Origin: Dryomyza anilis
Taxonomy: Eukaryota > Arthropoda > Insecta > Diptera > Dryomyzidae
Assembly: GCA_951804985.1 (NCBI GenBank)
Contig: OX638136.1
Span: 1,987,852-2,051,851 of the forward strand
Length of the DNA stretch: 64,000 nt
Direction of reading: 5' to 3'
The notes beneath the pieces are model-generated. The model searched no databases. It was not told the DNA's origin and saw only the letters and a list, made by a program, of their open reading frames with translations. Both the position numbers and the translations under genes were made by a program. Every line of letters begins with the position of its first letter. The first letter of the stretch is position 1. Shown in pieces: positions 1 through 64,000 of the stretch.

Positions 1-55
1 TACAACAAGGCTCTGTGTTTTTTGATTCACTGACCATAGAGAACCTGCCGCACAG

Positions 56-214
56 TGTAATTATTGCTTTCTGGATTTGCCACTTCTCATACGATATTTT
101 GCCCATAGCAACACCGCTAATCGATCGAGAAAACAAAATAAAAACGATTTCGCAGCCTCTCTTAGCCAACAGGGTTAGCGGTGATATTCGGTCACGTACG
201 CGTTATTCTAAGCC
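56..214 (+). repeat. Dispersed repeat R1, copy 1
   Basis: This stretch is repeated in direct orientation at 12176-12335 with only a few substitutions. A second shared block follows each copy (1171-1240 and 12526-12595). In copy 1 a Helentron-like element lies between the two blocks. The repeat may be part of an LTR or an unclassified transposon. No coding capacity is visible. Confidence 0.75.
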
Positions 215-288
215 CATTTGTCTTGATAAAACAACAAAAGCATAAGACTGCGTACGGTGCCGTTTAGTCGCAGCAAAATATTAATTTA

Positions 289-1170
289 AAACCAGTTGGG
301 AAGGTTACATCACATGGGAAATTTTAAAGTAGGTGTAATTATGTTAGGATTATCAAAATTATAGTCGGTCTAAGCCGACTATAAATACCCTACACATATG
401 TGTGGTTACCATTCAAAGTGATATATAGGTCACCAGGGTATACGAATCCTGAAAATAACTATAAACATTCAATCGCTGAAGAATTTTCCTTCATTTGATA
501 CCCATATTTACAAATGGGTAGATGTACCGAATTTCGATTTTTTTTTTTGTGAACCACAAGTCTTTTCGCCGGAAAACATTATTATCGTGTATTTGAGCAT
601 GATATCAATATATGTTTGACAAAAAAAGTTTACATAAGCACGTATACATAAAAATTGATCTTTATATGTACATTTTATATGAACATAAGTGGTCGGATCA
701 TAGGTCACAATGAACCGATCTCGCCATTTTCGATTTTTTTTTTTTGTGAACCACAAGTCTTTTTGCCGGAAAACATTATTATAATGTATTTGAGCATGAT
801 ATCAATATATATTTGACCAAAAAAGTTTATCTAAGCACGTATACCTAAAAATTGATCGTTATATGTACATTTTATATGAGGTATTTGAACATAAGTGGTC
901 GGATCATAGATCACAATGGACCGCACATACAGCGTAGGTATATTAGTAATCTAAGTTATAAGTTTCATTTATCTAGCTCTTCAGTTTTAAAAGTAGTAGG
1001 GATTTCAACAGACAGACGGACAGACAGACGGACATCGCTAAATCGACTCAAACGGTCCTGCTGATCAAGAATATATATACTTTTCCATACCGGAGATGCT
1101 TCCTTCTGGGTGTTACAAACGGCGTACCAAACTGAATATACCCTTTCACTCTTAGTGTAGGGTATAAAAA
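289..1170 (+). mobile_element. Helentron-associated (DINE-1/INE-1-like) element H1
   Basis: The element starts with an accagttgggaaggtta-type sequence, carries an early hairpin (tatagtcgg...ccgactata), and ends with the cagacagacgga block, the atcaagaatatatatac box and a terminal gggtataaaaa. That order is typical of DINE-1/HINE elements, which are non-autonomous and move with Helentron enzymes. About 180 bp (roughly 540-720) is tandemly duplicated at 735-915, making this copy longer than H2. No gene is present. Family assignment is from motif recognition only. Confidence 0.7.
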
Positions 1171-1240
1171 GGTAAATTATAGTTAAAATGACAAAATGGT
1201 ATCAACAACTATACACACTAAACGAATAAAGTCCTTAGAA

Positions 1241-2243
1241 AAAAAAATTATCGAACACAATGCCACAAAAACACCAAAGCTCTCTCTTCCATAGGTCAAG
1301 GTACACTCTCTCTCATCTCTTGAAAGATCTTTCAACGATGGAGAAACACTAAACGAGTAATATAAGTGCTACAATTTTTTTTGTGTAACATTTATTTTGA
1401 TATTTAATAGTGTTGAGAAAGGTTTAGTTTTTGATGCTAAGCGAGTTATGGGACATAGTTTTTTTAATATTTTCATTTTATTAGAATTTAATTTTGATAA
1501 TTTTTTTTTGATTAAAATCATATTTTAATAAATAAAAAAAGATATATATATAGATAGGTAAATATAGGAAAATAATATTAAAATGGTTCACGGTTAATTT
1601 AACATTGTTAATAGTATAGCTACAGCATTTTCTTTTTTTATGAACAAAATGATTTTCGAAAAAAAAAAATATAAAATAAATATTTTTTTGATTCTATGTT
1701 TAAAAAGAAGTTAAATTTTATATCTTTATACCCCTACATTATGAATTATAATTGTGATTCTTTTGTTAATACAAATATGCATCTTTAAAATTATTTGTTT
1801 TGATTCTATGCTAACGTGGTTGTGAGTTTGTGGTAATTTGTTATCGGGACTATCTATACTATGTATTCGTTTGGATAACGATAGTCAAGGTTGGGTCGGC
1901 GAGGGTTGAAGCAAAAACATCATGTTCAGCCGAAACTTCTTATAACTGATACTTTATTACGTCGGTTATTTCTCTAATTCTTTTCTCATCTCTCTTTTCT
2001 ACTATTTTTATTTTACTTATACCTATTGAACATGTTTTCTAATTATTTTCTCTGTAGCTAAAAAAATGCATTAGATGATAGGTTGTAAAAACCCCACCCA
2101 CTAGCCGACGAGTAAAAGCCGGAACGACTGCGTGCCTCAGTTGCATATTATTTGGTTTCAATTTTAATTTATCTGTGAATATAGTACGTTGTATGCTACA
2201 GAGAAGAATTTTTGGCTCCCAACGTGGGGCCTATGCAGTAACA
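1241..2243. other. Non-coding AT-rich spacer between two inverted Helentron-like elements
   Basis: I see no gene or RNA here. The stretch holds A/T homopolymer runs, a CT-rich patch near 1285-1335, and a GC-richer patch near 2090-2150. Confidence 0.5.
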
Positions 2244-2870
2244 TTTTTATACCCTATACTAAGAGTGAAAGGGTATATTTAGTTTGGTACGCCGTTTGTA
2301 ACACCCAGAAGGAAGCATCTCCGGTATGGAAAAGTATATGTATATATATTCTTGATCAGCATGACCTGAGTCCATTTAGCGATGTCCGTCTGTCTGTTGA
2401 AATCCCTACTACTTAAACAATTAAAGAGTTAGATAAATGAAACTCATAATTTAGATTATACCTACGCTGTATGTGCGACATGTGATCTAACCATTTATAT
2501 TGAAATACCTCATATTAAACTTACATCTACAGATCAATTTTACTGTATATGTGCTTAGATAAACTTTTTTGGCCAAATATATATTAAAGTCATGCTCAAA
2601 TACAAGAAAATAATGTTTTCCGCCGATACAACTTGTGGTTCCCAAAAAAAATATCGAAATTCGGTAAACCTACCCATTTGTAAATATGGGTATCAACTGA
2701 ATGGAAATTCTTCAGCGATTGAATTTTTGTAATTATTTTCAGGATTCGTATACCCTGGTGACCAATATACCACTTTGAATGGTAGACCGACTATAATTTT
2801 GATAATTCTAACTATCATAATAACACCAAATTTAAAATTTCCCATGTAATCTAACCTTCCCAACTGGTTT
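2244..2870 (-). mobile_element. Helentron-associated (DINE-1/INE-1-like) element H2, inverted
   Basis: This is the reverse complement of H1. The terminal gggtataaa box is at the left end (2244), followed by the polymorphic cagacagacgg block in reverse. The right end at about 2860-2870 matches the start of H1. It lacks the internal duplication of H1. Confidence 0.7.
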
Positions 2871-3678
2871 TATTTCATTGACATCTTTTGTGATTGATAT
2901 ATATGTTAATCACATTTTTTTTGCGTGGCTCCCCTAAATTCAGTTTGTCTTTTACTACCTTACTTAACCATTTACCTTCAATCTTATTATTATTTTTTAT
3001 TTCTACACTTCATATTTTTTTTTTTGGAGTTCTTTATTTCCATCTTAAATTAATTTAATGCTTGATTTAATATGCAATGTAATTCTTTTTCTTAAGCGCA
3101 ATGAGCGAGAGATTTTGGCCGGAACAATTAATTCAAGTTAGTCAAACTAAATGATAATCATTTAATATTCTCACCGTGTTGCATGGAATTACAACGTCTT
3201 GGATTAGGTTCACTGGCCGCAGCATTAGTGTAGAATATGTTATGCTAATCCTTTTCTACTTTCCGTTGGAAAATAAAAATACGTTTTGTACGTTTTTTTA
3301 TCCAACGCAATGATTTATTTTTAACATTTTTTTTTCACTCTCATTTGTATACTATTTTCTTATTTTCAGACTATACTTTCATACTCAAACAGTTATTAGA
3401 AAATTGTAAATTTACTGCAACTGCAACATTTAGTTACGTATAGAATCAAACAATTTTCAGAATACTTTCTTTTTTTGCACAAACTATTGATATATTTGTT
3501 TTATTTTGCATTTTTTATATATATTTTATATATACATTTTTTATCTTTTTTTCCTTTTTGATTGCGATTTGCACACAATGTCGATTCTTCATAGTAATGA
3601 AGATTTGGCAGAAAGTACTGCTTGCGGGTTTACTTGTATAATATGTACAAATCCAATATGAATTCAAAGACATTTAAT
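2871..3678. other. AT-rich non-coding stretch
   Basis: No coding region or recognised repeat is visible. I looked for a 5' LTR of the following gypsy element and found no match to its putative 3' LTR. Confidence 0.4.
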
Positions 3679-4486
3679 AACGAGTTGGGAAAGTTAGGTC
3701 ACATGGGGCGGATTTTTATAGTCGGTCGGGCCCGACTATGGAATACCCTACACCTTTGGTGGGGATATTAATGTGGGATATTTAATTGCATACCTTTTTT
3801 TAAAGTTTTTAATTATGCTGAACCTCCCCACCCTCGGAATATTATTCTTAAATCAGAAATTTACGTCTTATATCCCCATAAATTAAAAAATGTATATAAA
3901 AATATAAACAACTAAAATAAAAAATTGAAAAATATATTTGGGCTGATCACGCCTATATTTAAAATTTTGAAAGGCTAATATTTCATAGATTTGATTTTAA
4001 TAATTTACGGATCAAATTTCCACTATAAAAACCCGGAAAATAATGAAAAAAAAAAGTGGGCGGATCACGCTCATTTTTGGACCACATATTTATAGGTGAA
4101 TTCTAACAATACCTTTTAAATTTTATAACTATACCTTGAATACTTTTCGAGTTATTAGTTCCGAAAGAGTTATATAAAAGTGACTTGTATGGGAGGTGGG
4201 CGTGTCCGTTGACCGATTTCGCTCATTTTCAAACTCAGTTCCTACTTTTGGCTAAAATATATTGAGTCGAAATTTCATCGCATTCTGATAAGTATTTCTC
4301 AAGTTATTCTGTATTCGGACAGCAAGAAGGACAGACAGACAGACGGACATGGCTAAACGGACTCGGGTAGTGATGCTGATCAAGAATATATATACTTTTC
4401 CATACCGGACACGCCTACTAAGGGGCGTTACAATATATGCACAAAGTTAATATACCCTGTACCTCATAGGTGTAGGGTATAAAAAC
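3679..4486 (+). mobile_element. Helentron-associated element H3
   Basis: This is a clean full-length copy of about 0.8 kb. It starts aacgagttgggaaagttagg, has the tagtcggtcgggcccgacta palindrome near 3720, and ends with the acagacagacggacatgg block, the atcaagaatatatatac box and gtagggtataaaaa. It abuts the remains of gypsy element A and may have replaced that element's 5' end. Its sub-family is shared with H4 rather than with H1/H2. Confidence 0.75.
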
Positions 4487-4517
4487 CATTTGTGGTCACA
4501 GCTTTTATAAGTCATGT

Positions 4518-5400
4518 TTGACAAAGCATCTTGAAACCAATAATGTGTTCGATGCTCAGTCTCTAAGGCCACAAACACCGGCTAAGCCCACTGTTAAGGA
4601 GACTGGCACTTATCCTACATCTCAGCTAATTAACAACTCTCTGATATGTCATTTCGCCCAGACCGAGTCGGACATATTGGAAATATTCAATTGGAAATTA
4701 AAATGTTGTAAGGATGTTCTAATAGTTTATCTATTTCATATATTGTGTCGAGGCGTTGACAAACCAAACTTTATGTGGTAACTTTGAGCTCTTGTGTCGT
4801 AATGCTAGCTCACATTTTTTCTCGAAGGCCAGCGACTAGTTCTGGAGGTACCATAAGTCGGTGCGAGATATACGCTGGGCGGACTTATGTTTGGCACTTC
4901 GTAGACAATTTAAAGATACAAGGAAGGACGTTGACTACCGTGAAATGGTGAGAGATAGGAAACAAAAATCAAATGAAAGTTTCGATTATTTTTATGAGTC
5001 CGTATTGGAACTCACTGATCGTCTAGATCAACATTTACCTGAAAGCCCTATTGTAGCGATATTAAGCCGAAAGAGAGAATTCTTTCTACAAGATATCAAC
5101 CGAAAACAACATTATTCTAAACAAAACCCAATACGCAAACAGGTTTCAGAAATGGAAAATGAAATTGATCCAGTATCTGATAACTTTCACGAACTGATTG
5201 ATGGTGTTGACATTTCAGCTATTTCATTAGTATTCTGAAATTGTGGCAAGAATGGCCATATATTTCAGGAATGTCTGGGTGAAAGAAAGGTGTTTTACTA
5301 CGGAAAATTGCAAGTACTGTATTGCAAAAAACGGCCAGTCGAGTGCGCTGAAAAGTTAACGCAGACAACCAACTACGCAAGAAACAATACATCAATCGAC
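4518..5400 (+). pseudogene. gag: Gypsy A gag remnant
   Basis: This is the structural-protein gene of a decayed Ty3/gypsy retroelement. An open stretch at 4861-5238 has a capsid-like charged helical composition (RQFKDTRK..., ESVLELTDRLD). It is followed after an in-frame TGA by a degenerate zinc knuckle (CGKNGHIFQEC). The stop falls where the first cysteine of a CCHC knuckle would be expected. The upstream piece at 4518-4781 is in a different state of decay and is less certain. No 5' LTR or primer site is seen before it; H3 lies directly upstream. The element cannot make Gag. Confidence 0.6.
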
Positions 5401-5698
5401 TAACACTGAATGATAAATACTAATCAAATTTCTACACCTATTGTTATCAGTAAACAAAATTTAAATAATCAAAATGAAATACCAAATTATACTTACAATT
5501 CTCTAAACACAAAATTTTGTCGTTTTTTGAAACCAATTAAACCTTTTCATGAGCATCTAACAGCATACAACGAAGCTCGTAATCGTATATTTTCAGAATG
5601 TCCAACACTACAAGTTCCTAGAATTCGCAAAGAAGTTTGCGAATTCAGTCGTTTTGGCAAATAAAATTTTTGAAACTGTTTTAGACTAATCTACAGAT

Positions 5699-6082
5699 TT
5701 GCGCCCTTATGCTGATGTGTTGATTTTTGGCAAAACAATTAATGGTGTTTTAGACACTGGAGCTTCAGTGAGCTGCATCGTTGCAGAAGCTGCTCAGGCT
5801 TTTTTGTACTCAAATAATCCATATAAAAAAATTAATTCTTTAGTGCGCACAGCTGATGGTAAATCGCAAAGGATCATTGCACACGTAAATACAATAATTA
5901 CTTTTCGTTGTATATCGAAACCAATAAACATTTTTATAATTCCGAGTCTGTCTCAAAATTTTTATTTGGGCATAGCTTTTTGGAAAATTATTGAGATCTT
6001 GCCAACAAATTTACTAAGTGAAATAAATACTCAATCTAACATGTCTAATTTACATTCTTTATCATTTTTGCAACAACAATAA
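5699..6082 (+). pseudogene. pro: Gypsy A aspartic protease domain
   Basis: An open stretch of about 127 residues contains the retropepsin active-site motif LDTGASVS near residue 18. A hydrophobic strand pattern and a late F-Y-L-G-I segment in the place of the second conserved glycine region follow. In retroelements this protease cleaves Gag and Gag-Pol. The domain itself is unbroken, but its start codon and connection to gag are lost, so it is part of a dead pol. Confidence 0.7.
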
Positions 6083-6570
6083 CTTCAAAACGTTATTAAT
6101 CAATTTCCTTCATTCGCCAAAGAAGGTCTTGGTAAAACCAACTTAATTTCACATGCAATTGACGTTGGTAATAATCAGCCAATTAAACAGCAGCACTTCC
6201 CCGTGTCCCCAGCGATTGAAAAGTTGATTTATGCAGAGATTGATAGGATGGTTGAATTAGGGGTGATAGAGGAATCCGAAAGTGCTTGGTAATCTCCTAT
6301 AGTTTTTGTGAAAAAGCCAGGAAAAGTACGAATATGTCTGGATAGCCGCAATGTAAATGCAGTCACGGTAAAGGATGCATATCCTTTGCCAATAATTGAC
6401 GGGATATTAAGCCGACTTTAAAGGATGCCTTTTGGCAAATTCCTTTATACGTAGCTTGCAGGGACAAGACTGCATTTACTGTGCCAGGAATACCCTTGTA
6501 CCAATACAAAGTCATGCCCTTTATGCAACGCCCCGCAGACTATGTCACGGTTAATGGTCACGGTTAATGG
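6083..6570 (+). pseudogene. pol: Gypsy A reverse transcriptase, N-terminal part
   Basis: The reading frame continues past a stop from protease into the RT fingers: a basic Q-P-I-K-Q segment, VELGVIEES, a stop where SPI follows, then RICLDSRNVNAVTVKDAYPLP. Further on, TAFTVPG and a V-MPF segment are recognisable. The catalytic YxDD region is missing because the foldback element follows directly and pol resumes beyond it at the RT/RNase H connection. Multiple stops and frame breaks make it non-functional. The AYPLPxIDGIL motif places it with insect Ty3/gypsy elements. Confidence 0.7.
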
Positions 6571-8085
6571 TCCTTTTGAAAAATCATTGATAGAATCATG
6601 TGCAAATGAATCGTCAAAAGTTGCAATCATTTTTTCTATTCATAGGATTGCTCGAAATATCATGTTATTCGTTTGATTCGAACCAAATGAATTTGATTTT
6701 AATTAAGTGAATCAAGTCTTCTGTTATTTATAGTAGCCTAACTATATATTTATAGTATATATAGTTATTTATAGATTACATCACTTTTTTTGCAATGACT
6801 TTTTAAAGCAAAAGATTCAATCCCAAAAACACACAATCATTTGTCAAGTCATATGATTGCTTCATAAGCGACTCGGAAACAAATTATTTTGCTACATATA
6901 CGGCTCGAAGCTGGTTCGAAGCAAATGATTTTGAGTTCGTTTTGTTGAAATCTTATTTCACACTCAAGATTTAAAATAAAACAAATTCAAATCATTTGTT
7001 GTTTGAAAATTGTCAATTCTCTTCTTTAAATATTTGTGCTTGAAACAAAAACAGCTGGAAGTCTGTGCTCATATATCATTAAGAAGGGGAGTGTCTTGTG
7101 CATGCATGTGCGAGAGTCGAGTGACGCAGGCTTGTTCGGTATATTGTGTGTGCAGCTTGCTGACGGCTAGCTTTCTTTGTGAGGTTTCCGTGAATTTTTC
7201 GCAGCACATAAGTGTATGTGTACCTTGACTGCTACCAGGAAGTGTGATGTTGGCATTTCGGATCGAACATACGCCCATCACACTAAAAGCTTGCCTTCTG
7301 TCAATCACAACGTGATCAATTTGCTGCGTGTGTTCTGATCATGTGACTACCACTTAGCCTTGTGAATACCATGTTTCATGATGCGGTGAAGTCGATCAGA
7401 CATTGTCGGAGGTGTTGCGGTGGACGATAATTTTTCCGACTATTGGGCCAAAGTTACCGTCATGACTCACTTTGGAATTAAAGTCGCCAATCATAGAGTC
7501 CGGTGAAGCGCTCATAGAAGGTTTCTGGTTTCATCGTCCATCTCATGATCGTGTCCGTTTTTTTTAATTATGCATTGTAAACCTCCTTTTATTTACTAGC
7601 AATATTGTGGTGTATATTTTTTGATACCATATGTTGCAATCATGAAAGTCCCTTTTAATTATATAAATATAATAAATATACTCTAATGACGGAAAAGACT
7701 TCAAGTTGTTTTGGTTGCAAGCACAAAGATTTAAAAAAGTGAACAAACAACAAATGATTTGAGTTTGTTTTATTTTAAATCTTGAGTGTGAAATAAGATT
7801 TCAACAAAATGAACTCAAAATCATTTGCTTCGATCCGTATATCATTTGTTTCCGAGTCGCTTATGAAGCAATCATACGACTTGACAAATTTTTGGGATTG
7901 AATCTTTTGCTTTAAAAAGTGATTGCAAAAAAAAGTGATTCATTCCTAAGACTATAAGTAACAGAAGACTTGATTCACTTAATTAAAATCATTGCACATT
8001 AATTTGATTCGAATCAAATGAATAATAACTCTTGACGATTCATTTGAAAATGATTCTAATAAGGATGTTTCAAAAAGATTTTAAC
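6571..8085. mobile_element. Foldback-type element with long inverted arms
   Basis: The left arm (about 6571-7008) and right arm (about 7737-8085) are imperfect reverse complements; for example gaatcgtcaaaag at 6610 matches cttgacgattc near 8030. The left arm has about 30 extra bases of tatatagtt-type sequence near 6735. The 730-bp centre contains a decayed non-LTR endonuclease fragment. AT-rich sequence continues to 8248 before the gypsy frame resumes, so the outer right border could be there. Target duplication is not clear. Confidence 0.65.
7222..7510 (-). pseudogene. Non-LTR retrotransposon endonuclease fragment inside the foldback
   Basis: Read on the minus strand in broken frames, this segment shows the order typical of AP-endonuclease domains of fly RTE-like retrotransposons: a GDFNSKV motif (catalytic Asp/Asn) near 7480, a NTSDN segment near 7420, then QIDHVVIDRR near 7310 and an S-I-R-N-A-N-I segment near 7255 where R-G-A-N-I normally stands. 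Several frameshifts and stops interrupt it and the catalytic SDH end is missing. It is non-functional. Identification rests on motif recall, not on a search. Confidence 0.55.
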
Positions 8086-8248
8086 GAAGTGAATAAAATA
8101 AACTGAATTTATTAAAAGATTTAGAAGAAGGAGATTGCAATCTATTTGTTCAAAAAGAATTGTGAGTTGTTTTTTCCAATCAGTAATTGAATGGAAATCA
8201 AGGAATTGAATCATACCATTCAATTTTAAAATGATTTAAATTCAAAAA

Positions 8249-8741
8249 AAGATATTCAATCTTTCACAGCTCTGCTGGGTATGTCTGGCTGGTACAGACA
8301 ACTTATTAAAAATTGTGCCTCTGTTTCAGTCCCGTTAACAGACTTATTAAAGACTTCTCTTAAGTTAATTTGGACTAATAATGCACAAACAGCTTTTGAA
8401 GAATTAAAATCCATTTTGTGCATCGCGCCTATTTTGCGTAGCGCAGATTTATCGCAGCCGTTCAGGGATAGGAAGTGTATTGGTGCAAATAACTGCGGAG
8501 TGTGTTGAGTTTCCTATTGCATTTATGTCTAAGAAACTCACCGAACAGGAGTCCGTCCTTAGCAGCAATGCGATTTTTTCAAAAATATTCGTTGATTTTT
8601 TAGGTTGATACCCAAGTCGCGCAGCCAAAACATTATATTTTTAAAGGCAGTAAAGAATGTATTTTTAAAGGCAGTAAAGAAACTCAGAGTGGATGTTATT
8701 GTTGATTATATGTAACACGACATTCTTTATGCGTTTGGTGT
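8249..8741 (+). pseudogene. pol: Gypsy A RT connection / RNase H remnant
   Basis: The pol frame resumes with DIQSFTALLGMSGWYRQLIKN, the conserved RT thumb/connection segment of Ty3/gypsy elements. Next come the W-T-N-N-A-Q-T-A-F-E-E-L-K segment and a weak RNase H start (a FRDRK region in place of the DASxxG motif). After 8505 the frame is lost. The segment between this and the first RT half, including YxDD, is deleted or displaced by the foldback element. The region ends at the hAT insertion. Confidence 0.65.
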
Positions 8742-9432
8742 GCCAGAGTTAGGGAATACAATTTGGACCTGTTTTCGTAATCCCGGGATTTCGGGATTGA
8801 ACACTTTTCAATCCCGGGATCTCGGGATTAGATCAAAATACAAGTGTTTTTGAAATATATTTTTTTTACTCCATATTCTAACCATAATTTGACTTTTTTA
8901 GTTATTTTTAAAGCATTTAAGATATAATAGCTGTGCTCTTATGACAGTTAAACCAGATCTAGTTTACTGGAACGCCAACGGTTATATTTTGAGAAAACTT
9001 GACAGTATTCGATTGAACTGGATAGAACCAGCATTTGATCTGGTTCTAATTGTTTCTTGCTGTTTTGAATATAAAATCGAGCTTTGGCTCTAGACGGGAA
9101 CACAGGGAACACAGTTAATGATTAACAGGAACTTGGTTTAAAGATAATAGATATTGTATAAACTGTTCATAAAAATAACTAAACTTATGGTAGTTTTCTA
9201 TATTTTTAAATTTGCTATTTTAACCATTTTCCTCAAAAAACAAAATAAATTACATTATCAGATTTCTTCTCAAAAATTTACGAAAAAGAAACAATTAGTA
9301 CTCAATAAAAATTAATAATAATTTTATTGCATTATGTTTATAAAAAAACAGAACATGATTTAGGTAAAGGGACCGAATTTTTAAAAGTACAACCGATAAA
9401 AAAGTTTGTAATTTCAGTTGTGAGTTTGTAAA

Positions 9433-10264
9433 CAGAAAAAAATGTACATCATATTGATGAATTCCGTTCTTCAAACCATGATTCATTGTATTGAAGTACC
9501 AATCATAATATTAATGACTAACGATATTATTGTTATGAATGCTATCGTAAATATGAAGAACACTTGGTAACTTTCGAAAAAGTCTTCTTCAATATGATGA
9601 ACTGTATGTAAGGAATACGTTTCATCATATTAATGAACCAAAATATAAAATACAACATATATGTTTATCATATTGAAGAACGCTGTTCATTAAACCAAAT
9701 TTCTATCTAAATATTTTATTTTCGTTCATTTTTACCGTACTTCTCAATTCTCAAGTATTTCTTGTGTGTTATTTCTTATATAATGCATGCTCGACATGCA
9801 TAAATTAGTAAAATGTTTTATAATATATTTATTATAATTACAACTTTTAATTACAAGTTATATTTATAAAAAATATATTTTTGAAAGAACTATTTTTTTT
9901 CGAAAAAAAATTTTTTTCGGTTAAGCAAATTTTTTTTCGAAATAAATTTTTTTTTGACAATTTTTTTTTCGGAATTTTTGTTTGTCCGAAAAAAATTTTT
10001 TCGGATAATTTTTATTACTGTTATTTTTAAAATAAACTTTATTCAACACTATTTTCAAATTATTTAAAAAAAAAATTTTTTTTTGAAAAAATATTATGAA
10101 CAAATATGACAATTCAAATTCATTGTATTGAATATTTTGTTAATATATATAATAAATGCATTCATTAATATGTCATTTAATGAACGGTGTTATCAATATG
10201 ATGATTGTGGTAGTTGGTAAAAAATTATGAATAAATTCATCATATTGAAGATTTTTTTTCTGTG
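9433..10264. mobile_element. Possible MITE nested inside hAT-1
   Basis: The left border (acagaaaaaaatgtacatcat) and right border (its approximate complement at 10235-10264) form an imperfect inverted repeat of about 30 bp. Short copies of a tcaatatgatga word recur inside at about 9590, 9622, 9667 and 10190. Target duplication is unclear and the centre is almost pure A/T. It could instead be internal structure of hAT-1. Confidence 0.35.
9895..10090. repeat. Homopurine/homopyrimidine palindromic patch
   Basis: Runs of A and T separated by TTCG/CGAA produce repeated self-complementary words such as ttcgaaaaaaaattttttt. Open reading frames across this patch are artefacts of composition. Confidence 0.6.
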
Positions 10265-10799
10265 TATATCCTAAAAACAAACCTAAATACAAACAAAATA
10301 TTTCAAAAATGGTCTAAAAATGTTCGAATTTATATCGAAATAAGTATGTAAAAACTTATTAGAATTTTAGCATTTCTTTATATATTAAAATTTTTTTTGA
10401 TAGTAAAATAACAATTGGGTTTAAAGTTTTTTTTTTTTTAAATATATAATAAATCGAATAAAATAAAATGCAATGACAAAATTTGTCGAAGTAATTATTT
10501 GTACCTAATATCTTATTTTTTAATCTCTGATTTATCTCGTATATAAGACTTTGGTTTTATCTTTTCAAAATTGGGATAAATTAAATTCATTGATTTTATA
10601 CTAAATTTTATATCATGTTTTGTAAATAGAATTGTATTGAGAGCTCTGGAATGAATTTTATTTCGTGTCGTTTGCAGTACTATCACAAAAAAGTGATTTT
10701 TTACTAATCCCGAAAATCCCGGGATTAGTTCTTTTTAATCCCGGGATTTTCGGGACTAGAAACTGATCGGGATCCCGAATCCCGGGATTGTATTCCCTA

Positions 10800-11410
10800 G
10801 CCAGAGTCTATTATCTCTGATAATGGCTCCCAATTTAAATCAAAAATTTTCATTGCACTTCTCTAAAAATACAATGTTAACCATGTTTAGAGCCATGCGT
10901 CAGAGCGAGTCAATAGATCAGTGATTGCAGCAATTAAATCATACATCTAGACAGATCAAAAAAATTGGGACGAGCAGCTAAGCAGCATCAGTTGCACACT
11001 ACGTTCTGCTGTTTATTCGTCAATAGGCACTTCTCTTTATTTAATGGCATTTGGCCAAAATATGATCATGGACGGGTCTATATATTCGGTACTTAAAAAA
11101 TTAGATAACTTACACGATCGCGACATCAAATTTAATAAAGGTGACTCTTTGGAACTTATTCGAAATAAAGCTTGCGACATAATGAAAAAACAACAGCAGT
11201 GTAACGAAAAAGCGAGAATTGTTTCGTATGATGTAGGTTCACCGAAGAAATTTTCAACAGAGTAGCTTGGAAAAAGGATTCAATGCAAAGTTAGCCCCAA
11301 TATTTGTCAAAGCAATAGTACGTAGAAAACTTGGTAGTTGTTACTATGAGTTGGAGGATCTGCAAGGTCGGTGTATTGGGACATATTATGCTAAGGATAT
11401 TAGGCAGTAG
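10800..11410 (+). pseudogene. pol: Gypsy A integrase, C-terminal half
   Basis: The frame interrupted by hAT-1 resumes here with ESIISDNGSQFKS, carrying the second catalytic aspartate of the DDE integrase core. A degraded region with the expected glutamate helix (A-S-E-R-V-N-R-S) follows. The later part (11044-11265) encodes a spacer with K-A-C-D-I-M-K-K, and after one frame break the chromodomain-like C terminus (11270-11410) ends with a stop at 11408-11410. Stops and frameshifts make it inactive. The N-terminal zinc domain and first catalytic Asp are not found. Confidence 0.7.
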
Positions 11411-11478
11411 ATCTATGTAATATGCTACGAGCGGTATTCGATTTTGTGTGCTTTCACCACCACAAAACCTAATTTTTG

Positions 11479-11491
11479 TGGGAGGGGGGAA
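11479..11491 (+). promoter_or_regulatory. Polypurine tract of gypsy A
   Basis: The purine run gtgggaggggggaa lies 70 bp after the end of pol and directly before a TGTAGTGG LTR start, the expected place for priming of plus-strand DNA. Confidence 0.7.
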
Positions 11492-12150
11492 TGTAGTGGC
11501 GCAACAAATAAAAGCACAAACAAATAAATAAAATTAGGAATTTTTTCTTTCTTACTTTTAATGTCATTTTTGTATTTTTGTGAAATTTGATTTTTAAATA
11601 AATAAATATAAAAATTCATATTCGAATTCATTCTCGCTTTGATAAATTTTCGTACCAAAACTGACATTAAAGATTTTTGTATGACCCCTGTTATTAAAAT
11701 TTTAAATTCACTTTATCGAAAAATGTGAGCTACGAAAATAATATTTAATGTATACTTTTTCCGGTCAAAATTGTTCTTTCTGATTAAGCCTTCGCCAGAG
11801 TTTGTCCATGTAATTTAAGAAGTTACGAAATTTAAACTTAAAAACATACAAATTACTTTAATAGTAAGTACTGGACTAAGGCCACTATTAGCCTAATTAA
11901 TAATATTTAAATTTTAGAATTGCGAACTTGTCGAATTAATTTTTGCATTCATATTTTTTGAAATTTTCTTTAAATTCATTTTGGAATTATTATTATTAAA
12001 ATCGTAAGTGTTAAATCTTATATCTTCTTAATTATATCTTCTTAAATAATTTTTACTTTTGGTTAAAGTATAATCGCATATAAGCAAGGCATATTGGTTT
12101 TTCATCTCAGACTCTTATACGAGTGGCATCTCCGATAAGGGGTAACTGCG
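11492..12150 (+). mobile_element. Putative 3' LTR of gypsy A
   Basis: The left border is a tgtagtggcgcaac start immediately after the polypurine tract. The right border is uncertain because no second LTR copy was found; I place it before the R1 repeat at 12176. A TATAAG word near 12078 may be the promoter. No gene is present. Confidence 0.45.
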
Positions 12151-12175
12151 TTTTTTTATAGTAAATATTTTAATT

Positions 12176-12335
12176 AATAATTATTGCTCTCTAGATTTGC
12201 CACTTCTCATACGATATTTTGCACATAACAACACCGCTAATCGATCGAGAAAACAAAATAAAAACGATATCGCAGCCTCTCTTAGCCAACAGGGTTAGCG
12301 GTGTTATTCGGTCACATACGCATTATTCTAAGCCC
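12176..12335 (+). repeat. Dispersed repeat R1, copy 2
   Basis: Direct repeat of 56-214. It is followed by A-rich unrelated sequence to 12525 and then by the second shared block at 12526-12595. Confidence 0.75.
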
Positions 12336-12713
12336 AAAAAAACAAAAAAAAATTACCATATATTGGGAAAAAAAAACCCAAACCCAAATATAAAATACAA
12401 AAAAATGGACAAAAGTAAAAAGAAAAATAAAGTTAATTGAATTGAATACCGATAGTTAAAAAAAAAAATTAAAATATAGTTACAGTTCATAATAATAATA
12501 ATATATAAGAATAATATAAAAAAGGTAACTTATAGTTAAAATGAAAATATGGTATCAACAACTATACACACTAAACGAATAAAGTCCTTAAAAAAAATAC
12601 AAATATAAAATTTAGTTAAAACACATGCAAGAAAAGGAAAAGAAGCATGCACCGAAAAATACGTATGTTTTAAAGCAGCTATAGTGAATAAAAATAACTG
12701 TAATACTTAATCA

Positions 12714-14640
12714 AACGAGTTGGTAAAGTTAGGTCACATGGGTAAGTTCGGTCACAAATTTACGTCTTATATCCCCATAATTAAAAAAAAATGATGTAAA
12801 AGTATAAAAAACTAATAAAACAATTAGAAAAATATAATTGAGCGACCACGGCTATATTTAAAATTTTATAAGACTAATATTTCATAGATTTGATTTTAAT
12901 AATTTACGGTTCAAATTTCCACTATGAAAACCTGGGAAAAAAAGTGGGCGGATCACGCCCATTTTTTGACCACATATTTTTGTATGAAATACTAGCTGGA
13001 CCCGTTCACAGCTGCGCCCGTGCTAAGTTTTTGTTATTGTAAAACTATATCGTTTATAAAGTGTGGATACATTTACGACACTTTTTACCATTTTAGTGAC
13101 ATGACTACGTCGCTATTTTTCCCGCCCACATTGAACACAGTACCATGCTCCTTTTTCAAATCCCGCTCACATTCCACGTGGCTTATAAAATTTTTAAAAA
13201 TGATCCTTTGTATCGATTTGTACAACTCTGCTATTAGTAAGTCAGGAAATTTTGCATTTTGAAAATTTATATTATCCAAGATTTTTGTACTTTTTGGATT
13301 TTATTGATTTTTGTACATTTTTCGAACTATAATTTAGGAAATATATTTGTGGTTTTCAGAGTAGAATTTATTTTTTGAATAAAAACCATGGATTAAATTT
13401 AAGTCAATTATGTACCAACTTTGTAAGCGGTAGTTATTGATTGAATCTAATAGGTTCTGAAAAGTTGTCGTGCAATAAAGAAGACATTCAAATTAGATTT
13501 GATCAGGCACTTATGCCGTTTCATTTTCTCAACCATATGACTAATTCAGTATATAGAAGAAAACGGCTTCCAGATCCAAGAATTTTTTTTCCATAAAGTA
13601 TGTTTTAAACAGATGTTATTTAGCAGTTCTTGGCATCGAAAGGGTGGGAAGTATTAACTATCTGATAAATCCTATTGACATTTTTGTAGGGGAGGTGCCA
13701 CGCCCTATAATCCAATCCCGTCCATATTCTCGTGATTATCGGAGTTTTAAATATGAAAATTTGTTTTGATTTATTCATTTAGTAATTTTTAATGTTTTTG
13801 TTATATAAAAAATGACACGCCCCTTTATACAATCCCGTCCACATTATACGTGACGATTCTTCTTTTTAATATTAACGTTTGTTTCTATTTTCATAACTCT
13901 GATCAGAAGTTATAGCATTTTTAACGTTATGGTTATATCGAAGTGCCACGCCCCTTTATAAAATTCCTCCCATATTAAGCAAAAAGATAAACAACAACAC
14001 AATACGTTACATTATTAAGCCCAATTTCATGACTGTGGGTATCTTAATTACCAGATATTTTGAATTAAAAGTTCAGTTTTGCCACGCCTCTTTTTGTACC
14101 TTAGAAGCCCTTCGTAGTGCGCCCTCACGTTGGGAAATGAGCACCCTGTGCTAATCTCAAGTTCCTAGGGTCAAATTTATATTTAAATTTATATTATATA
14201 AAAAGAATTAGGAAAATCCGTTGGTTCGTTCTCCCGTGATGCTCTGGCACACACAGGACATTTCATTTTTATATATATAGATAACAATATGTTTTAAATT
14301 TTATAACTATATCTTGAATACTTTTCGAGTTATTAGTTCCTAAAGAGTTATTTAAAACTGACTTGTATGGGAGGTGGGTGTGTCCGTTGACCGATTTGGC
14401 TTATTTTCAAACTAGGTTCCTACTTTTGGCTAAAATATATTGAGACGAAATTTTATCGCATTCTGATCAGTAATTCTGTATTCGGACAGCAAGACGGACA
14501 GATAAACGGATATGGCTAAACGGACTCGGGTAGTGATGCTGATCAAGAATATATATACTTTTCCATACGGGACATCCCTCCTAAGGAGCATTACAATATA
14601 TGCACAGAGCTAATATACCCTGTACCTCATAGGTGTAGGC
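12714..14640 (+). mobile_element. Helentron-associated element H4, interrupted
   Basis: Matches H3 in two parts, 12714-12989 and 14283-14640, with another repeat (12990-14282) inserted between the segments that correspond to 4092 and 4107 of H3. The right end stops at gtgtagg, a few bases short of the usual terminal gtataaaaa, and is followed at once by unrelated sequence containing the hairpin. Confidence 0.7.
12990..14282 (+). mobile_element. CTAGCTGGACCCG-type repeat K1
   Basis: Begins tactagctggacccg and ends with an atatatatag microsatellite, borders that match those of an inverted relative at 21751-22409. Inside are three degenerate copies of a tgccacgcccctttat-type module (about 13690, 13825, 13945). 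No gene longer than chance is evident. The element class is not resolved from the sequence; the microsatellite end suggests a non-autonomous retroposon or DNA element. Confidence 0.6.
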
Positions 14641-14713
14641 CATGCATGTCAAACACGCGGCCCGTCAACCTTTCATCTGCGTCCCGCGAAGACTTTTTAA
14701 ATATTATTAATAT

Positions 14714-15247
14714 AAGATATTGTCTTAACGTGCTCAAGGTCCAGTCAGTACAAATTGGGTGTTTTGTACCAACCAATAAAACAACAAACAATTGGAAAAT
14801 GCATTGAGTGGCAGATCGTACAGCTGTTTCAGAGGCAGCCAAGCCCCTTCATCAGCGATCTTTCTCTGTAGATTCCACATTTCAAGTCGCTAAAGTTTTC
14901 CTTTTCCAATGAACACAATAAGAATTATGTGCATTGAAGAAAGAACCAAAAGCAAAAATGCAAAAACTGCATCAACTCAAGATGCATTTTGCCAATTGTT
15001 TGTTGTTTTATTGGTTGGTACAAAACACCCAATTTGTACTGACTGGACCTTGAGCAAAGGAAAACTTTAGCGACTTGAAATGTGGAATCTACAGAGAAAG
15101 ATCGCTGATGAAGGGGCTTGGCTGCCTCTGATACAGCTGTACGATCTGCCACTCAATGCATTTTGCCAATTGTTTGTTGTTTTATTGGTTGGTACAAAAC
15201 ACCCAATTTGTACTGACTGGACCTTGAGCACGTTAAGACAATATCTT
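14714..15247. repeat. Near-perfect 191-bp inverted repeat (hairpin) with 151-bp loop
   Basis: The left arm 14714-14904 and right arm 15056-15247 are reverse complements with one mismatch and one single-base indel by eye. The loop contains a third, direct copy of part of the right arm (about 14980-15056 against 15157-15230). The arms have short open frames that are mirror shadows of each other. No homology was recognised. A transcript through it would fold into a long double-stranded stem. Confidence 0.9.
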
Positions 15248-15879
15248 AAAATTATCAAGAGGTCGTAAAACAAAAACAATTAATTATTATTAATATATTT
15301 AATAATATTAAATAGTTATTTTATTTTCAGGCGTTAAAATGATTATTATGTATTGTTGTGAATTTTTGTGCAGCGCCATGTATCCAATTTAACAATCCAT
15401 ATATGAAATTAAATTACTAATCTTGGTCAAAAACTTATGCATTTATTAAAAAAAATCATGATTTTTATAGGTACATTATTTTCTAAAATTTAATAATGAG
15501 ATATTAATAAGTTTTATATATAGAGTCTTAATTTATTTTCCTAATTGTCATTTTAAATATTATACATGACTTTGCAAAATGGCATAACATTAATTTTTAC
15601 ATTTTTTTCATCAAGTAATATTGTTTTTTATTCATAAAATTTAATATTTATTGTAAAGTTTTGAATTTTCGTTGGATATATTTCGCCGGCATATATAAAA
15701 AATATATGGTGGCGCATAGTTTTGTACGTCTAACACCGAAAAGAAAATGCCATTATTGTTTTTGATTCGACTATTAAAAATAAAAAGAGAGAAAAAAAAA
15801 TTTGAAAACTTAAAAATTGGACCCTATTTAACAAAACCATTTTCATTGCAAAGATAATGACCACGGGCCACATGTTAAC
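15248..15879. other. AT-rich non-coding stretch
   Basis: No gene or repeat boundary could be supported here. Confidence 0.4.
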
Positions 15880-16520
15880 GTTTAAAAGTAGCAACTTAAC
15901 TTTTTAAGAGCTTGTTCTATTAGCTTTAAAACGAGTAATTAGCGGATTTCTAGCATTTCTAGTTCAAGAGATATTTAAATGTGAACAACCATACAAAAAA
16001 GAAATGGTTAGTACATGTCTCGATACCCTTTATAAGTTGACAAAATGTCATTAAAATCGAAAAGATAAAATCTAAAATTTTACTTTTTTGGTCGATTTGG
16101 TGAGGAATGGACCGTAAGTATTTTTTTTTTGTATTAGACATTCCACACCAAAACTACCAGAGTTCAACACTCACACCCAGAAAAAAATACTGTATAAATA
16201 ATAGTTTTTTACTATTAAAAATATTCAATAGGATAAATTATTATTTTATTTGGAAAATACCATTAAATACTAGAAAATACCATGACATTGCCATTGAGTT
16301 TATATGAAAGTTTTTATTTTTTGTATACTATTAAATCAATAATTGTCCTGTTGACCAATTTTAATGGGATTTGAGGGAATTTTTTTCTGGGTGCACCTTC
16401 TCCAAAGATACATTGGTTCAAAGTTTCAAAAAATGAATCAATAATCACTTTTTGTAGATAAAACTCTTGACCGTAGAATGCAGCAAACCTCGCTTTAAGG
16501 TAATAAAACCTACATCGTCA
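15880..16520. repeat. Dispersed repeat R2 (copy interrupted by a MITE)
   Basis: Several blocks recur at 26395-26480 and 27090-27450, partly in opposite orientation. Shared words include ttagctttaaaacga with its complement and ggttcaaagttt. The copies are diverged and non-coding. Confidence 0.5.
16174..16393. mobile_element. 220-bp MITE
   Basis: Terminal inverted repeats of 15 bp (cacccagaaaaaaat and its complement) bound a 220-bp AT-rich core without coding capacity. Both sides are flanked by ca, a possible 2-bp target duplication. It interrupts repeat R2. Confidence 0.75.
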
Positions 16521-17649
16521 TAAGTCCTAAATCTGAACATCTAATCAATGGTAACTGTTATTGTAATTTAAATTAATTGTTCATAAAAAGGAAAACTTTT
16601 CAAATTTATTCAAATATACAATTATATACGGAATTTTTAAAAACCAACTTTTTCAAAAGTTTAAGTATTGTTTGTATCGAAAAATGTAAAAAAATGGTTA
16701 CCAGTCTGACATGTGATTTATGCCTTGAAGTTTTCTTGAACTTACTTGGTTAACAAAAATCCAATCTTGTTGCTAATTTTTAAAATTTTGTAATTTTCGT
16801 AGAATTAAATTTTATGTTAGGCTAATTTAAACATTTTCCACATCGATATCGCAATGCTTTTCAAATAAATATCGATATATTTTAACTATTTGATGCAATA
16901 TTAGTCCAGAATCGTTTTTATTATCGTTTAGAAAAAAAAAACTGCGATATGTCGCTTTGAACTATTTTTGCTGTTTTAGTACGATTTGGCCTTCGATATG
17001 GTATAAGCAAGTAGTAGTTACAATTTTTCAAAAAACAAAAAAATGTTATGTATGAAAAACTTTATTATATAAATGAGGTTTTAAAAAGGATACTTGGCGT
17101 CACATAAAAGTTCATACAAATATTTTTTAACATTTTTGTTCACTAAGTAATAAAGTATTTTATTACCAAAATTTTTCAACTTTTTAAACCAATTTAAATT
17201 TCTTTTGCTTATATCTCGCAAATAAATTTGTTCACGCATTAACTCAAATGTTTGTATTGTAGAGCGATAATTTTATGCGTCTAATATCGAAAAGACATTT
17301 TCATTATTTTCGTATGTTGGAATTTTAAATATAAAAGAATACCAAAATAATGATAAATTGAAAAATGGCCTTTATCTCAAAAACTATAACCAATTTGACA
17401 AAATGCTATTTTTTGGAATCAGCGCCACAAATGCATCCAATATTTGCTGCTTTTACTGCACCATAATGAATGTAGAGCAGTGTTATTAATATATAACAAC
17501 AAACTGTGTTGTAGGGCTTTCTTGATATAGTTTGAAAGAAGACGTAGAGTTGTACTCAGAGAAATATAAATTTACTACTTTTGTAATAATATTTCTTAAA
17601 AATAACATTTTTGAAAAAATCAAAGCGTCTTAGGGGGGGAGATCGCCCC
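16521..17649. other. AT-rich non-coding stretch
   Basis: No gene recognised. Short words around 17255-17300 resemble 15700-15760, suggesting another old dispersed repeat. Confidence 0.35.
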
Positions 17650-17760
17650 TTTCTGTAGATCCGCTGTACCGTGGAACCAGTGTACCTGCATTCAAGCCGT
17701 TTTGACTGCGGTCGTCAGCCAATCGAAAACGGCGATTTTTTCCACAAGGACTGTTTTAAC

Positions 17761-19933
17761 CAAGGATTGAAACCTAAACGAATAACGGTTTCGATTTCGG
17801 TTTCGGTTTCGGTTACGGTTTCGGTTTTAAGTTTTTATAACGAAACGGTTTCGGTATACCGGTTCGAAGTTACGGTTTCGGTTTTGATATCGGTTTTTGT
17901 ATAAAATTTCTTTTTTTCCATATTTTTCTAATAATTTAACAATGTTTATAGGGTGCTAAGTTATGTTCAAGTTGTGATATTGGGGTAAAAATATTGGGGC
18001 TATGTTTGTTTTTATTTTAGTAAAAATATTGTGTTATATGAATTATTTAATTGATTTCGCCAAGAAACAATTTCAATTCAAAATTTCGTGACTACAAACC
18101 AATGAAAAGCAACATTTTGACTTCACCTGAACAAGAATACATCGGTAAATATTCTTAAACATCATAAGAAGAAGAATATTGTACGATTTCCATCCTTAAA
18201 AGCCAAAGAAATTTAATTTCAATAATTCAATGAACTGCAATATCTGCCTGTATACTTGAAATGTTCGAACTGGTCGAACTTGCACTTTATTTTTCGTATT
18301 TTCTTAAGTAGTTACTGAGATGTTAATAATTTTAAATTTTTTTTCTAATGTTTTATTGCATTACCATTGTTTTTTATTATCTTATTATAATTTTATTTAT
18401 CCTTTTAATGTCCGAAATTGACCTGTTTTGAACAAAAAGTAACAATGGAAAGCGTGCAAAATATATATGAACGTGAACATCAATGAAGATGTGTATTTTT
18501 ATTTTTTTTTTTCAAGACTAAATATAAGCATCTTAAAAATAAGGTCTGTGAAGCACTTTTGAAGCGGTAAATAGCTTCAAAAGTGCTTCAAAAGTCGCTT
18601 CAAAAAGATAAAATAGACAAAACGATGTTGTTTCTCTTGTCTTTGCTATGTTAGTTCGTACATCAGTTGTGCATATTATTATTTTTGTTATACTTTTATA
18701 CATAGTTTTTTTTGTTAATTGTAAAATCATGAAGTTTTCTTAAGTTGAGTTCTATGTGCATTATTTTATTTAACTTATAAACCAAAAAAAAAATAATATA
18801 TGAACATTTTCACAGTTCATATATTAATATATTGCTTTGGGTTTTTCTTTTTTTCACAAATCCGCTGATTCGTTTGAAAGTGCAACAACAACAAAAATGC
18901 GAATAAAGCAGCAAGCTTATGATAGAATTTTTGACAGGAAATTTTTTGTATCACAAAGAAAACTCGTTGTTGTTGCCAACTAGATAGCTGTACATATGGT
19001 GCCATGCAACTGTCTTCTGTCATGCGTCTGTCCGTTGTCATGCGTCTGTCTGTTGTCAAGCGTCTGTTTGTTGCCATGCGATGTTACAGGATAGCAACGA
19101 AGTGTTGTCGTTGTGAAAGTGTGTGTATACGCATCGTAATTCGTAATTGTTGTTTCTCTTCTTTCTGTTAGTGTTCGCTTTATAGCGTTTGAGATTGTGT
19201 TCGGTAAGATAAATGTTACCCCGCTACCCTCGTACGAGTAGCATACGGATTTTTTTAATCCGTATAATAAATTATTTTTTGTTGAAGAAATTAAAAATAT
19301 GGAAAATAAGTAACTTAAAAACAATTAGTGTTCAAATTCTATTCGTTTTCATAATTAATATGCAGTTTAATATATTTGTCTTCGATCTTTAATTTAAAAT
19401 TTAAAAAGTAAAATTTTGCAATATTCTTGCAAGAAAGAGCAAGAAAAGAATTCAAGAACAAGATCATATATACAAGACCAAGTCTAAGTGTGCAAGACCA
19501 AGAACAAGATTACCATTTCTTGTCTTGTTTTTGCAAATGACCATCACTAACCGCTACAAAAATTAATGAAACAAAAAACAAATTTTAGACCAAAGACCGT
19601 TGTTTTGGGAATATTGTTTCTCAAAAAACCACATGTGATTTTTTGCACAACAAAAATTTGTATTTGGAAACTCCAAATTTTATTAAATGACATTTAAACA
19701 TGCCTTATTCTTAAGATCTTCTACATAAAAAAAATATGATTTTCTGTTTCTTTTTATATTTTTTTAAAAGCCGCTTTAAACCGGTATAAAACGGTATAAA
19801 ACGGTATAAAACCGTATAAAACCGGTTTTGGATATCGGTTTATTTCTGATTTTCAAATAACGGTTTCGGTTACGGTTTTAAAAATGAAACGGTTTTAAGC
19901 GGATATCGGTTTCGGTTACGGTTTCAATCCTTG
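17761..19933. mobile_element. Non-autonomous hAT-type element hAT-2
   Basis: A 14-bp perfect terminal inverted repeat (caaggattgaaacc and its complement at 19920-19933) is flanked by an exact 8-bp target duplication, gttttaac, at 17753-17760 and 19934-19941. Both ends carry dense subterminal arrays of cggtttcgg/cggttacgg words, the kind of repeats bound by hAT transposases. The 2,173-bp interior encodes no transposase. It contains an 18-bp tandem repeat near 19010-19080 and simple A/T sequence. Confidence 0.85.
19005..19080. repeat. Short tandem repeat, about 18-bp unit, four copies
   Basis: Degenerate copies of a catgcgtctgtctgttgt unit lie inside hAT-2. Confidence 0.7.
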
Positions 19934-20093
19934 GTTTTAACCAAAGGTTATACAGCAGTTCTCGGTGGCGAAAGGGTGGCAGGGAATAACTTTAAAAACC
20001 TGTAAATCCTATTGAAATTACTTTATTTATAAAAAAAAACACACAAAAAAATCCGATTTCCAGAAACATTGTAGCTAAATATAACTATGTCAA

Positions 20094-20700
20094 CACTCCA
20101 ATCTGATTTAGGAGTAGTAAATTTGCTACATTTATTACAGTTAATTTACTGATTTTTTTAAATAAAAACACTAATACGTTCATAAAAAAAAATATGACGT
20201 GTTTTTCTTGAAAAATATGTTATTTTACACTGAACTGTTTTGAGCTAAATCGCACTTTTAAAATGGATTCTGTATTGTTTTCTGTAAGCACATTCAAGTG
20301 TGTAAAAATGACGTCTAGCTCACTTACATATATGTGTAACAAGATCATTAGCTGACGCCAACGCTCTTGTCTGCGCCATTTTAGAAGACTCTACAGAAAA
20401 GAAAACTTACATTTATTAAATAAAATATGCAAGGGGGCGGATTGTTGGTGAATGTGATTATAATAATATTTAACCTTAAAAAACTACCCGTTCTGTTGTG
20501 CTTTTTTAACACACATTATGTGAATAAATACAGGGTTTTTTGTGTATTTTTACCACTCATAAAATTGTATTTTGACACTACAGATGTGTACTAGTTTTAC
20601 ATACTTTTATGTGTAAATTTTATTTTTACACATTCGTTGGACATTAATAAGGGGAAACCGGTTTCCTACATTTATTACAGTACATTTTTTTTTTGGAGTG
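20094..20700. mobile_element. MITE-like element M1
   Basis: Short inverted termini (cactccaa and ttggagtg) enclose 607 bp. A ctacatttattacag word lies in direct orientation near both ends, and the right 160 bp is repeated at 26231-26393. No coding capacity and no certain target duplication. Confidence 0.5.
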
Positions 20701-21216
20701 AAGCGCACTGAATCCTTTAGGCCTCCAACTCCATCACCACATTGATGGATCTACGAGTATTAATATGTTTAAAATTTTTGTAAGGAAATTTACGTACACA
20801 ATTTTTGAACATGTTATTATTCGTAAGATGAGTCGAATTCTCGTCTACCGAACCTTACAGCGAATCAATCAAAATAAAAGGATATTAATGACTTATAGAT
20901 AAATGGATTAATCATTTATGATAGTTGCGTAATCATTAAAGAAAACACAGCTTGACTCATGTTTATTGAAACCTGTATCATGTTGATCTATAGATTATCA
21001 AAAACGGTCAATTCAACCAATGGATGATATCGTTACGCTGTCCTTCAGATATCGTATGGATTAGATACTAAAAACAAAAAAAAAATCCAAACCAAACATT
21101 ACAAGTAGCCGGCCTTCATGACTGCATTGCATGGACAAAGCCGCACGTCTCGTGCAAAAATATTAAAATAAAAAAATGTTTGCAATTTCAAGAACTTAAA
21201 GGAACGAAGGTGGCAA
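20701..21216. other. Non-coding stretch
   Basis: Nothing recognised in this interval. Confidence 0.4.
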
Positions 21217-21750
21217 TGTTATGTTTTGAGAATCGATGTTGTGACGGTACCATTTGAGGGTGAAATAGCGACCGCACATTTACGTCGGTAAAAGTATAAT
21301 CGGTGTGAAAATCAACGCCGTCGACACAGCGAGGTACCGACAACAGGAACGAAAATCACCAATACCCACCAGTGAGTGAAACTACAAAGTATAACCAACA
21401 CACTCTCACTGGTGGGTGAAGGCATAGACACACCAACAGCATGAACAACGGGTGTTTAATTAAACATATACTCACCAGTGAGCGAAGCTGAACAGAGGAA
21501 GGCCGACGCATCTGAGGAACAGCACTTCAGTAGTGATTGTAAAGTGGTCGAGTTCTCGTGTGATAAATGTAAAGTTAAATTGTGGACATGCAGCAGTTGT
21601 TAGAATTTATAATTAGTAAAGTTGTTAGTTAATGTGAATTAATAAAGTTAATTGTTGTAATTTAAACCAAACATAGAGTGTTTTTATTTTGTTCATAATC
21701 CAGAGATACGAACATGAAGAATAGTTTCCGTAGACTGAATTTTCGTAACA
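21217..21750 (+). mobile_element. Diverged solo LTR related to the gypsy C family
   Basis: The right half is the reverse complement of gypsy C LTRs with substitutions. It ends gtagactgaattttcgtaaca, and cgcatctgagg matches the C LTR transcript region. The left border, tgttatgttttgag, is placed by expected length (534 bp against 541 for C LTRs). A local inverted repeat (cccaccagtgagtgaa and its partner about 45 bp later) lies in the middle. No internal region is attached. Confidence 0.6.
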
Positions 21751-22830
<1,080 letters not shown>

Positions 22831-22844
22831 ATATATATATATAT

Positions 22845-23318
22845 TGTTACGAAAATTCAGTTTACGGAAAACTGTTCTACGAGTTCGTATCGCTGGATTG
22901 TGTACAAAATAAAAACGCACTTATATTTGTTTTTAACTAATATTATTTCAACTAGTATTAATTAACTTTATTACTTTACACCTTAAAGAATAATCACTTA
23001 TATCAACTGCTGAATTACTACAATTTATCTGTACAATGTTCACTCACCAGACGCACTAGTTCACTATTAAATCACAACTGAAGTACAGTGCCTCAGATGC
23101 GCGGCCTTATATACTGCAGACATCAGTTCGACACGTTTCGACAAGCTTCGACTTGTTTCGAAAACCTTCTACTCGTTTCGTGAATGACGTATGCTATTGG
23201 CATCTCATTTGCACTGATGTGTTTTAATGTGCTGATCTTCCATCTCTTTCTCGCACATTGCATAGTGCGCTGAATGATCTTCCGTCTCTTTCTAACACAT
23301 TGCTTAGTGCGCTGAATG
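22845..23318 (-). mobile_element. Partial LTR of the gypsy C family
   Basis: Starts tgttacgaaaattcag exactly like the C LTRs of the 32-64 kb array and matches them through cttagtgcgctgaatgg, where a TA run replaces the last 80 bp or so. On the minus strand a TATATAAGG box is retained near 23105. Confidence 0.8.
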
Positions 23319-23323
23319 GTTTA

Positions 23324-23407
<84 letters not shown>
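23319..23407. repeat. (TA)n microsatellite
   Basis: About 45 TA units lie between the partial LTR and gypsy B. Confidence 0.95.
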
Positions 23408-23410
<3 letters not shown>

Positions 23411-23585
23411 GGCGTACTCGCACTACTTTAATAATTTCTACCTTATAATCACTTTGTTAATATTAATTTTCATCTTTATAAATTTTGTTTTTATGTTATA
23501 AATTTTCTTAAATAAAATTAGTCAAAAAAGTTTCTCAAAAAGATTAGTCAATTTTTTACGTTCAACTATAAATTGGTGACCCCGA
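23408..23585 (+). mobile_element. 5' LTR fragment and primer-binding site of gypsy B
   Basis: A short LTR-like stretch starting tgtggcgtactcg is followed at 23574-23585 by tggtgaccccga, which matches the tRNA-Trp-type primer site of CsRn1/Kabuki-like elements. The LTR right border is within a few bases of 23570. The 5' part of the LTR may be lost to the TA run. No 3' LTR was found. Confidence 0.6.
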
Positions 23586-23609
23586 ATTTTAACGCGCATC
23601 TTTTGAAAA

Positions 23610-24190
23610 ATGTTTTCACGTTCGTCAACACCTACAGTTAGTGCAACAAATCCTGCTACGCAAACACCGCCTGCAGAACCAGTTCCACAGCAAGAATTAA
23701 TTACAAGCGCTCCGGAAGTCGCAGCCGCATCTACATCAACTTTTCAAAAACTGCCTCCGTTTTGGGCCGAACAACCGCAACTTTTGTTTATTCTGGTCGA
23801 GTCCGCCTGAGGTCAGAAAGTACGATACAATAAAGGAGCGGTTAATTGCGTCCTTTGCAATTTCAGAGGATGCAAAACTAAAAAAGCTATTTGTTTGACT
23901 AGTAATGGGTGATTAAAACCGTCCTATTTTCTTCAATCAATGAAGGCACTTGCTGAGGGAATCAACCAGCTCACGGCAAAAATCGATGCTCTAGACAAAA
24001 AATTTGGAGACGCTGTTAGAGGTAGACAGAGAGTTCGAGATAGCTTGCATTTCAACAATCGCGAGCAACGTCGACGTAGTCGCAGCAAGTCAAGGAAACG
24101 TGCAGATTGTTGCTGGTATCATAATTGTTTTGATACAAAGGCTCGCTCATGCATTCAACCATGCACTTACTCTCAATCAAAAAACTAAAC
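23610..24190 (+). pseudogene. gag: Gypsy B gag
   Basis: The start at 23610 is 25 bp after the primer site and opens a Pro/Thr/Ala-rich N terminus followed by LPPFWAEQPQL, a segment typical of CsRn1-group Gag. A frame break near 23800 and an internal deletion follow. The C-terminal part (23940-24188) has a basic region and ends with CWYHNCFDTKARSCIQPC, the Cys/His arrangement this group uses instead of a CCHC knuckle. Broken and non-functional. Confidence 0.7.
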
Positions 24191-24415
24191 ATGGTTTCGG
24201 GAAAAGCGGCTCCCGAAATACCGTTGTTGACAGCAGGCCGCTTACTTATTAAGGATCGTCTTTCTAACAGAATATTTCTAATCGTCACAGGCGCTGATGT
24301 TTCAGTGATTCCACCATCCGGTCTAAAAACAACAAAAATATTAATTATTCTCTTAAATTATTCGCTGCAAATGGAACTGAAATTAAAACGTATGGAACGA
24401 AACTACTGCAAGTGA
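24191..24415 (+). pseudogene. pro: Gypsy B protease
   Basis: The retropepsin motif region reads LIVTGADVSVIPPS. The catalytic aspartate of the expected DTGA motif is replaced by valine, so even an intact frame would be inactive. A frame break follows before the RT-containing frame. Confidence 0.65.
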
Positions 24416-25389
24416 ACTTTGGCCTTCGTCGAGTTTTTCATTGGATTTTTATAATCGCTGAGGTAACCAGACCTATTGTCGGATCGGATTTCCTCAAGCA
24501 TCATCATCTCTTACCTGATCTTCGAAACCGAACTCTGGTAGATGGTAAAACTTTGGTTACCTCACCAGCGGAATTAACCAAGATTCCATCGAGGTCAATT
24601 TCGCACATCATCAAAGATAACTCTACTTATCAGAAACTTCTGCAACAATTTCCTGAAGTCGTCAGCATCAACTCTTCACTGAAAAATGTTAAGAGCACCA
24701 AGGCGTATCATTTCATCGAAACCACTGGAAAACCTGTCTCTGCAAAAGCTCGCCGATTGGATCTCAAGCGTTTAAATATTGCCAAGAAAGAATTCCAGTT
24801 CATGTTGGACCAAAAAACTATGCAGCCATCTAAGAGCGAATGGGCAAATCCTCTTCACATGGTCCCTAAAAGTAATGGCGATTGGCGACCATGTGGGGAT
24901 TACCGGTTTCTTAACCAAAGAACTGTTCCTGACAAGTACTCAATTCCTTTTATTACGGATTTCAATCATAATTTAAAATTTTGTAAATATTTTTTGAAAA
25001 TGGATTTGGTGCGGGCCTATCACCAAAATCGTGTCAACCCTGCGGATGTGCCAAAAACCACAATAATCATACCTTTTGGATTATTCGAGTTCCTTAAAAT
25101 GCCTTTCGGATTAATGAATGCAGCGCAGAGTTTCCAGCGATACATGGATGAAGTTTGCAGGAGTTTGGAGTTTGTTTTCGTTTACATAGATGACGTTCTA
25201 ATCGCTTCTAGAACAGAACAGGAAAACTTGATGCATATCAAGATTCTACTTCAGCGATTCAAGGAATATGGTATTTTATTGAATCCTGGAAAATGCATTT
25301 TTGGAGTTCAAGAAGTAAATTTTCTTGGATTCACAATTACAACACAAGGCATTAAACCATTGAAGACATGCTATTCTTGCTATTCTTGA
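24412..25389 (+). pseudogene. pol: Gypsy B reverse transcriptase
   Basis: A 325-residue open frame covers the protease tail (IVGSDFLKHHHLLPDL) and most of the RT. Visible motifs are WRPCGDYRFLN, MDLVRAYHQ (first catalytic Asp), MPFGLMNAAQSFQRYMDEV and YIDDVLIAS (catalytic YIDD at about residue 262), then FLGFTI. The ATG is internal and not the original start. The frame ends at 25389 beside a 9-bp direct duplication (gctattctt twice). Confidence 0.8.
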
Positions 25390-26200
25390 ATTCAAGAAAC
25401 CACAATCGATTTTAGAGCTTCGTAGATTTTTAGCAATGTTAAACTTTTACAGAAAATTTTTACGTGATGGTGCTAAAACTCAAGAAAATCTCAACGATTT
25501 AACGAAAGGTGCAGTCAAGAATGACAAAACCATAATACAATGGACAAATGCTCTAGAAAATGTCTTCAACAATTGCAAGTCAAATTTAGCTAACGCAGCA
25601 GTTCTCATTCATCCTGATCCAGATGCCGAAATTTGTTTAAAAGTCGACGCTTCAGATTTTGCGTTGGGTGCGGTCTTGGAACAGCGCGCTGAACAATGTT
25701 GGAGACCATTGGCATTCTACTCCAAGAAACTGTCATCTACCGAGCGCAATTACAGCACGTATGATCGAGAGCTGTTGGCTGCATACAGTGCCATCAAACA
25801 CTTCAGACATATGCTGGAGGATCGTGTATTTGTTTTGTATACCGACCATAAGCCGCTTATATATGCTTTCACTCAAAAACCCGAGAAAGCTACACCTCGT
25901 CAATTGCGACATCTGGACTATATATCTCAGTTTACTACAGATTTACGTAAACACAATATAGTCGCTGATGCAATGTCAAGAATCGAAGAGATATCTGCAA
26001 ATAATTATGAAGAGATCGCAAAAGAACAACAGAATGATGAACAGCTCAAGAAATATATTGAATCGACGAATGGATTGCAAATTAAGCTCATTCATATACC
26101 CAATAGTAGTATGGAACTCTATTGTGATGTATCAACAAACCGCGCAAGACCTTTTGTACCTCTTCAGTTCAGAAAGAAAATATTTAGAAACATTCATGGT
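25390..26200 (+). pseudogene. pol: Gypsy B RNase H and integrase N terminus, truncated
   Basis: Resumes in another frame with the RT connection (LRRFLAMLNFYRKFLRD). RNase H follows with KVDASDFALGAVL, STYDRELLAAY and YTDHKPL, three of the catalytic positions. The polypeptide then runs to the integrase zinc region (FRKKIFRNIHGL) and stops being recognisable at about 26195, where a small tctgtatttt repeat leads into an MITE fragment. The DDE core, chromodomain and 3' LTR are absent, so the element is 3'-truncated. Confidence 0.8.
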
Positions 26201-26230
26201 CTGTATTTTCTGTATTTTGGTCTGTATTCT

Positions 26231-26393
26231 GTATTTTGTACACTCATAAAATTGTATTTTGACACTACAGATGTGTACTAGTTTTACATACTTTTATGTG
26301 TAAATTTTATTTTTACACATTCGTTGAAATTTACTACATTAATAAAAGGAAACCGGTTTTCTACATTTATTGTAGTAAATTTTTCTTAGAGTG
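26231..26393. mobile_element. MITE-like element M1, right-end fragment
   Basis: Direct repeat of 20541-20700. It replaces the 3' half of gypsy B. Confidence 0.65.
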
Positions 26394-28431
26394 TGGGCCA
26401 TTCCAGACCTTTTCGATTTCAATGAAATTTGGACAACTGATAAGGATTATTGCATTGACCAATTTTTTCTACCTCTACCATAGTAGAAATTTAGTACAGA
26501 GTGCTATCATTGTCTGATAAAGTTGCCTGATTTTTAATTAAGGTATTGATGAGGAGTTCAAATCAGTACAATTCGAAGTTAATATCCTGATCAGATTACT
26601 TGATTACGCATCCTGACTTTATATTATTCGATGTAGATATAAAGTATTCTGAAACTGCTTTCCCAAATTCGATCTTTTAAACAAAAAATAGTTTTGTGAA
26701 CAAAAATGTTTCAATAACTTTACATTGACAAAAATTCCACATTTGTCATTAGATATTTCTCAACATTTAACATGAGATATATCACAACATTTAACATGAG
26801 TTATTTAAAAATTATAAATTTTTGTGAATTTATTTTGGAACAGTTTAACATTTATTTATTATATTTTATTTTATTAGAAAAAGTTTGTGAGTCAATTATG
26901 ATATAAAAGCTTTATACGAACATCTCAATCATATATAAATACGATATCCAACAGTTTTTCATAAGTGTCAGATCAGGTTTGAATACGTAGGCTTTAGATC
27001 AGGTTTTTTTCAGGTTGCTTTACGTAAATTTCAAATTAGGATTACGCTAGTCAATCCTGATCAGGATGATTTCAGGTGGCCTTGGGTTGTGATGCGTTAT
27101 CACAACCAGAGTTACAGTGGTTCAAAGTTTAAAAAAATTGGCCAAAAATCACTTTTGTATGGTTTTTCATATTTCAATATCTCTTGAAGTAAAAACGCAA
27201 GAAACTCCGCTTATGGCTCGTTTTAAAGCTAATAGAACAAGCTTTTGGAACAATTAAGTTGTAATTTCTACTGTGGTTTAACTATATCTGTGGAAGTAGT
27301 AGACGAAAAAAATAAAAAAATTTGATGCATTGACCAATTTTTTTATTTTTTTTGTCTACGTCTTGATACCTTTTATCAGTTGCCCAAATTTTATTGAAAT
27401 TGAAGAAGGTAAGTTCCAACCGGTGGTCAATTTGGTGCGGAATATATTAAAATATATTCTAAAAATAAAATTAATAAATTCTAAGAAAAAATTATTTCTC
27501 ATCTCTTGGGTTTGCAATTTTTCACAGTATTTTTTGTTTACGTATATACTGTTTTTATAATTCAGCATATTTTCACTAAGTATTCCAATTCCTTGATTTC
27601 GGGAAATGGAATAAAAACCCGTTGATCCCGGCATTCTTAAATTGATATTAACAGTACCGTAGTAAGAAATCATATATTATAATCTAAATAAATGAATATT
27701 TTTATGCAGCAACATTTCCACAAAATAAAACGGGAAACTTAAAAACAACATAATTATGTTAAGGACTACTAAAAGAAGAGCATCTACAAATTTTAAATCG
27801 GGTAGTTTTTAATTTCAGTTTTACACAGTCCAGCTCTAAGAAAACAAAGATGATTACCAAAAATATCACACCCCTAAATATCAAGATATTTACAATTTAT
27901 TTGAATAGCCTTTGAGACAACATTTCCTAAACATCCGACAAATACAATAAATATTGCTGGCAACCACCTTTAAATTTATGATTTTTTATAGCAACCATGA
28001 AATAAACATCTTACAAATATGAAGATAGTTGAGGAATATTTGGAAAAGGTACTCCATTAGAATTAGCGGAGTAATTTTTATTTAACTAAAATAAAATGAA
28101 TCAAATGTATTTTTATTTATTCTAGAATTAAAACAGTATCCTGTTAATACATCGCCATCGTCTTTATAAATCCTTTGAAGGTAAAATTATACAATGACTT
28201 GAGACTTCTTCGCCGAAGATCCAAGTCCGACCGGCGATGCTGTCATCAAAATCAACTCTGAAAAGAAATAATTTTCCATCGCTTGTTGATAACACTGTTC
28301 TACAAATTGAGAGTCGTTGGCCTAATTTGAAACCAATCAAATGAGGCCAAACCTATAATTAAACCTATCAATTCTGGTCAATTTGCATACTCAGAATTTT
28401 CCCTATACATCGAGATTTTTCAAGTTGTTAA
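26394..28431. other. Non-coding AT-rich region with R2 repeat blocks
   Basis: Blocks at 26395-26480 and 27090-27450 match repeat R2 at 15880-16520. The remainder (27451-28431) shows no gene; small open frames have no recognisable domain. A gttgttaacta word is duplicated at the edge of C1 (28426-28446). Confidence 0.45.
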
Positions 28432-28990
28432 CTAAGTTGTTAACTAATGCATCCGCAACTGTTGTGGATTCTTGATTCGTCATGGGATACACTTCAGGCC
28501 ACTTGCTGAAGTAGTCAATGACGACAAGAACATACTTATTACACGCATCACTGATTGGAAACGCTCCGGCGACATCCAATACGCTCGAATGGTGCTCCCA
28601 CGTTGTACTGATGCATCCTGCCGCGACTTCTTACAGTCGGTCCTTTTGTTGGTACACATTGCGGGCAACTGCGATACCAATCGGCGACTGACTGTTGGCA
28701 TCCAATCCAATAAAAACGTTTCTTTACCTTCTCGACCGTTTTATTAATGCCCAAAATGTCTCTTTTATTTTTGATTTGGTAACAACAATTAAACTTCGAG
28801 CGGATGTGCCACCTTCATTTTCCCATACACGATATAAGCAACCATCTTGTAGCTTTAAGCTCTGCCACTGGGCCCAGTAAGCTTTAGTTATTGGACTGTC
28901 GGCAGCTATATCTTCCCATGATGGTTTTCTTTGCTGTTCCTTTAACATCATGATTTTTCTGAGGTCGATATCACTCTTTTGGTAAAACAT
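28432..28990 (-). pseudogene. pol: Gypsy C1 integrase remnant, 3'-truncated
   Basis: On the minus strand this matches the integrase of C2-C4. The zinc domain is present (GINKTVEKVKKRFYWIGC, CPQC), then YNVGAPFERI, with several frame breaks. The catalytic core beyond the first Asp, the 3' end of pol and the 3' LTR are missing; homology starts abruptly at 28432. The segment at 28724-28990 is the RNase H/integrase linker. C1 is older and more diverged than C2-C4. Confidence 0.75.
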
Positions 28991-28999
28991 TTAGCAAAC

Positions 29000-30365
29000 G
29001 AATGTAAAGTATGTCTGCCTTTCCTTCAGCTCTTAAGCAATTTCTGCATTCTAGTTTGCATGGGCGTCGTGACAGAGCATCTGCATTTCCATGATTTCCT
29101 CATTTACGATGTTCGATTGAAAAATCGTAGCTTTGTAATCCTTCTATCCAACGCGCAATTTGGCCTTCCGGAACTGAAGTAACCATCGTAGTGCTGCGTT
29201 TCTCAAGTGAAACTGTTGTCCGTACAGATACTTTTGAACATTTTTCACACTTTGAATTACAGCAAGATGCTCCCTCCTGGTGACACAGTAATTTCGCTCG
29301 GGCTTGGACAATGTTTTACTGTAGTATGAGATTACTTTTTCTAGCCCATTGATCACATAAGAGAGAACTCCGCCTATTCCCTATCCACTTGCATCCGTTT
29401 CAAGTATAATTTTCTTACCTGGAATTGGATATGAAATAATTGGTGCCGAGCACAGTAGATCTATTAATTTCAAAAACGACCTTTCTTGATCATCGTCCTA
29501 TTGAAATGCGTGGATCTTTTTTGTCAATTCGTGAAGACTGCTAGCAACATTAGCAAAGCGTGGAACAAATCGCCTGTAGTATGTACATAGCCTCAAGAAA
29601 CTTCGAAGGTTATGTGGGTTCTGTGTTCTTGGCCACTCCTTTACGGCAACTATTTTATCCTCGTCGTTCTGTGGTAACTCGATGACCCAGATAGTTTACT
29701 TCTTTTTTAAAAAGTGAAAATTTTCAGAAAAAGTTTCAGTCCCGCACTTTCCAATCGGAGAAAAACTACTTCTAAATTTCTTAGATGTTCGTTGAAATCC
29801 TTGCCCATAACAATTATGTCATCGAGGTATGTTTTCCAGTGTAAACCTTTTAATACATGCTCCATTAACCGCTCGAAAATAGCTGGGAAATTACAAAGTC
29901 CAAATGGCATTACCAGAAATTGCCATAGACCATCGCCAGTACTGAATGCAGTCTTCTCTCGATCATTCTTATCGATTTCTACTTGCCAATAACCGCTTTG
30001 CAAGTCTAACGTAGAAAGCCATTTTGCATTAGAGAGTGTATCCAAGGTTTCGTCGAATCTAGGCAATGGATAGCTATCTTTCTTGGTTACATCATTTAAC
30101 TTTCGGTAACCAACACCACTGGTGAGCTCCATGGGCTTTCTGATGTTTCCACGACACCACTGTCGATCTCTTCGACTAAATGTGACACTTCGTCCCGTTT
30201 AGCAAGTGGTACTCTTTTTGGTGCTTGACGAATTGGTTTAGAGTCACCAGTGTCTATTCGATGTTTTACGATGGAAGTTCTTCCGTCGTATTGTCCTTTA
30301 GAACGGAATACAAACCAGTGTTTATCAATTAGTTGTTGAATTTTACTATTTTCTTTGGCAGTCAA
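29000..30365 (-). pseudogene. pol: Gypsy C1 reverse transcriptase and RNase H
   Basis: The only C copy with the whole RT. From the 5' side (30365 down) it has ETSESPWSSPVVLV, GYRKLND, LSTLDLQSGYWQVEI (first catalytic Asp), KTAFST, MPFGLCNFPAIFERLM and TYLDDIIVMGK (catalytic YLDD), then a frame break. RNase H remains appear at 29144-29356 (YYSKTLSKPERNYCVTRREH). At least four frame breaks separate the pieces. The 29707-30365 part is missing from C2-C4. Confidence 0.8.
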
Positions 30366-31120
30366 ATCCTCAACTCTTTTATAAAAGTTTGAGCGGATTT
30401 ATTATCTTCTTGCGGTGTAGTGTTGATTTTTGATTGACTTGCTTCACAATTTATTATCGCATATGCCTCTTGACACCTACCTATTACTGTTCCCTTTTTA
30501 ATTAATTTGGACGAGTTTTCCACGTTGAGAACTCTTGATACAACTTTGTTTTTTGTCGCTTCTGCTAATGTTCTTCCGACAACAATATTACTTCTGCTCA
30601 TTATTCGCTTCAATAACCCACAACTTGCTTATCTCACAATCTCCATTTAATTTCGCCAAAACAATTGCTTCTGAATTAGGTGGTATTTTTTAGGAGCAGT
30701 AACTGTTTGTCACAATCAATATTTAGTTGGATCTCCGTGTTGGCATAACTCAAAATTTTTATTGTTAGGAGGTAGATCTAGTGTGTAACCGTTCCTTATC
30801 ATGAAGTCCATGCCAAGTATTATTTCGTCTACTATTTCCGCCACTATAAAATCATGCTTAACTCTCGTAGTACCAATCGTGATTTTCTTGGTAATCTTTC
30901 CTCTGATAAGGGCCTTTTCGCCTGTGGCTGTTTGCAATCTAATTCCTATAAGCGGCTCTACGCCTTTACAAGGTTACTTCTTATTATTGAGTGTGAAGCT
31001 CCCGTGTCCAATGTTACCATATATGCTGTACACTCAATGAGTTCTTCGACAGTTAAGCTATTTGACTTTCGAGCAATTTGTGAAATGGAGATTCTGGGGC
31101 AATCGGTTATGGGAGTAAGA
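30366..31120 (-). pseudogene. pro: Gypsy C1 protease region
   Basis: The protease motif region reads VTLDTGASHSIIR (about 30985-31020), followed by ILGMDFMIRNGYTLDL (30790-30830), the second conserved block of retropepsins. Frame breaks lie between them. The SINE at 31121-31340 separates it from gag. Confidence 0.75.
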
Positions 31121-31340
31121 GCCGGCCTCAGCAGAGAGCCGGCCTCAGCAGTCCAGAGGTAGCGCGCTGGACTTGCATTCTGAAGGTCTCGGGTTCGAAT
31201 CCCGGCTTGGGCATGGGCGCTCGTGGTGATATTAACCACAAATCGTAGGGAATAGATTTCACAGTACAATGGATATAATCTGTCTGAGTGCTGTGGATCT
31301 TAGTAGATATTCCAAAAAAAAAAAAAAAAAAAAAAAAAAA
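31121..31340 (+). mobile_element. tRNA-derived SINE with poly(A) tail
   Basis: A plus-strand SINE with an agaggtagcgcgctgg A-box region and a perfect ggttcgaatcc B box (31192-31202), an unrelated body of about 110 bp and a 27-base A tail (31314-31340). The first 16 bases (gccggcctcagcagag) are tandemly repeated. Comparison with C2 at 36330-36360 shows it is inserted between protease and gag of C1. It differs from the other two SINEs. Confidence 0.8.
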
Positions 31341-31342
31341 GA

Positions 31343-32595
31343 TTGTGCCCACAGAACTGACTCGTTGTAGTTTAAAGATTGTTTAATTTTATTGTTATTT
31401 TCGACATGATCCTGTCGTTGTTCATATCTGGGTTCCCTTGTGGATTGATTTAATACGCGCTTGCGTTTTTTACGACAATCATATGTATCACAGTTATAGC
31501 ATTTACCTTTGAATTTGGTATCACGGTTGGCAGCAGTGTGTTCGGTGTGTTCGAAGGCATCGATCTTGAACTTTTATATGAAATCACTCGTGGAATGTGC
31601 ATACGGCAAATGCGCAAGACTCTCGACGTCCGCTGCATACGCCTGTAAAGTTTCACCATTTCTTTGCATTCGGCCCTTTAGTTTCATTCAGTAGATCTGC
31701 TTCATGTGATCACTGCCATATTTGCTTTGCAGTGCAGCCATAACCGCTAAATAAATGTATCTATCACTTTCTTGAACAGTCCGTAATATTTCGGCTGCGC
31801 GTCCTTTTAGCGCCACGATAAGTGCGGCTACGCTGTGCTCATCGATTACATACAGCCGTCGTCTCAAATTTCAGCTTGAAAATGTTGAACGCTGTGGTTC
31901 CATCAAACAGCGGCGATTTCAACCTCGTACCACTGGCAACAGGCAGTGATGGTCCACTTAGCTGTAGTGAATTGACATCTTCTTGTATTTTCTGTAGCTT
32001 TTTGTCGAAACCATTTTCCAATTTTTGATATTGTTCATCAACGTTATTTTCCAACCTTTGAAATTTGTCATCCATACTCACTTTCATGTCATTTACATGT
32101 GTCTCAAATTCGTTCACTTTTCGAACTTTCCAGAAGCTGTTTCGAATGTTTTTGAAGTTGTTCGGAATTTTCCTGAAGTTTTTGCTCTATTTTATTGGAA
32201 TTTTCATGAAGTTTCTGTTCCATTTTATTAAAGCTTTCTAGAAATTAATGCTTCATGTCCAATTTCAATTGGTTTGAATTTTCTAGTAGTTGTTTGGAAC
32301 TCTCTTAAATTTTCAATTCCATTTTTAAAAACAGCTTCTATATTGCTGTAATTAACTGGCTCACATCAAAAGCTTGCGACTGTGTTTTTCCACAGAGTCC
32401 AGATTTTTGGATGACGGTGGTGCAACTTCCACTTCAAAATCGTACAGTGCGATATCAATGTCTTGGGCCGCAAATTCTATTATAAGGCACCTTTGCAGCT
32501 CTAGTTTCGTACCTGCAGTTGGAAGATCTCGACTCGCTAGCTCCTTTTTAAGCTGGTAGACTTTAAGTTGATCAAATTGAACAATTTTGTATCAC
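31343..32595 (-). pseudogene. gag: Gypsy C1 gag
   Basis: Decayed copy of the C gag. Near 32595 the minus strand starts with the same SAP-like N terminus as C3. A coiled-coil-like region at 31839-32117 (repeated Q-K-L-E-N segments, then an LPVASGTRLKSPLFDGTTAF block) leads to capsid and zinc-region remnants at 31450-31659. The first zinc-knuckle cysteines are altered. Multiple stops and frameshifts. Confidence 0.7.
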
Positions 32596-32615
32596 AATCC
32601 CACTTCTGACACCAA
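32596..32615 (-). promoter_or_regulatory. Primer-binding site of gypsy C1
   Basis: On the minus strand tggtgtcagaagtgggat follows the LTR directly, complementary to the 3' end of a tRNA-Leu. The same site is present in C2, C3 and C4. Confidence 0.75.
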
Positions 32616-33107
32616 TGTTACGAAAATTCAGTCTACGGAAAACTGTTCTACAAGTTTGTATCAGTGGATTGTGTACAAAATGAAAACCACACTAATATTT
32701 GGTTTTAACTAGTATTATTTCAATTAGTCTTAATTAACTATATTTATTTAAATAACAACTTAATAACAATAACTTATCACAACTGCTGTATTTCTGCAAT
32801 TTATCTTGAAAACGTTCGCTCACGAGATGCTTATATAGTGCAGGCATCAGTTCGACACCACTCGACAAGCTTCGACTTGCTTCGAGAACCTTCTACTCGT
32901 TTCGTGAATGACACGTGCTATTTGCATCTTATTCGCACTCATGTGTTTTAATGTGCTGATCTTCCATCTCTTTCTCACACATGGCTCAGAACGCTGAATG
33001 ATCTTCTACTCTTTCTAACACATTTCTTAGTGCGCTGATTTGTCTTGCGTCTCATTTATTATTGTTGAATGTTTGCACTATGGGGAAAATTACATCTTTT
33101 CGTGACA
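32616..33107 (-). mobile_element. Gypsy C LTR shared by C1 (5') and C2 (3')
   Basis: Bounded by tgttacg and cgtgaca. The left side is joined to the C1 primer site; on the right, beyond a SINE and TA run, is the 3' end of C2. It is more diverged than the other array LTRs and lacks about 50 bp of them. Confidence 0.8.
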
Positions 33108-33418
33108 ATATAATAATATAATAGTTTGGCACTACAGCTCTATAAGAACTTAGGCCGAGCTCTCTCACCATTTTGAGCTGTGCGTGTTATATTTGTCCTC
33201 AAAGTGGAGGGACCTACAGTTTATTGCCGACTACGAACGGCGGGTGAGAGCTTTTCATAGGCAATTTTTTACTCTCATAGGTTTTCCATTTACTGACGAG
33301 AGGTAGCGCGGTATAGAAAAAATGTTTCTATGAAAAGATTTTGTTAGCCCCAGTCCAGGCTTGTACCGGGGACCTTTTGGCTCGCAGTCCAACGCACTAA
33401 CCACTGAGCTACCGCGGC

Positions 33419-33421
<3 letters not shown>
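33108..33421 (-). mobile_element. tRNA-derived SINE, copy 2
   Basis: Same family as 22509-22830. On the minus strand it has the gtagctcagtggttagtgcg A-box region and a degenerate B box (ggtacaagcc near 33355). The AT-rich tail touches the end of the C LTR. Confidence 0.8.

Positions 33422-33491
<70 letters not shown>
33422..33491. repeat. (TA)n microsatellite
   Basis: About 35 TA units between the SINE head and C2. They replace the last part of the C2 3' untranslated region that is present in C3 (55763-55825). Confidence 0.95.
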
Positions 33492-33494
<3 letters not shown>

Positions 33495-34460
33495 GACATC
33501 GTTAATTCTTTTAATTATCTTGTATGGTCCTTCCCAGTGTGTTTGTAGCTTAGGGGATAAGCCTTTCTTCCTTTGTGGGTTATAGAGCGAAACAAGCTCT
33601 CCTTCCGTAAATCCCTCTGAATTTGTGCACTAGTCGTTTCTGTCCTTCATCTTATCACTCGCAAATTGTGTACGCTGCCTTACAAACTGATGCACTTCGT
33701 TCATTTCTTAACTTTTCCTGGAAACATAATCGTGTACAGGAATTCCAGCTGAAGGGCTCGCACCGAACTACAAATCCGCAGGTAATCTTAAGTCTGTTCC
33801 AAAAACAATTTTAGATGGTGAAGCTGCTGTGGTATCATGAACGTTCGATAAGCCATGAGGAATAGTGGTATGTGTGTATCCCAATCTTTTTGATTTTTAT
33901 TAACCACTTTTCTGAGATACTCTTCCAAAATCCGATTGAATCTCTCCACCATGCCGTCTGATTGCGGGTGCAAAGGCGTTGTTCGTGTTTTGAGTATGTT
34001 GAGGATTTTGCGTAATTCTTTAAAAACTGCAGACTCAAAATTTCTTCCTTGGTCTGAATGCAATTCCAACGGTACTCCAAAACGGCTTACCCAGTTGTTA
34101 ACTAATGCATCCGCAACTGTTGTGGCTTCTTGATTCGGCTTGGGATACACTTCAGGCCACTTGCTGAAATAGTCAATGACGACAAGCACATTCTTATTCC
34201 CCGCATCACTGATTGGAAACGGCCCGGCGACATCCATGGCAATACGCTCGAATGGTGCTCCCACGTTGTACTGATGCATCCTACCGTGACTTCTCACTGT
34301 TGGTCCTTTTGCTGGTACACATTGCGGGCAACTGCGAATCCAATCTGCGACTGACTCTTGGCATCCAATCAAATAAAAACGTTTCTTTACCTTCTCGACC
34401 GTTTTATTAATGCCCAAATGACCACCACTAGATCCACCATGGTATTCCGCTAATATATCT
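33492..34460 (-). pseudogene. pol: Gypsy C2 integrase
   Basis: A 209-residue open stretch (33788-34417) begins in the zinc domain (GINKTVEKVKKRFYLIGC, CPQC). It carries the DDE core: MDVAGPFPISD (first Asp), LELHSDQGRNFES (second Asp) and GMVERFNR (Glu). It then breaks by frameshift after LFLMAYRT. The C-terminal part continues in other frames to about 33500. At the protein level the open part is identical to C3. Integrase would insert the cDNA into the host genome; here it is inactive. Confidence 0.85.
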
Positions 34461-35870
34461 TTTATTTTTGACTTGGGAACAACAATTAAACTTCGAGCGG
34501 ATGTGCCATCTTCATTTTCCCATACACGATATAAGCAACCATCTTGTAGCTTTAGGCTCTGCCACTGTGCCCAGTAAGCTTTAGTTATGGCACTGTCGGC
34601 AGCTATATCTTTCCATGATGGTTTTCTTTGCTGTTCCTTGTGAGGTCGGGATCACTCTTTTGATCAATTTGAATTTGTTCCGAAGTCCATTTTTCATCGG
34701 GCAAAACATTTAGCAAACGAATGTCAATTATGTTTTCTTTTCCTTCCGCTCTTGAACAATGTCTAGTTTACATGGGCGTCGTGACAGAGCATCTGCATTT
34801 CCATGATGACCTCCTTTACGATGTTCTATGGTGAAATCGTAGCTCTGTAATCGTTCTATCCAACGCGAAATTTGACCTTCTGGGTCTTTGAACAGACGTG
34901 AAACTGTTGCCCGTACAGGTATTTGTAAAAATTTTTCACACTTTCGATTACAGCAAGAAGCTCCCTCCTGGTGACGCAGTAATTTCGCTCGGGTTTGGAC
35001 AATGTTTTACTGTAGTATGCGATCACTTTTTCTTTTCCATTGATCACTTGAGAGAGAACTCCGCCGATTCCGTATCCACTCGCATCCGTATCAAGTACAA
35101 ATTTCTCACCTGGGATTGGATACGCAAGAATTGGTGCCGAGCACAGCAAAAACGCCCTTTCTTGATCATTGCTCCATTGAAATGCGCGGTTCTTTCTTGT
35201 CAACTCGTGAAGACTGCTAGCTACATTGGCAAAACCTGGATCAAATCGTCTGTAGTATGTACATAGCCCCAAGAAACTTCGTAGGTCATGTAGATTTTGC
35301 GGTATGAGCCACTCCATGACTGCAACTATTTTATTCTCATCGGTATGCACGCCTTCCGTGGTAACTCGATGACCCAGATACTTGACTTCTTTCTTGAAAA
35401 GTGAGCATTTCTTTGGGCTAAGTTGTAGACCCGCATTTTGCAATCGAAGGAATACTTCCTCTAGATTTCTTAGATGTTCTTTGAAATCCTTGTCCATAAC
35501 AATTATGTCATCAAGGTATACTAGGCATGTTTTCCAGTGTTAACCATTTAATACGTGCTTCATTAACCGTTCGAATGTTGCTGGGGTATTGCATAGTCCA
35601 AACGGCATTACCAAAAATTGCCATAGTCCATCTCCAGTACTGAATGCGGTCTTCTCTCTATCTTTTGGCCCTTTTCAGCAAATATACACCGATATTTGTC
35701 AATTAGCTGTTGCACTTGACTCTTTTCTTTGCCACCCAAATCTTTCGTCCACTCATTTATAAACCTGTGAGTAGATTGTTTGTTTATTTGCGATGTGCCG
35801 TAGTCCCTTGATGGATTTGACTCACAATTTATAATCGCTGATGCCTCTTGACACTGGCCTATCACTGTTC
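34461..35870 (-). pseudogene. pol: Gypsy C2 RT (internally deleted) and RNase H
   Basis: The piece at 34856-35497 contains the post-YLDD RT part (KCSLFKKEVKYLGHRVTT, LRSFLGLCTYYRRF) and RNase H (LDTDASGYGIGGVLSQ, TRRELLAVIESV), ending in a frameshift. YLDD itself lies near 35500-35520 behind a stop. The upstream piece (35608-35865) jumps from IDKYRCIFAEKGQ directly to a segment just before the RT core, so the RT fingers and first catalytic Asp are deleted relative to C1. The same deletion is in C3 and C4. Confidence 0.85.
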
Positions 35871-36350
35871 ACTTTTTAATTAATTTCGACGAGTTTTCCA
35901 TGTTTAGAACTCTTATTGGAACAACTTTGTCTTTTGTCGTTTCTACTAATGTTCTTCCGACAACAATATTACTTCTGCTCATCATTCGCTTCTATAACCC
36001 ACAACTTGCTTATCCCACAATCTCCATTTAATTTAGCCCAAACAATTGCTTCTGAATTAGTAAAATCATGCTTAACTGTCGAGTGCCAATAGTGATTTTC
36101 TTGGTAATTTTTCCTCTGATTTGAGCCTCTTTACCTGTCGCTGTTTGCAATCTTATTCCGATAAGCGGCTCTACTACGTCCTTAACAAGGTTACTTCTTA
36201 TTATAGAGTGTGAAGCTCCCGTATCCAATGTTACCATATATGCTGTACAATCAATGACTCCTTCGACAGTTAAGCTATTTGGCTTTCGAGCAATTTGTGA
36301 AATGGAGATTCTGGGGCATTCGGTTATGGGAGTCAGATCGTGCCCCGCAG
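35871..36350 (-). pseudogene. pro: Gypsy C2 protease
   Basis: VTLDTGASHSIIR gives the catalytic motif near 36200-36237, followed by TATGKEAQIRGKITKK. A small deletion and frameshift near 36060 removes the second conserved protease block that C1 still has. Confidence 0.75.
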
Positions 36351-36836
36351 ATCTGACTCGTTTCAGTTTAAAGCTTGATTAAAATTTACGCTATTTTGGT
36401 CATGATCCTGTCTTTCTACATGTCTGGGTTCATCTGCAGATTGATTTATTGAGCGCTTGCGTTTTTTTAGGACAGTCACGTGCCATATGCCCATATGTAT
36501 CACAGTTGTAGCATTTACCTTGGTAGCATGTTACCTTGGGCGCAATCACTGTTGCACGTTTTGTCTCCTGATCGCGTATGCCATCAACAAACGCTTCGAT
36601 TTTGCACTTTTCTATGAAATCACTTGCTGAATCTGAATACGACAAATGCGCAAGCCTCTCGACGTCCGCTGCATACGCCTGAAATGTTTCACCATTTCGT
36701 TGCATTCGGCCCTTTAGTTCCTTTCTGTAGATCTGCTTCATGTGATCACTTCCATATTTCCGTTGCAGCCATAACCGCTGTGTAACTATTCCGTGTCCAC
36801 ATTTTTCGATGACGCTGTTGCAGCTTCTACTTCAAA
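36351..36836 (-). pseudogene. gag: Gypsy C2 gag, interrupted by element D
   Basis: The open piece 36430-36741 carries the capsid C terminus (RNGETFQAYAADVERLAHL) and one zinc knuckle (CYNCDTYGHMARDC). The sequence then jumps by an internal deletion (near 36790) to the end of the SAP-containing N-terminal part and stops at 36836, where element D begins. The remaining gag start of C2 is at 55067-55190. Confidence 0.8.
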
Positions 36837-37324
36837 CTCCAACGTTGAATTATACTTACTCCTACTTTAGTACTTTAATTATTTCCCAATAAATAATATA
36901 TATTTGAATTCTTTTAATTTAAACTTAAGACTTTATTTCAACACTTTTTAGCTCAATATTTTTGGCTTGTTACACCTCTAAATTCTATTACACAACTCAC
37001 TTAAAATTTAACTTAACTATTGTAAGAAGGCATGTTTCAAAACTACATGTTCCGGCAGAGTGCCGTGCGCAAATTCCACTCACTATTTGCTTCCGTAAGG
37101 GAAAAAAGCCCTTAGCCAATCATGCTGCTGCTGGTTTGACCCAGCTTCGCTCATACTGTTGCTAGTTCATTGGCTTGCTGGACTATGACACATATGTCCT
37201 ACGTTGCACTTTACTGCAACGTAACGATAACTGCATGAAGTAGTCATAGCGTAAGTAGGTCACGATACGTTTATAATATCAACGTATAGTGACTTACCAA
37301 AACACACTATGTTGACTTACAACA
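36837..37324 (-). mobile_element. 3' LTR of element D
   Basis: Matches 54580-55066 with about seven differences over 488 bp, so the insertion is fairly young. Its outer end lacks the first nine bases (tgttagtat), and the join to C2 gag falls at a shared ctc. The inner end ttacaaca meets the polypurine tract. Confidence 0.85.
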
Positions 37325-37342
37325 TACCCCCACCCTTATTTT
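37325..37342 (-). promoter_or_regulatory. Polypurine tract of element D
   Basis: On the minus strand aagggtgggggta directly precedes the TGTTGTAAG start of the 3' LTR. Confidence 0.8.
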
Positions 37343-37721
37343 AAGAAAAAATTATTATTTTATTGAGTAACGTAATAGAGTGGAAGATAAGCAAACACTT
37401 TTTGGTTCTAAACAATTAAATGATTTTTTGTAATTTATTGTCTTAAATTAGATACAATTTATTTTTGAATTTCTATATTATATTACAAATGTTTTATATA
37501 TTTATTAAATTGTGATACAAACAAAATAATAATAAATAGTTAATTACAAATATATAATGCTCTGGAAAATAATAATTTTTTTTTTCCCTTTTTATTCTTA
37601 TATACACTTATATTTTTTTTTTGTTTTTCAATCCCTCTTTTGTTTTTCAATCCCTCATATTAATAATTCTAATTTATAATATATATTGAATTTTCTTCTT
37701 GAATCCCTCATACTCATATCC

Positions 37722-39684
37722 TTAAATCATTCCATAAGCTGGTCCCAATGTCGTTATGGTTGGCTTTCGACTCTGCTCTTCGTCCTCATGTTTCTGTTTA
37801 ACAACTTCAGCTCGTTGACTTGTGGTTGGCCGAAATGCAATACGCTCCGCTAACTCGTTCTCCTCAATTTTTACGCTACTGATGGCATTTACTGTTGCTA
37901 CTGTCTCCCTATCCTTCAGTGACTCTGTTGATTTTAGCTTTCTCGATGATTCTACTCGAAGGTACCAAAAATACGCTAATACCACGAATATTAACACCAA
38001 CACTACCACGCCGTACGATGCTCCCATAGTCTTCATCTCGTGCTGATGCTTTAGCCATTCTAGCCGCTCTTGCTTCTGACTCATTTCCGCTTTCAGATCT
38101 TCAAAACTGCGCTGGCCATTTCTTAGTGCTGACCGTAATTTGCTGTGGTCCGACGTCTGTATTGGCAAAAGTGTGACTGACGCATTTTCTGTGCGTTCCC
38201 CATTCCCCCTTTATATTTTCGATATACAAGGTGTGCTCCTTTTTTTATAGGTTACATTCCTGAACATTCTTGGTGCAGATTCATAAGGCAATATTAATTC
38301 TCTGTTGTACAAGTCGCAGGCCTCATTCACTGACATCCACCCCATCCCTGCTAGCGTCAGTGTAGCCGTGTTTGTTCCGCAAATCGCTTCGAAAACCGCT
38401 GGCGTATCAAACCTGAACAACCAGGAGTTTGAAGCCCATAGTTTCACTACCAACCCTGAACTCTTTCTAATAGCCACATGTTCACAGGTATTCACTATAT
38501 CTGTCCTTTGTTGCATTAACGTGACCTCACAAAGTACATTGCTGCTCGTCATAATCGTTCACGGACGTCTACATAGCGTTATCTCCTTGTCCATCTCTTG
38601 GTTCACCGTAACACATCTTAAATGATCCTCGTGCGTTAATCCTATGAATCTACTCCGATCTTCCGCCTCAGCTATGTAGTCATACTTTGTCTTAACCAGC
38701 GAGTCCCATTCCTCATTGATGTCCTGTACAACGCAAATAACACATCATCCGGCAGTGGTGTCTTAATTATGAAGATCAGACTATCCCCGTCCGGAAAAAC
38801 TCGTACCTTTGACAAATGATGCATATCAAAAGTCTGTTGAATAAACCAATTCGCTTTGCCCCTTAATTTGAGACGGGCCAACATTGCGTCTAGTTCCTTT
38901 CGGTCTATTATCGTAGGATGCAGATCCCCCTTGTAGAGATCGTCAATTATTGCCATTTCTATTGATTGTTGTCCCTGAATCTTCATTAAATTAGCATTTA
39001 TGGTTGTCTGTATTTCCAACAAATGTAACATAAACTGTACTTTGTTGAGCTTGTTATCTATATCTCTATTTATTTTCTGCTGTTGTTGTATGGTGTTGTT
39101 CAATGTCATATGTAGTTCTTCCATCTCCCTTAGAGAATCCAGCAATGGTGCTGACAATTTCCAAAATTAGATGTCATCACCGTCACCTGTTTCCTCATGA
39201 CGTCATAGGTTTCGCTCTCTCGGTTCTCAATGTCCTCCAGATGTTTGTATATCTTTTCTCGATCACTGTTGTCCATTACGCCGAAAGCCCAGTTAAAGCC
39301 CTCACTTACGAAATTTAGCGACCTCTTTTGGCGATTCTTTTGAATTGTTCTTTTAATAACACCCTCATTTTTCTGTAATGTCCTCATTATCGACGATGTT
39401 TCTTGCATTGCTGCTTCACACGATCTTCCGAAATTCATTCCTGGTACGCTTGAACTCATTTTCCGGCACATTTCAATGGCTGCTTCCATATATTTTTTCG
39501 TTAGATCCAGAAAATTCGTCAGCTGCAGTGGTATGAACTTAGTTATCACTGTCCATTCGTCACTATAAAATAATGCCTCAGTAGTTTTCTCAAAAAATAT
39601 TCTTGTCTCGTTCATCGGCGTCTGCGTGATGTTGACTGCTTCAGCTGCTGCCAACACCAGGACCAGCATAAGGATCTTATTCAT
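37722..39684 (-). pseudogene. env: Element D env, copy 1 (more broken)
   Basis: A copy of the F-type envelope gene with at least three frame breaks: an 11-bp or similar insertion near 39140, a frameshift near 38715 shared with copy 2, and a one-base loss in a T run near 38240 not present in copy 2. Recognisable parts are the signal peptide after the ATG at 39684, a furin-like site followed by a fusion-peptide-like segment, a heptad-rich region, and the C-terminal membrane anchor with cytoplasmic tail (37722-38168). It cannot make a full envelope protein. Confidence 0.85.
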
Positions 39685-40019
39685 AATGTCCCTAAAACAA
39701 AAATAATTATACATATCTATTATATATATAATTATTTACACTTATGTCCTAAGTTAATCTACCTTTCCCACCTTAGCATACTACATAAAATTATTCCATA
39801 CACTTACATTTTAATTTCCACCTGGTTCAAATTTTTTATCTTCTTTTTTTTACTTTAAAATTCAAAAACCTAACGTTTCTTTATCCAAATTTAATCGTTT
39901 AATCTCAACTTTATATTTAATATCTATTTTGTCCAAACTTAAATTTGCTATAGTCGTACACTCACCGTAGAACCTCATTTAAACAATGTGTCGTGAGTTA
40001 ACGAACTGTCCTCAGTACT

Positions 40020-40025
40020 TATAAA
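40020..40025 (+). promoter_or_regulatory. TATA-like box upstream of the antisense gene, copy 1
   Basis: TATAAA lies 178 bp before the ATG at 40198 and is followed by an initiator-like tcagta at 40036, closer than usual. The same box is in copy 2 at 45726-45731. Promoter function is inference. Confidence 0.35.
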
Positions 40026-40197
40026 GTGTCCAAAATCAGTATTTTACAAAAACGGCGCCGGCTATCTTCGGTCGAAATGCGGAGTCAAATTCGCGATTTT
40101 TTATTTTTTTATTTTAAAAATGTTCTTATTTGTCTTCTATGGACGACAATCATTTAGTTGCAGTTTATTCTTTGGATATTCAACTTCAATTTTAATC

Positions 40198-40895
40198 ATG
40201 TTCCGTAAGTAAAAATTGTATTTATTTATATATATATATTTATATATTTATTTATTTATATTTGTTTTTAACCCTACTGCTGCCCAGGGCCTACAGGAGG
40301 ACAGGCGCGAGAAACTGCGCAAGGAGCAGGATGAGCTCCGGGCTGCCCGAAGGCAGCAACCTCCTGCCGTGAGGCAGCATCCTTTAACAATTCGCGATCT
40401 AGACGCGTTACGACAACAAGGATTAGTCATCGAGCATTCAGACGAGAACAGTTAGTAAATTTATTTAGATTTTTAAATTACTCATTTATAAATATATATA
40501 TATATTTTTTTTTTAAATTAATTAATTTTTGTTTTTTTTTTTTGTTTTGGTTGTTTTCAGACATTCTCACAAATTTTGATGATATTGGCTTCAGTGACGA
40601 CAACACCGAGTATGTTCGAGGTAGGATGAGCGAACGCCAGGTTATGCTCATCTGGAACAGCAACCAACTTAAATATTTCGAGGCATATTTGACAACGCTC
40701 AGGGCGAATTGGTGGGATGAAGGCGTTGATACACGCCTGCATCGCCTCATCGAATATTACAAGGATGATCCAACATTTGAAGTATTTCTCATAATTTGCC
40801 GCGAAATCGTGCGTTTAGAGAAGGAAGCCGGCCCGCTGATCGGGACGCTGTTCGTCCCGCTGGTGGTCATGTACTTGGGTGCCTTCACCCCCTAA
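40198..40895 (+). pseudogene. Antisense spliced gene in element D, copy 1 (splice acceptor lost)
   Basis: Same gene as 45904-46624. Exon 1 (ATG at 40198, donor gtaagt at 40205), the exon 2 body to 40450 (donor gttagt) and exon 3 (40561-40895, stop TAA) are present and almost identical to copy 2. The stretch holding the intron 1 acceptor and the first bases of exon 2 is deleted. The remaining cccag near 40288 would not keep the reading frame. As written, this copy could only produce the protein by another start or splice choice. Product unknown. Confidence 0.6.
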
Positions 40896-40984
40896 AATAT
40901 GTGAAATTTATTTGAAAATGATGTAAAAATGATGTGAAAAATTATATTAAAACCAAGATTAAAAGAAATAAAATACCCACATAA

Positions 40985-42200
40985 AAAAAAAAAATTACAT
41001 CTATCCGTTGTTATTATTTGGAAAACAAACTGGTTATTTTCATCGTCGACTTCTACTTTTTCTTTTGTTTTAACACCAATCGCTTGATATAAAAATTTAT
41101 ATAATTTTCATGGTCGATTTTTGTTCTTATTTTTTATTTGTATTTCTTGCTTGTATTTCTCGCTTGTTAAAAAAAAATAAAAACAGAAAAATTGCAAAAT
41201 GACAACAGAAAATTGCAAATTCTGCATTTAGTAACGCGTTTTATTTTCCTTAATTATGCAAATATATATATGTATATTATATTTTTTTTGTTCTTTTTGG
41301 TCGACCGTGATTTATTTGCTTTTACTTTTTGTTTATATATAATTGTATTTAACTATCCAATCTGCCTATGCCATTGTTTCTTGAGATCATTTTTATTTCT
41401 TCCTATTAAAAGCTTTTATCCTATTTATTTATTCTACATTTCACTTTAGTTTATTTATCCCTATATTATTTCATTGATTTCACGATTTCATTACACATTA
41501 TTTTTTTTTAATTTTTTTTTTATTTTTTAAATCCCATATAATTCTATATTGTTTCATTATCATTAATTATTATTTTTCGTTTTATTTATTAATCATATTT
41601 TACCCCCTATTCCGCAACAACTTTGGTAATCAATTATTCTTTAATATATATGCATATATATATATTTTTTTTTTTTTAAATAATTCTTGCTACTTTGCAC
41701 CTTCCCTTTACTCCACGCCGTCTCGCGCCATCTAGCCATTTATTATGATTTTAATATTTTATTTAATGCATTAACGTATCTCATTTCATTTGTAGTGCAT
41801 TAACAGCGAGCAGTGGTTCCTATCGTATGAGTCAATGCCTTTGACTGACCTATATTAATTGTAGTGACAATTCAACTTTTATTTTAGTTAATTAGTTTTA
41901 TTTTATTATTATTTAATTTAAATTTAAGTTAAATTACCTTACTCCCTTATCTATTTTCTTTACTCAAACTTTTTATACATAATTATTTCCTTATGCACTA
42001 ATTTATTTTATTAATATTAAATCCCTATATATTTATTTTATTTAATCCATAAAACTCTTATTTACGCGTACATTGCCCCCTTTTTTTTTCTTGTTTTTTT
42101 TATTTTTTTTTTTTTGCTCTTCACCCTTATTTACAATATTATGCTTTTAACATTATCTAAATTATGTGTTATGATATTTACGAACTGTTTGTTACGTTAT
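40985..42200. other. Non-coding AT-rich spacer of element D, copy 1
   Basis: Lies between the antisense gene (ending with AATAAA near 40967) and the 3' end of integrase. Long T-rich runs and no supported gene; the equivalent spacer in copy 2 is 46713-47932. Confidence 0.5.
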
Positions 42201-43244
42201 TTATTTTGTTATATTTGCTTCAAAATTATATGCTTTTAATAAATTGTTATGGAATTTTTTCCCTTTTCCTTTGATAGAAATCATCGTTGTTACAGGACTT
42301 ACTATCGAAAGTACTTCGTACGGTCCTACCCAAATGGATGAAAATTTATTCTTTCTGTTCTGATTTTTTAACAATATTTTATCACCTACGCTAAATATTT
42401 TTGGGTGTAATGTGCTATCATAGATTTGTTTAGATTTTTCTTTTGCTTTTTCTTGATTCTCTCTCACGATTTCGTGTGTGCGTTGAATTTGATATTTTAA
42501 TAACTTGTTGTAATCGTCGGTATTATATACTGGTGAACATTTTCGCTTAAGATTTGTTGGCATCTCAAATTCGTACCCGTATAAAGTACGGAAAGGTGTT
42601 TGCCCCGTGGACATATGTACTGTGTTATTGTGCACATGCATTGCTGAATTTAACCATTGGTCCCAGTTCGACCCATCTTCTTTTGCAAAACTTCTTAAAT
42701 ATTCTGCTAACGGTCGATGGCTTCTTTCCAAGGACCCATTAGCTTGTGGATGATATGGTGTAATATGTAATTTTTTAATTCCTAACAATTTACAAGTATC
42801 TGAAAACAGTTTTGAGACAAAATTGGAACCATTGTCCGTTACTAATACCTTCGGTATATTATGACGTGTAATGATTTCGTCGTAAAATGCTTTTGCTACT
42901 GTATTTGCCTCCGCATCAGGTATGGCAACGCAGCACATGTATTTTGAAAAATCATCTTGAAAAGTTAATATATATTTATTTCCAGATATAGTTTCCGGTA
43001 AAATACCTACAAGATCCATGTATACTTTATCGAATGGTCGTACAGGCGTATCAGTTAAAACCATTGGCATTTTAGTAAGCCTAGAACTTTTATATACTTG
43101 GCATTTTTGACAATTCTTAACGTAATCTTTTATTTGTTTCTGCATACCTTTCCACTTAAATTGTTTTCTGATTCTAAAATATGTTTTCACTGCGCCCTGG
43201 TGACCCCCTAATGCTGAGTCATGAAAGTCTTTTATAACAGTTTT
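42201..43244 (-). pseudogene. pol: Element D integrase, extra partial copy
   Basis: About 330 residues are open. The CxxC half of the zinc domain is present (NCQKC), then YMDLVG (first catalytic Asp), VTDNGSNF (second Asp), GSLERSHR (Glu) and a basic C terminus with VGDKILLKNQN and IWVGPYEV. The N-terminal His pair is cut off by the duplication junction at 43244/43245, so the domain is incomplete. The catalytic residues are intact. Confidence 0.85.
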
Positions 43245-43443
43245 AATAATAAATAGTTAATTACAAATATATAATGCTCTGGAAAATAATAATTTTTTTT
43301 TTCCCTTTTTATTCTTATATACACTTATATTTTTTTTTTGTTTTTCAATCCCTCTTTTGTTTTTCAATCCCTCATATTAATAATTCTAATTTATAATATA
43401 TATTGAATTTTCTTCTTGAATCCCTCATACTCATATCCTTAAA

Positions 43444-45390
43444 TCATTCTAAAGCTGGTCCCAATGTCGTTATGGTTGGCTTTCGACTCTGCTCTTCGTC
43501 CTCATGTTTCTGTTTAACAACTTCAGCTCGTTGACTTGTGGTTGGCCGAAATGCAATACGCTCCGCTAACTCGTTCTCCTCAATTTTTACGCTACTGATG
43601 GCATTTACTGTTGCTACTGTCTCCCTATCCTTCAGTGACTCTGTTGATTTTAGCTTTCTCGATGATTCTACTCGAAGGTACCAAAAATACGCTAATACCA
43701 CGAATATTAACACCAACACTACCACGCCGTACGATGCTCCCATAGTCTTCATCTCGTGCTGATGCTTTAGCCATTCTAGCCGCTCTTGCTTCTGACTCAT
43801 TTCCGCTTTCAGATCTTCAAAACTGCGCTGGCCATCTCTTAGTGCTGACCGTAATTTGCTGTGTTCCGACGTCTGTATTGGCAAAAGTGTGACTGACGCA
43901 TTTTCTGTGCGTTCCCCATTCCCCCTTTATATTTTCGATATACAAGGTGTGCTCCTTTTTTTTATAGGTTACATTCCTGAACATTCTTGGTGCAGATTCA
44001 TAAGGCAATATTAATTCTCTGTTGTACAAGTCGCAGGCCTCATTCACTGACATCCACCCCATCCCTGCTAGCGTCAGTGTAGCCGTGTTTGTTCCGCAAA
44101 TCGCTTCGAAAACCGCTGGCGTATCAAACCTGAACAACCAGGAGTTTGAAGCCCATAGTTTCACTACCAACCCTGAACTCTTTCTAATAGCCACATGTTC
44201 ACAGGTATTCACTATATCTGTCCTTTGTTGCATTAACGTGACCTCACAAAGTACATTGCTGCTCGTCATAATCGTCCACGGACGTCTACATAGCGTTATC
44301 TCCTTGTCCATCTCTTGGTTCACCGTAACACATCTTAAATGATCCTCGTGCGTTAATCCTATGAATCTACTCCGATCTTCCGCCTCAGCTATGTAGTCAT
44401 ACTTTGTCTTAACCAGCGAGTCCCATTCCTCATTGATGTCCTGTACAACGCAAATAACACATCATCCGGCAGTGGTGTCTTAATTATGAAGATCAGACTA
44501 TCCCCGTCCGGAAAAACTCGTACCTTTGACAAATGATGCATATCAAAAGTCTGTTGAATAAACCAATTCGCTTTGCCCCTTAATTTGAGACGGGCCAACA
44601 TTGCGTCTAGTTCCTTTCGGTCTATTATCGTAGGATGCAGATCCCCCTTGTAGAGATCGTCAATTATTGCCATTTCTATTGATTGTTGTCCCTGAATCTC
44701 CATTAAATTAGCATTTATGGTTGACTGTATTTCCAACAAATGTAACATAAACTGTACTTTGTTGAGCTTGTTATCTATATCTCTATTTATTTTCTGCTGT
44801 TGTTGTATGGTGTTGTTCAATGTCATCTGTAGTTCTTCCATCTCCTTTAGAGAATCCAGCCAATTTCCAAAATTAGATGTCATCACCGTCACCTGTTTCC
44901 TCATGACGTCATAGGTTTCGCTCTCTCGGTTCTCAATGTCCTCCAGATGTTTGTATATCTTTTCTCGATCACTGTTGTCCATTACGCCGAAAGCCCAGTT
45001 AAAGCCCTCACTTACGAAATTTAGCGACCTCTTTTGGCGATTATTTTGAATTGTTCTTTTAATAACACCCTCATTTTTCTGTAATGTCCTCATTATCGAC
45101 GATGTTTCTTGCATTGCTGCTTCACACGATCTTCCGAAATTCATTCCTGGTACGCTTGAACTCATTTTCCGGCACATTTCAATGGCTGCTTCCATATATT
45201 TTTTCGTTAGATCCAGAAAATTCGTCAGCTGCAGTGGTATGAACTTAGATATCACTGTCCATTCGTCACTATAAAATAATGCCTCAGTAGTTTTCTCAAA
45301 AAATATTCTTGTCTCGTTCATCGGCGTCTGCGTGATGTTGACTGCTTCAGCTGCTGCCAACACCAGGACCAGCATAAGGATCTTATTCAT
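43444..45390 (-). pseudogene. env: Element D env, copy 2 (F-type envelope)
   Basis: The ATG at 45390 is chosen because it opens a signal peptide (MNKILMLVLVLAAAEA) and lies just after a strong splice acceptor (ttttgttttag, AG at 45399-45398), as expected for spliced env mRNA. The 44389-45390 part is open. It has a furin-like site RQKR about 120 residues in, then a LNFVSEGFNWAFG fusion-peptide-like segment and a Q/N-rich heptad region, resembling errantivirus and baculovirus F proteins. A frameshift near 44450 and another near 43850 separate it from the middle piece (43817-44323) and the C-terminal piece with the anchor VVVLVLIFVVLAYFWYL (43444-43884). Envelope proteins fuse virion and cell membranes; this copy is broken. 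Confidence 0.85.
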
Positions 45391-45725
45391 AATGTCCCTA
45401 AAACAAAAATAATTATACATATCTATTATATATATAATTATTTACACTTATGTCCTAAGTTAATCTACCTTTCCCACCTTAACACACTACATAAAATTAT
45501 TCCATACACTTACATTTTAATTTCCACCTGGTTCAAATTTTTTATCTTCTTTTTTTTACTTTAAAATTCAAAAACCTAACGTTTCTTTATCCAAATTTAA
45601 TCGTTTAATCTCAACTTTATATTTAATATCTATTTTGTCCAAACTTAAATTTGCTATAGTCGTACACTCACCGTAGAACCTCATTTAAACAATGTGTCGT
45701 GAGTTAACGAACTGTCCTCAGTACT

Positions 45726-45731
45726 TATAAA
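45726..45731 (+). promoter_or_regulatory. TATA-like box upstream of the antisense gene, copy 2
   Basis: TATAAA lies 178 bp before the ATG at 45904, in the 510-bp gap between env (minus strand) and this gene (plus strand), which are divergent. Inference only. Confidence 0.35.
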
Positions 45732-45903
45732 GTGTCCAAAATCAGTATTTTGCAAAAACGGCGCCGGCTATCTTCGGTCGAAATGCGGAGTCAAATTCGC
45801 GATTTTTTATTTTTTTATTTTAAAAATGTTCTTATTTGTCTTCTATGGACGACAATCATTTAGTTGCAGTTTATTCTTTGGATATTCAACTTCAATTTTA
45901 ATC

Positions 45904-46624
45904 ATGTTCCGTAAGTAAAAATTGTATTTATTTATATATATATATTTATTTATTTATATTTATTTCTTGGTTATATATTCATCAGCAAATGTTTTTAACC
46001 CTACTGCTGCCCAGGGCCTACAGGAGGACAGGCGCGAGAAACTGCGCAAGGAGCAGGATGAGCTCCGGGCTGCCCGAAGGCAGCAACCTCCTGCCGTTAG
46101 GCAGCATCCTTTAACAATTCGCGATCTAGACGCGTTACGACAACAAGGATTAGTCATCGAGCATTCAGACGAGAACAGTTAGTAAATTTATTTAGATTTT
46201 TAAATTACTCATTTATAAATATATATATATATTTTTTTTTTAAATTAATTAATTTTTGTTTTTTTTTTTTTTGTTTTGGTTGTTTTCAGACATTCTCACA
46301 AATTTTGATGATATTGGCTTCAGTGACGACAACACCGAGTATGTTCGAGGTAGGATGAGCGAACGCCAGGTTATGCTCATCTGGAACAGCAACCAACTTA
46401 AATATTTCGAGGCATATTTGACAACGCTCAGGGCGAATTGGTGGGATGAAGGCGTTGATACACGCCTGCATCGCCTCATCGAATATTACAAGGATGATCC
46501 AACATTTGAAGTATTTCTCATAATTTGCCGCGAAATCGTGCGTTTAGAGAAGGAAGCCGGCCCGCTGATCGGGACGCTGTTCGTCCCGCTGGTGGTCATG
46601 TACTTGGGTGCCTTCACCCCCTAA
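45904..46624 (+). CDS. Three-exon gene on the antisense strand of retroelement D, product unknown
   Basis: Proposed exons are 45904-45910, 45986-46177 and 46290-46624, giving 534 nt (177 residues plus stop). Intron 1 has donor gtaagt and acceptor ttcatcag (75 bp). Intron 2 has donor gttagt and an acceptor after a pyrimidine run ending ttttcag (112 bp). The frame is open across all joins. Exon 2 encodes a charged Arg/Glu/Gln-rich helix. Exon 3 encodes an acidic, aromatic-containing region and ends in about 20 hydrophobic residues (LIGTLFVPLVVMYLGAF), possibly a tail anchor. The exons are far richer in G+C than the flanks. AATAAA at 46696-46701 follows. It lies between integrase and env, opposite to both. 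I do not recognise the protein; a captured host gene is possible. Confidence 0.65.
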
Positions 46625-46695
46625 AATATGTGAAATTTATTAGAAAATGATGTAAAAATGATGTGAAAAATTATATTAAAACCAAGATTAAAAGA

Positions 46696-46701
46696 AATAA
46701 A
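46696..46701 (+). terminator. Polyadenylation signal of the antisense gene, copy 2
   Basis: AATAAA 72 bp after the stop, followed by a short A run at 46713. The matching signal of copy 1 is near 40967. Confidence 0.5.
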
Positions 46702-46712
46702 ATACCCACATA

Positions 46713-47932
46713 AAAAAAAAAAATTACATCTATCCGTTGTTATTATTTGGAAAACAAACTGGTTATTTTCATCGTCGACTTCTACTTTTTCTTTTGTTTT
46801 AACACCAATCGCTTGATATAAAAATTTATATAATTTTCATGGTCGATTTTTGTTCTTATTTTTTATTTGTATTTCTTGCTTGTATTTCTCGCTTGTTAAA
46901 AAAAAATAAAAACAGAAAAATTGCAAAATGACAACAGAAAATTGCAAATTCTGCATTTAGTAACGCGTTTTATTTTCCTTAATTATGCAAATATATATAT
47001 GTATATTATATTTTTTTTGTTCTTTTTGGTCGACCGTGATTTATTTGCTTTTACTTTTTGTTTATATATAATTGTATTTAACTATCCAATCTGCCTATGC
47101 CATTGTTTCTTGAGATCATTTTTATTTCTTCCTATTAAAAGCTTTTATCCTATTTATTTATTCTACATTTCACTTTAGTTTATTTATCCCTATATTATTT
47201 CATTGATTTCACGATTTCATTACACATTATTTTTTTTTAATTTTTTTTTTATTTTTTAAATCCCATATAATTCTATATTGTTTCATTATCATTAATTATT
47301 ATTTTTCGTTTTATTTATTAATCATATTTTACCCCCTATTCCGCAACAACTTTGGTAATCAATTATTCTTTAATATATATGCATATATATATATTTTTTT
47401 TTTTTAAATAATTCTTGCTACTTTGCACCTTCCCTTTACTCCACGCCGTCTCGCGCCATCTAGCCATTTATTATGATTTTAATATTTTATTTAATGCATT
47501 AACGTATCTCATTTCATTTGTAGTGCATTAACAGCGAGCAGTGGTTCCTATCGTATGAGTCAATGCCTTTGACTGACCTATATTAATTGTAGTGACAATT
47601 CAACTTTTATTTTAGTTAATTAGTTTTATTTTATTATTATTATTTAATTTAAATTTAAGTTAAATTACCTTACTTACTTATCTATTTTCTTTACTCAAAC
47701 TTTTTATACATAATTATTTCCTTATGCACTAATTTATTTTATTAATATTAAATCCCTATATATTTATTTTATTTAATCCATAAAACTCTTATTTACGCGT
47801 ACATTGCCCCCTTTTTTTTTCTTGTTTTTTTTATTTTTTTTTTTTTTGCTCTTCACCCTTATTTGCAATATTATGCTTTTAACATTATCTAAATTATGTG
47901 TTATGATATTTACGAACTGTTTGTTACGTTAT
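46713..47932. other. Non-coding AT-rich spacer of element D, copy 2
   Basis: Copy of 40985-42200. No gene supported; a short CG-containing patch (ccacgccgtctcgcgcc) near 47441 stands out in the T-rich background. Confidence 0.5.
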
Positions 47933-49063
47933 TTATTTTGTTATATTTGCTTCAAAATTATATGCTTTTAATAAATTGTTATGGAATTTTTTCCCTTTTC
48001 CTTTGATAGAAATCATCGTTGTTACAGGACTTACTATCGAAAGTACTTCGTACGGTCCTACCCAAATGGATGAAAATTTATTCTTTCTGTTCTGATTTTT
48101 TAACAATATTTTATCACCTACGCTAAATATTTTTGGGTGTAATGTGCTATCATAGATTTGTTTAGATTTTTCTTTTGCTTTTTCTTGATTCTCTCTCACG
48201 ATTTCGTGTGTGCGTTGAATTTGATATTTTAATAACTTGTTGTAATCGTCGGTATTATATACTGGTGAACATTTTCGCTTAAGATTTGTTGGCATCTCAA
48301 ATTCGTACCCGTATAAAGTACGGAAAGGTGTTTGCCCCGTGGACATATGTACTGTGTTATTGTGCACATGCATTGCTGAATTTAACCATTGGTCCCAGTT
48401 CGACCCATCTTCTTTTGCAAAACTTCTTAAATATTCTGCTAACGGTCGATGGCTTCTTTCCAAGGACCCATTAGCTTGTGGATGATATGGTGTAATATGT
48501 AATTTTTTAATTCCTAACAATTTACAAGTATCTGAAAACAGTTTTGAGACAAAATTGGAACCATTGTCCGTTACTAATACCTTCGGTATATTATGACGTG
48601 TAATGATTTCGTCGTAAAATGCTTTTGCTACTGTATTTGCCTCCGCATCAGGTATGGCAACGCAGCACATGTATTTTGAAAAATCATCTTGAAAAGTTAA
48701 TATATATTTATTTCCAGATATAGTTTCCGGTAAAATACCTACAAGATCCATGTATACTTTATCGAATGGTCGTACAGGCGTATCAGTTAAAACCATTGGC
48801 ATTTTAGTAAGCCTAGAACTTTTATTTACTTGGCATTTTTGAAAATTCTTAACGTAATCTTTTATTTGTTTCTGCATACCTTTCCACTTAAATTGTTTTC
48901 TGATTCTAAAATATGTTTTCACTGCGCCCTGGTGACCCCCTAATGCTGAGTCATGAAAGTCTTTTATAACAGTTTTAATTTCCTCTGGGTCAGTTAATAG
49001 TAGACTTGAGTTTAATTCGTTCTTGGTGTCTGTTGTTATTTCATCCAGTACTGGCGTGCTCAC
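47933..49063 (-). pseudogene. pol: Element D integrase
   Basis: A 376-residue open stretch with the zinc-domain histidines (FHDSALGGHQGA) and the catalytic motifs MDLVG, VTDNGSNF and GSLERSHR. The first cysteine of the CxxC pair is phenylalanine (NFQKC), unlike the partial copy at 42201-43244, which keeps it. The link to RNase H upstream is interrupted by a stop near 49066. Ends with the same basic C terminus as copy 1. Probably inactive because of the lost zinc ligand and broken pol. Confidence 0.85.
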
Positions 49064-50774
49064 TTGTTATTTGGTTTTTGAAATTTGATTATCTAATTTA
49101 TTCTGTGTGGTCTTAGACCGTGTTTGGACCGCAGTAATATCTGGTTCTGGATGTGGAATTCTACTTAAAGCATCTGCGTTCAAATTCTGTTTACCTGGTT
49201 TGTAAGATATTTCGTAATCATATTCTGATAATTTATGTCTGAAACGGGCTAACCTTGATGCCTGATCTTTAAGATTTGCTGTGCTACGTAATGGTTGATG
49301 ATCTGTATAAATTTGAAAATGTCGACCTAGAAGATAAGCTCTAAAATTTTTCGTTGCCCAGACATAGCTAAAAATTCTTATTCAATAGTGGAGTAATTTT
49401 TTTCTGCTCCATTTAATGCCCTACTAGCAAATGCTATTGGTCGGTCGCTCCCTACTTTGCCTTGTGACAGTACCGCACCTATTGCTTCGTTACTGGCATC
49501 CGTTGTAAGTAAAAAAGGTTTTGTAAAATCTGGATATGCGAGAATGGGTGGTGAAATTATTGATTCTTTTAGTTTAATAAATGAATTTTGACAAACGTCG
49601 GTCCAAGTGAATTTAACATCCTTTCTAAGTAACTTATTAATTGGTAATGATAATTTTGCCATATTGTTTATAAATTTTCTGTAATAATTAATTAATCCCA
49701 AAAACGCTTGTACTTCTTTTTTATTTCTTGGTACCGGAATATTTTTCACGCATTCAACCTTTGAGGGGTCTGGCAGAGCACCTAGTTCCGAACATTTATG
49801 TCCTAAATAGACAACTTCGCGGCGCAAAAACTGACATTTTTCTGTATTTAATTTTAGACTGTGTTCCCTTAATTTCTGCAATACTCTACTCAACCTAAGC
49901 TCATGTTCAGCTAAATTCTTTCCGTACATCACTATATCATCAAGATAAACAAAGCAATCAATACCCTGTAAACCTGTTAATATGTGGTTCATTATTGTTT
50001 GGAAGGTAGCTGGTGCACCTGTTAAGCCAAATAGCATTCTGTTAAATTCGAAATGACCCAGTCCTGTACTAAAAGCCGTTTTTTCTTTATCTCTTTCTTC
50101 TACTAAAACCTGATGATAACCGCTTGCTAAGTCTAAAGTTGAAAAATATCTACTATGTCCTAACTGATCTAATATCTCGTCTATCCGGGGAATCGGAAAT
50201 ACTTGTTTTATTGTCACTTCATTTAGTTTACGAAAATCTATTACTAATCTCCATTTCTTGCTACCTTCCTTACCGCTCTTTTTTGGTACCAGCAATACTG
50301 GTGAATTCCAAGGTGAGATACTCGGCGATATAATGCCGTCATCTAACATTTTTCCTACCTGTCTATTAATTTCTTCCCTATGTATATGGGGTGGCTTATA
50401 TTGTTCTGATTAATTGGCGGTTGGTTCCACTGTGTAACTATTTCATGTTTAAGCGCTGACGTGTATGTTAATTCATCGCCATCTAAATGAAAAACATCAT
50501 GATAAGAAATACACAGATTTTGTAAAGATGTAATTTCGTCTTTATTTAAAGTCTCATCGATTTTCATTTTCTCTAATAATCTGTTAATTGTGTTTGTAAT
50601 GTTTACTGAATTTATGCTGTTTATTGCAGAATTATTTGTATCCGATTTTTTATACTGATTAAAATTTGAAAATTTTGGTTTAAAAGTACTGTCTATTATA
50701 ATTTTCTTCTCTGTAGCATTTAAAACTGATACATAAACTCTATTTTTGCTGACATTCGATATGCTTTCGCCCAA
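49064..50774 (-). pseudogene. pol: Element D reverse transcriptase and RNase H
   Basis: The open piece 49378-50349 contains the RT core: WNSPVLLVPKK, WRLVIDFRKLN, FSTLDLASGYHQV (first catalytic Asp), a MLFGLTGAPATFQ segment (Leu where Pro is usual), CFVYLDDIVMY (catalytic YLDD), LINYYRKFI, and RNase H start LTTDASNEAIGAVLSQ. A stop and frameshift near 49378 interrupt RNase H, whose remainder (TDHQPL-type segment near 49290, DALSRIPHPEPD near 49160) continues to about 49080. A further frame break near 50350 separates the N-terminal pol segment (50355-50774). Motifs are like the gypsy/17.6/297 group. Confidence 0.85.
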
Positions 50775-50885
50775 ATATACTCCTGGACAAATTTCTTGTT
50801 TATGTATTAATACGATCGGAATTTTTGTTTTTAAACGTAATGATACTATCTTTGCGGTTCTAGGTTCTATTTTTAATTCCTGATT

Positions 50886-51932
50886 TTAAAAAATATTTTC
50901 CATATCTGTCCGTGTCCTCATTGGTAATTGTATAGTATTGTTTTTATCTTTATCATAAAATATTAAACTCTTATCTATAGCATTTATTATGGACCTATTC
51001 CATATATTATCCCGTCCTATTATACCATCAGCGGGTATTCCTTGCTCAATTGCCACTACATGCATCTTTAAACAGAACCACTCTATACTACTGTGCTGAA
51101 TGTTTATTGTCCCTAATGTCCTTACGCATCCCCCAAAGGCACCACTAAAGTCCTTCTGAGTATTTTTGTCAAAACCTGGAAATCTTGTCATCGCCCCCTC
51201 CTTTACTATACTAGCATCTGCTCCCGAATCTACCAGTAATATGAGATTTCCATTTTTAGCAGCCTCACAAGGTACTTCGATGAAAACATCACTTACATTA
51301 GGTAGTTTGAAACAATCACTCTGCCTACTGCATATTATACGGTTCCCTCTTTTACTAAACCCACACATATTGCATCTAATCTTCTTACTATATTCTACCA
51401 CGAAATTCTCAAAACTTTTTGATATTCTTGATAATAAGTTGTTTACTCTATACCCTACTATTACTACTTCCTCTCTAAATGTTCCCTTATATTTTTCATA
51501 TCCTGCTGGTTTTTTTATTTTGTTCCCTAATGTAATCGACACAATACTTATAAAATGTATGAAATGAATTATTATACCTGCTACTGTATTACAAACCAAA
51601 CAAGGTGGCTCAACATATGTATCAACTGTCAGTCCCGACGTTTGATGAACAATATTTTCGCCCATTTTTTCTCCCTGCACCTTCTCCTTACAGACCAAAC
51701 ACGGTGGCTCAACATATGTATCAACGGTCACTCCCGACGTTTGATGAACAATATTTTCGCCCATTTTTTCTCCCTTCACCTTCTCCTTACAGACCAAACA
51801 CGGTGGCTCAACATATGTATCAACGGTCACTCCCGACGTTTGATGAACAATATTTTCGCTCACGGTTTTTTGGCTGTTATTCGCAACTTTGGTAGCGAAT
51901 GTGATCACAGGCTCCCTTTGCGTATGATCCAC
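50886..51932 (-). pseudogene. pro: Element D protease with upstream 33-residue repeats
   Basis: A 348-residue open frame. The first 110 residues or so hold three tandem copies of a 33-residue unit, each with a YVEPPCLVC segment. A hydrophobic stretch (IIIHFIHFISIVSITLG) and a Cys-containing segment (CNMCGFSKRGNRIIC) follow. The retropepsin motif LLVDSGADASIV is near residue 240 and IPADGIIGRDNIW is the second block. The DSGA variant of the active site is normal for Ty3/gypsy proteases. The frame is closed at both ends by stops, so it depends on frameshift or has lost its links. Confidence 0.8.
51590..51865. repeat. 99-bp tandem repeat, three copies
   Basis: Three near-identical 99-bp units in the protease reading frame; the third and second are nearly the same, and the first has more changes and is truncated in its cysteine segment. 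Confidence 0.85.
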
Positions 51933-51937
51933 TTTTT

Positions 51938-53908
51938 CTACCTTTGACCTAACTTTACTAATGTTAACGGGACCCCAGCTAACTGGCCTTGACTGGGCCC
52001 CTGGTAGTTTCCCTTATTGTGATTGATACTACCGTTTGGCCCAAAATTTTGCTTAGCATGGCAGTCCGCTATCATATGGCCAACTTGACCGCACCCATAA
52101 CATGCTCTATTACTTCTGTAAGGCCTATTAGGCTTATCGTTGTTACTGTGGTTATTTCTAAAAGGATTATTATTTCCATTATTTTCATTACCATAATTAG
52201 TATTATTATTAGTATTATTATTATGATTATTACTGTTATTTCCATGATTGGGAAAACCTCCACTACCCCCTTGATATGGCTGATTTGGTTTCTGTTGACT
52301 TTGATATTCGTTGTCCGGAAAGCCTTGGTATTGCTGATTTTGTTGGTGCGGCTGTTGGTAACCGTTATTTAGAAGTTCTTTGTATTGCTGATTTTGTTGG
52401 TGCGGCTGTTGGTAACCGTTATTTTGAAGTCCTTTGTATTGCTGATTTTGTTGTTGCTCCTGGCACCCTTCCAATCTATTTAATCCGCATCGCCAACTCG
52501 ATTCATGTCCGTACTTCTCGCATTCTCTGCAAAATGGTGTATTTTTGCGGATATAACAGTCATCCCTTGTGTGTCCTGGTCTAGTGCAAAAAGAACAGAC
52601 TGGCCCTTTTTTCATGGCACCCCCTGTATAACCATTATTTTTTTGATTTTTACTCCTATCTTGTCTTAAAATTCTATTATCATTTTCTTGATTATTTTTA
52701 CTATACGAAGTTCCATTCGGTATTTTTTCCAAACTATACAGTTCCTTCGGTAGTTTCGGCCCCCTCTGTATTGTAGCCTCTGCCCTTAATGCTTCATCTA
52801 ATAAATCATTTAAATTATCCGCCCTGCTACTCAACAGTAGTATCTTTACAGTCGGGTCACTCACTCCTACTTTAAATGCTGTGAGCACTGAATTTACTAG
52901 CTCTGTGTTAAAAACGTCCGTTGGCAGGTTCTTCTTTTTGTACATTGTATCGGCTATGTCGTTTGCGTTTGACTGCAATACTTCTAATCGTCTTGCAAAT
53001 GCCCTCAAACTTTCCCCTCCACCTTGATATGCTTGTCTTATGTTGTATTGTACGGAATCTAATGTAGCTACCTTTAAATATGTGTTTTAAAGCAATTCAA
53101 ATAAGGATTCTAAATCATCGATTTTCTTAGTCCTCACTAATTCATATGCATCTCCATCAAGACGCAGTTTAACGCATATCATGAATTCTTCTTGATTTTC
53201 TTCACTTATATTAAGGTTCGCTGCCTTACAACCGTCTATAAATCTAAGAAGCTCCGTTTTTAGGTACGGTGAATCTTCGCCCTTCGTACGCATTTCGAAA
53301 TATCGCCTGTAGGCATTTCAATTATTGTTCTATCTGTTGTTATGTTTTCTAAATTTTCTTCAATTCTTAAAGCTTCTTTATGGTATAACGAAGTTTCTTG
53401 TGCTAATTTTACCTCCGCCTCTAAAAATCTGATCTTTGAGTCTAATTCTCTTACTTTGTTAGTTGCCTCTTCGACTGATTCAAATTCTAGGTTGTTGATG
53501 CAATACTCTAGCTACTGAGTCATCAGAAATATCTTTTTCTTTTAACAAAGTTCTTAATTTCTCGTTTTCCGACTCTAAACCGCAGGCGTGATCTAACAAC
53601 TCCTGTTTTTCTGCTAATTTATCGTTTATTTTTTTCGTTAACGCTGCAAACTCGCCTTTCCAGTTTTCTATCTCCTTTATTTTATTTTCACTCTTGTGTT
53701 CCAAGAAATATATTAGTTCTTCGAACACGACATCTACTCTTTCTACTTCGGAAAAGACCTTTGTACTATTTACTTTATTTTTTATTAATTGTAAATGTTC
53801 TTTGTTATTTACTTCGAGGCTGATTTGAGCCCACAATTTCTCCGTAAACCTGTCCAATTGCCCTAATATATTCCTATAAGCTAACTGTGACTGTTCCAAT
53901 TCCGCCAT
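51938..53908 (-). pseudogene. gag: Element D gag
   Basis: Begins at the ATG 53908 with a coiled-coil-rich N-terminal part (53480-53908) and continues in other frames through a capsid-like segment (53087-53293, TELLRFIDGCKAANL). It then becomes a 356-residue open piece (51938-53008) with capsid C terminus, zinc-knuckle-like motifs CSFCTRPGHTRDDC, FCRECEKYGHESSWRC and CYGCGQVGHMIADC, an 18-residue Gln/Asn repeat and an Asn-rich linker. Two frameshifts break it. Gag would form the particle shell and bind RNA. Confidence 0.8.
52323..52460. repeat. 54-bp tandem repeat in gag (18 residues)
   Basis: About two and a half copies of a 54-bp unit encode a Gln/Tyr/Asn-rich 18-residue period (QQNQQYK...NNGYQQPH). 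Confidence 0.85.
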
Positions 53909-54549
53909 ATAATGTTCAAAAAAAAAATATTATTTAACCCCTAGAACTCTCCTCAGTTCACCTGGTATCCCAATGTTAAAAAACAAAAATTTTAATTCTA
54001 TAATTCCAAAATCGTTCATTGAAAGTTTAAATTTTAAATGAATTTGACCATGTTAGTTAGAGAAATATTAAAAATATTCTAAAAATTTCCAATGTTATTT
54101 TAAATGTTCTAATTATTTTAAATTTTTCTTTATTTTTAATTGAATGTTCTTAATATTTTAAATTTTATTTTTATTTGAATGTAAAAAAAAATAATTTTCA
54201 ATTAAAGTGTTTATTTTTGAATGTTCTAACTATTTTAAATTTTACTTTATTTTTAACTGAATGTAAATTTTATTTTATTTTTATTTAAATTTACCATTAA
54301 TATTATGAATGTTCCGAGTATTTCAAATTTTATTTAATTTTTATTTAAATTTAAATTTATTCAATAAAAATAAATTATGACAAATGAATATTATTTTGAG
54401 TGACAAAAAAAAATGTTTCTAAATTCGGTCTATTTCTACTACAACTTCTATAATTTTCAGAAATACTCACTTAAAATTCCTTTATAACTTCCTTTACTTA
54501 AACAAAAAAAAAATGTCTCTTCCTTCCTTCTTTTCTTCTTTCTGGTTCT
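53909..54549 (-). other. 5' untranslated leader of element D
   Basis: AT-rich leader between primer site and gag with an irregular repeat of taaattttatttttat-type words. No gene is seen. A splice donor for env mRNA would be expected here, but I could not single one out. Confidence 0.5.
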
Positions 54550-54568
54550 TGGTAACCGGGTGCGCCAA
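54550..54568 (-). promoter_or_regulatory. Primer-binding site of element D
   Basis: On the minus strand tggcgcacccggttacc follows the LTR end after three T bases. The matching tRNA is not one I can name with confidence. Confidence 0.6.
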
Positions 54569-54570
54569 AA

Positions 54571-55066
54571 TGTTAGTATCTCCAACGTGGAATTATACTT
54601 ACTCCTACTTTAGTACTTTAATTATTTCCCAATAAATAATATATATTTGAATTCTTTTAATTTAAACTTAGACTTTATTTCAACACTTTTTAGCTCAATA
54701 TTTTTGGCTTGTTACACCTCTAAATTCTATTACACAACTCACTTAAAATTTAACTTAACTATTGTAAGAAGGCATGTTTCAAAACTACATGTTCCGGCAG
54801 AGTGCCGTGCGCAAATTCCACTCACTATTTGCTTCCGTAAGGGAAAAAAGCCCTTAGCCAATCATGCTGCTGCTGGTTTGACCCAGCTTCGCTCATACTG
54901 TTGCTAGATCATTGGCTTGCTGGACTATGACACATATGTCCTACGTTGCACTTTACTGCAACGTAAAGATAACTGCATGAAGTAGTCATCGCGTAAGTAG
55001 GTCACGATACGTTTATAATATCAACGTATAGTGACATACCAAAACACACTATGTTGACTTACAACA
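54571..55066 (-). mobile_element. 5' LTR of element D
   Basis: Complete LTR of 496 bp, starting tgttagtat and ending ttacaaca on the plus strand. It is followed directly by the second half of the interrupted C2 gag. Confidence 0.85.
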
Positions 55067-55190
55067 CTCTGCGAGGTCAATGCCTTGGTTCTCTAATTCT
55101 TCCATTCTACTTTCGTACCAGCAGTTGCAAGATTACGAATCGACAGCTCCTTCTTTAGCTGGTCGGCTTTAAGATGATCGAATTTAACCA
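55067..55190 (-). pseudogene. gag: Gypsy C2 gag N terminus (right flank of D)
   Basis: Continues the C2 gag across element D: the ATG at 55190 begins the same SAP-like N terminus as C3, with a 14-bp deletion near 55107. In C3 the two flanks are joined at 59517-59530. Confidence 0.8.
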
Positions 55191-55221
55191 TTTTGTATCA
55201 CAATCCCACTTCTGACACCAA

Positions 55222-55762
55222 TGTTACGAAAATTCAGTCAACGGAAAACTGTTCTACGAACTCGTATCGCTGGATTGTGTACAAAATAAAAACGCACTTA
55301 TATTTGGTTTTAACTAGTATTATTTCAACTAGTATTAATTAACTTTATTAATTTAAATAACAACTTAAAGAATAATCACTTATATCAACTGCTTAATTAC
55401 TTCAATTTATCTATACAATGTTCAATCACGAGACGCACTAGTTCACTATTAAATCACAACTGAAGTACAGTGCCTCAGATGCGCGGCCTTATTAACTGCA
55501 GGCATCAGTTCGACACGTTTCGACAAGCTTCGACTTGTTTCGAGAACCTTCTACTCGTTTCGTGAATGACGCATGCTATTGGCATCTCCTTCGCATGTGT
55601 TTTAATGTGCTGATCTTCCATCTCTTTCTCGCACATTGCATAGTGCGCTGAATGATCTTCCGTATCTTTCTAACACACTGCTTAGTGCGCTGAATTGTCT
55701 TGCGTCTCATTTATTATTGTTGATTGCTTGCACAGTGGAGCAAATTACCTCTTTTCGTAACA
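55222..55762 (-). mobile_element. Gypsy C LTR shared by C2 (5') and C3 (3')
   Basis: Complete 541-bp LTR from tgttacg to cgtaaca, with the C2 primer site on its left and the 3' end of C3 on its right. Its TATA position reads ttaataagg on the minus strand instead of the tatataagg of other copies. Confidence 0.85.
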
Positions 55763-56760
55763 ACCTTTCTAAATGTACCACTTTCATTTTTCGTCTAACG
55801 CCTGCAGTACTCTGAATCCGATACACGGCATCGTTAATTCTTGTAATTATCTAGTATGGTCCTTCCCAGTGTGTTTGTAGCTTAGGGGATAAGCCTTTCT
55901 TCCTTTGTGGGTTATAGAGCAAAACAAGCTCTCCTTCCGTAAATCCCTCTGAATTTGTGCACTAGTCGTATCTGGCCTTCATCTTATCACTCGCAAATTC
56001 ATTTCTTCACTTTTCCTGGAAACATAATCGTGTACAGGAATTCCAGCTGAAGGGCTCGCACCGAACTACAAATCCGCAGGTAATCTTAAGTCTGTTCCAA
56101 AAACAATTTTAGATGGTGAAGCTGCTGTGGTATCATGAACGTTCGATAAGCCATGAGGAATAGTGGTATGTGTGTATCCCAATCTTTTTGATTTTTATTA
56201 ACCACTTTTCTGAGATACTCTTCCAAAATCCGATTGAATCTCTCCACCATGCCGTCTGATTGCGGGTGCAAAGGCGTTGTTCGTGTTTTGAGTATGTTGA
56301 GGATTTTGCGTAATTCTTTAAAAACTGCAGACTCAAAATTTCTTCCTTGGTCTGAATGCAATTCCAACGGTACTCCAAAACGGCTTACCCAGTTGTTAAC
56401 TAATGCATCCGCAACTGTTGTGGCTTCTTGATTCGGCTTGGGATACACTTCAGGCCACTTGCTGAAATAGTCAATGACGACAAGCACATTCTTATTCCCC
56501 GCATCACTGATTGGAAACGGCCCGGCGACATCCATGGCAATACGCTCGAATGGTGCTCCCACGTTGTACTGATGCATCCTACCGTGACTTCTCACTGTTG
56601 GTCCTTTTGCTGGTACACATTGCGGGCAACTGCGAATCCAATCTGCGACTGACTCTTGGCATCCAATCAAATAAAAACGTTTCTTTACCTTCTCGACCGT
56701 TTTATTAATGCCCAAATGACCACCACTAGATCCACCATGGTATTCCGCTAATATATCTTT
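55763..56760 (-). pseudogene. pol: Gypsy C3 integrase
   Basis: The open part 56086-56715 is identical in protein to C2: zinc domain, then the three DDE residues in MDVAGP, HSDQGRNFES and MVERFNR, and the same frameshift after LFLMAYRT. A 36-bp deletion near 55999 distinguishes it from C2. Confidence 0.85.
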
Positions 56761-58170
56761 TATTTTTGACTTGGGAACAACAATTAAACTTCGAGCGGAT
56801 GTGCCATCTTCATTTTCCCATACACGATATAAGCAACCATCTTGTAGCTTTAGGCTCTGCCACTGTGCCCAGTAAGCTTTAGTTATGGCACTGTCGGCAG
56901 CTATATCTTTCCATGATGGTTTTCTTTGCTGTTCCTTGTGAGGTCGGGATCACTCTTTTGATCAATTTGAATTTGTTCCGAAGTCCATTTTTCATCGGGC
57001 AAAACATTTAGCAAACGAATGTCAATTATGTTTTCTTTTCCTTCCGCTCTTGAACAATGTCTAGTTTACATGGGCGTCGTGACAGAGCATCTGCATTTCC
57101 ATGATGACCTCCTTTACGATGTTCTATGGTGAAATCGTAGCTCTGTAATCGTTCTATCCAACGCGAAATTTGACCTTCTGGGTCTTTGAACAGACGTGAA
57201 ACTGTTGCCCGTACAGGTATTTGTAAAAATTTTTCACACTTTCGATTACAGCAAGAAGCTCCCTCCTGGTGACGCAGTAATTTCGCTCGGGTTTGGACAA
57301 TGTTTTACTGTAGTATGCGATCACTTTTTCTTTTCCATTGATCACTTGAGAGAGAACTCCGCCGATTCCGTATCCACTCGCATCCGTATCAAGTACAAAT
57401 TTCTCACCTGGGATTGGATACGCAAGAATTGGTGCCGAGCACAGCAAAAACGCCCTTTCTTGATCATTGCTCCATTGAAATGCGCGGTTCTTTCTTGTCA
57501 ACTCGTGAAGACTGCTAGCTACATTGGCAAAACCTGGAACAAATCGTCTGTAGTATGTACATAGCCCCAAGAAACTTCGTAGGTCATGTAGATTTTGCGG
57601 TATGAGCCACTCCATGACTGCAACTATTTTATTCTCATCGGTATGCACGCCTTCCGTGGTAACTCGATGACCCAGATACTTGACTTCTTTCTTGAAAAGT
57701 GAGCATTTCTTTGGGCTAAGTTGTAGACCCGCATTTTGCAATCGAAGGAATACTTCCTCTAGATTTCTTAGATGTTCTTTGAAATCCTTGTCCATAACAA
57801 TTATGTCATCAAGGTATACTAGGCATGTTTTCCAGTGTTAACCATTTAATACGTGCTTCATTAACCGTTCGAATGTTGCTGGGGTATTGCATAGTCCAAA
57901 CGGCATTACCAAAAATTGCCATAGTCCATCTCCAGTACTGAATGCGGTCTTCTCTCTATCTTTTGGCCCTTTTCAGCAAATATACACCGATATTTGTCAA
58001 TTAGCTGTTGCACTTGACTCTTTTCTTTGCCACCCAAATCCTTCGTCCACTCATTTATAAACCTGTGAGTAGATTGTTTGTTTATTTGCGATGTGCCGTA
58101 GTCCCTTGATGGATTTGACTCACAATTTATAATCGCTAATGCCTCTTGACACTGGCCTATCACTGTTTAC
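56761..58170 (-). pseudogene. pol: Gypsy C3 RT (internally deleted) and RNase H
   Basis: As in C2. The YLDD motif is near 57800-57815, the connection domain and RNase H (57154-57795) are open with DTDASGYGIGGVL and TRRELLAVIESV, and the RT fingers are deleted at the same point. One residue differs from C2 in the connection domain (Val against Asp in a YYRRF-following position). Confidence 0.85.
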
Positions 58171-58650
58171 TTTTTAATTAATTTCGACGAGTTTTCCATG
58201 TTTAGAACTCTTATTGGAACAACTTTGTCTTATGTCGTTTCTACTAATGTTCTTCCGACAACAATATTACTTCTGCTCATTTGCTCATCATTCGCTTCTA
58301 TAACCCACAACTTGCTTATCCCACAATCTCCATTTAATTTAGCCCAAACAATTGCTTCTGAATTAGTAAAATCATGCTTAACTGTCGAGTGCCAATAGTG
58401 ATTTTCTTGGTAATTTTTCCTCTGATTTGAGCCTCTTTACCTGTCGCTGTTTGCAATCTTATTCCGATAAGCGGCTCTACTACGTCCTTAACAAGGTTAC
58501 TTCTTATTATAGAGTGTGAAGCTCCCGTATCCAATGTTACCATATATGCTGTACAATCAATGACTCCTTCGACAGTTAAGCTATTTGGCTTTCGAGCAAT
58601 TTGTGAAATGGAGATTCTGGGGCATTCGGTTATGGGAGTCAGATCGTGCC
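58171..58650 (-). pseudogene. pro: Gypsy C3 protease
   Basis: VTLDTGASHSIIR near 58505-58540 with the same downstream frameshift as C2. A small tandem duplication (tgctcattt/tgctcatca) near 58277 is shared with C4 but not with C2. Confidence 0.75.
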
Positions 58651-58735
58651 CCGCAGATCTGACTCGTTTCAGTTTAAAGCTTGATTAAAATTTACGCTAT
58701 TTTGGTCATGATCCTGTCTTTCTACATGTCTGGGT

Positions 58736-59668
58736 TCATCTGCAGATTGATTTATTGAGCGCTTGCGTTTTTTTAGGACAGTCACGTGCCATATGCCCAT
58801 ATGTATCACAGTTGTAGCATTTACCTTGGTAGCATGTTACCTTGGGCGCAATCACTGTTGCACGTTTTGTCTCCTGATCGCGTATGCCATCAACAAACGC
58901 TTCGATTTTGCACTTTTCTATGAAATCACTTGCTGAATCTGAATACGACAAATGCGCAAGCCTCTCGACGTCCGCTGCATACGCCTGAAATGTTTCACCA
59001 TTTCGTTGCATTCGGCCCTTTAGTTCCTTTCTGTAGATCTGCTTCATGTGATCACTTCCATATTTCCGTTGCAGCCATAACCGCTGTGTAACTATTACTA
59101 TCGCTTTCTGCAACAGTCTGCAATACTTCGGCTGCTCCACCTTTTAGGGTCACAATAAGCGCTGCTACGCTTTTTCAATGTTCCATCGATTACTTACAGC
59201 CGTTGTCTCAAATTGGAGCTTGAAAATGTTAAACGCTGTGGTTCCATCGTAAATCGGCAATTTCAGCTTCGAACCACTAAGACCTTGCTGTGTAGGTCCA
59301 CTTAGCTGATTGGAATTTTCTTGAAATTGTTTTGAATTTTCCAGAAGTTTTGCTTTTAGTTGATTTGAATTTTCTTGAAGTTTCTGTTCCATTTTGCTGG
59401 AATTTTCTTGAAGCTGTTGTTGTATTGCTCCGAGCAACTGGCTAATATCAAAACTTTGGGACTGTACTTTTTGCTCCGTGTCCACATTTTTCGATGACGC
59501 TGTTGCAGCTTCTACTTCAAACTCGTGCTCTGCGAGGTCAATGCCTTGGTTCTCTAATTCTTCCATTAGACGCTTTTGTAGCTCTACTTTCGTACCAGCA
59601 GTTGCAAGATTACGAATCGACAGCTCCTTCTTTAGCTGGTCGGCTTTAAGTTGATCGAATTTAACCAT
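58736..59668 (-). pseudogene. gag: Gypsy C3 gag (most complete of the array)
   Basis: The start ATG at 59668 follows the primer site by 13 bp. Residues about 5-40 form a SAP-like motif (LKKELSIRNLATAGTKVELQ). A Gln/Asn-rich coiled-coil with repeated Q-E-N-S-x segments follows, then LKLPIYDGTTAFNIFKLQFE. After a frameshift near 59150 the second part (58736-59140) carries the capsid C-terminal region and the zinc knuckle CYNCDTYGHMARDC. SAP motifs bind DNA; here a role in tethering or RNA binding is only inference. Confidence 0.8.
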
Positions 59669-59680
59669 TTTGTATCACAA

Positions 59681-59698
59681 TCCCACTTCTGACACCAA
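59681..59698 (-). promoter_or_regulatory. Primer-binding site of gypsy C3
   Basis: tRNA-Leu-like site tggtgtcagaagtgggat on the minus strand, adjacent to the LTR. Confidence 0.75.
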
Positions 59699-60239
59699 TG
59701 TTACGAAAATTCAGTCAACGGAAAACTGTTCTACGAACTCGTATCGCTGGATTGTGTACAAAATAAAAACGCACTTATATTTGGTTTTAACTAGTATTAT
59801 TTCAACTAGTATTAATTAACTTTATTAATTTAAATAACAACTTAAAGAATAATCACTTATATCAACTGCTTAATTACTACAATTTATCTTTACAATGTTC
59901 AATCACGAGATGCACTAGTTCACTATTAAATCACATCTGAAGTACAGTGCCTCAGATGCGCGGCCTTATATACTGCAGGCATCAGTTCGACACACTTCGA
60001 CAAGCTTCGACTTGTTTTGAGAACCTTCTACTCGTTTCGTGAATTACGCATGCTATTGGCATCTCATTCGCACTCATGTGTTTTAATGTGCTGCTCTTCC
60101 ATCTCTTTCTCGCACATTGCATAGTGCGCTGAATGATCTTCCGTATCTTTCTAACACATTGCTTAGTGCGCTGAATTGTCTTGCGTCTTATTTATTACAG
60201 TTGATTGCTTGCCCAGTGGAGCAAATTACCTCTTTTCGT
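59699..60239 (-). mobile_element. 5' LTR of gypsy C3, lacking its last bases
   Basis: Begins tgttacg but stops at tcttttcgt, followed by gttcaagttt instead of the usual aaca terminus. The same junction recurs at 63969-63970. Confidence 0.85.
59964..59972 (-). promoter_or_regulatory. TATA box in gypsy C LTR
   Basis: TATATAAGG on the minus strand, followed about 25-40 bp on by gaggcactgtacttcag. Conserved in the LTRs at 22845 and 63430, altered in the one at 55222. Confidence 0.55.
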
Positions 60240-60384
60240 GTTCAAGTTTAGATCTTACCTCGTTAAAATATATATATATATATATATCTTTCTAACACAC
60301 TGCTTAGTGCGCTGAATTGTCTTGCGTCTCATTTATTATTGTTGATTGCTTGCACAGTGGAGCAAATTACCTCTTTTCGTAACA
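60240..60384. repeat. Tandem-duplication junction: flank, TA run and LTR fragment
   Basis: Thirty bases of non-element flank (gttcaagtttagatcttacc...) and a short TA run (to 60286) lead to the last 98 bp of a C LTR (60287-60384), which starts in the middle of the LTR and is identical to 55665-55762. This marks a duplication with a period of 4,622 bp. Confidence 0.85.
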
Positions 60385-61382
60385 ACCTTTCTAAATGTAC
60401 CACTTTCATTTTTCGTCTAACGCCTGCAGTACTCTGAATCCGATACACGGCATCGTTAATTCTTGTAATTATCTAGTATGGTCCTTCCCAGTGTGTTTGT
60501 AGCTTAGGGGATAAGCCTTTCTTCCTTTGTGGGTTATAGAGCAAAACAAGCTCTCCTTCCGTAAATCCCTCTGAATTTGTGCACTAGTCGTATCTGGCCT
60601 TCATCTTATCACTCGCAAATTCATTTCTTCACTTTTCCTGGAAACATAATCGTGTACAGGAATTCCAGCTGAAGGGCTCGCACCGAACTACAAATCCGCA
60701 GGTAATCTTAAGTCTGTTCCAAAAACAATTTTAGATGGTGAAGCTGCTGTGATATCATGAACGTTCGATAAGCCATGAGGAATAGTGGTATGTGTGTATC
60801 CCAATCTTTTTGATTTTTATTAACCACTTTTCTGAGATACTCTTCCAAAATCCGATTGAATCTCTCCACCATGCCGTCTGATTGCGGGTGCAAAGGCGTT
60901 GTTCGTGTTTTGTGTATGTTGAGGATTTTGCGTAATTCTTTAAAAACTGCAGACTCAAAATTTCTTCCTTGGTCTGAATGCAATTCCAACGGTACTCCAA
61001 AACGGCTTACCCAGTTGTTAACTAATGCATCCGCAACTGTTGTGGCTTCTTGATTCGGCTTGGGATACACTTCAGGCCACTTGCTGAAATAGTCAATGAC
61101 GACAAGCACATTCTTATTCCCCGCATCACTGATTGGAAACGGCCCGGCGACATCCATGGCAATACGCTCGAATGGTGCTCCCACGTTGTACTGATGCATC
61201 CTACCGTGACTTCTCACTGTTGGTCCTTTTGCTGGTACACATTGCGGGCAACTGCGAATCCAATCTGCGACTGACTCTTGGCATCCAATCAAATAAAAAC
61301 GTTTCTTTACCTTCTCGACCGTTTTATTAATGCCCAAATGACCACCACTAGATCCACCATGGTATTCCGCTAATATATCTTT
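60385..61382 (-). pseudogene. pol: Gypsy C4 integrase
   Basis: Offset by exactly 4,622 bp from C3. The open part 60708-61337 differs from C3 by only two residues and keeps the DDE residues and the same frameshift. Confidence 0.85.
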
Positions 61383-62792
61383 TATTTTTGACTTGGGAAC
61401 AACAATTAAACTTCGAGCGGATGTGCCATCTTCATTTTCCCATACACGATATAAGCAACCATCTTGTAGCTTTAGGCTCTGCCACTGTGCCCAGTAAGCT
61501 TTAGTTATGGCACTGTCGGCAGCTATATCTTTCCATGATGGTTTTCTTTGCTGTTCCTTGTGAGGTCGGGATCACTCTTTTGATCAATTTGAATTTGTTC
61601 CGAAGTCCATTTTTCATCGGGCAAAACATTTAGCAAACGAATGTCAATTATGTTTTCTTTTCCTTCCGCTCTTGAACAATGTCTAGTTTACATGGGCGTC
61701 GTGACAGAGCATCTGCATTTCCATGATGACCTCCTTTACGATGTTCTATGGTGAAATCGTAGCTCTGTAATCGTTCTATCCAACGCGAAATTTGACCTTC
61801 TGGGTCTTTGAACAGACGTGAAACTGTTGCCCGTACAGGTATTTGTAAAAATTTTTCACACTTTCGATTACAGCAAGAAGCTCCCTCCTGGTGACGCAGT
61901 AATTTCGCTCGGGTTTGGACAATGTTTTACTGTAGTATGCGATCACTTTTTCTTTTCCATTGATCACTTGAGAGAGAACTCCGCCGATTCCGTATCCACT
62001 CGCATCCGTATCAAGTACAAATTTCTCACCTGGGATTGGATACGCAAGAATTGGTGCCGAGCACAGCAAAAACGCCCTTTCTTGATCATTGCTCCATTGA
62101 AATGCGCGGTTCTTTCTTGTCAACTCGTGAAGACTGCTAGCTACATTGGCAAAACCTGGAACAAATCGTCTGTAGTATGTACATAGCCCCAAGAAACTTC
62201 GTAGGTCATGTAGATTTTGCGGTATGAGCCACTCCATGACTGCAACTATTTTATTCTCATCGGTATGCACGCCTTCCGTGGTAACTCGATGACCCAGATA
62301 CTTGACTTCTTTCTTGAAAAGTGAGCATTTCTTTGGGCTAAGTTGTAGACCCGCATTTTGCAATCGAAGGAATACTTCCTCTAGATTTCTTAGATGTTCT
62401 TTGAAATCCTTGTCCATAACAATTATGTCATCAAGGTATACTAGGCATGTTTTCCAGTGTTAACCATTTAATACGTGCTTCATTAACCGTTCGAATGTTG
62501 CTGGGGTATTGCATAGTCCAAACGGCATTACCAAAAATTGCCATAGTCCATCTCCAGTACTGAATGCGGTCTTCTCTCTATCTTTTGGCCCTTTTCAGCA
62601 AATATACACCGATATTTGTCAATTAGCTGTTGCACTTGACTCTTTTCTTTGCCACCCAAATCCTTCGTCCACTCATTTATAAACCTGTGAGTAGATTGTT
62701 TGTTTATTTGCGATGTGCCGTAGTCCCTTGATGGATTTGACTCACAATTTATAATCGCTAATGCCTCTTGACACTGGCCTATCACTGTTTAC
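61383..62792 (-). pseudogene. pol: Gypsy C4 RT (internally deleted) and RNase H
   Basis: Nearly identical to C3 (open part 61776-62417), with the same RT deletion and stops. Confidence 0.85.
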
Positions 62793-62955
62793 TTTTTAAT
62801 TAATTTCGACGAGTTTTCCATGTTTAGAACTCTTATTGGAACAACTTTGTCTTATGTCGTTTCTACTAATGTTCTTCCGACAACAATATTACTTCTGCTC
62901 ATTTGCTCATCATTCGCTTCTATAACCCACAACTTGCTTATCCCACAATCTCCAT

Positions 62956-63399
62956 TTAATTTAGCCCAAACAATTGCTTCTGAATTAGTAAAATCATGCT
63001 TAACTGTCGAGTGCCAATAGTGATTTTCTTGGTAATTTTTCCTCTGATTTGAGCCTCTTTACCTGTCGCTGTTTGCAATCTTATTGCGATAAGCGGCTCT
63101 ACTACGTCCTTAACAAGGTTACTTCTTATTATAGAGTGTGAAGCTCCCGTATCCAATGTTACCATATATGCTGTACAATCAATGACTCCTTCGACAGTTA
63201 AGCTATTTGTGTCCACATTTTTCGATGACGCTGTTGCAGCTTCTACTTCAAACTCGTGCTCTGCGAGGTCAATGCCTTGGTTCTCTAATTCTTCCATTAG
63301 ACGCTTTTGTAGCTCTACTTTCGTACCAGCAGTTGCAAGATTACGAATCGACAGCTCCTTCTTTAGCTGGTCGGCTTTAAGTTGATCGAATTTAACCAT
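62956..63399 (-). pseudogene. Gypsy C4 gag-protease fusion frame
   Basis: An 891-bp deletion relative to C3 (58589-59479) joins the SAP-like gag N terminus in frame to the protease. It gives one open frame of 147 residues with LKKELSIRNLATAG near the start and VTLDTGASHSIIR in the middle, then the shared frameshift. Capsid and zinc knuckle are lost. The frame may be open by chance; there is no evidence that it is used. Confidence 0.75.
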
Positions 63400-63411
63400 T
63401 TTGTATCACAA

Positions 63412-63429
63412 TCCCACTTCTGACACCAA
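63412..63429 (-). promoter_or_regulatory. Primer-binding site of gypsy C4
   Basis: tRNA-Leu-like site on the minus strand, as in C3. Confidence 0.75.
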
Positions 63430-63969
63430 TGTTACGAAAATTCAGTCAACGGAAAACTGTTCTACGAACTCGTATCGCTGGATTGTGTACAAAATAAAAA
63501 CGCACTTATATTTGGTTTTAACTAGTATTATTTCAACTAGTATTAATTAACTTTATTAATTTAAATAACAACTTAAAGAATAATCACTTATATCAACTGC
63601 TTAATTACTACAATTTATCTTTACAATGTTCAATCACGAGATGCACTAGTTCACTATTAAATCACATCTGAAGTACAGTGCCTCAGATGCGCGGCCTTAT
63701 ATACTGCAGGCATCAGTTCGACACACTTCGACAAGCTTCGACTTGTTTTGAGAACCTTCTACTCGTTTCGTGAATTACGCATGCTATTGGCATCTCATTC
63801 GCACTCATGTGTTTTAATGTGCTGCTCTTCCATCTCTTTCTCGCACATTGCATAGTGCGCTGAATGATCTTCCGTATCTTTCTAACACATTGCTTAGTGC
63901 GCTGAATTGTCTTGCGTCTTATTTATTATAGTTGATTGCTTGCCCAGTGGAGCAAATTACCTCTTTTCG
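63430..63969 (-). mobile_element. 5' LTR of gypsy C4
   Basis: Copy of 59699-60239, offset 3,731 bp, with the same truncated outer end followed by gttcaagtttt (63970-64000). The array therefore probably continues beyond the window. Confidence 0.85.
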
Positions 63970-64000
63970 TGTTCAAGTTTTGATCTTACCTCGTTAAAAT

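Follow-up and report, generated by a model that had tools for sequence, protein, structure and literature searches.

The window, i.e., the whole stretch of 64,000 nucleotides from the fly Dryomyza anilis that was analysed (contig OX638136.1, positions 1,987,852 to 2,051,851), contains an LTR retroelement, here called element D, which is read from the minus strand. Its 5' LTR (54580..55066) and 3' LTR (36837..37324), both on the minus strand, form a pair with 98.8% identity over a 488-bp match. According to its Pfam matches, the minus-strand pol gene has the order reverse transcriptase (RT)-RNase H-integrase of the Ty3/gypsy type, with an RT/RNase H part at 49378..50409 (RVT_1, 3.6e-35) and an integrase part at 47933..49066 (Integrase_H2C2 and rve). 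Downstream of pol, and also on the minus strand, two Baculo_F matches identify an env of the baculovirus-F type, which is distributed over three pieces: the first at 44389..45441 (3.8e-16), the second, in another frame, at 43817..44461 (2e-9), and the third, again in another frame, at 43444..43926, where a membrane-anchor region was recognised by eye and no Pfam match lies above the cut-off. An acceptor-like sequence, TTTTGTTTTAG, directly precedes the env ATG at ~45400 in the sense direction, and a PPT-like AAGGGTGGGGGTA before TGTTG and a PBS-like TGGCGCACCCGG are present as well, all three as judged by eye only.

Between the end of integrase (47933) and the acceptor-like site of env (~45400, by eye), a gene is found on the plus strand, i.e., opposite to gag, pol and env. 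Its frame of 177 codons is obtained by joining positions 45904-45910, 45986-46177 and 46290-46624. The coding part of exon 1 (45904..45910) consists of 7 nt only, ATGTTCC, and is followed by the donor GTAAGT at 45911. Intron 1 (45911..45985) is 75 nt long, is in phase 1, and ends at 45985 with the acceptor ..TTCATCAG. Exon 2 (45986..46177) encodes a charged N-terminal half with an [HFY]-S-D motif at its end, and is separated from exon 3 by intron 2 (46178..46289), 112 nt long and also in phase 1, with the donor GTTAGT at 46178 and the acceptor ..TTTTCAG. Exon 3 (46290..46624) encodes a conserved domain and a hydrophobic tail that is peculiar to the D family, and it ends with the stop codon TAA. 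Re-derivation of this model yielded exactly the three exons, two donors, two acceptors and 177-residue frame of the original prediction, which had been made from the sequence alone. The TATA-like box and the AATAAA claimed at the same time could be located by motif match on the plus strand at 45726..45731 (TATAAA, a putative promoter) and 46696..46701 (a putative poly(A) signal). The distance from the TATA box to the ATG is 178 nt, and the box is, as read from the sequence, far from the LTR. An A-run follows the AATAAA and is kept in other copies. A retrocopied mRNA with a poly(A) tail was considered here and rejected, as the introns have been retained and inspection by eye revealed no clear target-site duplication.

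The sharp contrast in base composition that had been reported for the exons is evident, with a GC content of 0.54 in exon 2 and 0.48 in exon 3 against 0.12 and 0.11 in introns 1 and 2, 0.30 in the 5' flank and 0.23 in the 3' flank. A GC segmentation that was blind to splice sites placed blocks at 45999-46178 and 46316-46621, close to exons 2 and 3; it returned, in addition, the block 45659-45801 as well as one or two short ones at 47417-47578. Frame length is weak evidence for coding, since 413 of 4000 first-order Markov simulations for exon 2 and 87 of 4000 for exon 3 produced frames equally long, and it would leave room for a frame that is open by chance. Such a chance frame is ruled out by codon periodicity together with the conservation in other copies and families described below. 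The GC content of the coding sequence at codon positions 1, 2 and 3 is 0.59, 0.35 and 0.57 (chi-square, p = 2e-5), and the signal is found in exon 2 (p = 0.003) and exon 3 (p = 0.0007) separately. GC3 is 0.57 in the antisense gene, 0.27 in RT, 0.28 in integrase and 0.44-0.50 in the env pieces. The frame is, very probably, a real gene, and it is the conservation in other copies that settles this point.

The antisense gene occurs twice in the window because part of element D, comprising the integrase-gene-env region, is duplicated in tandem (37527-43247 and 43244-48979, head to tail, 98.9% identical). The second gene copy, on the plus strand at 40177..40895 (start approximate), has lost the acceptor of intron 1 by a deletion, which also makes the start of exon 2 seem to differ when the two copies are compared; these differences are an artefact. 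In exons 2 and 3, the copies differ by one synonymous change where about two changes are expected, as estimated from other differences, so this pair alone lacks the power to reveal selection. The env gene of this insertion is split over frames by two breaks in both halves of the duplication and one more in the left half. Gene copies that lie close together in pairs, 3-14 kb from each other, are also seen at other places in the genome (for example, C4:53266810/53270650, C2:57980665/57995006 and C5:32209732/32213144), as if internal duplications were frequent, or as an effect of the assembly. The gag/protease region of D contains a tandem repeat of its own (51589-51760 and 51688-51859; 172-nt matches at an offset of 99 nt, 97% identical), in which a peptide with a CLVCKEKV-type ending is repeated. 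Element D itself is nested in another LTR element, as the sequence obtained by joining its flanks aligns across the junction with two further places in the window (89-90% identity). This host element (around 36700-36840 and 55065-55200) has several copies in the window; it shows Pol-type frames at 56086-57837 and possibly a SAP-type gag frame at 59165-59674, both as judged by eye.

Further copies were sought in the 656.6-Mb assembly from which the window derives, and all families and copies discussed here come from this one genome. Among 150 scored places, at least 57 are close to exon 3 of D, with 82-100% identity over at least 98 of its 110 residues. Forty D-type copies, i.e., two from the window, 20 with 6.0-8.8 kb of sequence and 18 with little flank, were compared; they represent 38 distinct coding sequences. 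Seventeen are intact, with a full frame, ATG, stop codon and all four splice sites, and their coding sequences are all distinct; the other 23 are not intact. The first donor, GTAAGT, is present in 37 of the 40 copies and missing in three, and the first acceptor AG in 36, and the second donor, GTTAGT, and the second acceptor AG are found in all 40. Exon 3 measures 335 nt in 33/40 copies, and intron 1 varies from 47 to 386 nt. Within the intact set, intron 1 has 75-386 nt and intron 2 101-127 nt, with all three classes modulo 3, and unspliced read-through is possible in none of the 17. TATAAAG is present in all 21 aligned copies and AATAAA in 18 of them. In the 20 loci with context, env sequence is always antisense to the gene. 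Integrase was found in 18 of these loci; L038 and L041 do not show it within range, L045 has it inverted, and in L036 it occurs on both strands. In none of the 20 was a gene copy seen to lie outside an element.

The search with exon 3 also yielded an intermediate group with 53-68% identity and 44 places with 31-38% identity (E <= 4e-4). Two of the remote loci, L069 and L070, were read with their context and are errantiviruses, with RT 75-89% and integrase 80-85% identical to those of D. In their main matches to the env of D, the first two pieces are 58-61% and the third is 38-46% identical. In both loci, a homologue of the gene lies antisense between integrase and env, as in D. Together with 16 more gene windows, they constitute families 3a (11 copies) and 3b (7 copies). 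A first coding exon of 7 nt, spotted by eye and then tested, is found here as well, ATGGCTG in 3a and ATGTCAG in 3b. Intron 1 is again in phase 1, and so is intron 2, which is located just past the S-D motif. By the criteria used for D, 5 of the 11 copies of 3a and 4 of the 7 of 3b are intact. All four splice sites are GT/AG in 7/7 aligned copies of 3b, and in 3a the sites of intron 1 are present in 11/11 copies and the donor and the acceptor of intron 2 in 10/11 each. Thus, three families share the position and the architecture of the gene, and the conservation in other copies and related elements that had been proposed as a check on the frame is borne out. The products of 3a and 3b are 30-31% identical to that of D. 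Columns invariant among five aligned sequences, which include two close 3a copies and of which one is a fragment, comprise W98, W118, L126, L129, I130, C146-R147-E148, P166 and Y171 (D numbering). At the DNA level, the spacers of D and its sister families share traces only, so the common architecture is not the result of a recent copy. The intermediate group is less well preserved: among nine copies, L093 and L094 show both donors and the acceptor of intron 2, with ATA for ATG in L094, L088 shows exon 2 and the acceptor of intron 2, and the other six are broken, cut or not resolved.

One copy of 3b deserves mention by itself. The antisense gene of L069 contains a 275-bp inverted copy of the 3' region of its own env (4029-4303 and 7028-7302, 100% identical). 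The insert derives from the membrane-anchor part, as judged by eye, and is in frame within an antisense frame of 371 codons. Judged by the length of exon 3, only one of the seven aligned copies of 3b has such an insert.

These data bear on the possibility that one element recently captured a host gene, which it now carries as functionless passenger DNA. The GC3 of the gene, far from that of RT and integrase though nearer to that of env, would fit such an origin, as would introns that resemble those of ordinary genes. However, the gene is present at 57 or more close places, its homologues in the sister families occupy the same place and have the same introns, its protein is under purifying selection (see below), and no copy was seen outside an element among the 20 D-type loci with context. 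A recent, functionless capture was rejected on account of the copy number and the sister families, and we regard it as highly improbable.

Selection was analysed by the method of Nei and Gojobori. The pN/pS ratio is 0.455 among the 17 intact D copies (136 pairs), 0.234 among five copies of 3a and 0.267 among four of 3b, whilst random placement of the same changes gave neutral means of 0.748, 0.651 and 1.00, respectively. The observed ratio was reached in 0/60 simulations for D and in 0/200 each for 3a and 3b, in a null distribution that is too narrow because the pairs share history and are not independent. The choice of intact copies for their open frames lowers pN slightly; with 38 D copies, including broken ones and with two short ones dropped, the ratio is 0.466. 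Comparison of exon 3 of D with the intermediate copies L071 and L088 (68 and 64 of 110 residues identical) gave dN/dS ratios of 0.17 and 0.24, which are rough values since dS is near saturation (1.5 and 1.3). Purifying selection on the protein, a further check that had been suggested at the outset, is supported by these comparisons. By part of the D gene, pN/pS is 0.39 in exon 3, 0.65 in exons 1-2 and 1.05 in the tail (residues 156-177), which indicates that constraint is weaker in exons 1-2 than in exon 3 and absent in the tail of D.

The same figures make it very unlikely that the antisense transcript works as an RNA, e.g., as a decoy, as double-stranded RNA or as a source of piRNAs, with the frame being incidental. 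Overlap with the genomic RNA would indeed form double strands, and antisense non-coding transcripts have been reported for micropia and TART of Drosophila, according to the accessible part of a review (PMC7264820). However, selection acts on amino acids (pN/pS and dN/dS as above), and the exons stay in frame while the introns vary freely.

Related elements without the gene are also present. In the locus L098, where integrase is 94% identical to that of D and env is open over 705 codons, the spacer measures 1.1 kb and lacks the gene. Neither env nor the gene was found in the stretches covered of L097 (integrase 98% identical) and L099 (a 2.5-kb stretch), one chance-level env match apart. These two loci resemble the env-less revertants described in insects in the accessible part of PMC12992720. 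Of 109 scored integrase matches, out of 11004 candidates, 20 have a listed place of the gene, in antisense, within 8 kb downstream and 89 do not, and these counts did not change when the remote gene places were added. Thus, the gene is old but dispensable, given its absence from the env-bearing L098, from L097 and L099 and from 89 of the 109 scored integrase matches. The association of the gene with env is based on a few loci, namely those that bear the gene together with L097, L098 and L099. A close relative of D with an integrase 97-98% identical is abundant; at least 20 of the 109 listed places have pol frames of 1513-1534 codons.

The spacer between pol and env is long (2.5 kb), and L097, which belongs to the close family, keeps only its integrase-proximal part. 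Both facts could suggest that the gene is part of a separate mobile element nested in the spacer. Its position is the same in three families, though, and no transposase was seen. Moreover, the spacer contains 51 inverted repeats, of which the 25 longest are matches of low complexity, rich in A+T, and a nested DNA transposon was rejected for want of credible inverted repeats among these 25. We consider a nested element hardly credible.

The product of the gene was not recognised in the original prediction, and it indeed matched no known protein: homologues were found neither in Pfam and PDB nor in viral and prokaryote contigs, and no relative of the D product was found in a set of 5.8 billion proteins that includes some insect proteins. 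In Pfam, none of five aligned family members gave a match at E <= 5, and two PDB matches at E 0.76 and 1.3 were taken as due to chance. When the viral contigs were scanned with env and RT pieces, no match was obtained, and a scan with an integrase alignment gave 22 remote loci. The proteins are acidic (pI 5.2, 4.7 and 4.1) and have ~180-215 residues. A structure model of exon 3 from the single sequence has five helices at low confidence (pLDDT 50), and 0/13 Foldseek matches of this model in PDB reached E <= 0.001; on this model, the product is probably helical. It diverges more between D and the sister families than pol and most of env do, which would fit a factor in conflict with the host but is no more than suggestive.

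The hydrophobic tail noted in the prediction exists in D and is specific to this family, the best mean Kyte-Doolittle value over 19 residues being 1.85 in D against 0.85 in 3a and 0.30 in 3b. A membrane protein, such as a viroporin-like or tail-anchored helper of Env, could be imagined from the tail of D and from the fact that gene-bearing loci with context also carry env, with the env-less loci examined lacking the gene. We consider this very unlikely, as the tail is insufficiently hydrophobic in 3a and 3b, is the least constrained part measured in D, and L098 has env without the gene. As the tail is not conserved, its reading as a membrane anchor was rejected.

An older capture, in which a gene of the host or of a DNA virus was acquired before D, 3a and 3b split and became an accessory gene later, concerns the origin of the gene and does not conflict with the interpretation that we prefer (see below). 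The presence of spliceosomal introns and of separate promoter-like and poly(A) signals are traits of cellular genes or of genes of nuclear DNA viruses, and the GC3 differs from that of pol. Against this, Pfam, PDB and the protein database returned no match to a progenitor, and introns also arise by de novo gain. We regard such an origin as evenly balanced with its opposite.

In all likelihood, this is an old accessory gene of env-bearing errantiviruses of the Ty3/gypsy group, encoded in antisense and expressed from a spliced mRNA, with introns that are kept by virtue of their orientation and with a protein under selection. The original prediction had left the choice between the capture of a host or viral gene and an undescribed accessory gene, in the only orientation that keeps its introns. 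The latter part stands, considering the three families, the same two introns and the purifying selection; recent capture is not supported, since no progenitor was found and the gene is common to diverged families.

Expression of such a gene can be envisaged as follows. In the provirus, it would be transcribed from the opposite strand by its own TATA-type promoter, the two introns would be spliced out of the antisense pre-mRNA, polyadenylation would occur at the AATAAA, and translation would yield an acidic, probably helical protein of ~180-215 residues acting in trans. Transcription, splicing and translation are what we infer from the conserved anatomy. Its place, antisense between the end of integrase and the acceptor-like site of env, would put it inside the putative env intron. 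Spliceosomes do not recognise introns in reverse complement. The genomic RNA would carry the introns in this form, inaccessible to removal, and reverse transcription would copy the gene with its introns; thus, the antisense orientation, which hides them from splicing of the genomic RNA, is probably what lets the introns survive reverse transcription. Being located within the pol-env region, the gene would also be removed from the spliced env mRNA. Selection would then maintain the protein and the splice sites.

With respect to function, we tentatively propose, by analogy with antisense genes of the HBZ type, that the protein may be a trans-acting regulator of the expression of the element itself. 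Counteraction of host RNA silencing is a second and rather unlikely guess. A more inclusive proposal is that an invertebrate retrovirus lineage, over many cycles of reverse transcription, kept an intron-bearing gene antisense inside its env intron, that the two introns and the 7-nt first coding exon predate the split now seen as ~30% identity, and that the product is a fast-evolving trans factor; as a whole, we give this combination slightly less than an even chance. Such a trans factor would plausibly control the expression of the element or blunt host RNA silencing, and the overlap of sense and antisense could make silencing hard to avoid without it.

Antisense genes are known from other retroelements. 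Additional antisense ORFs between pol and the 3' LTR are described for the plant Ty3/gypsy elements Grande (gene23), RIRE2 and Retand (TRP28) and for the fungal Boty, and gene23 reportedly uses its own upstream promoter, according to the accessible parts of two papers (PMC7264820, PMC11963269). As far as those parts go, the gene of D is similar in that it lies downstream of pol in antisense, is kept in related families and has no clear function. It differs in its presence in an env-bearing, insect-type errantivirus and in its two conserved introns, and its product shares no Pfam domain with TRP28 proteins (PF04195). The word "intron" is absent from the texts of both papers on antisense ORFs, and the review, in its accessible part, only urges to look for antisense and spliced transcripts (PMC7264820).

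In vertebrate deltaretroviruses, HBZ of HTLV-1, APH-2/3/4 and AS1/AS2 of BLV are antisense retroviral genes with spliced antisense transcripts and accessory proteins, and HBZ is expressed from the 3' LTR with splice forms distinguished by their 5' UTR and by the 5' end of what they encode, as stated in the accessible part of PMC10186651. To that extent, the gene of D is comparable, with its spliced antisense transcript and its accessory protein being predicted from sequence. Unlike in HBZ, the coding sequence is broken up by two introns, the promoter-like box has an internal position, and the product has no bZIP match in Pfam. Furthermore, D is an errantivirus and not a deltaretrovirus. Like gypsy, ZAM, Tirant and 17.6, D and its sisters have RT, RNase H, integrase and a Baculo_F-type env, as well as, in D, LTRs. 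For insect errantiviruses, gag, pol and env are the genes named in the accessible parts of two further papers, and the terms "additional ORF" and "accessory" are absent from their texts (PMC12992720, PMC13172572). In a literature search covering titles and the starts of abstracts, with subscription papers mostly outside its scope, no insect LTR element was found to be described as having an antisense gene with introns. As far as searched, therefore, the antisense accessory gene as such is already known and its conserved two-intron form in errantiviruses is new.

The same logic of orientation applies in engineered retroviral vectors that carry an intron-containing globin gene in reverse orientation to keep the introns through the RNA stage. 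In D, the arrangement is natural and conserved and, if our interpretation is true, would be the natural counterpart of such vectors. Retroelements are expected to lose introns in each cycle. Here, at least three families of infectious-type retroelements have apparently kept two introns, with the phase and relative position unchanged, by use of the opposite strand. Several questions thereby become open to direct test: how a complete eukaryotic gene with its own regulation can belong to a retroelement, whether accessory proteins comparable to those of the complex retroviruses of vertebrates also exist in insect retroviruses, and in what way such elements deal with the double-stranded RNA that convergent transcription would produce. 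TE annotation that is limited to gag, pol and env in the sense direction would miss such genes.

Two further loci are of some interest. Beside the intermediate gene copy in L071, long frames (1-2055) look like another mobile element or a virus-like insertion, and one of them resembles, by eye, a protease of the adenovirus/Polinton type. On C1, a region of ~36 kb (20355723-20391935, G000; overlapping L096, C1:20384500-20393000) holds many decayed fragments of both gene types (~38-68% identity), with the gene on the minus strand in all listed fragments, and a 227-bp tandem array of a piece of exon 3. This region could be an old unidirectional trap for elements, such as a piRNA cluster, or the result of local amplification.
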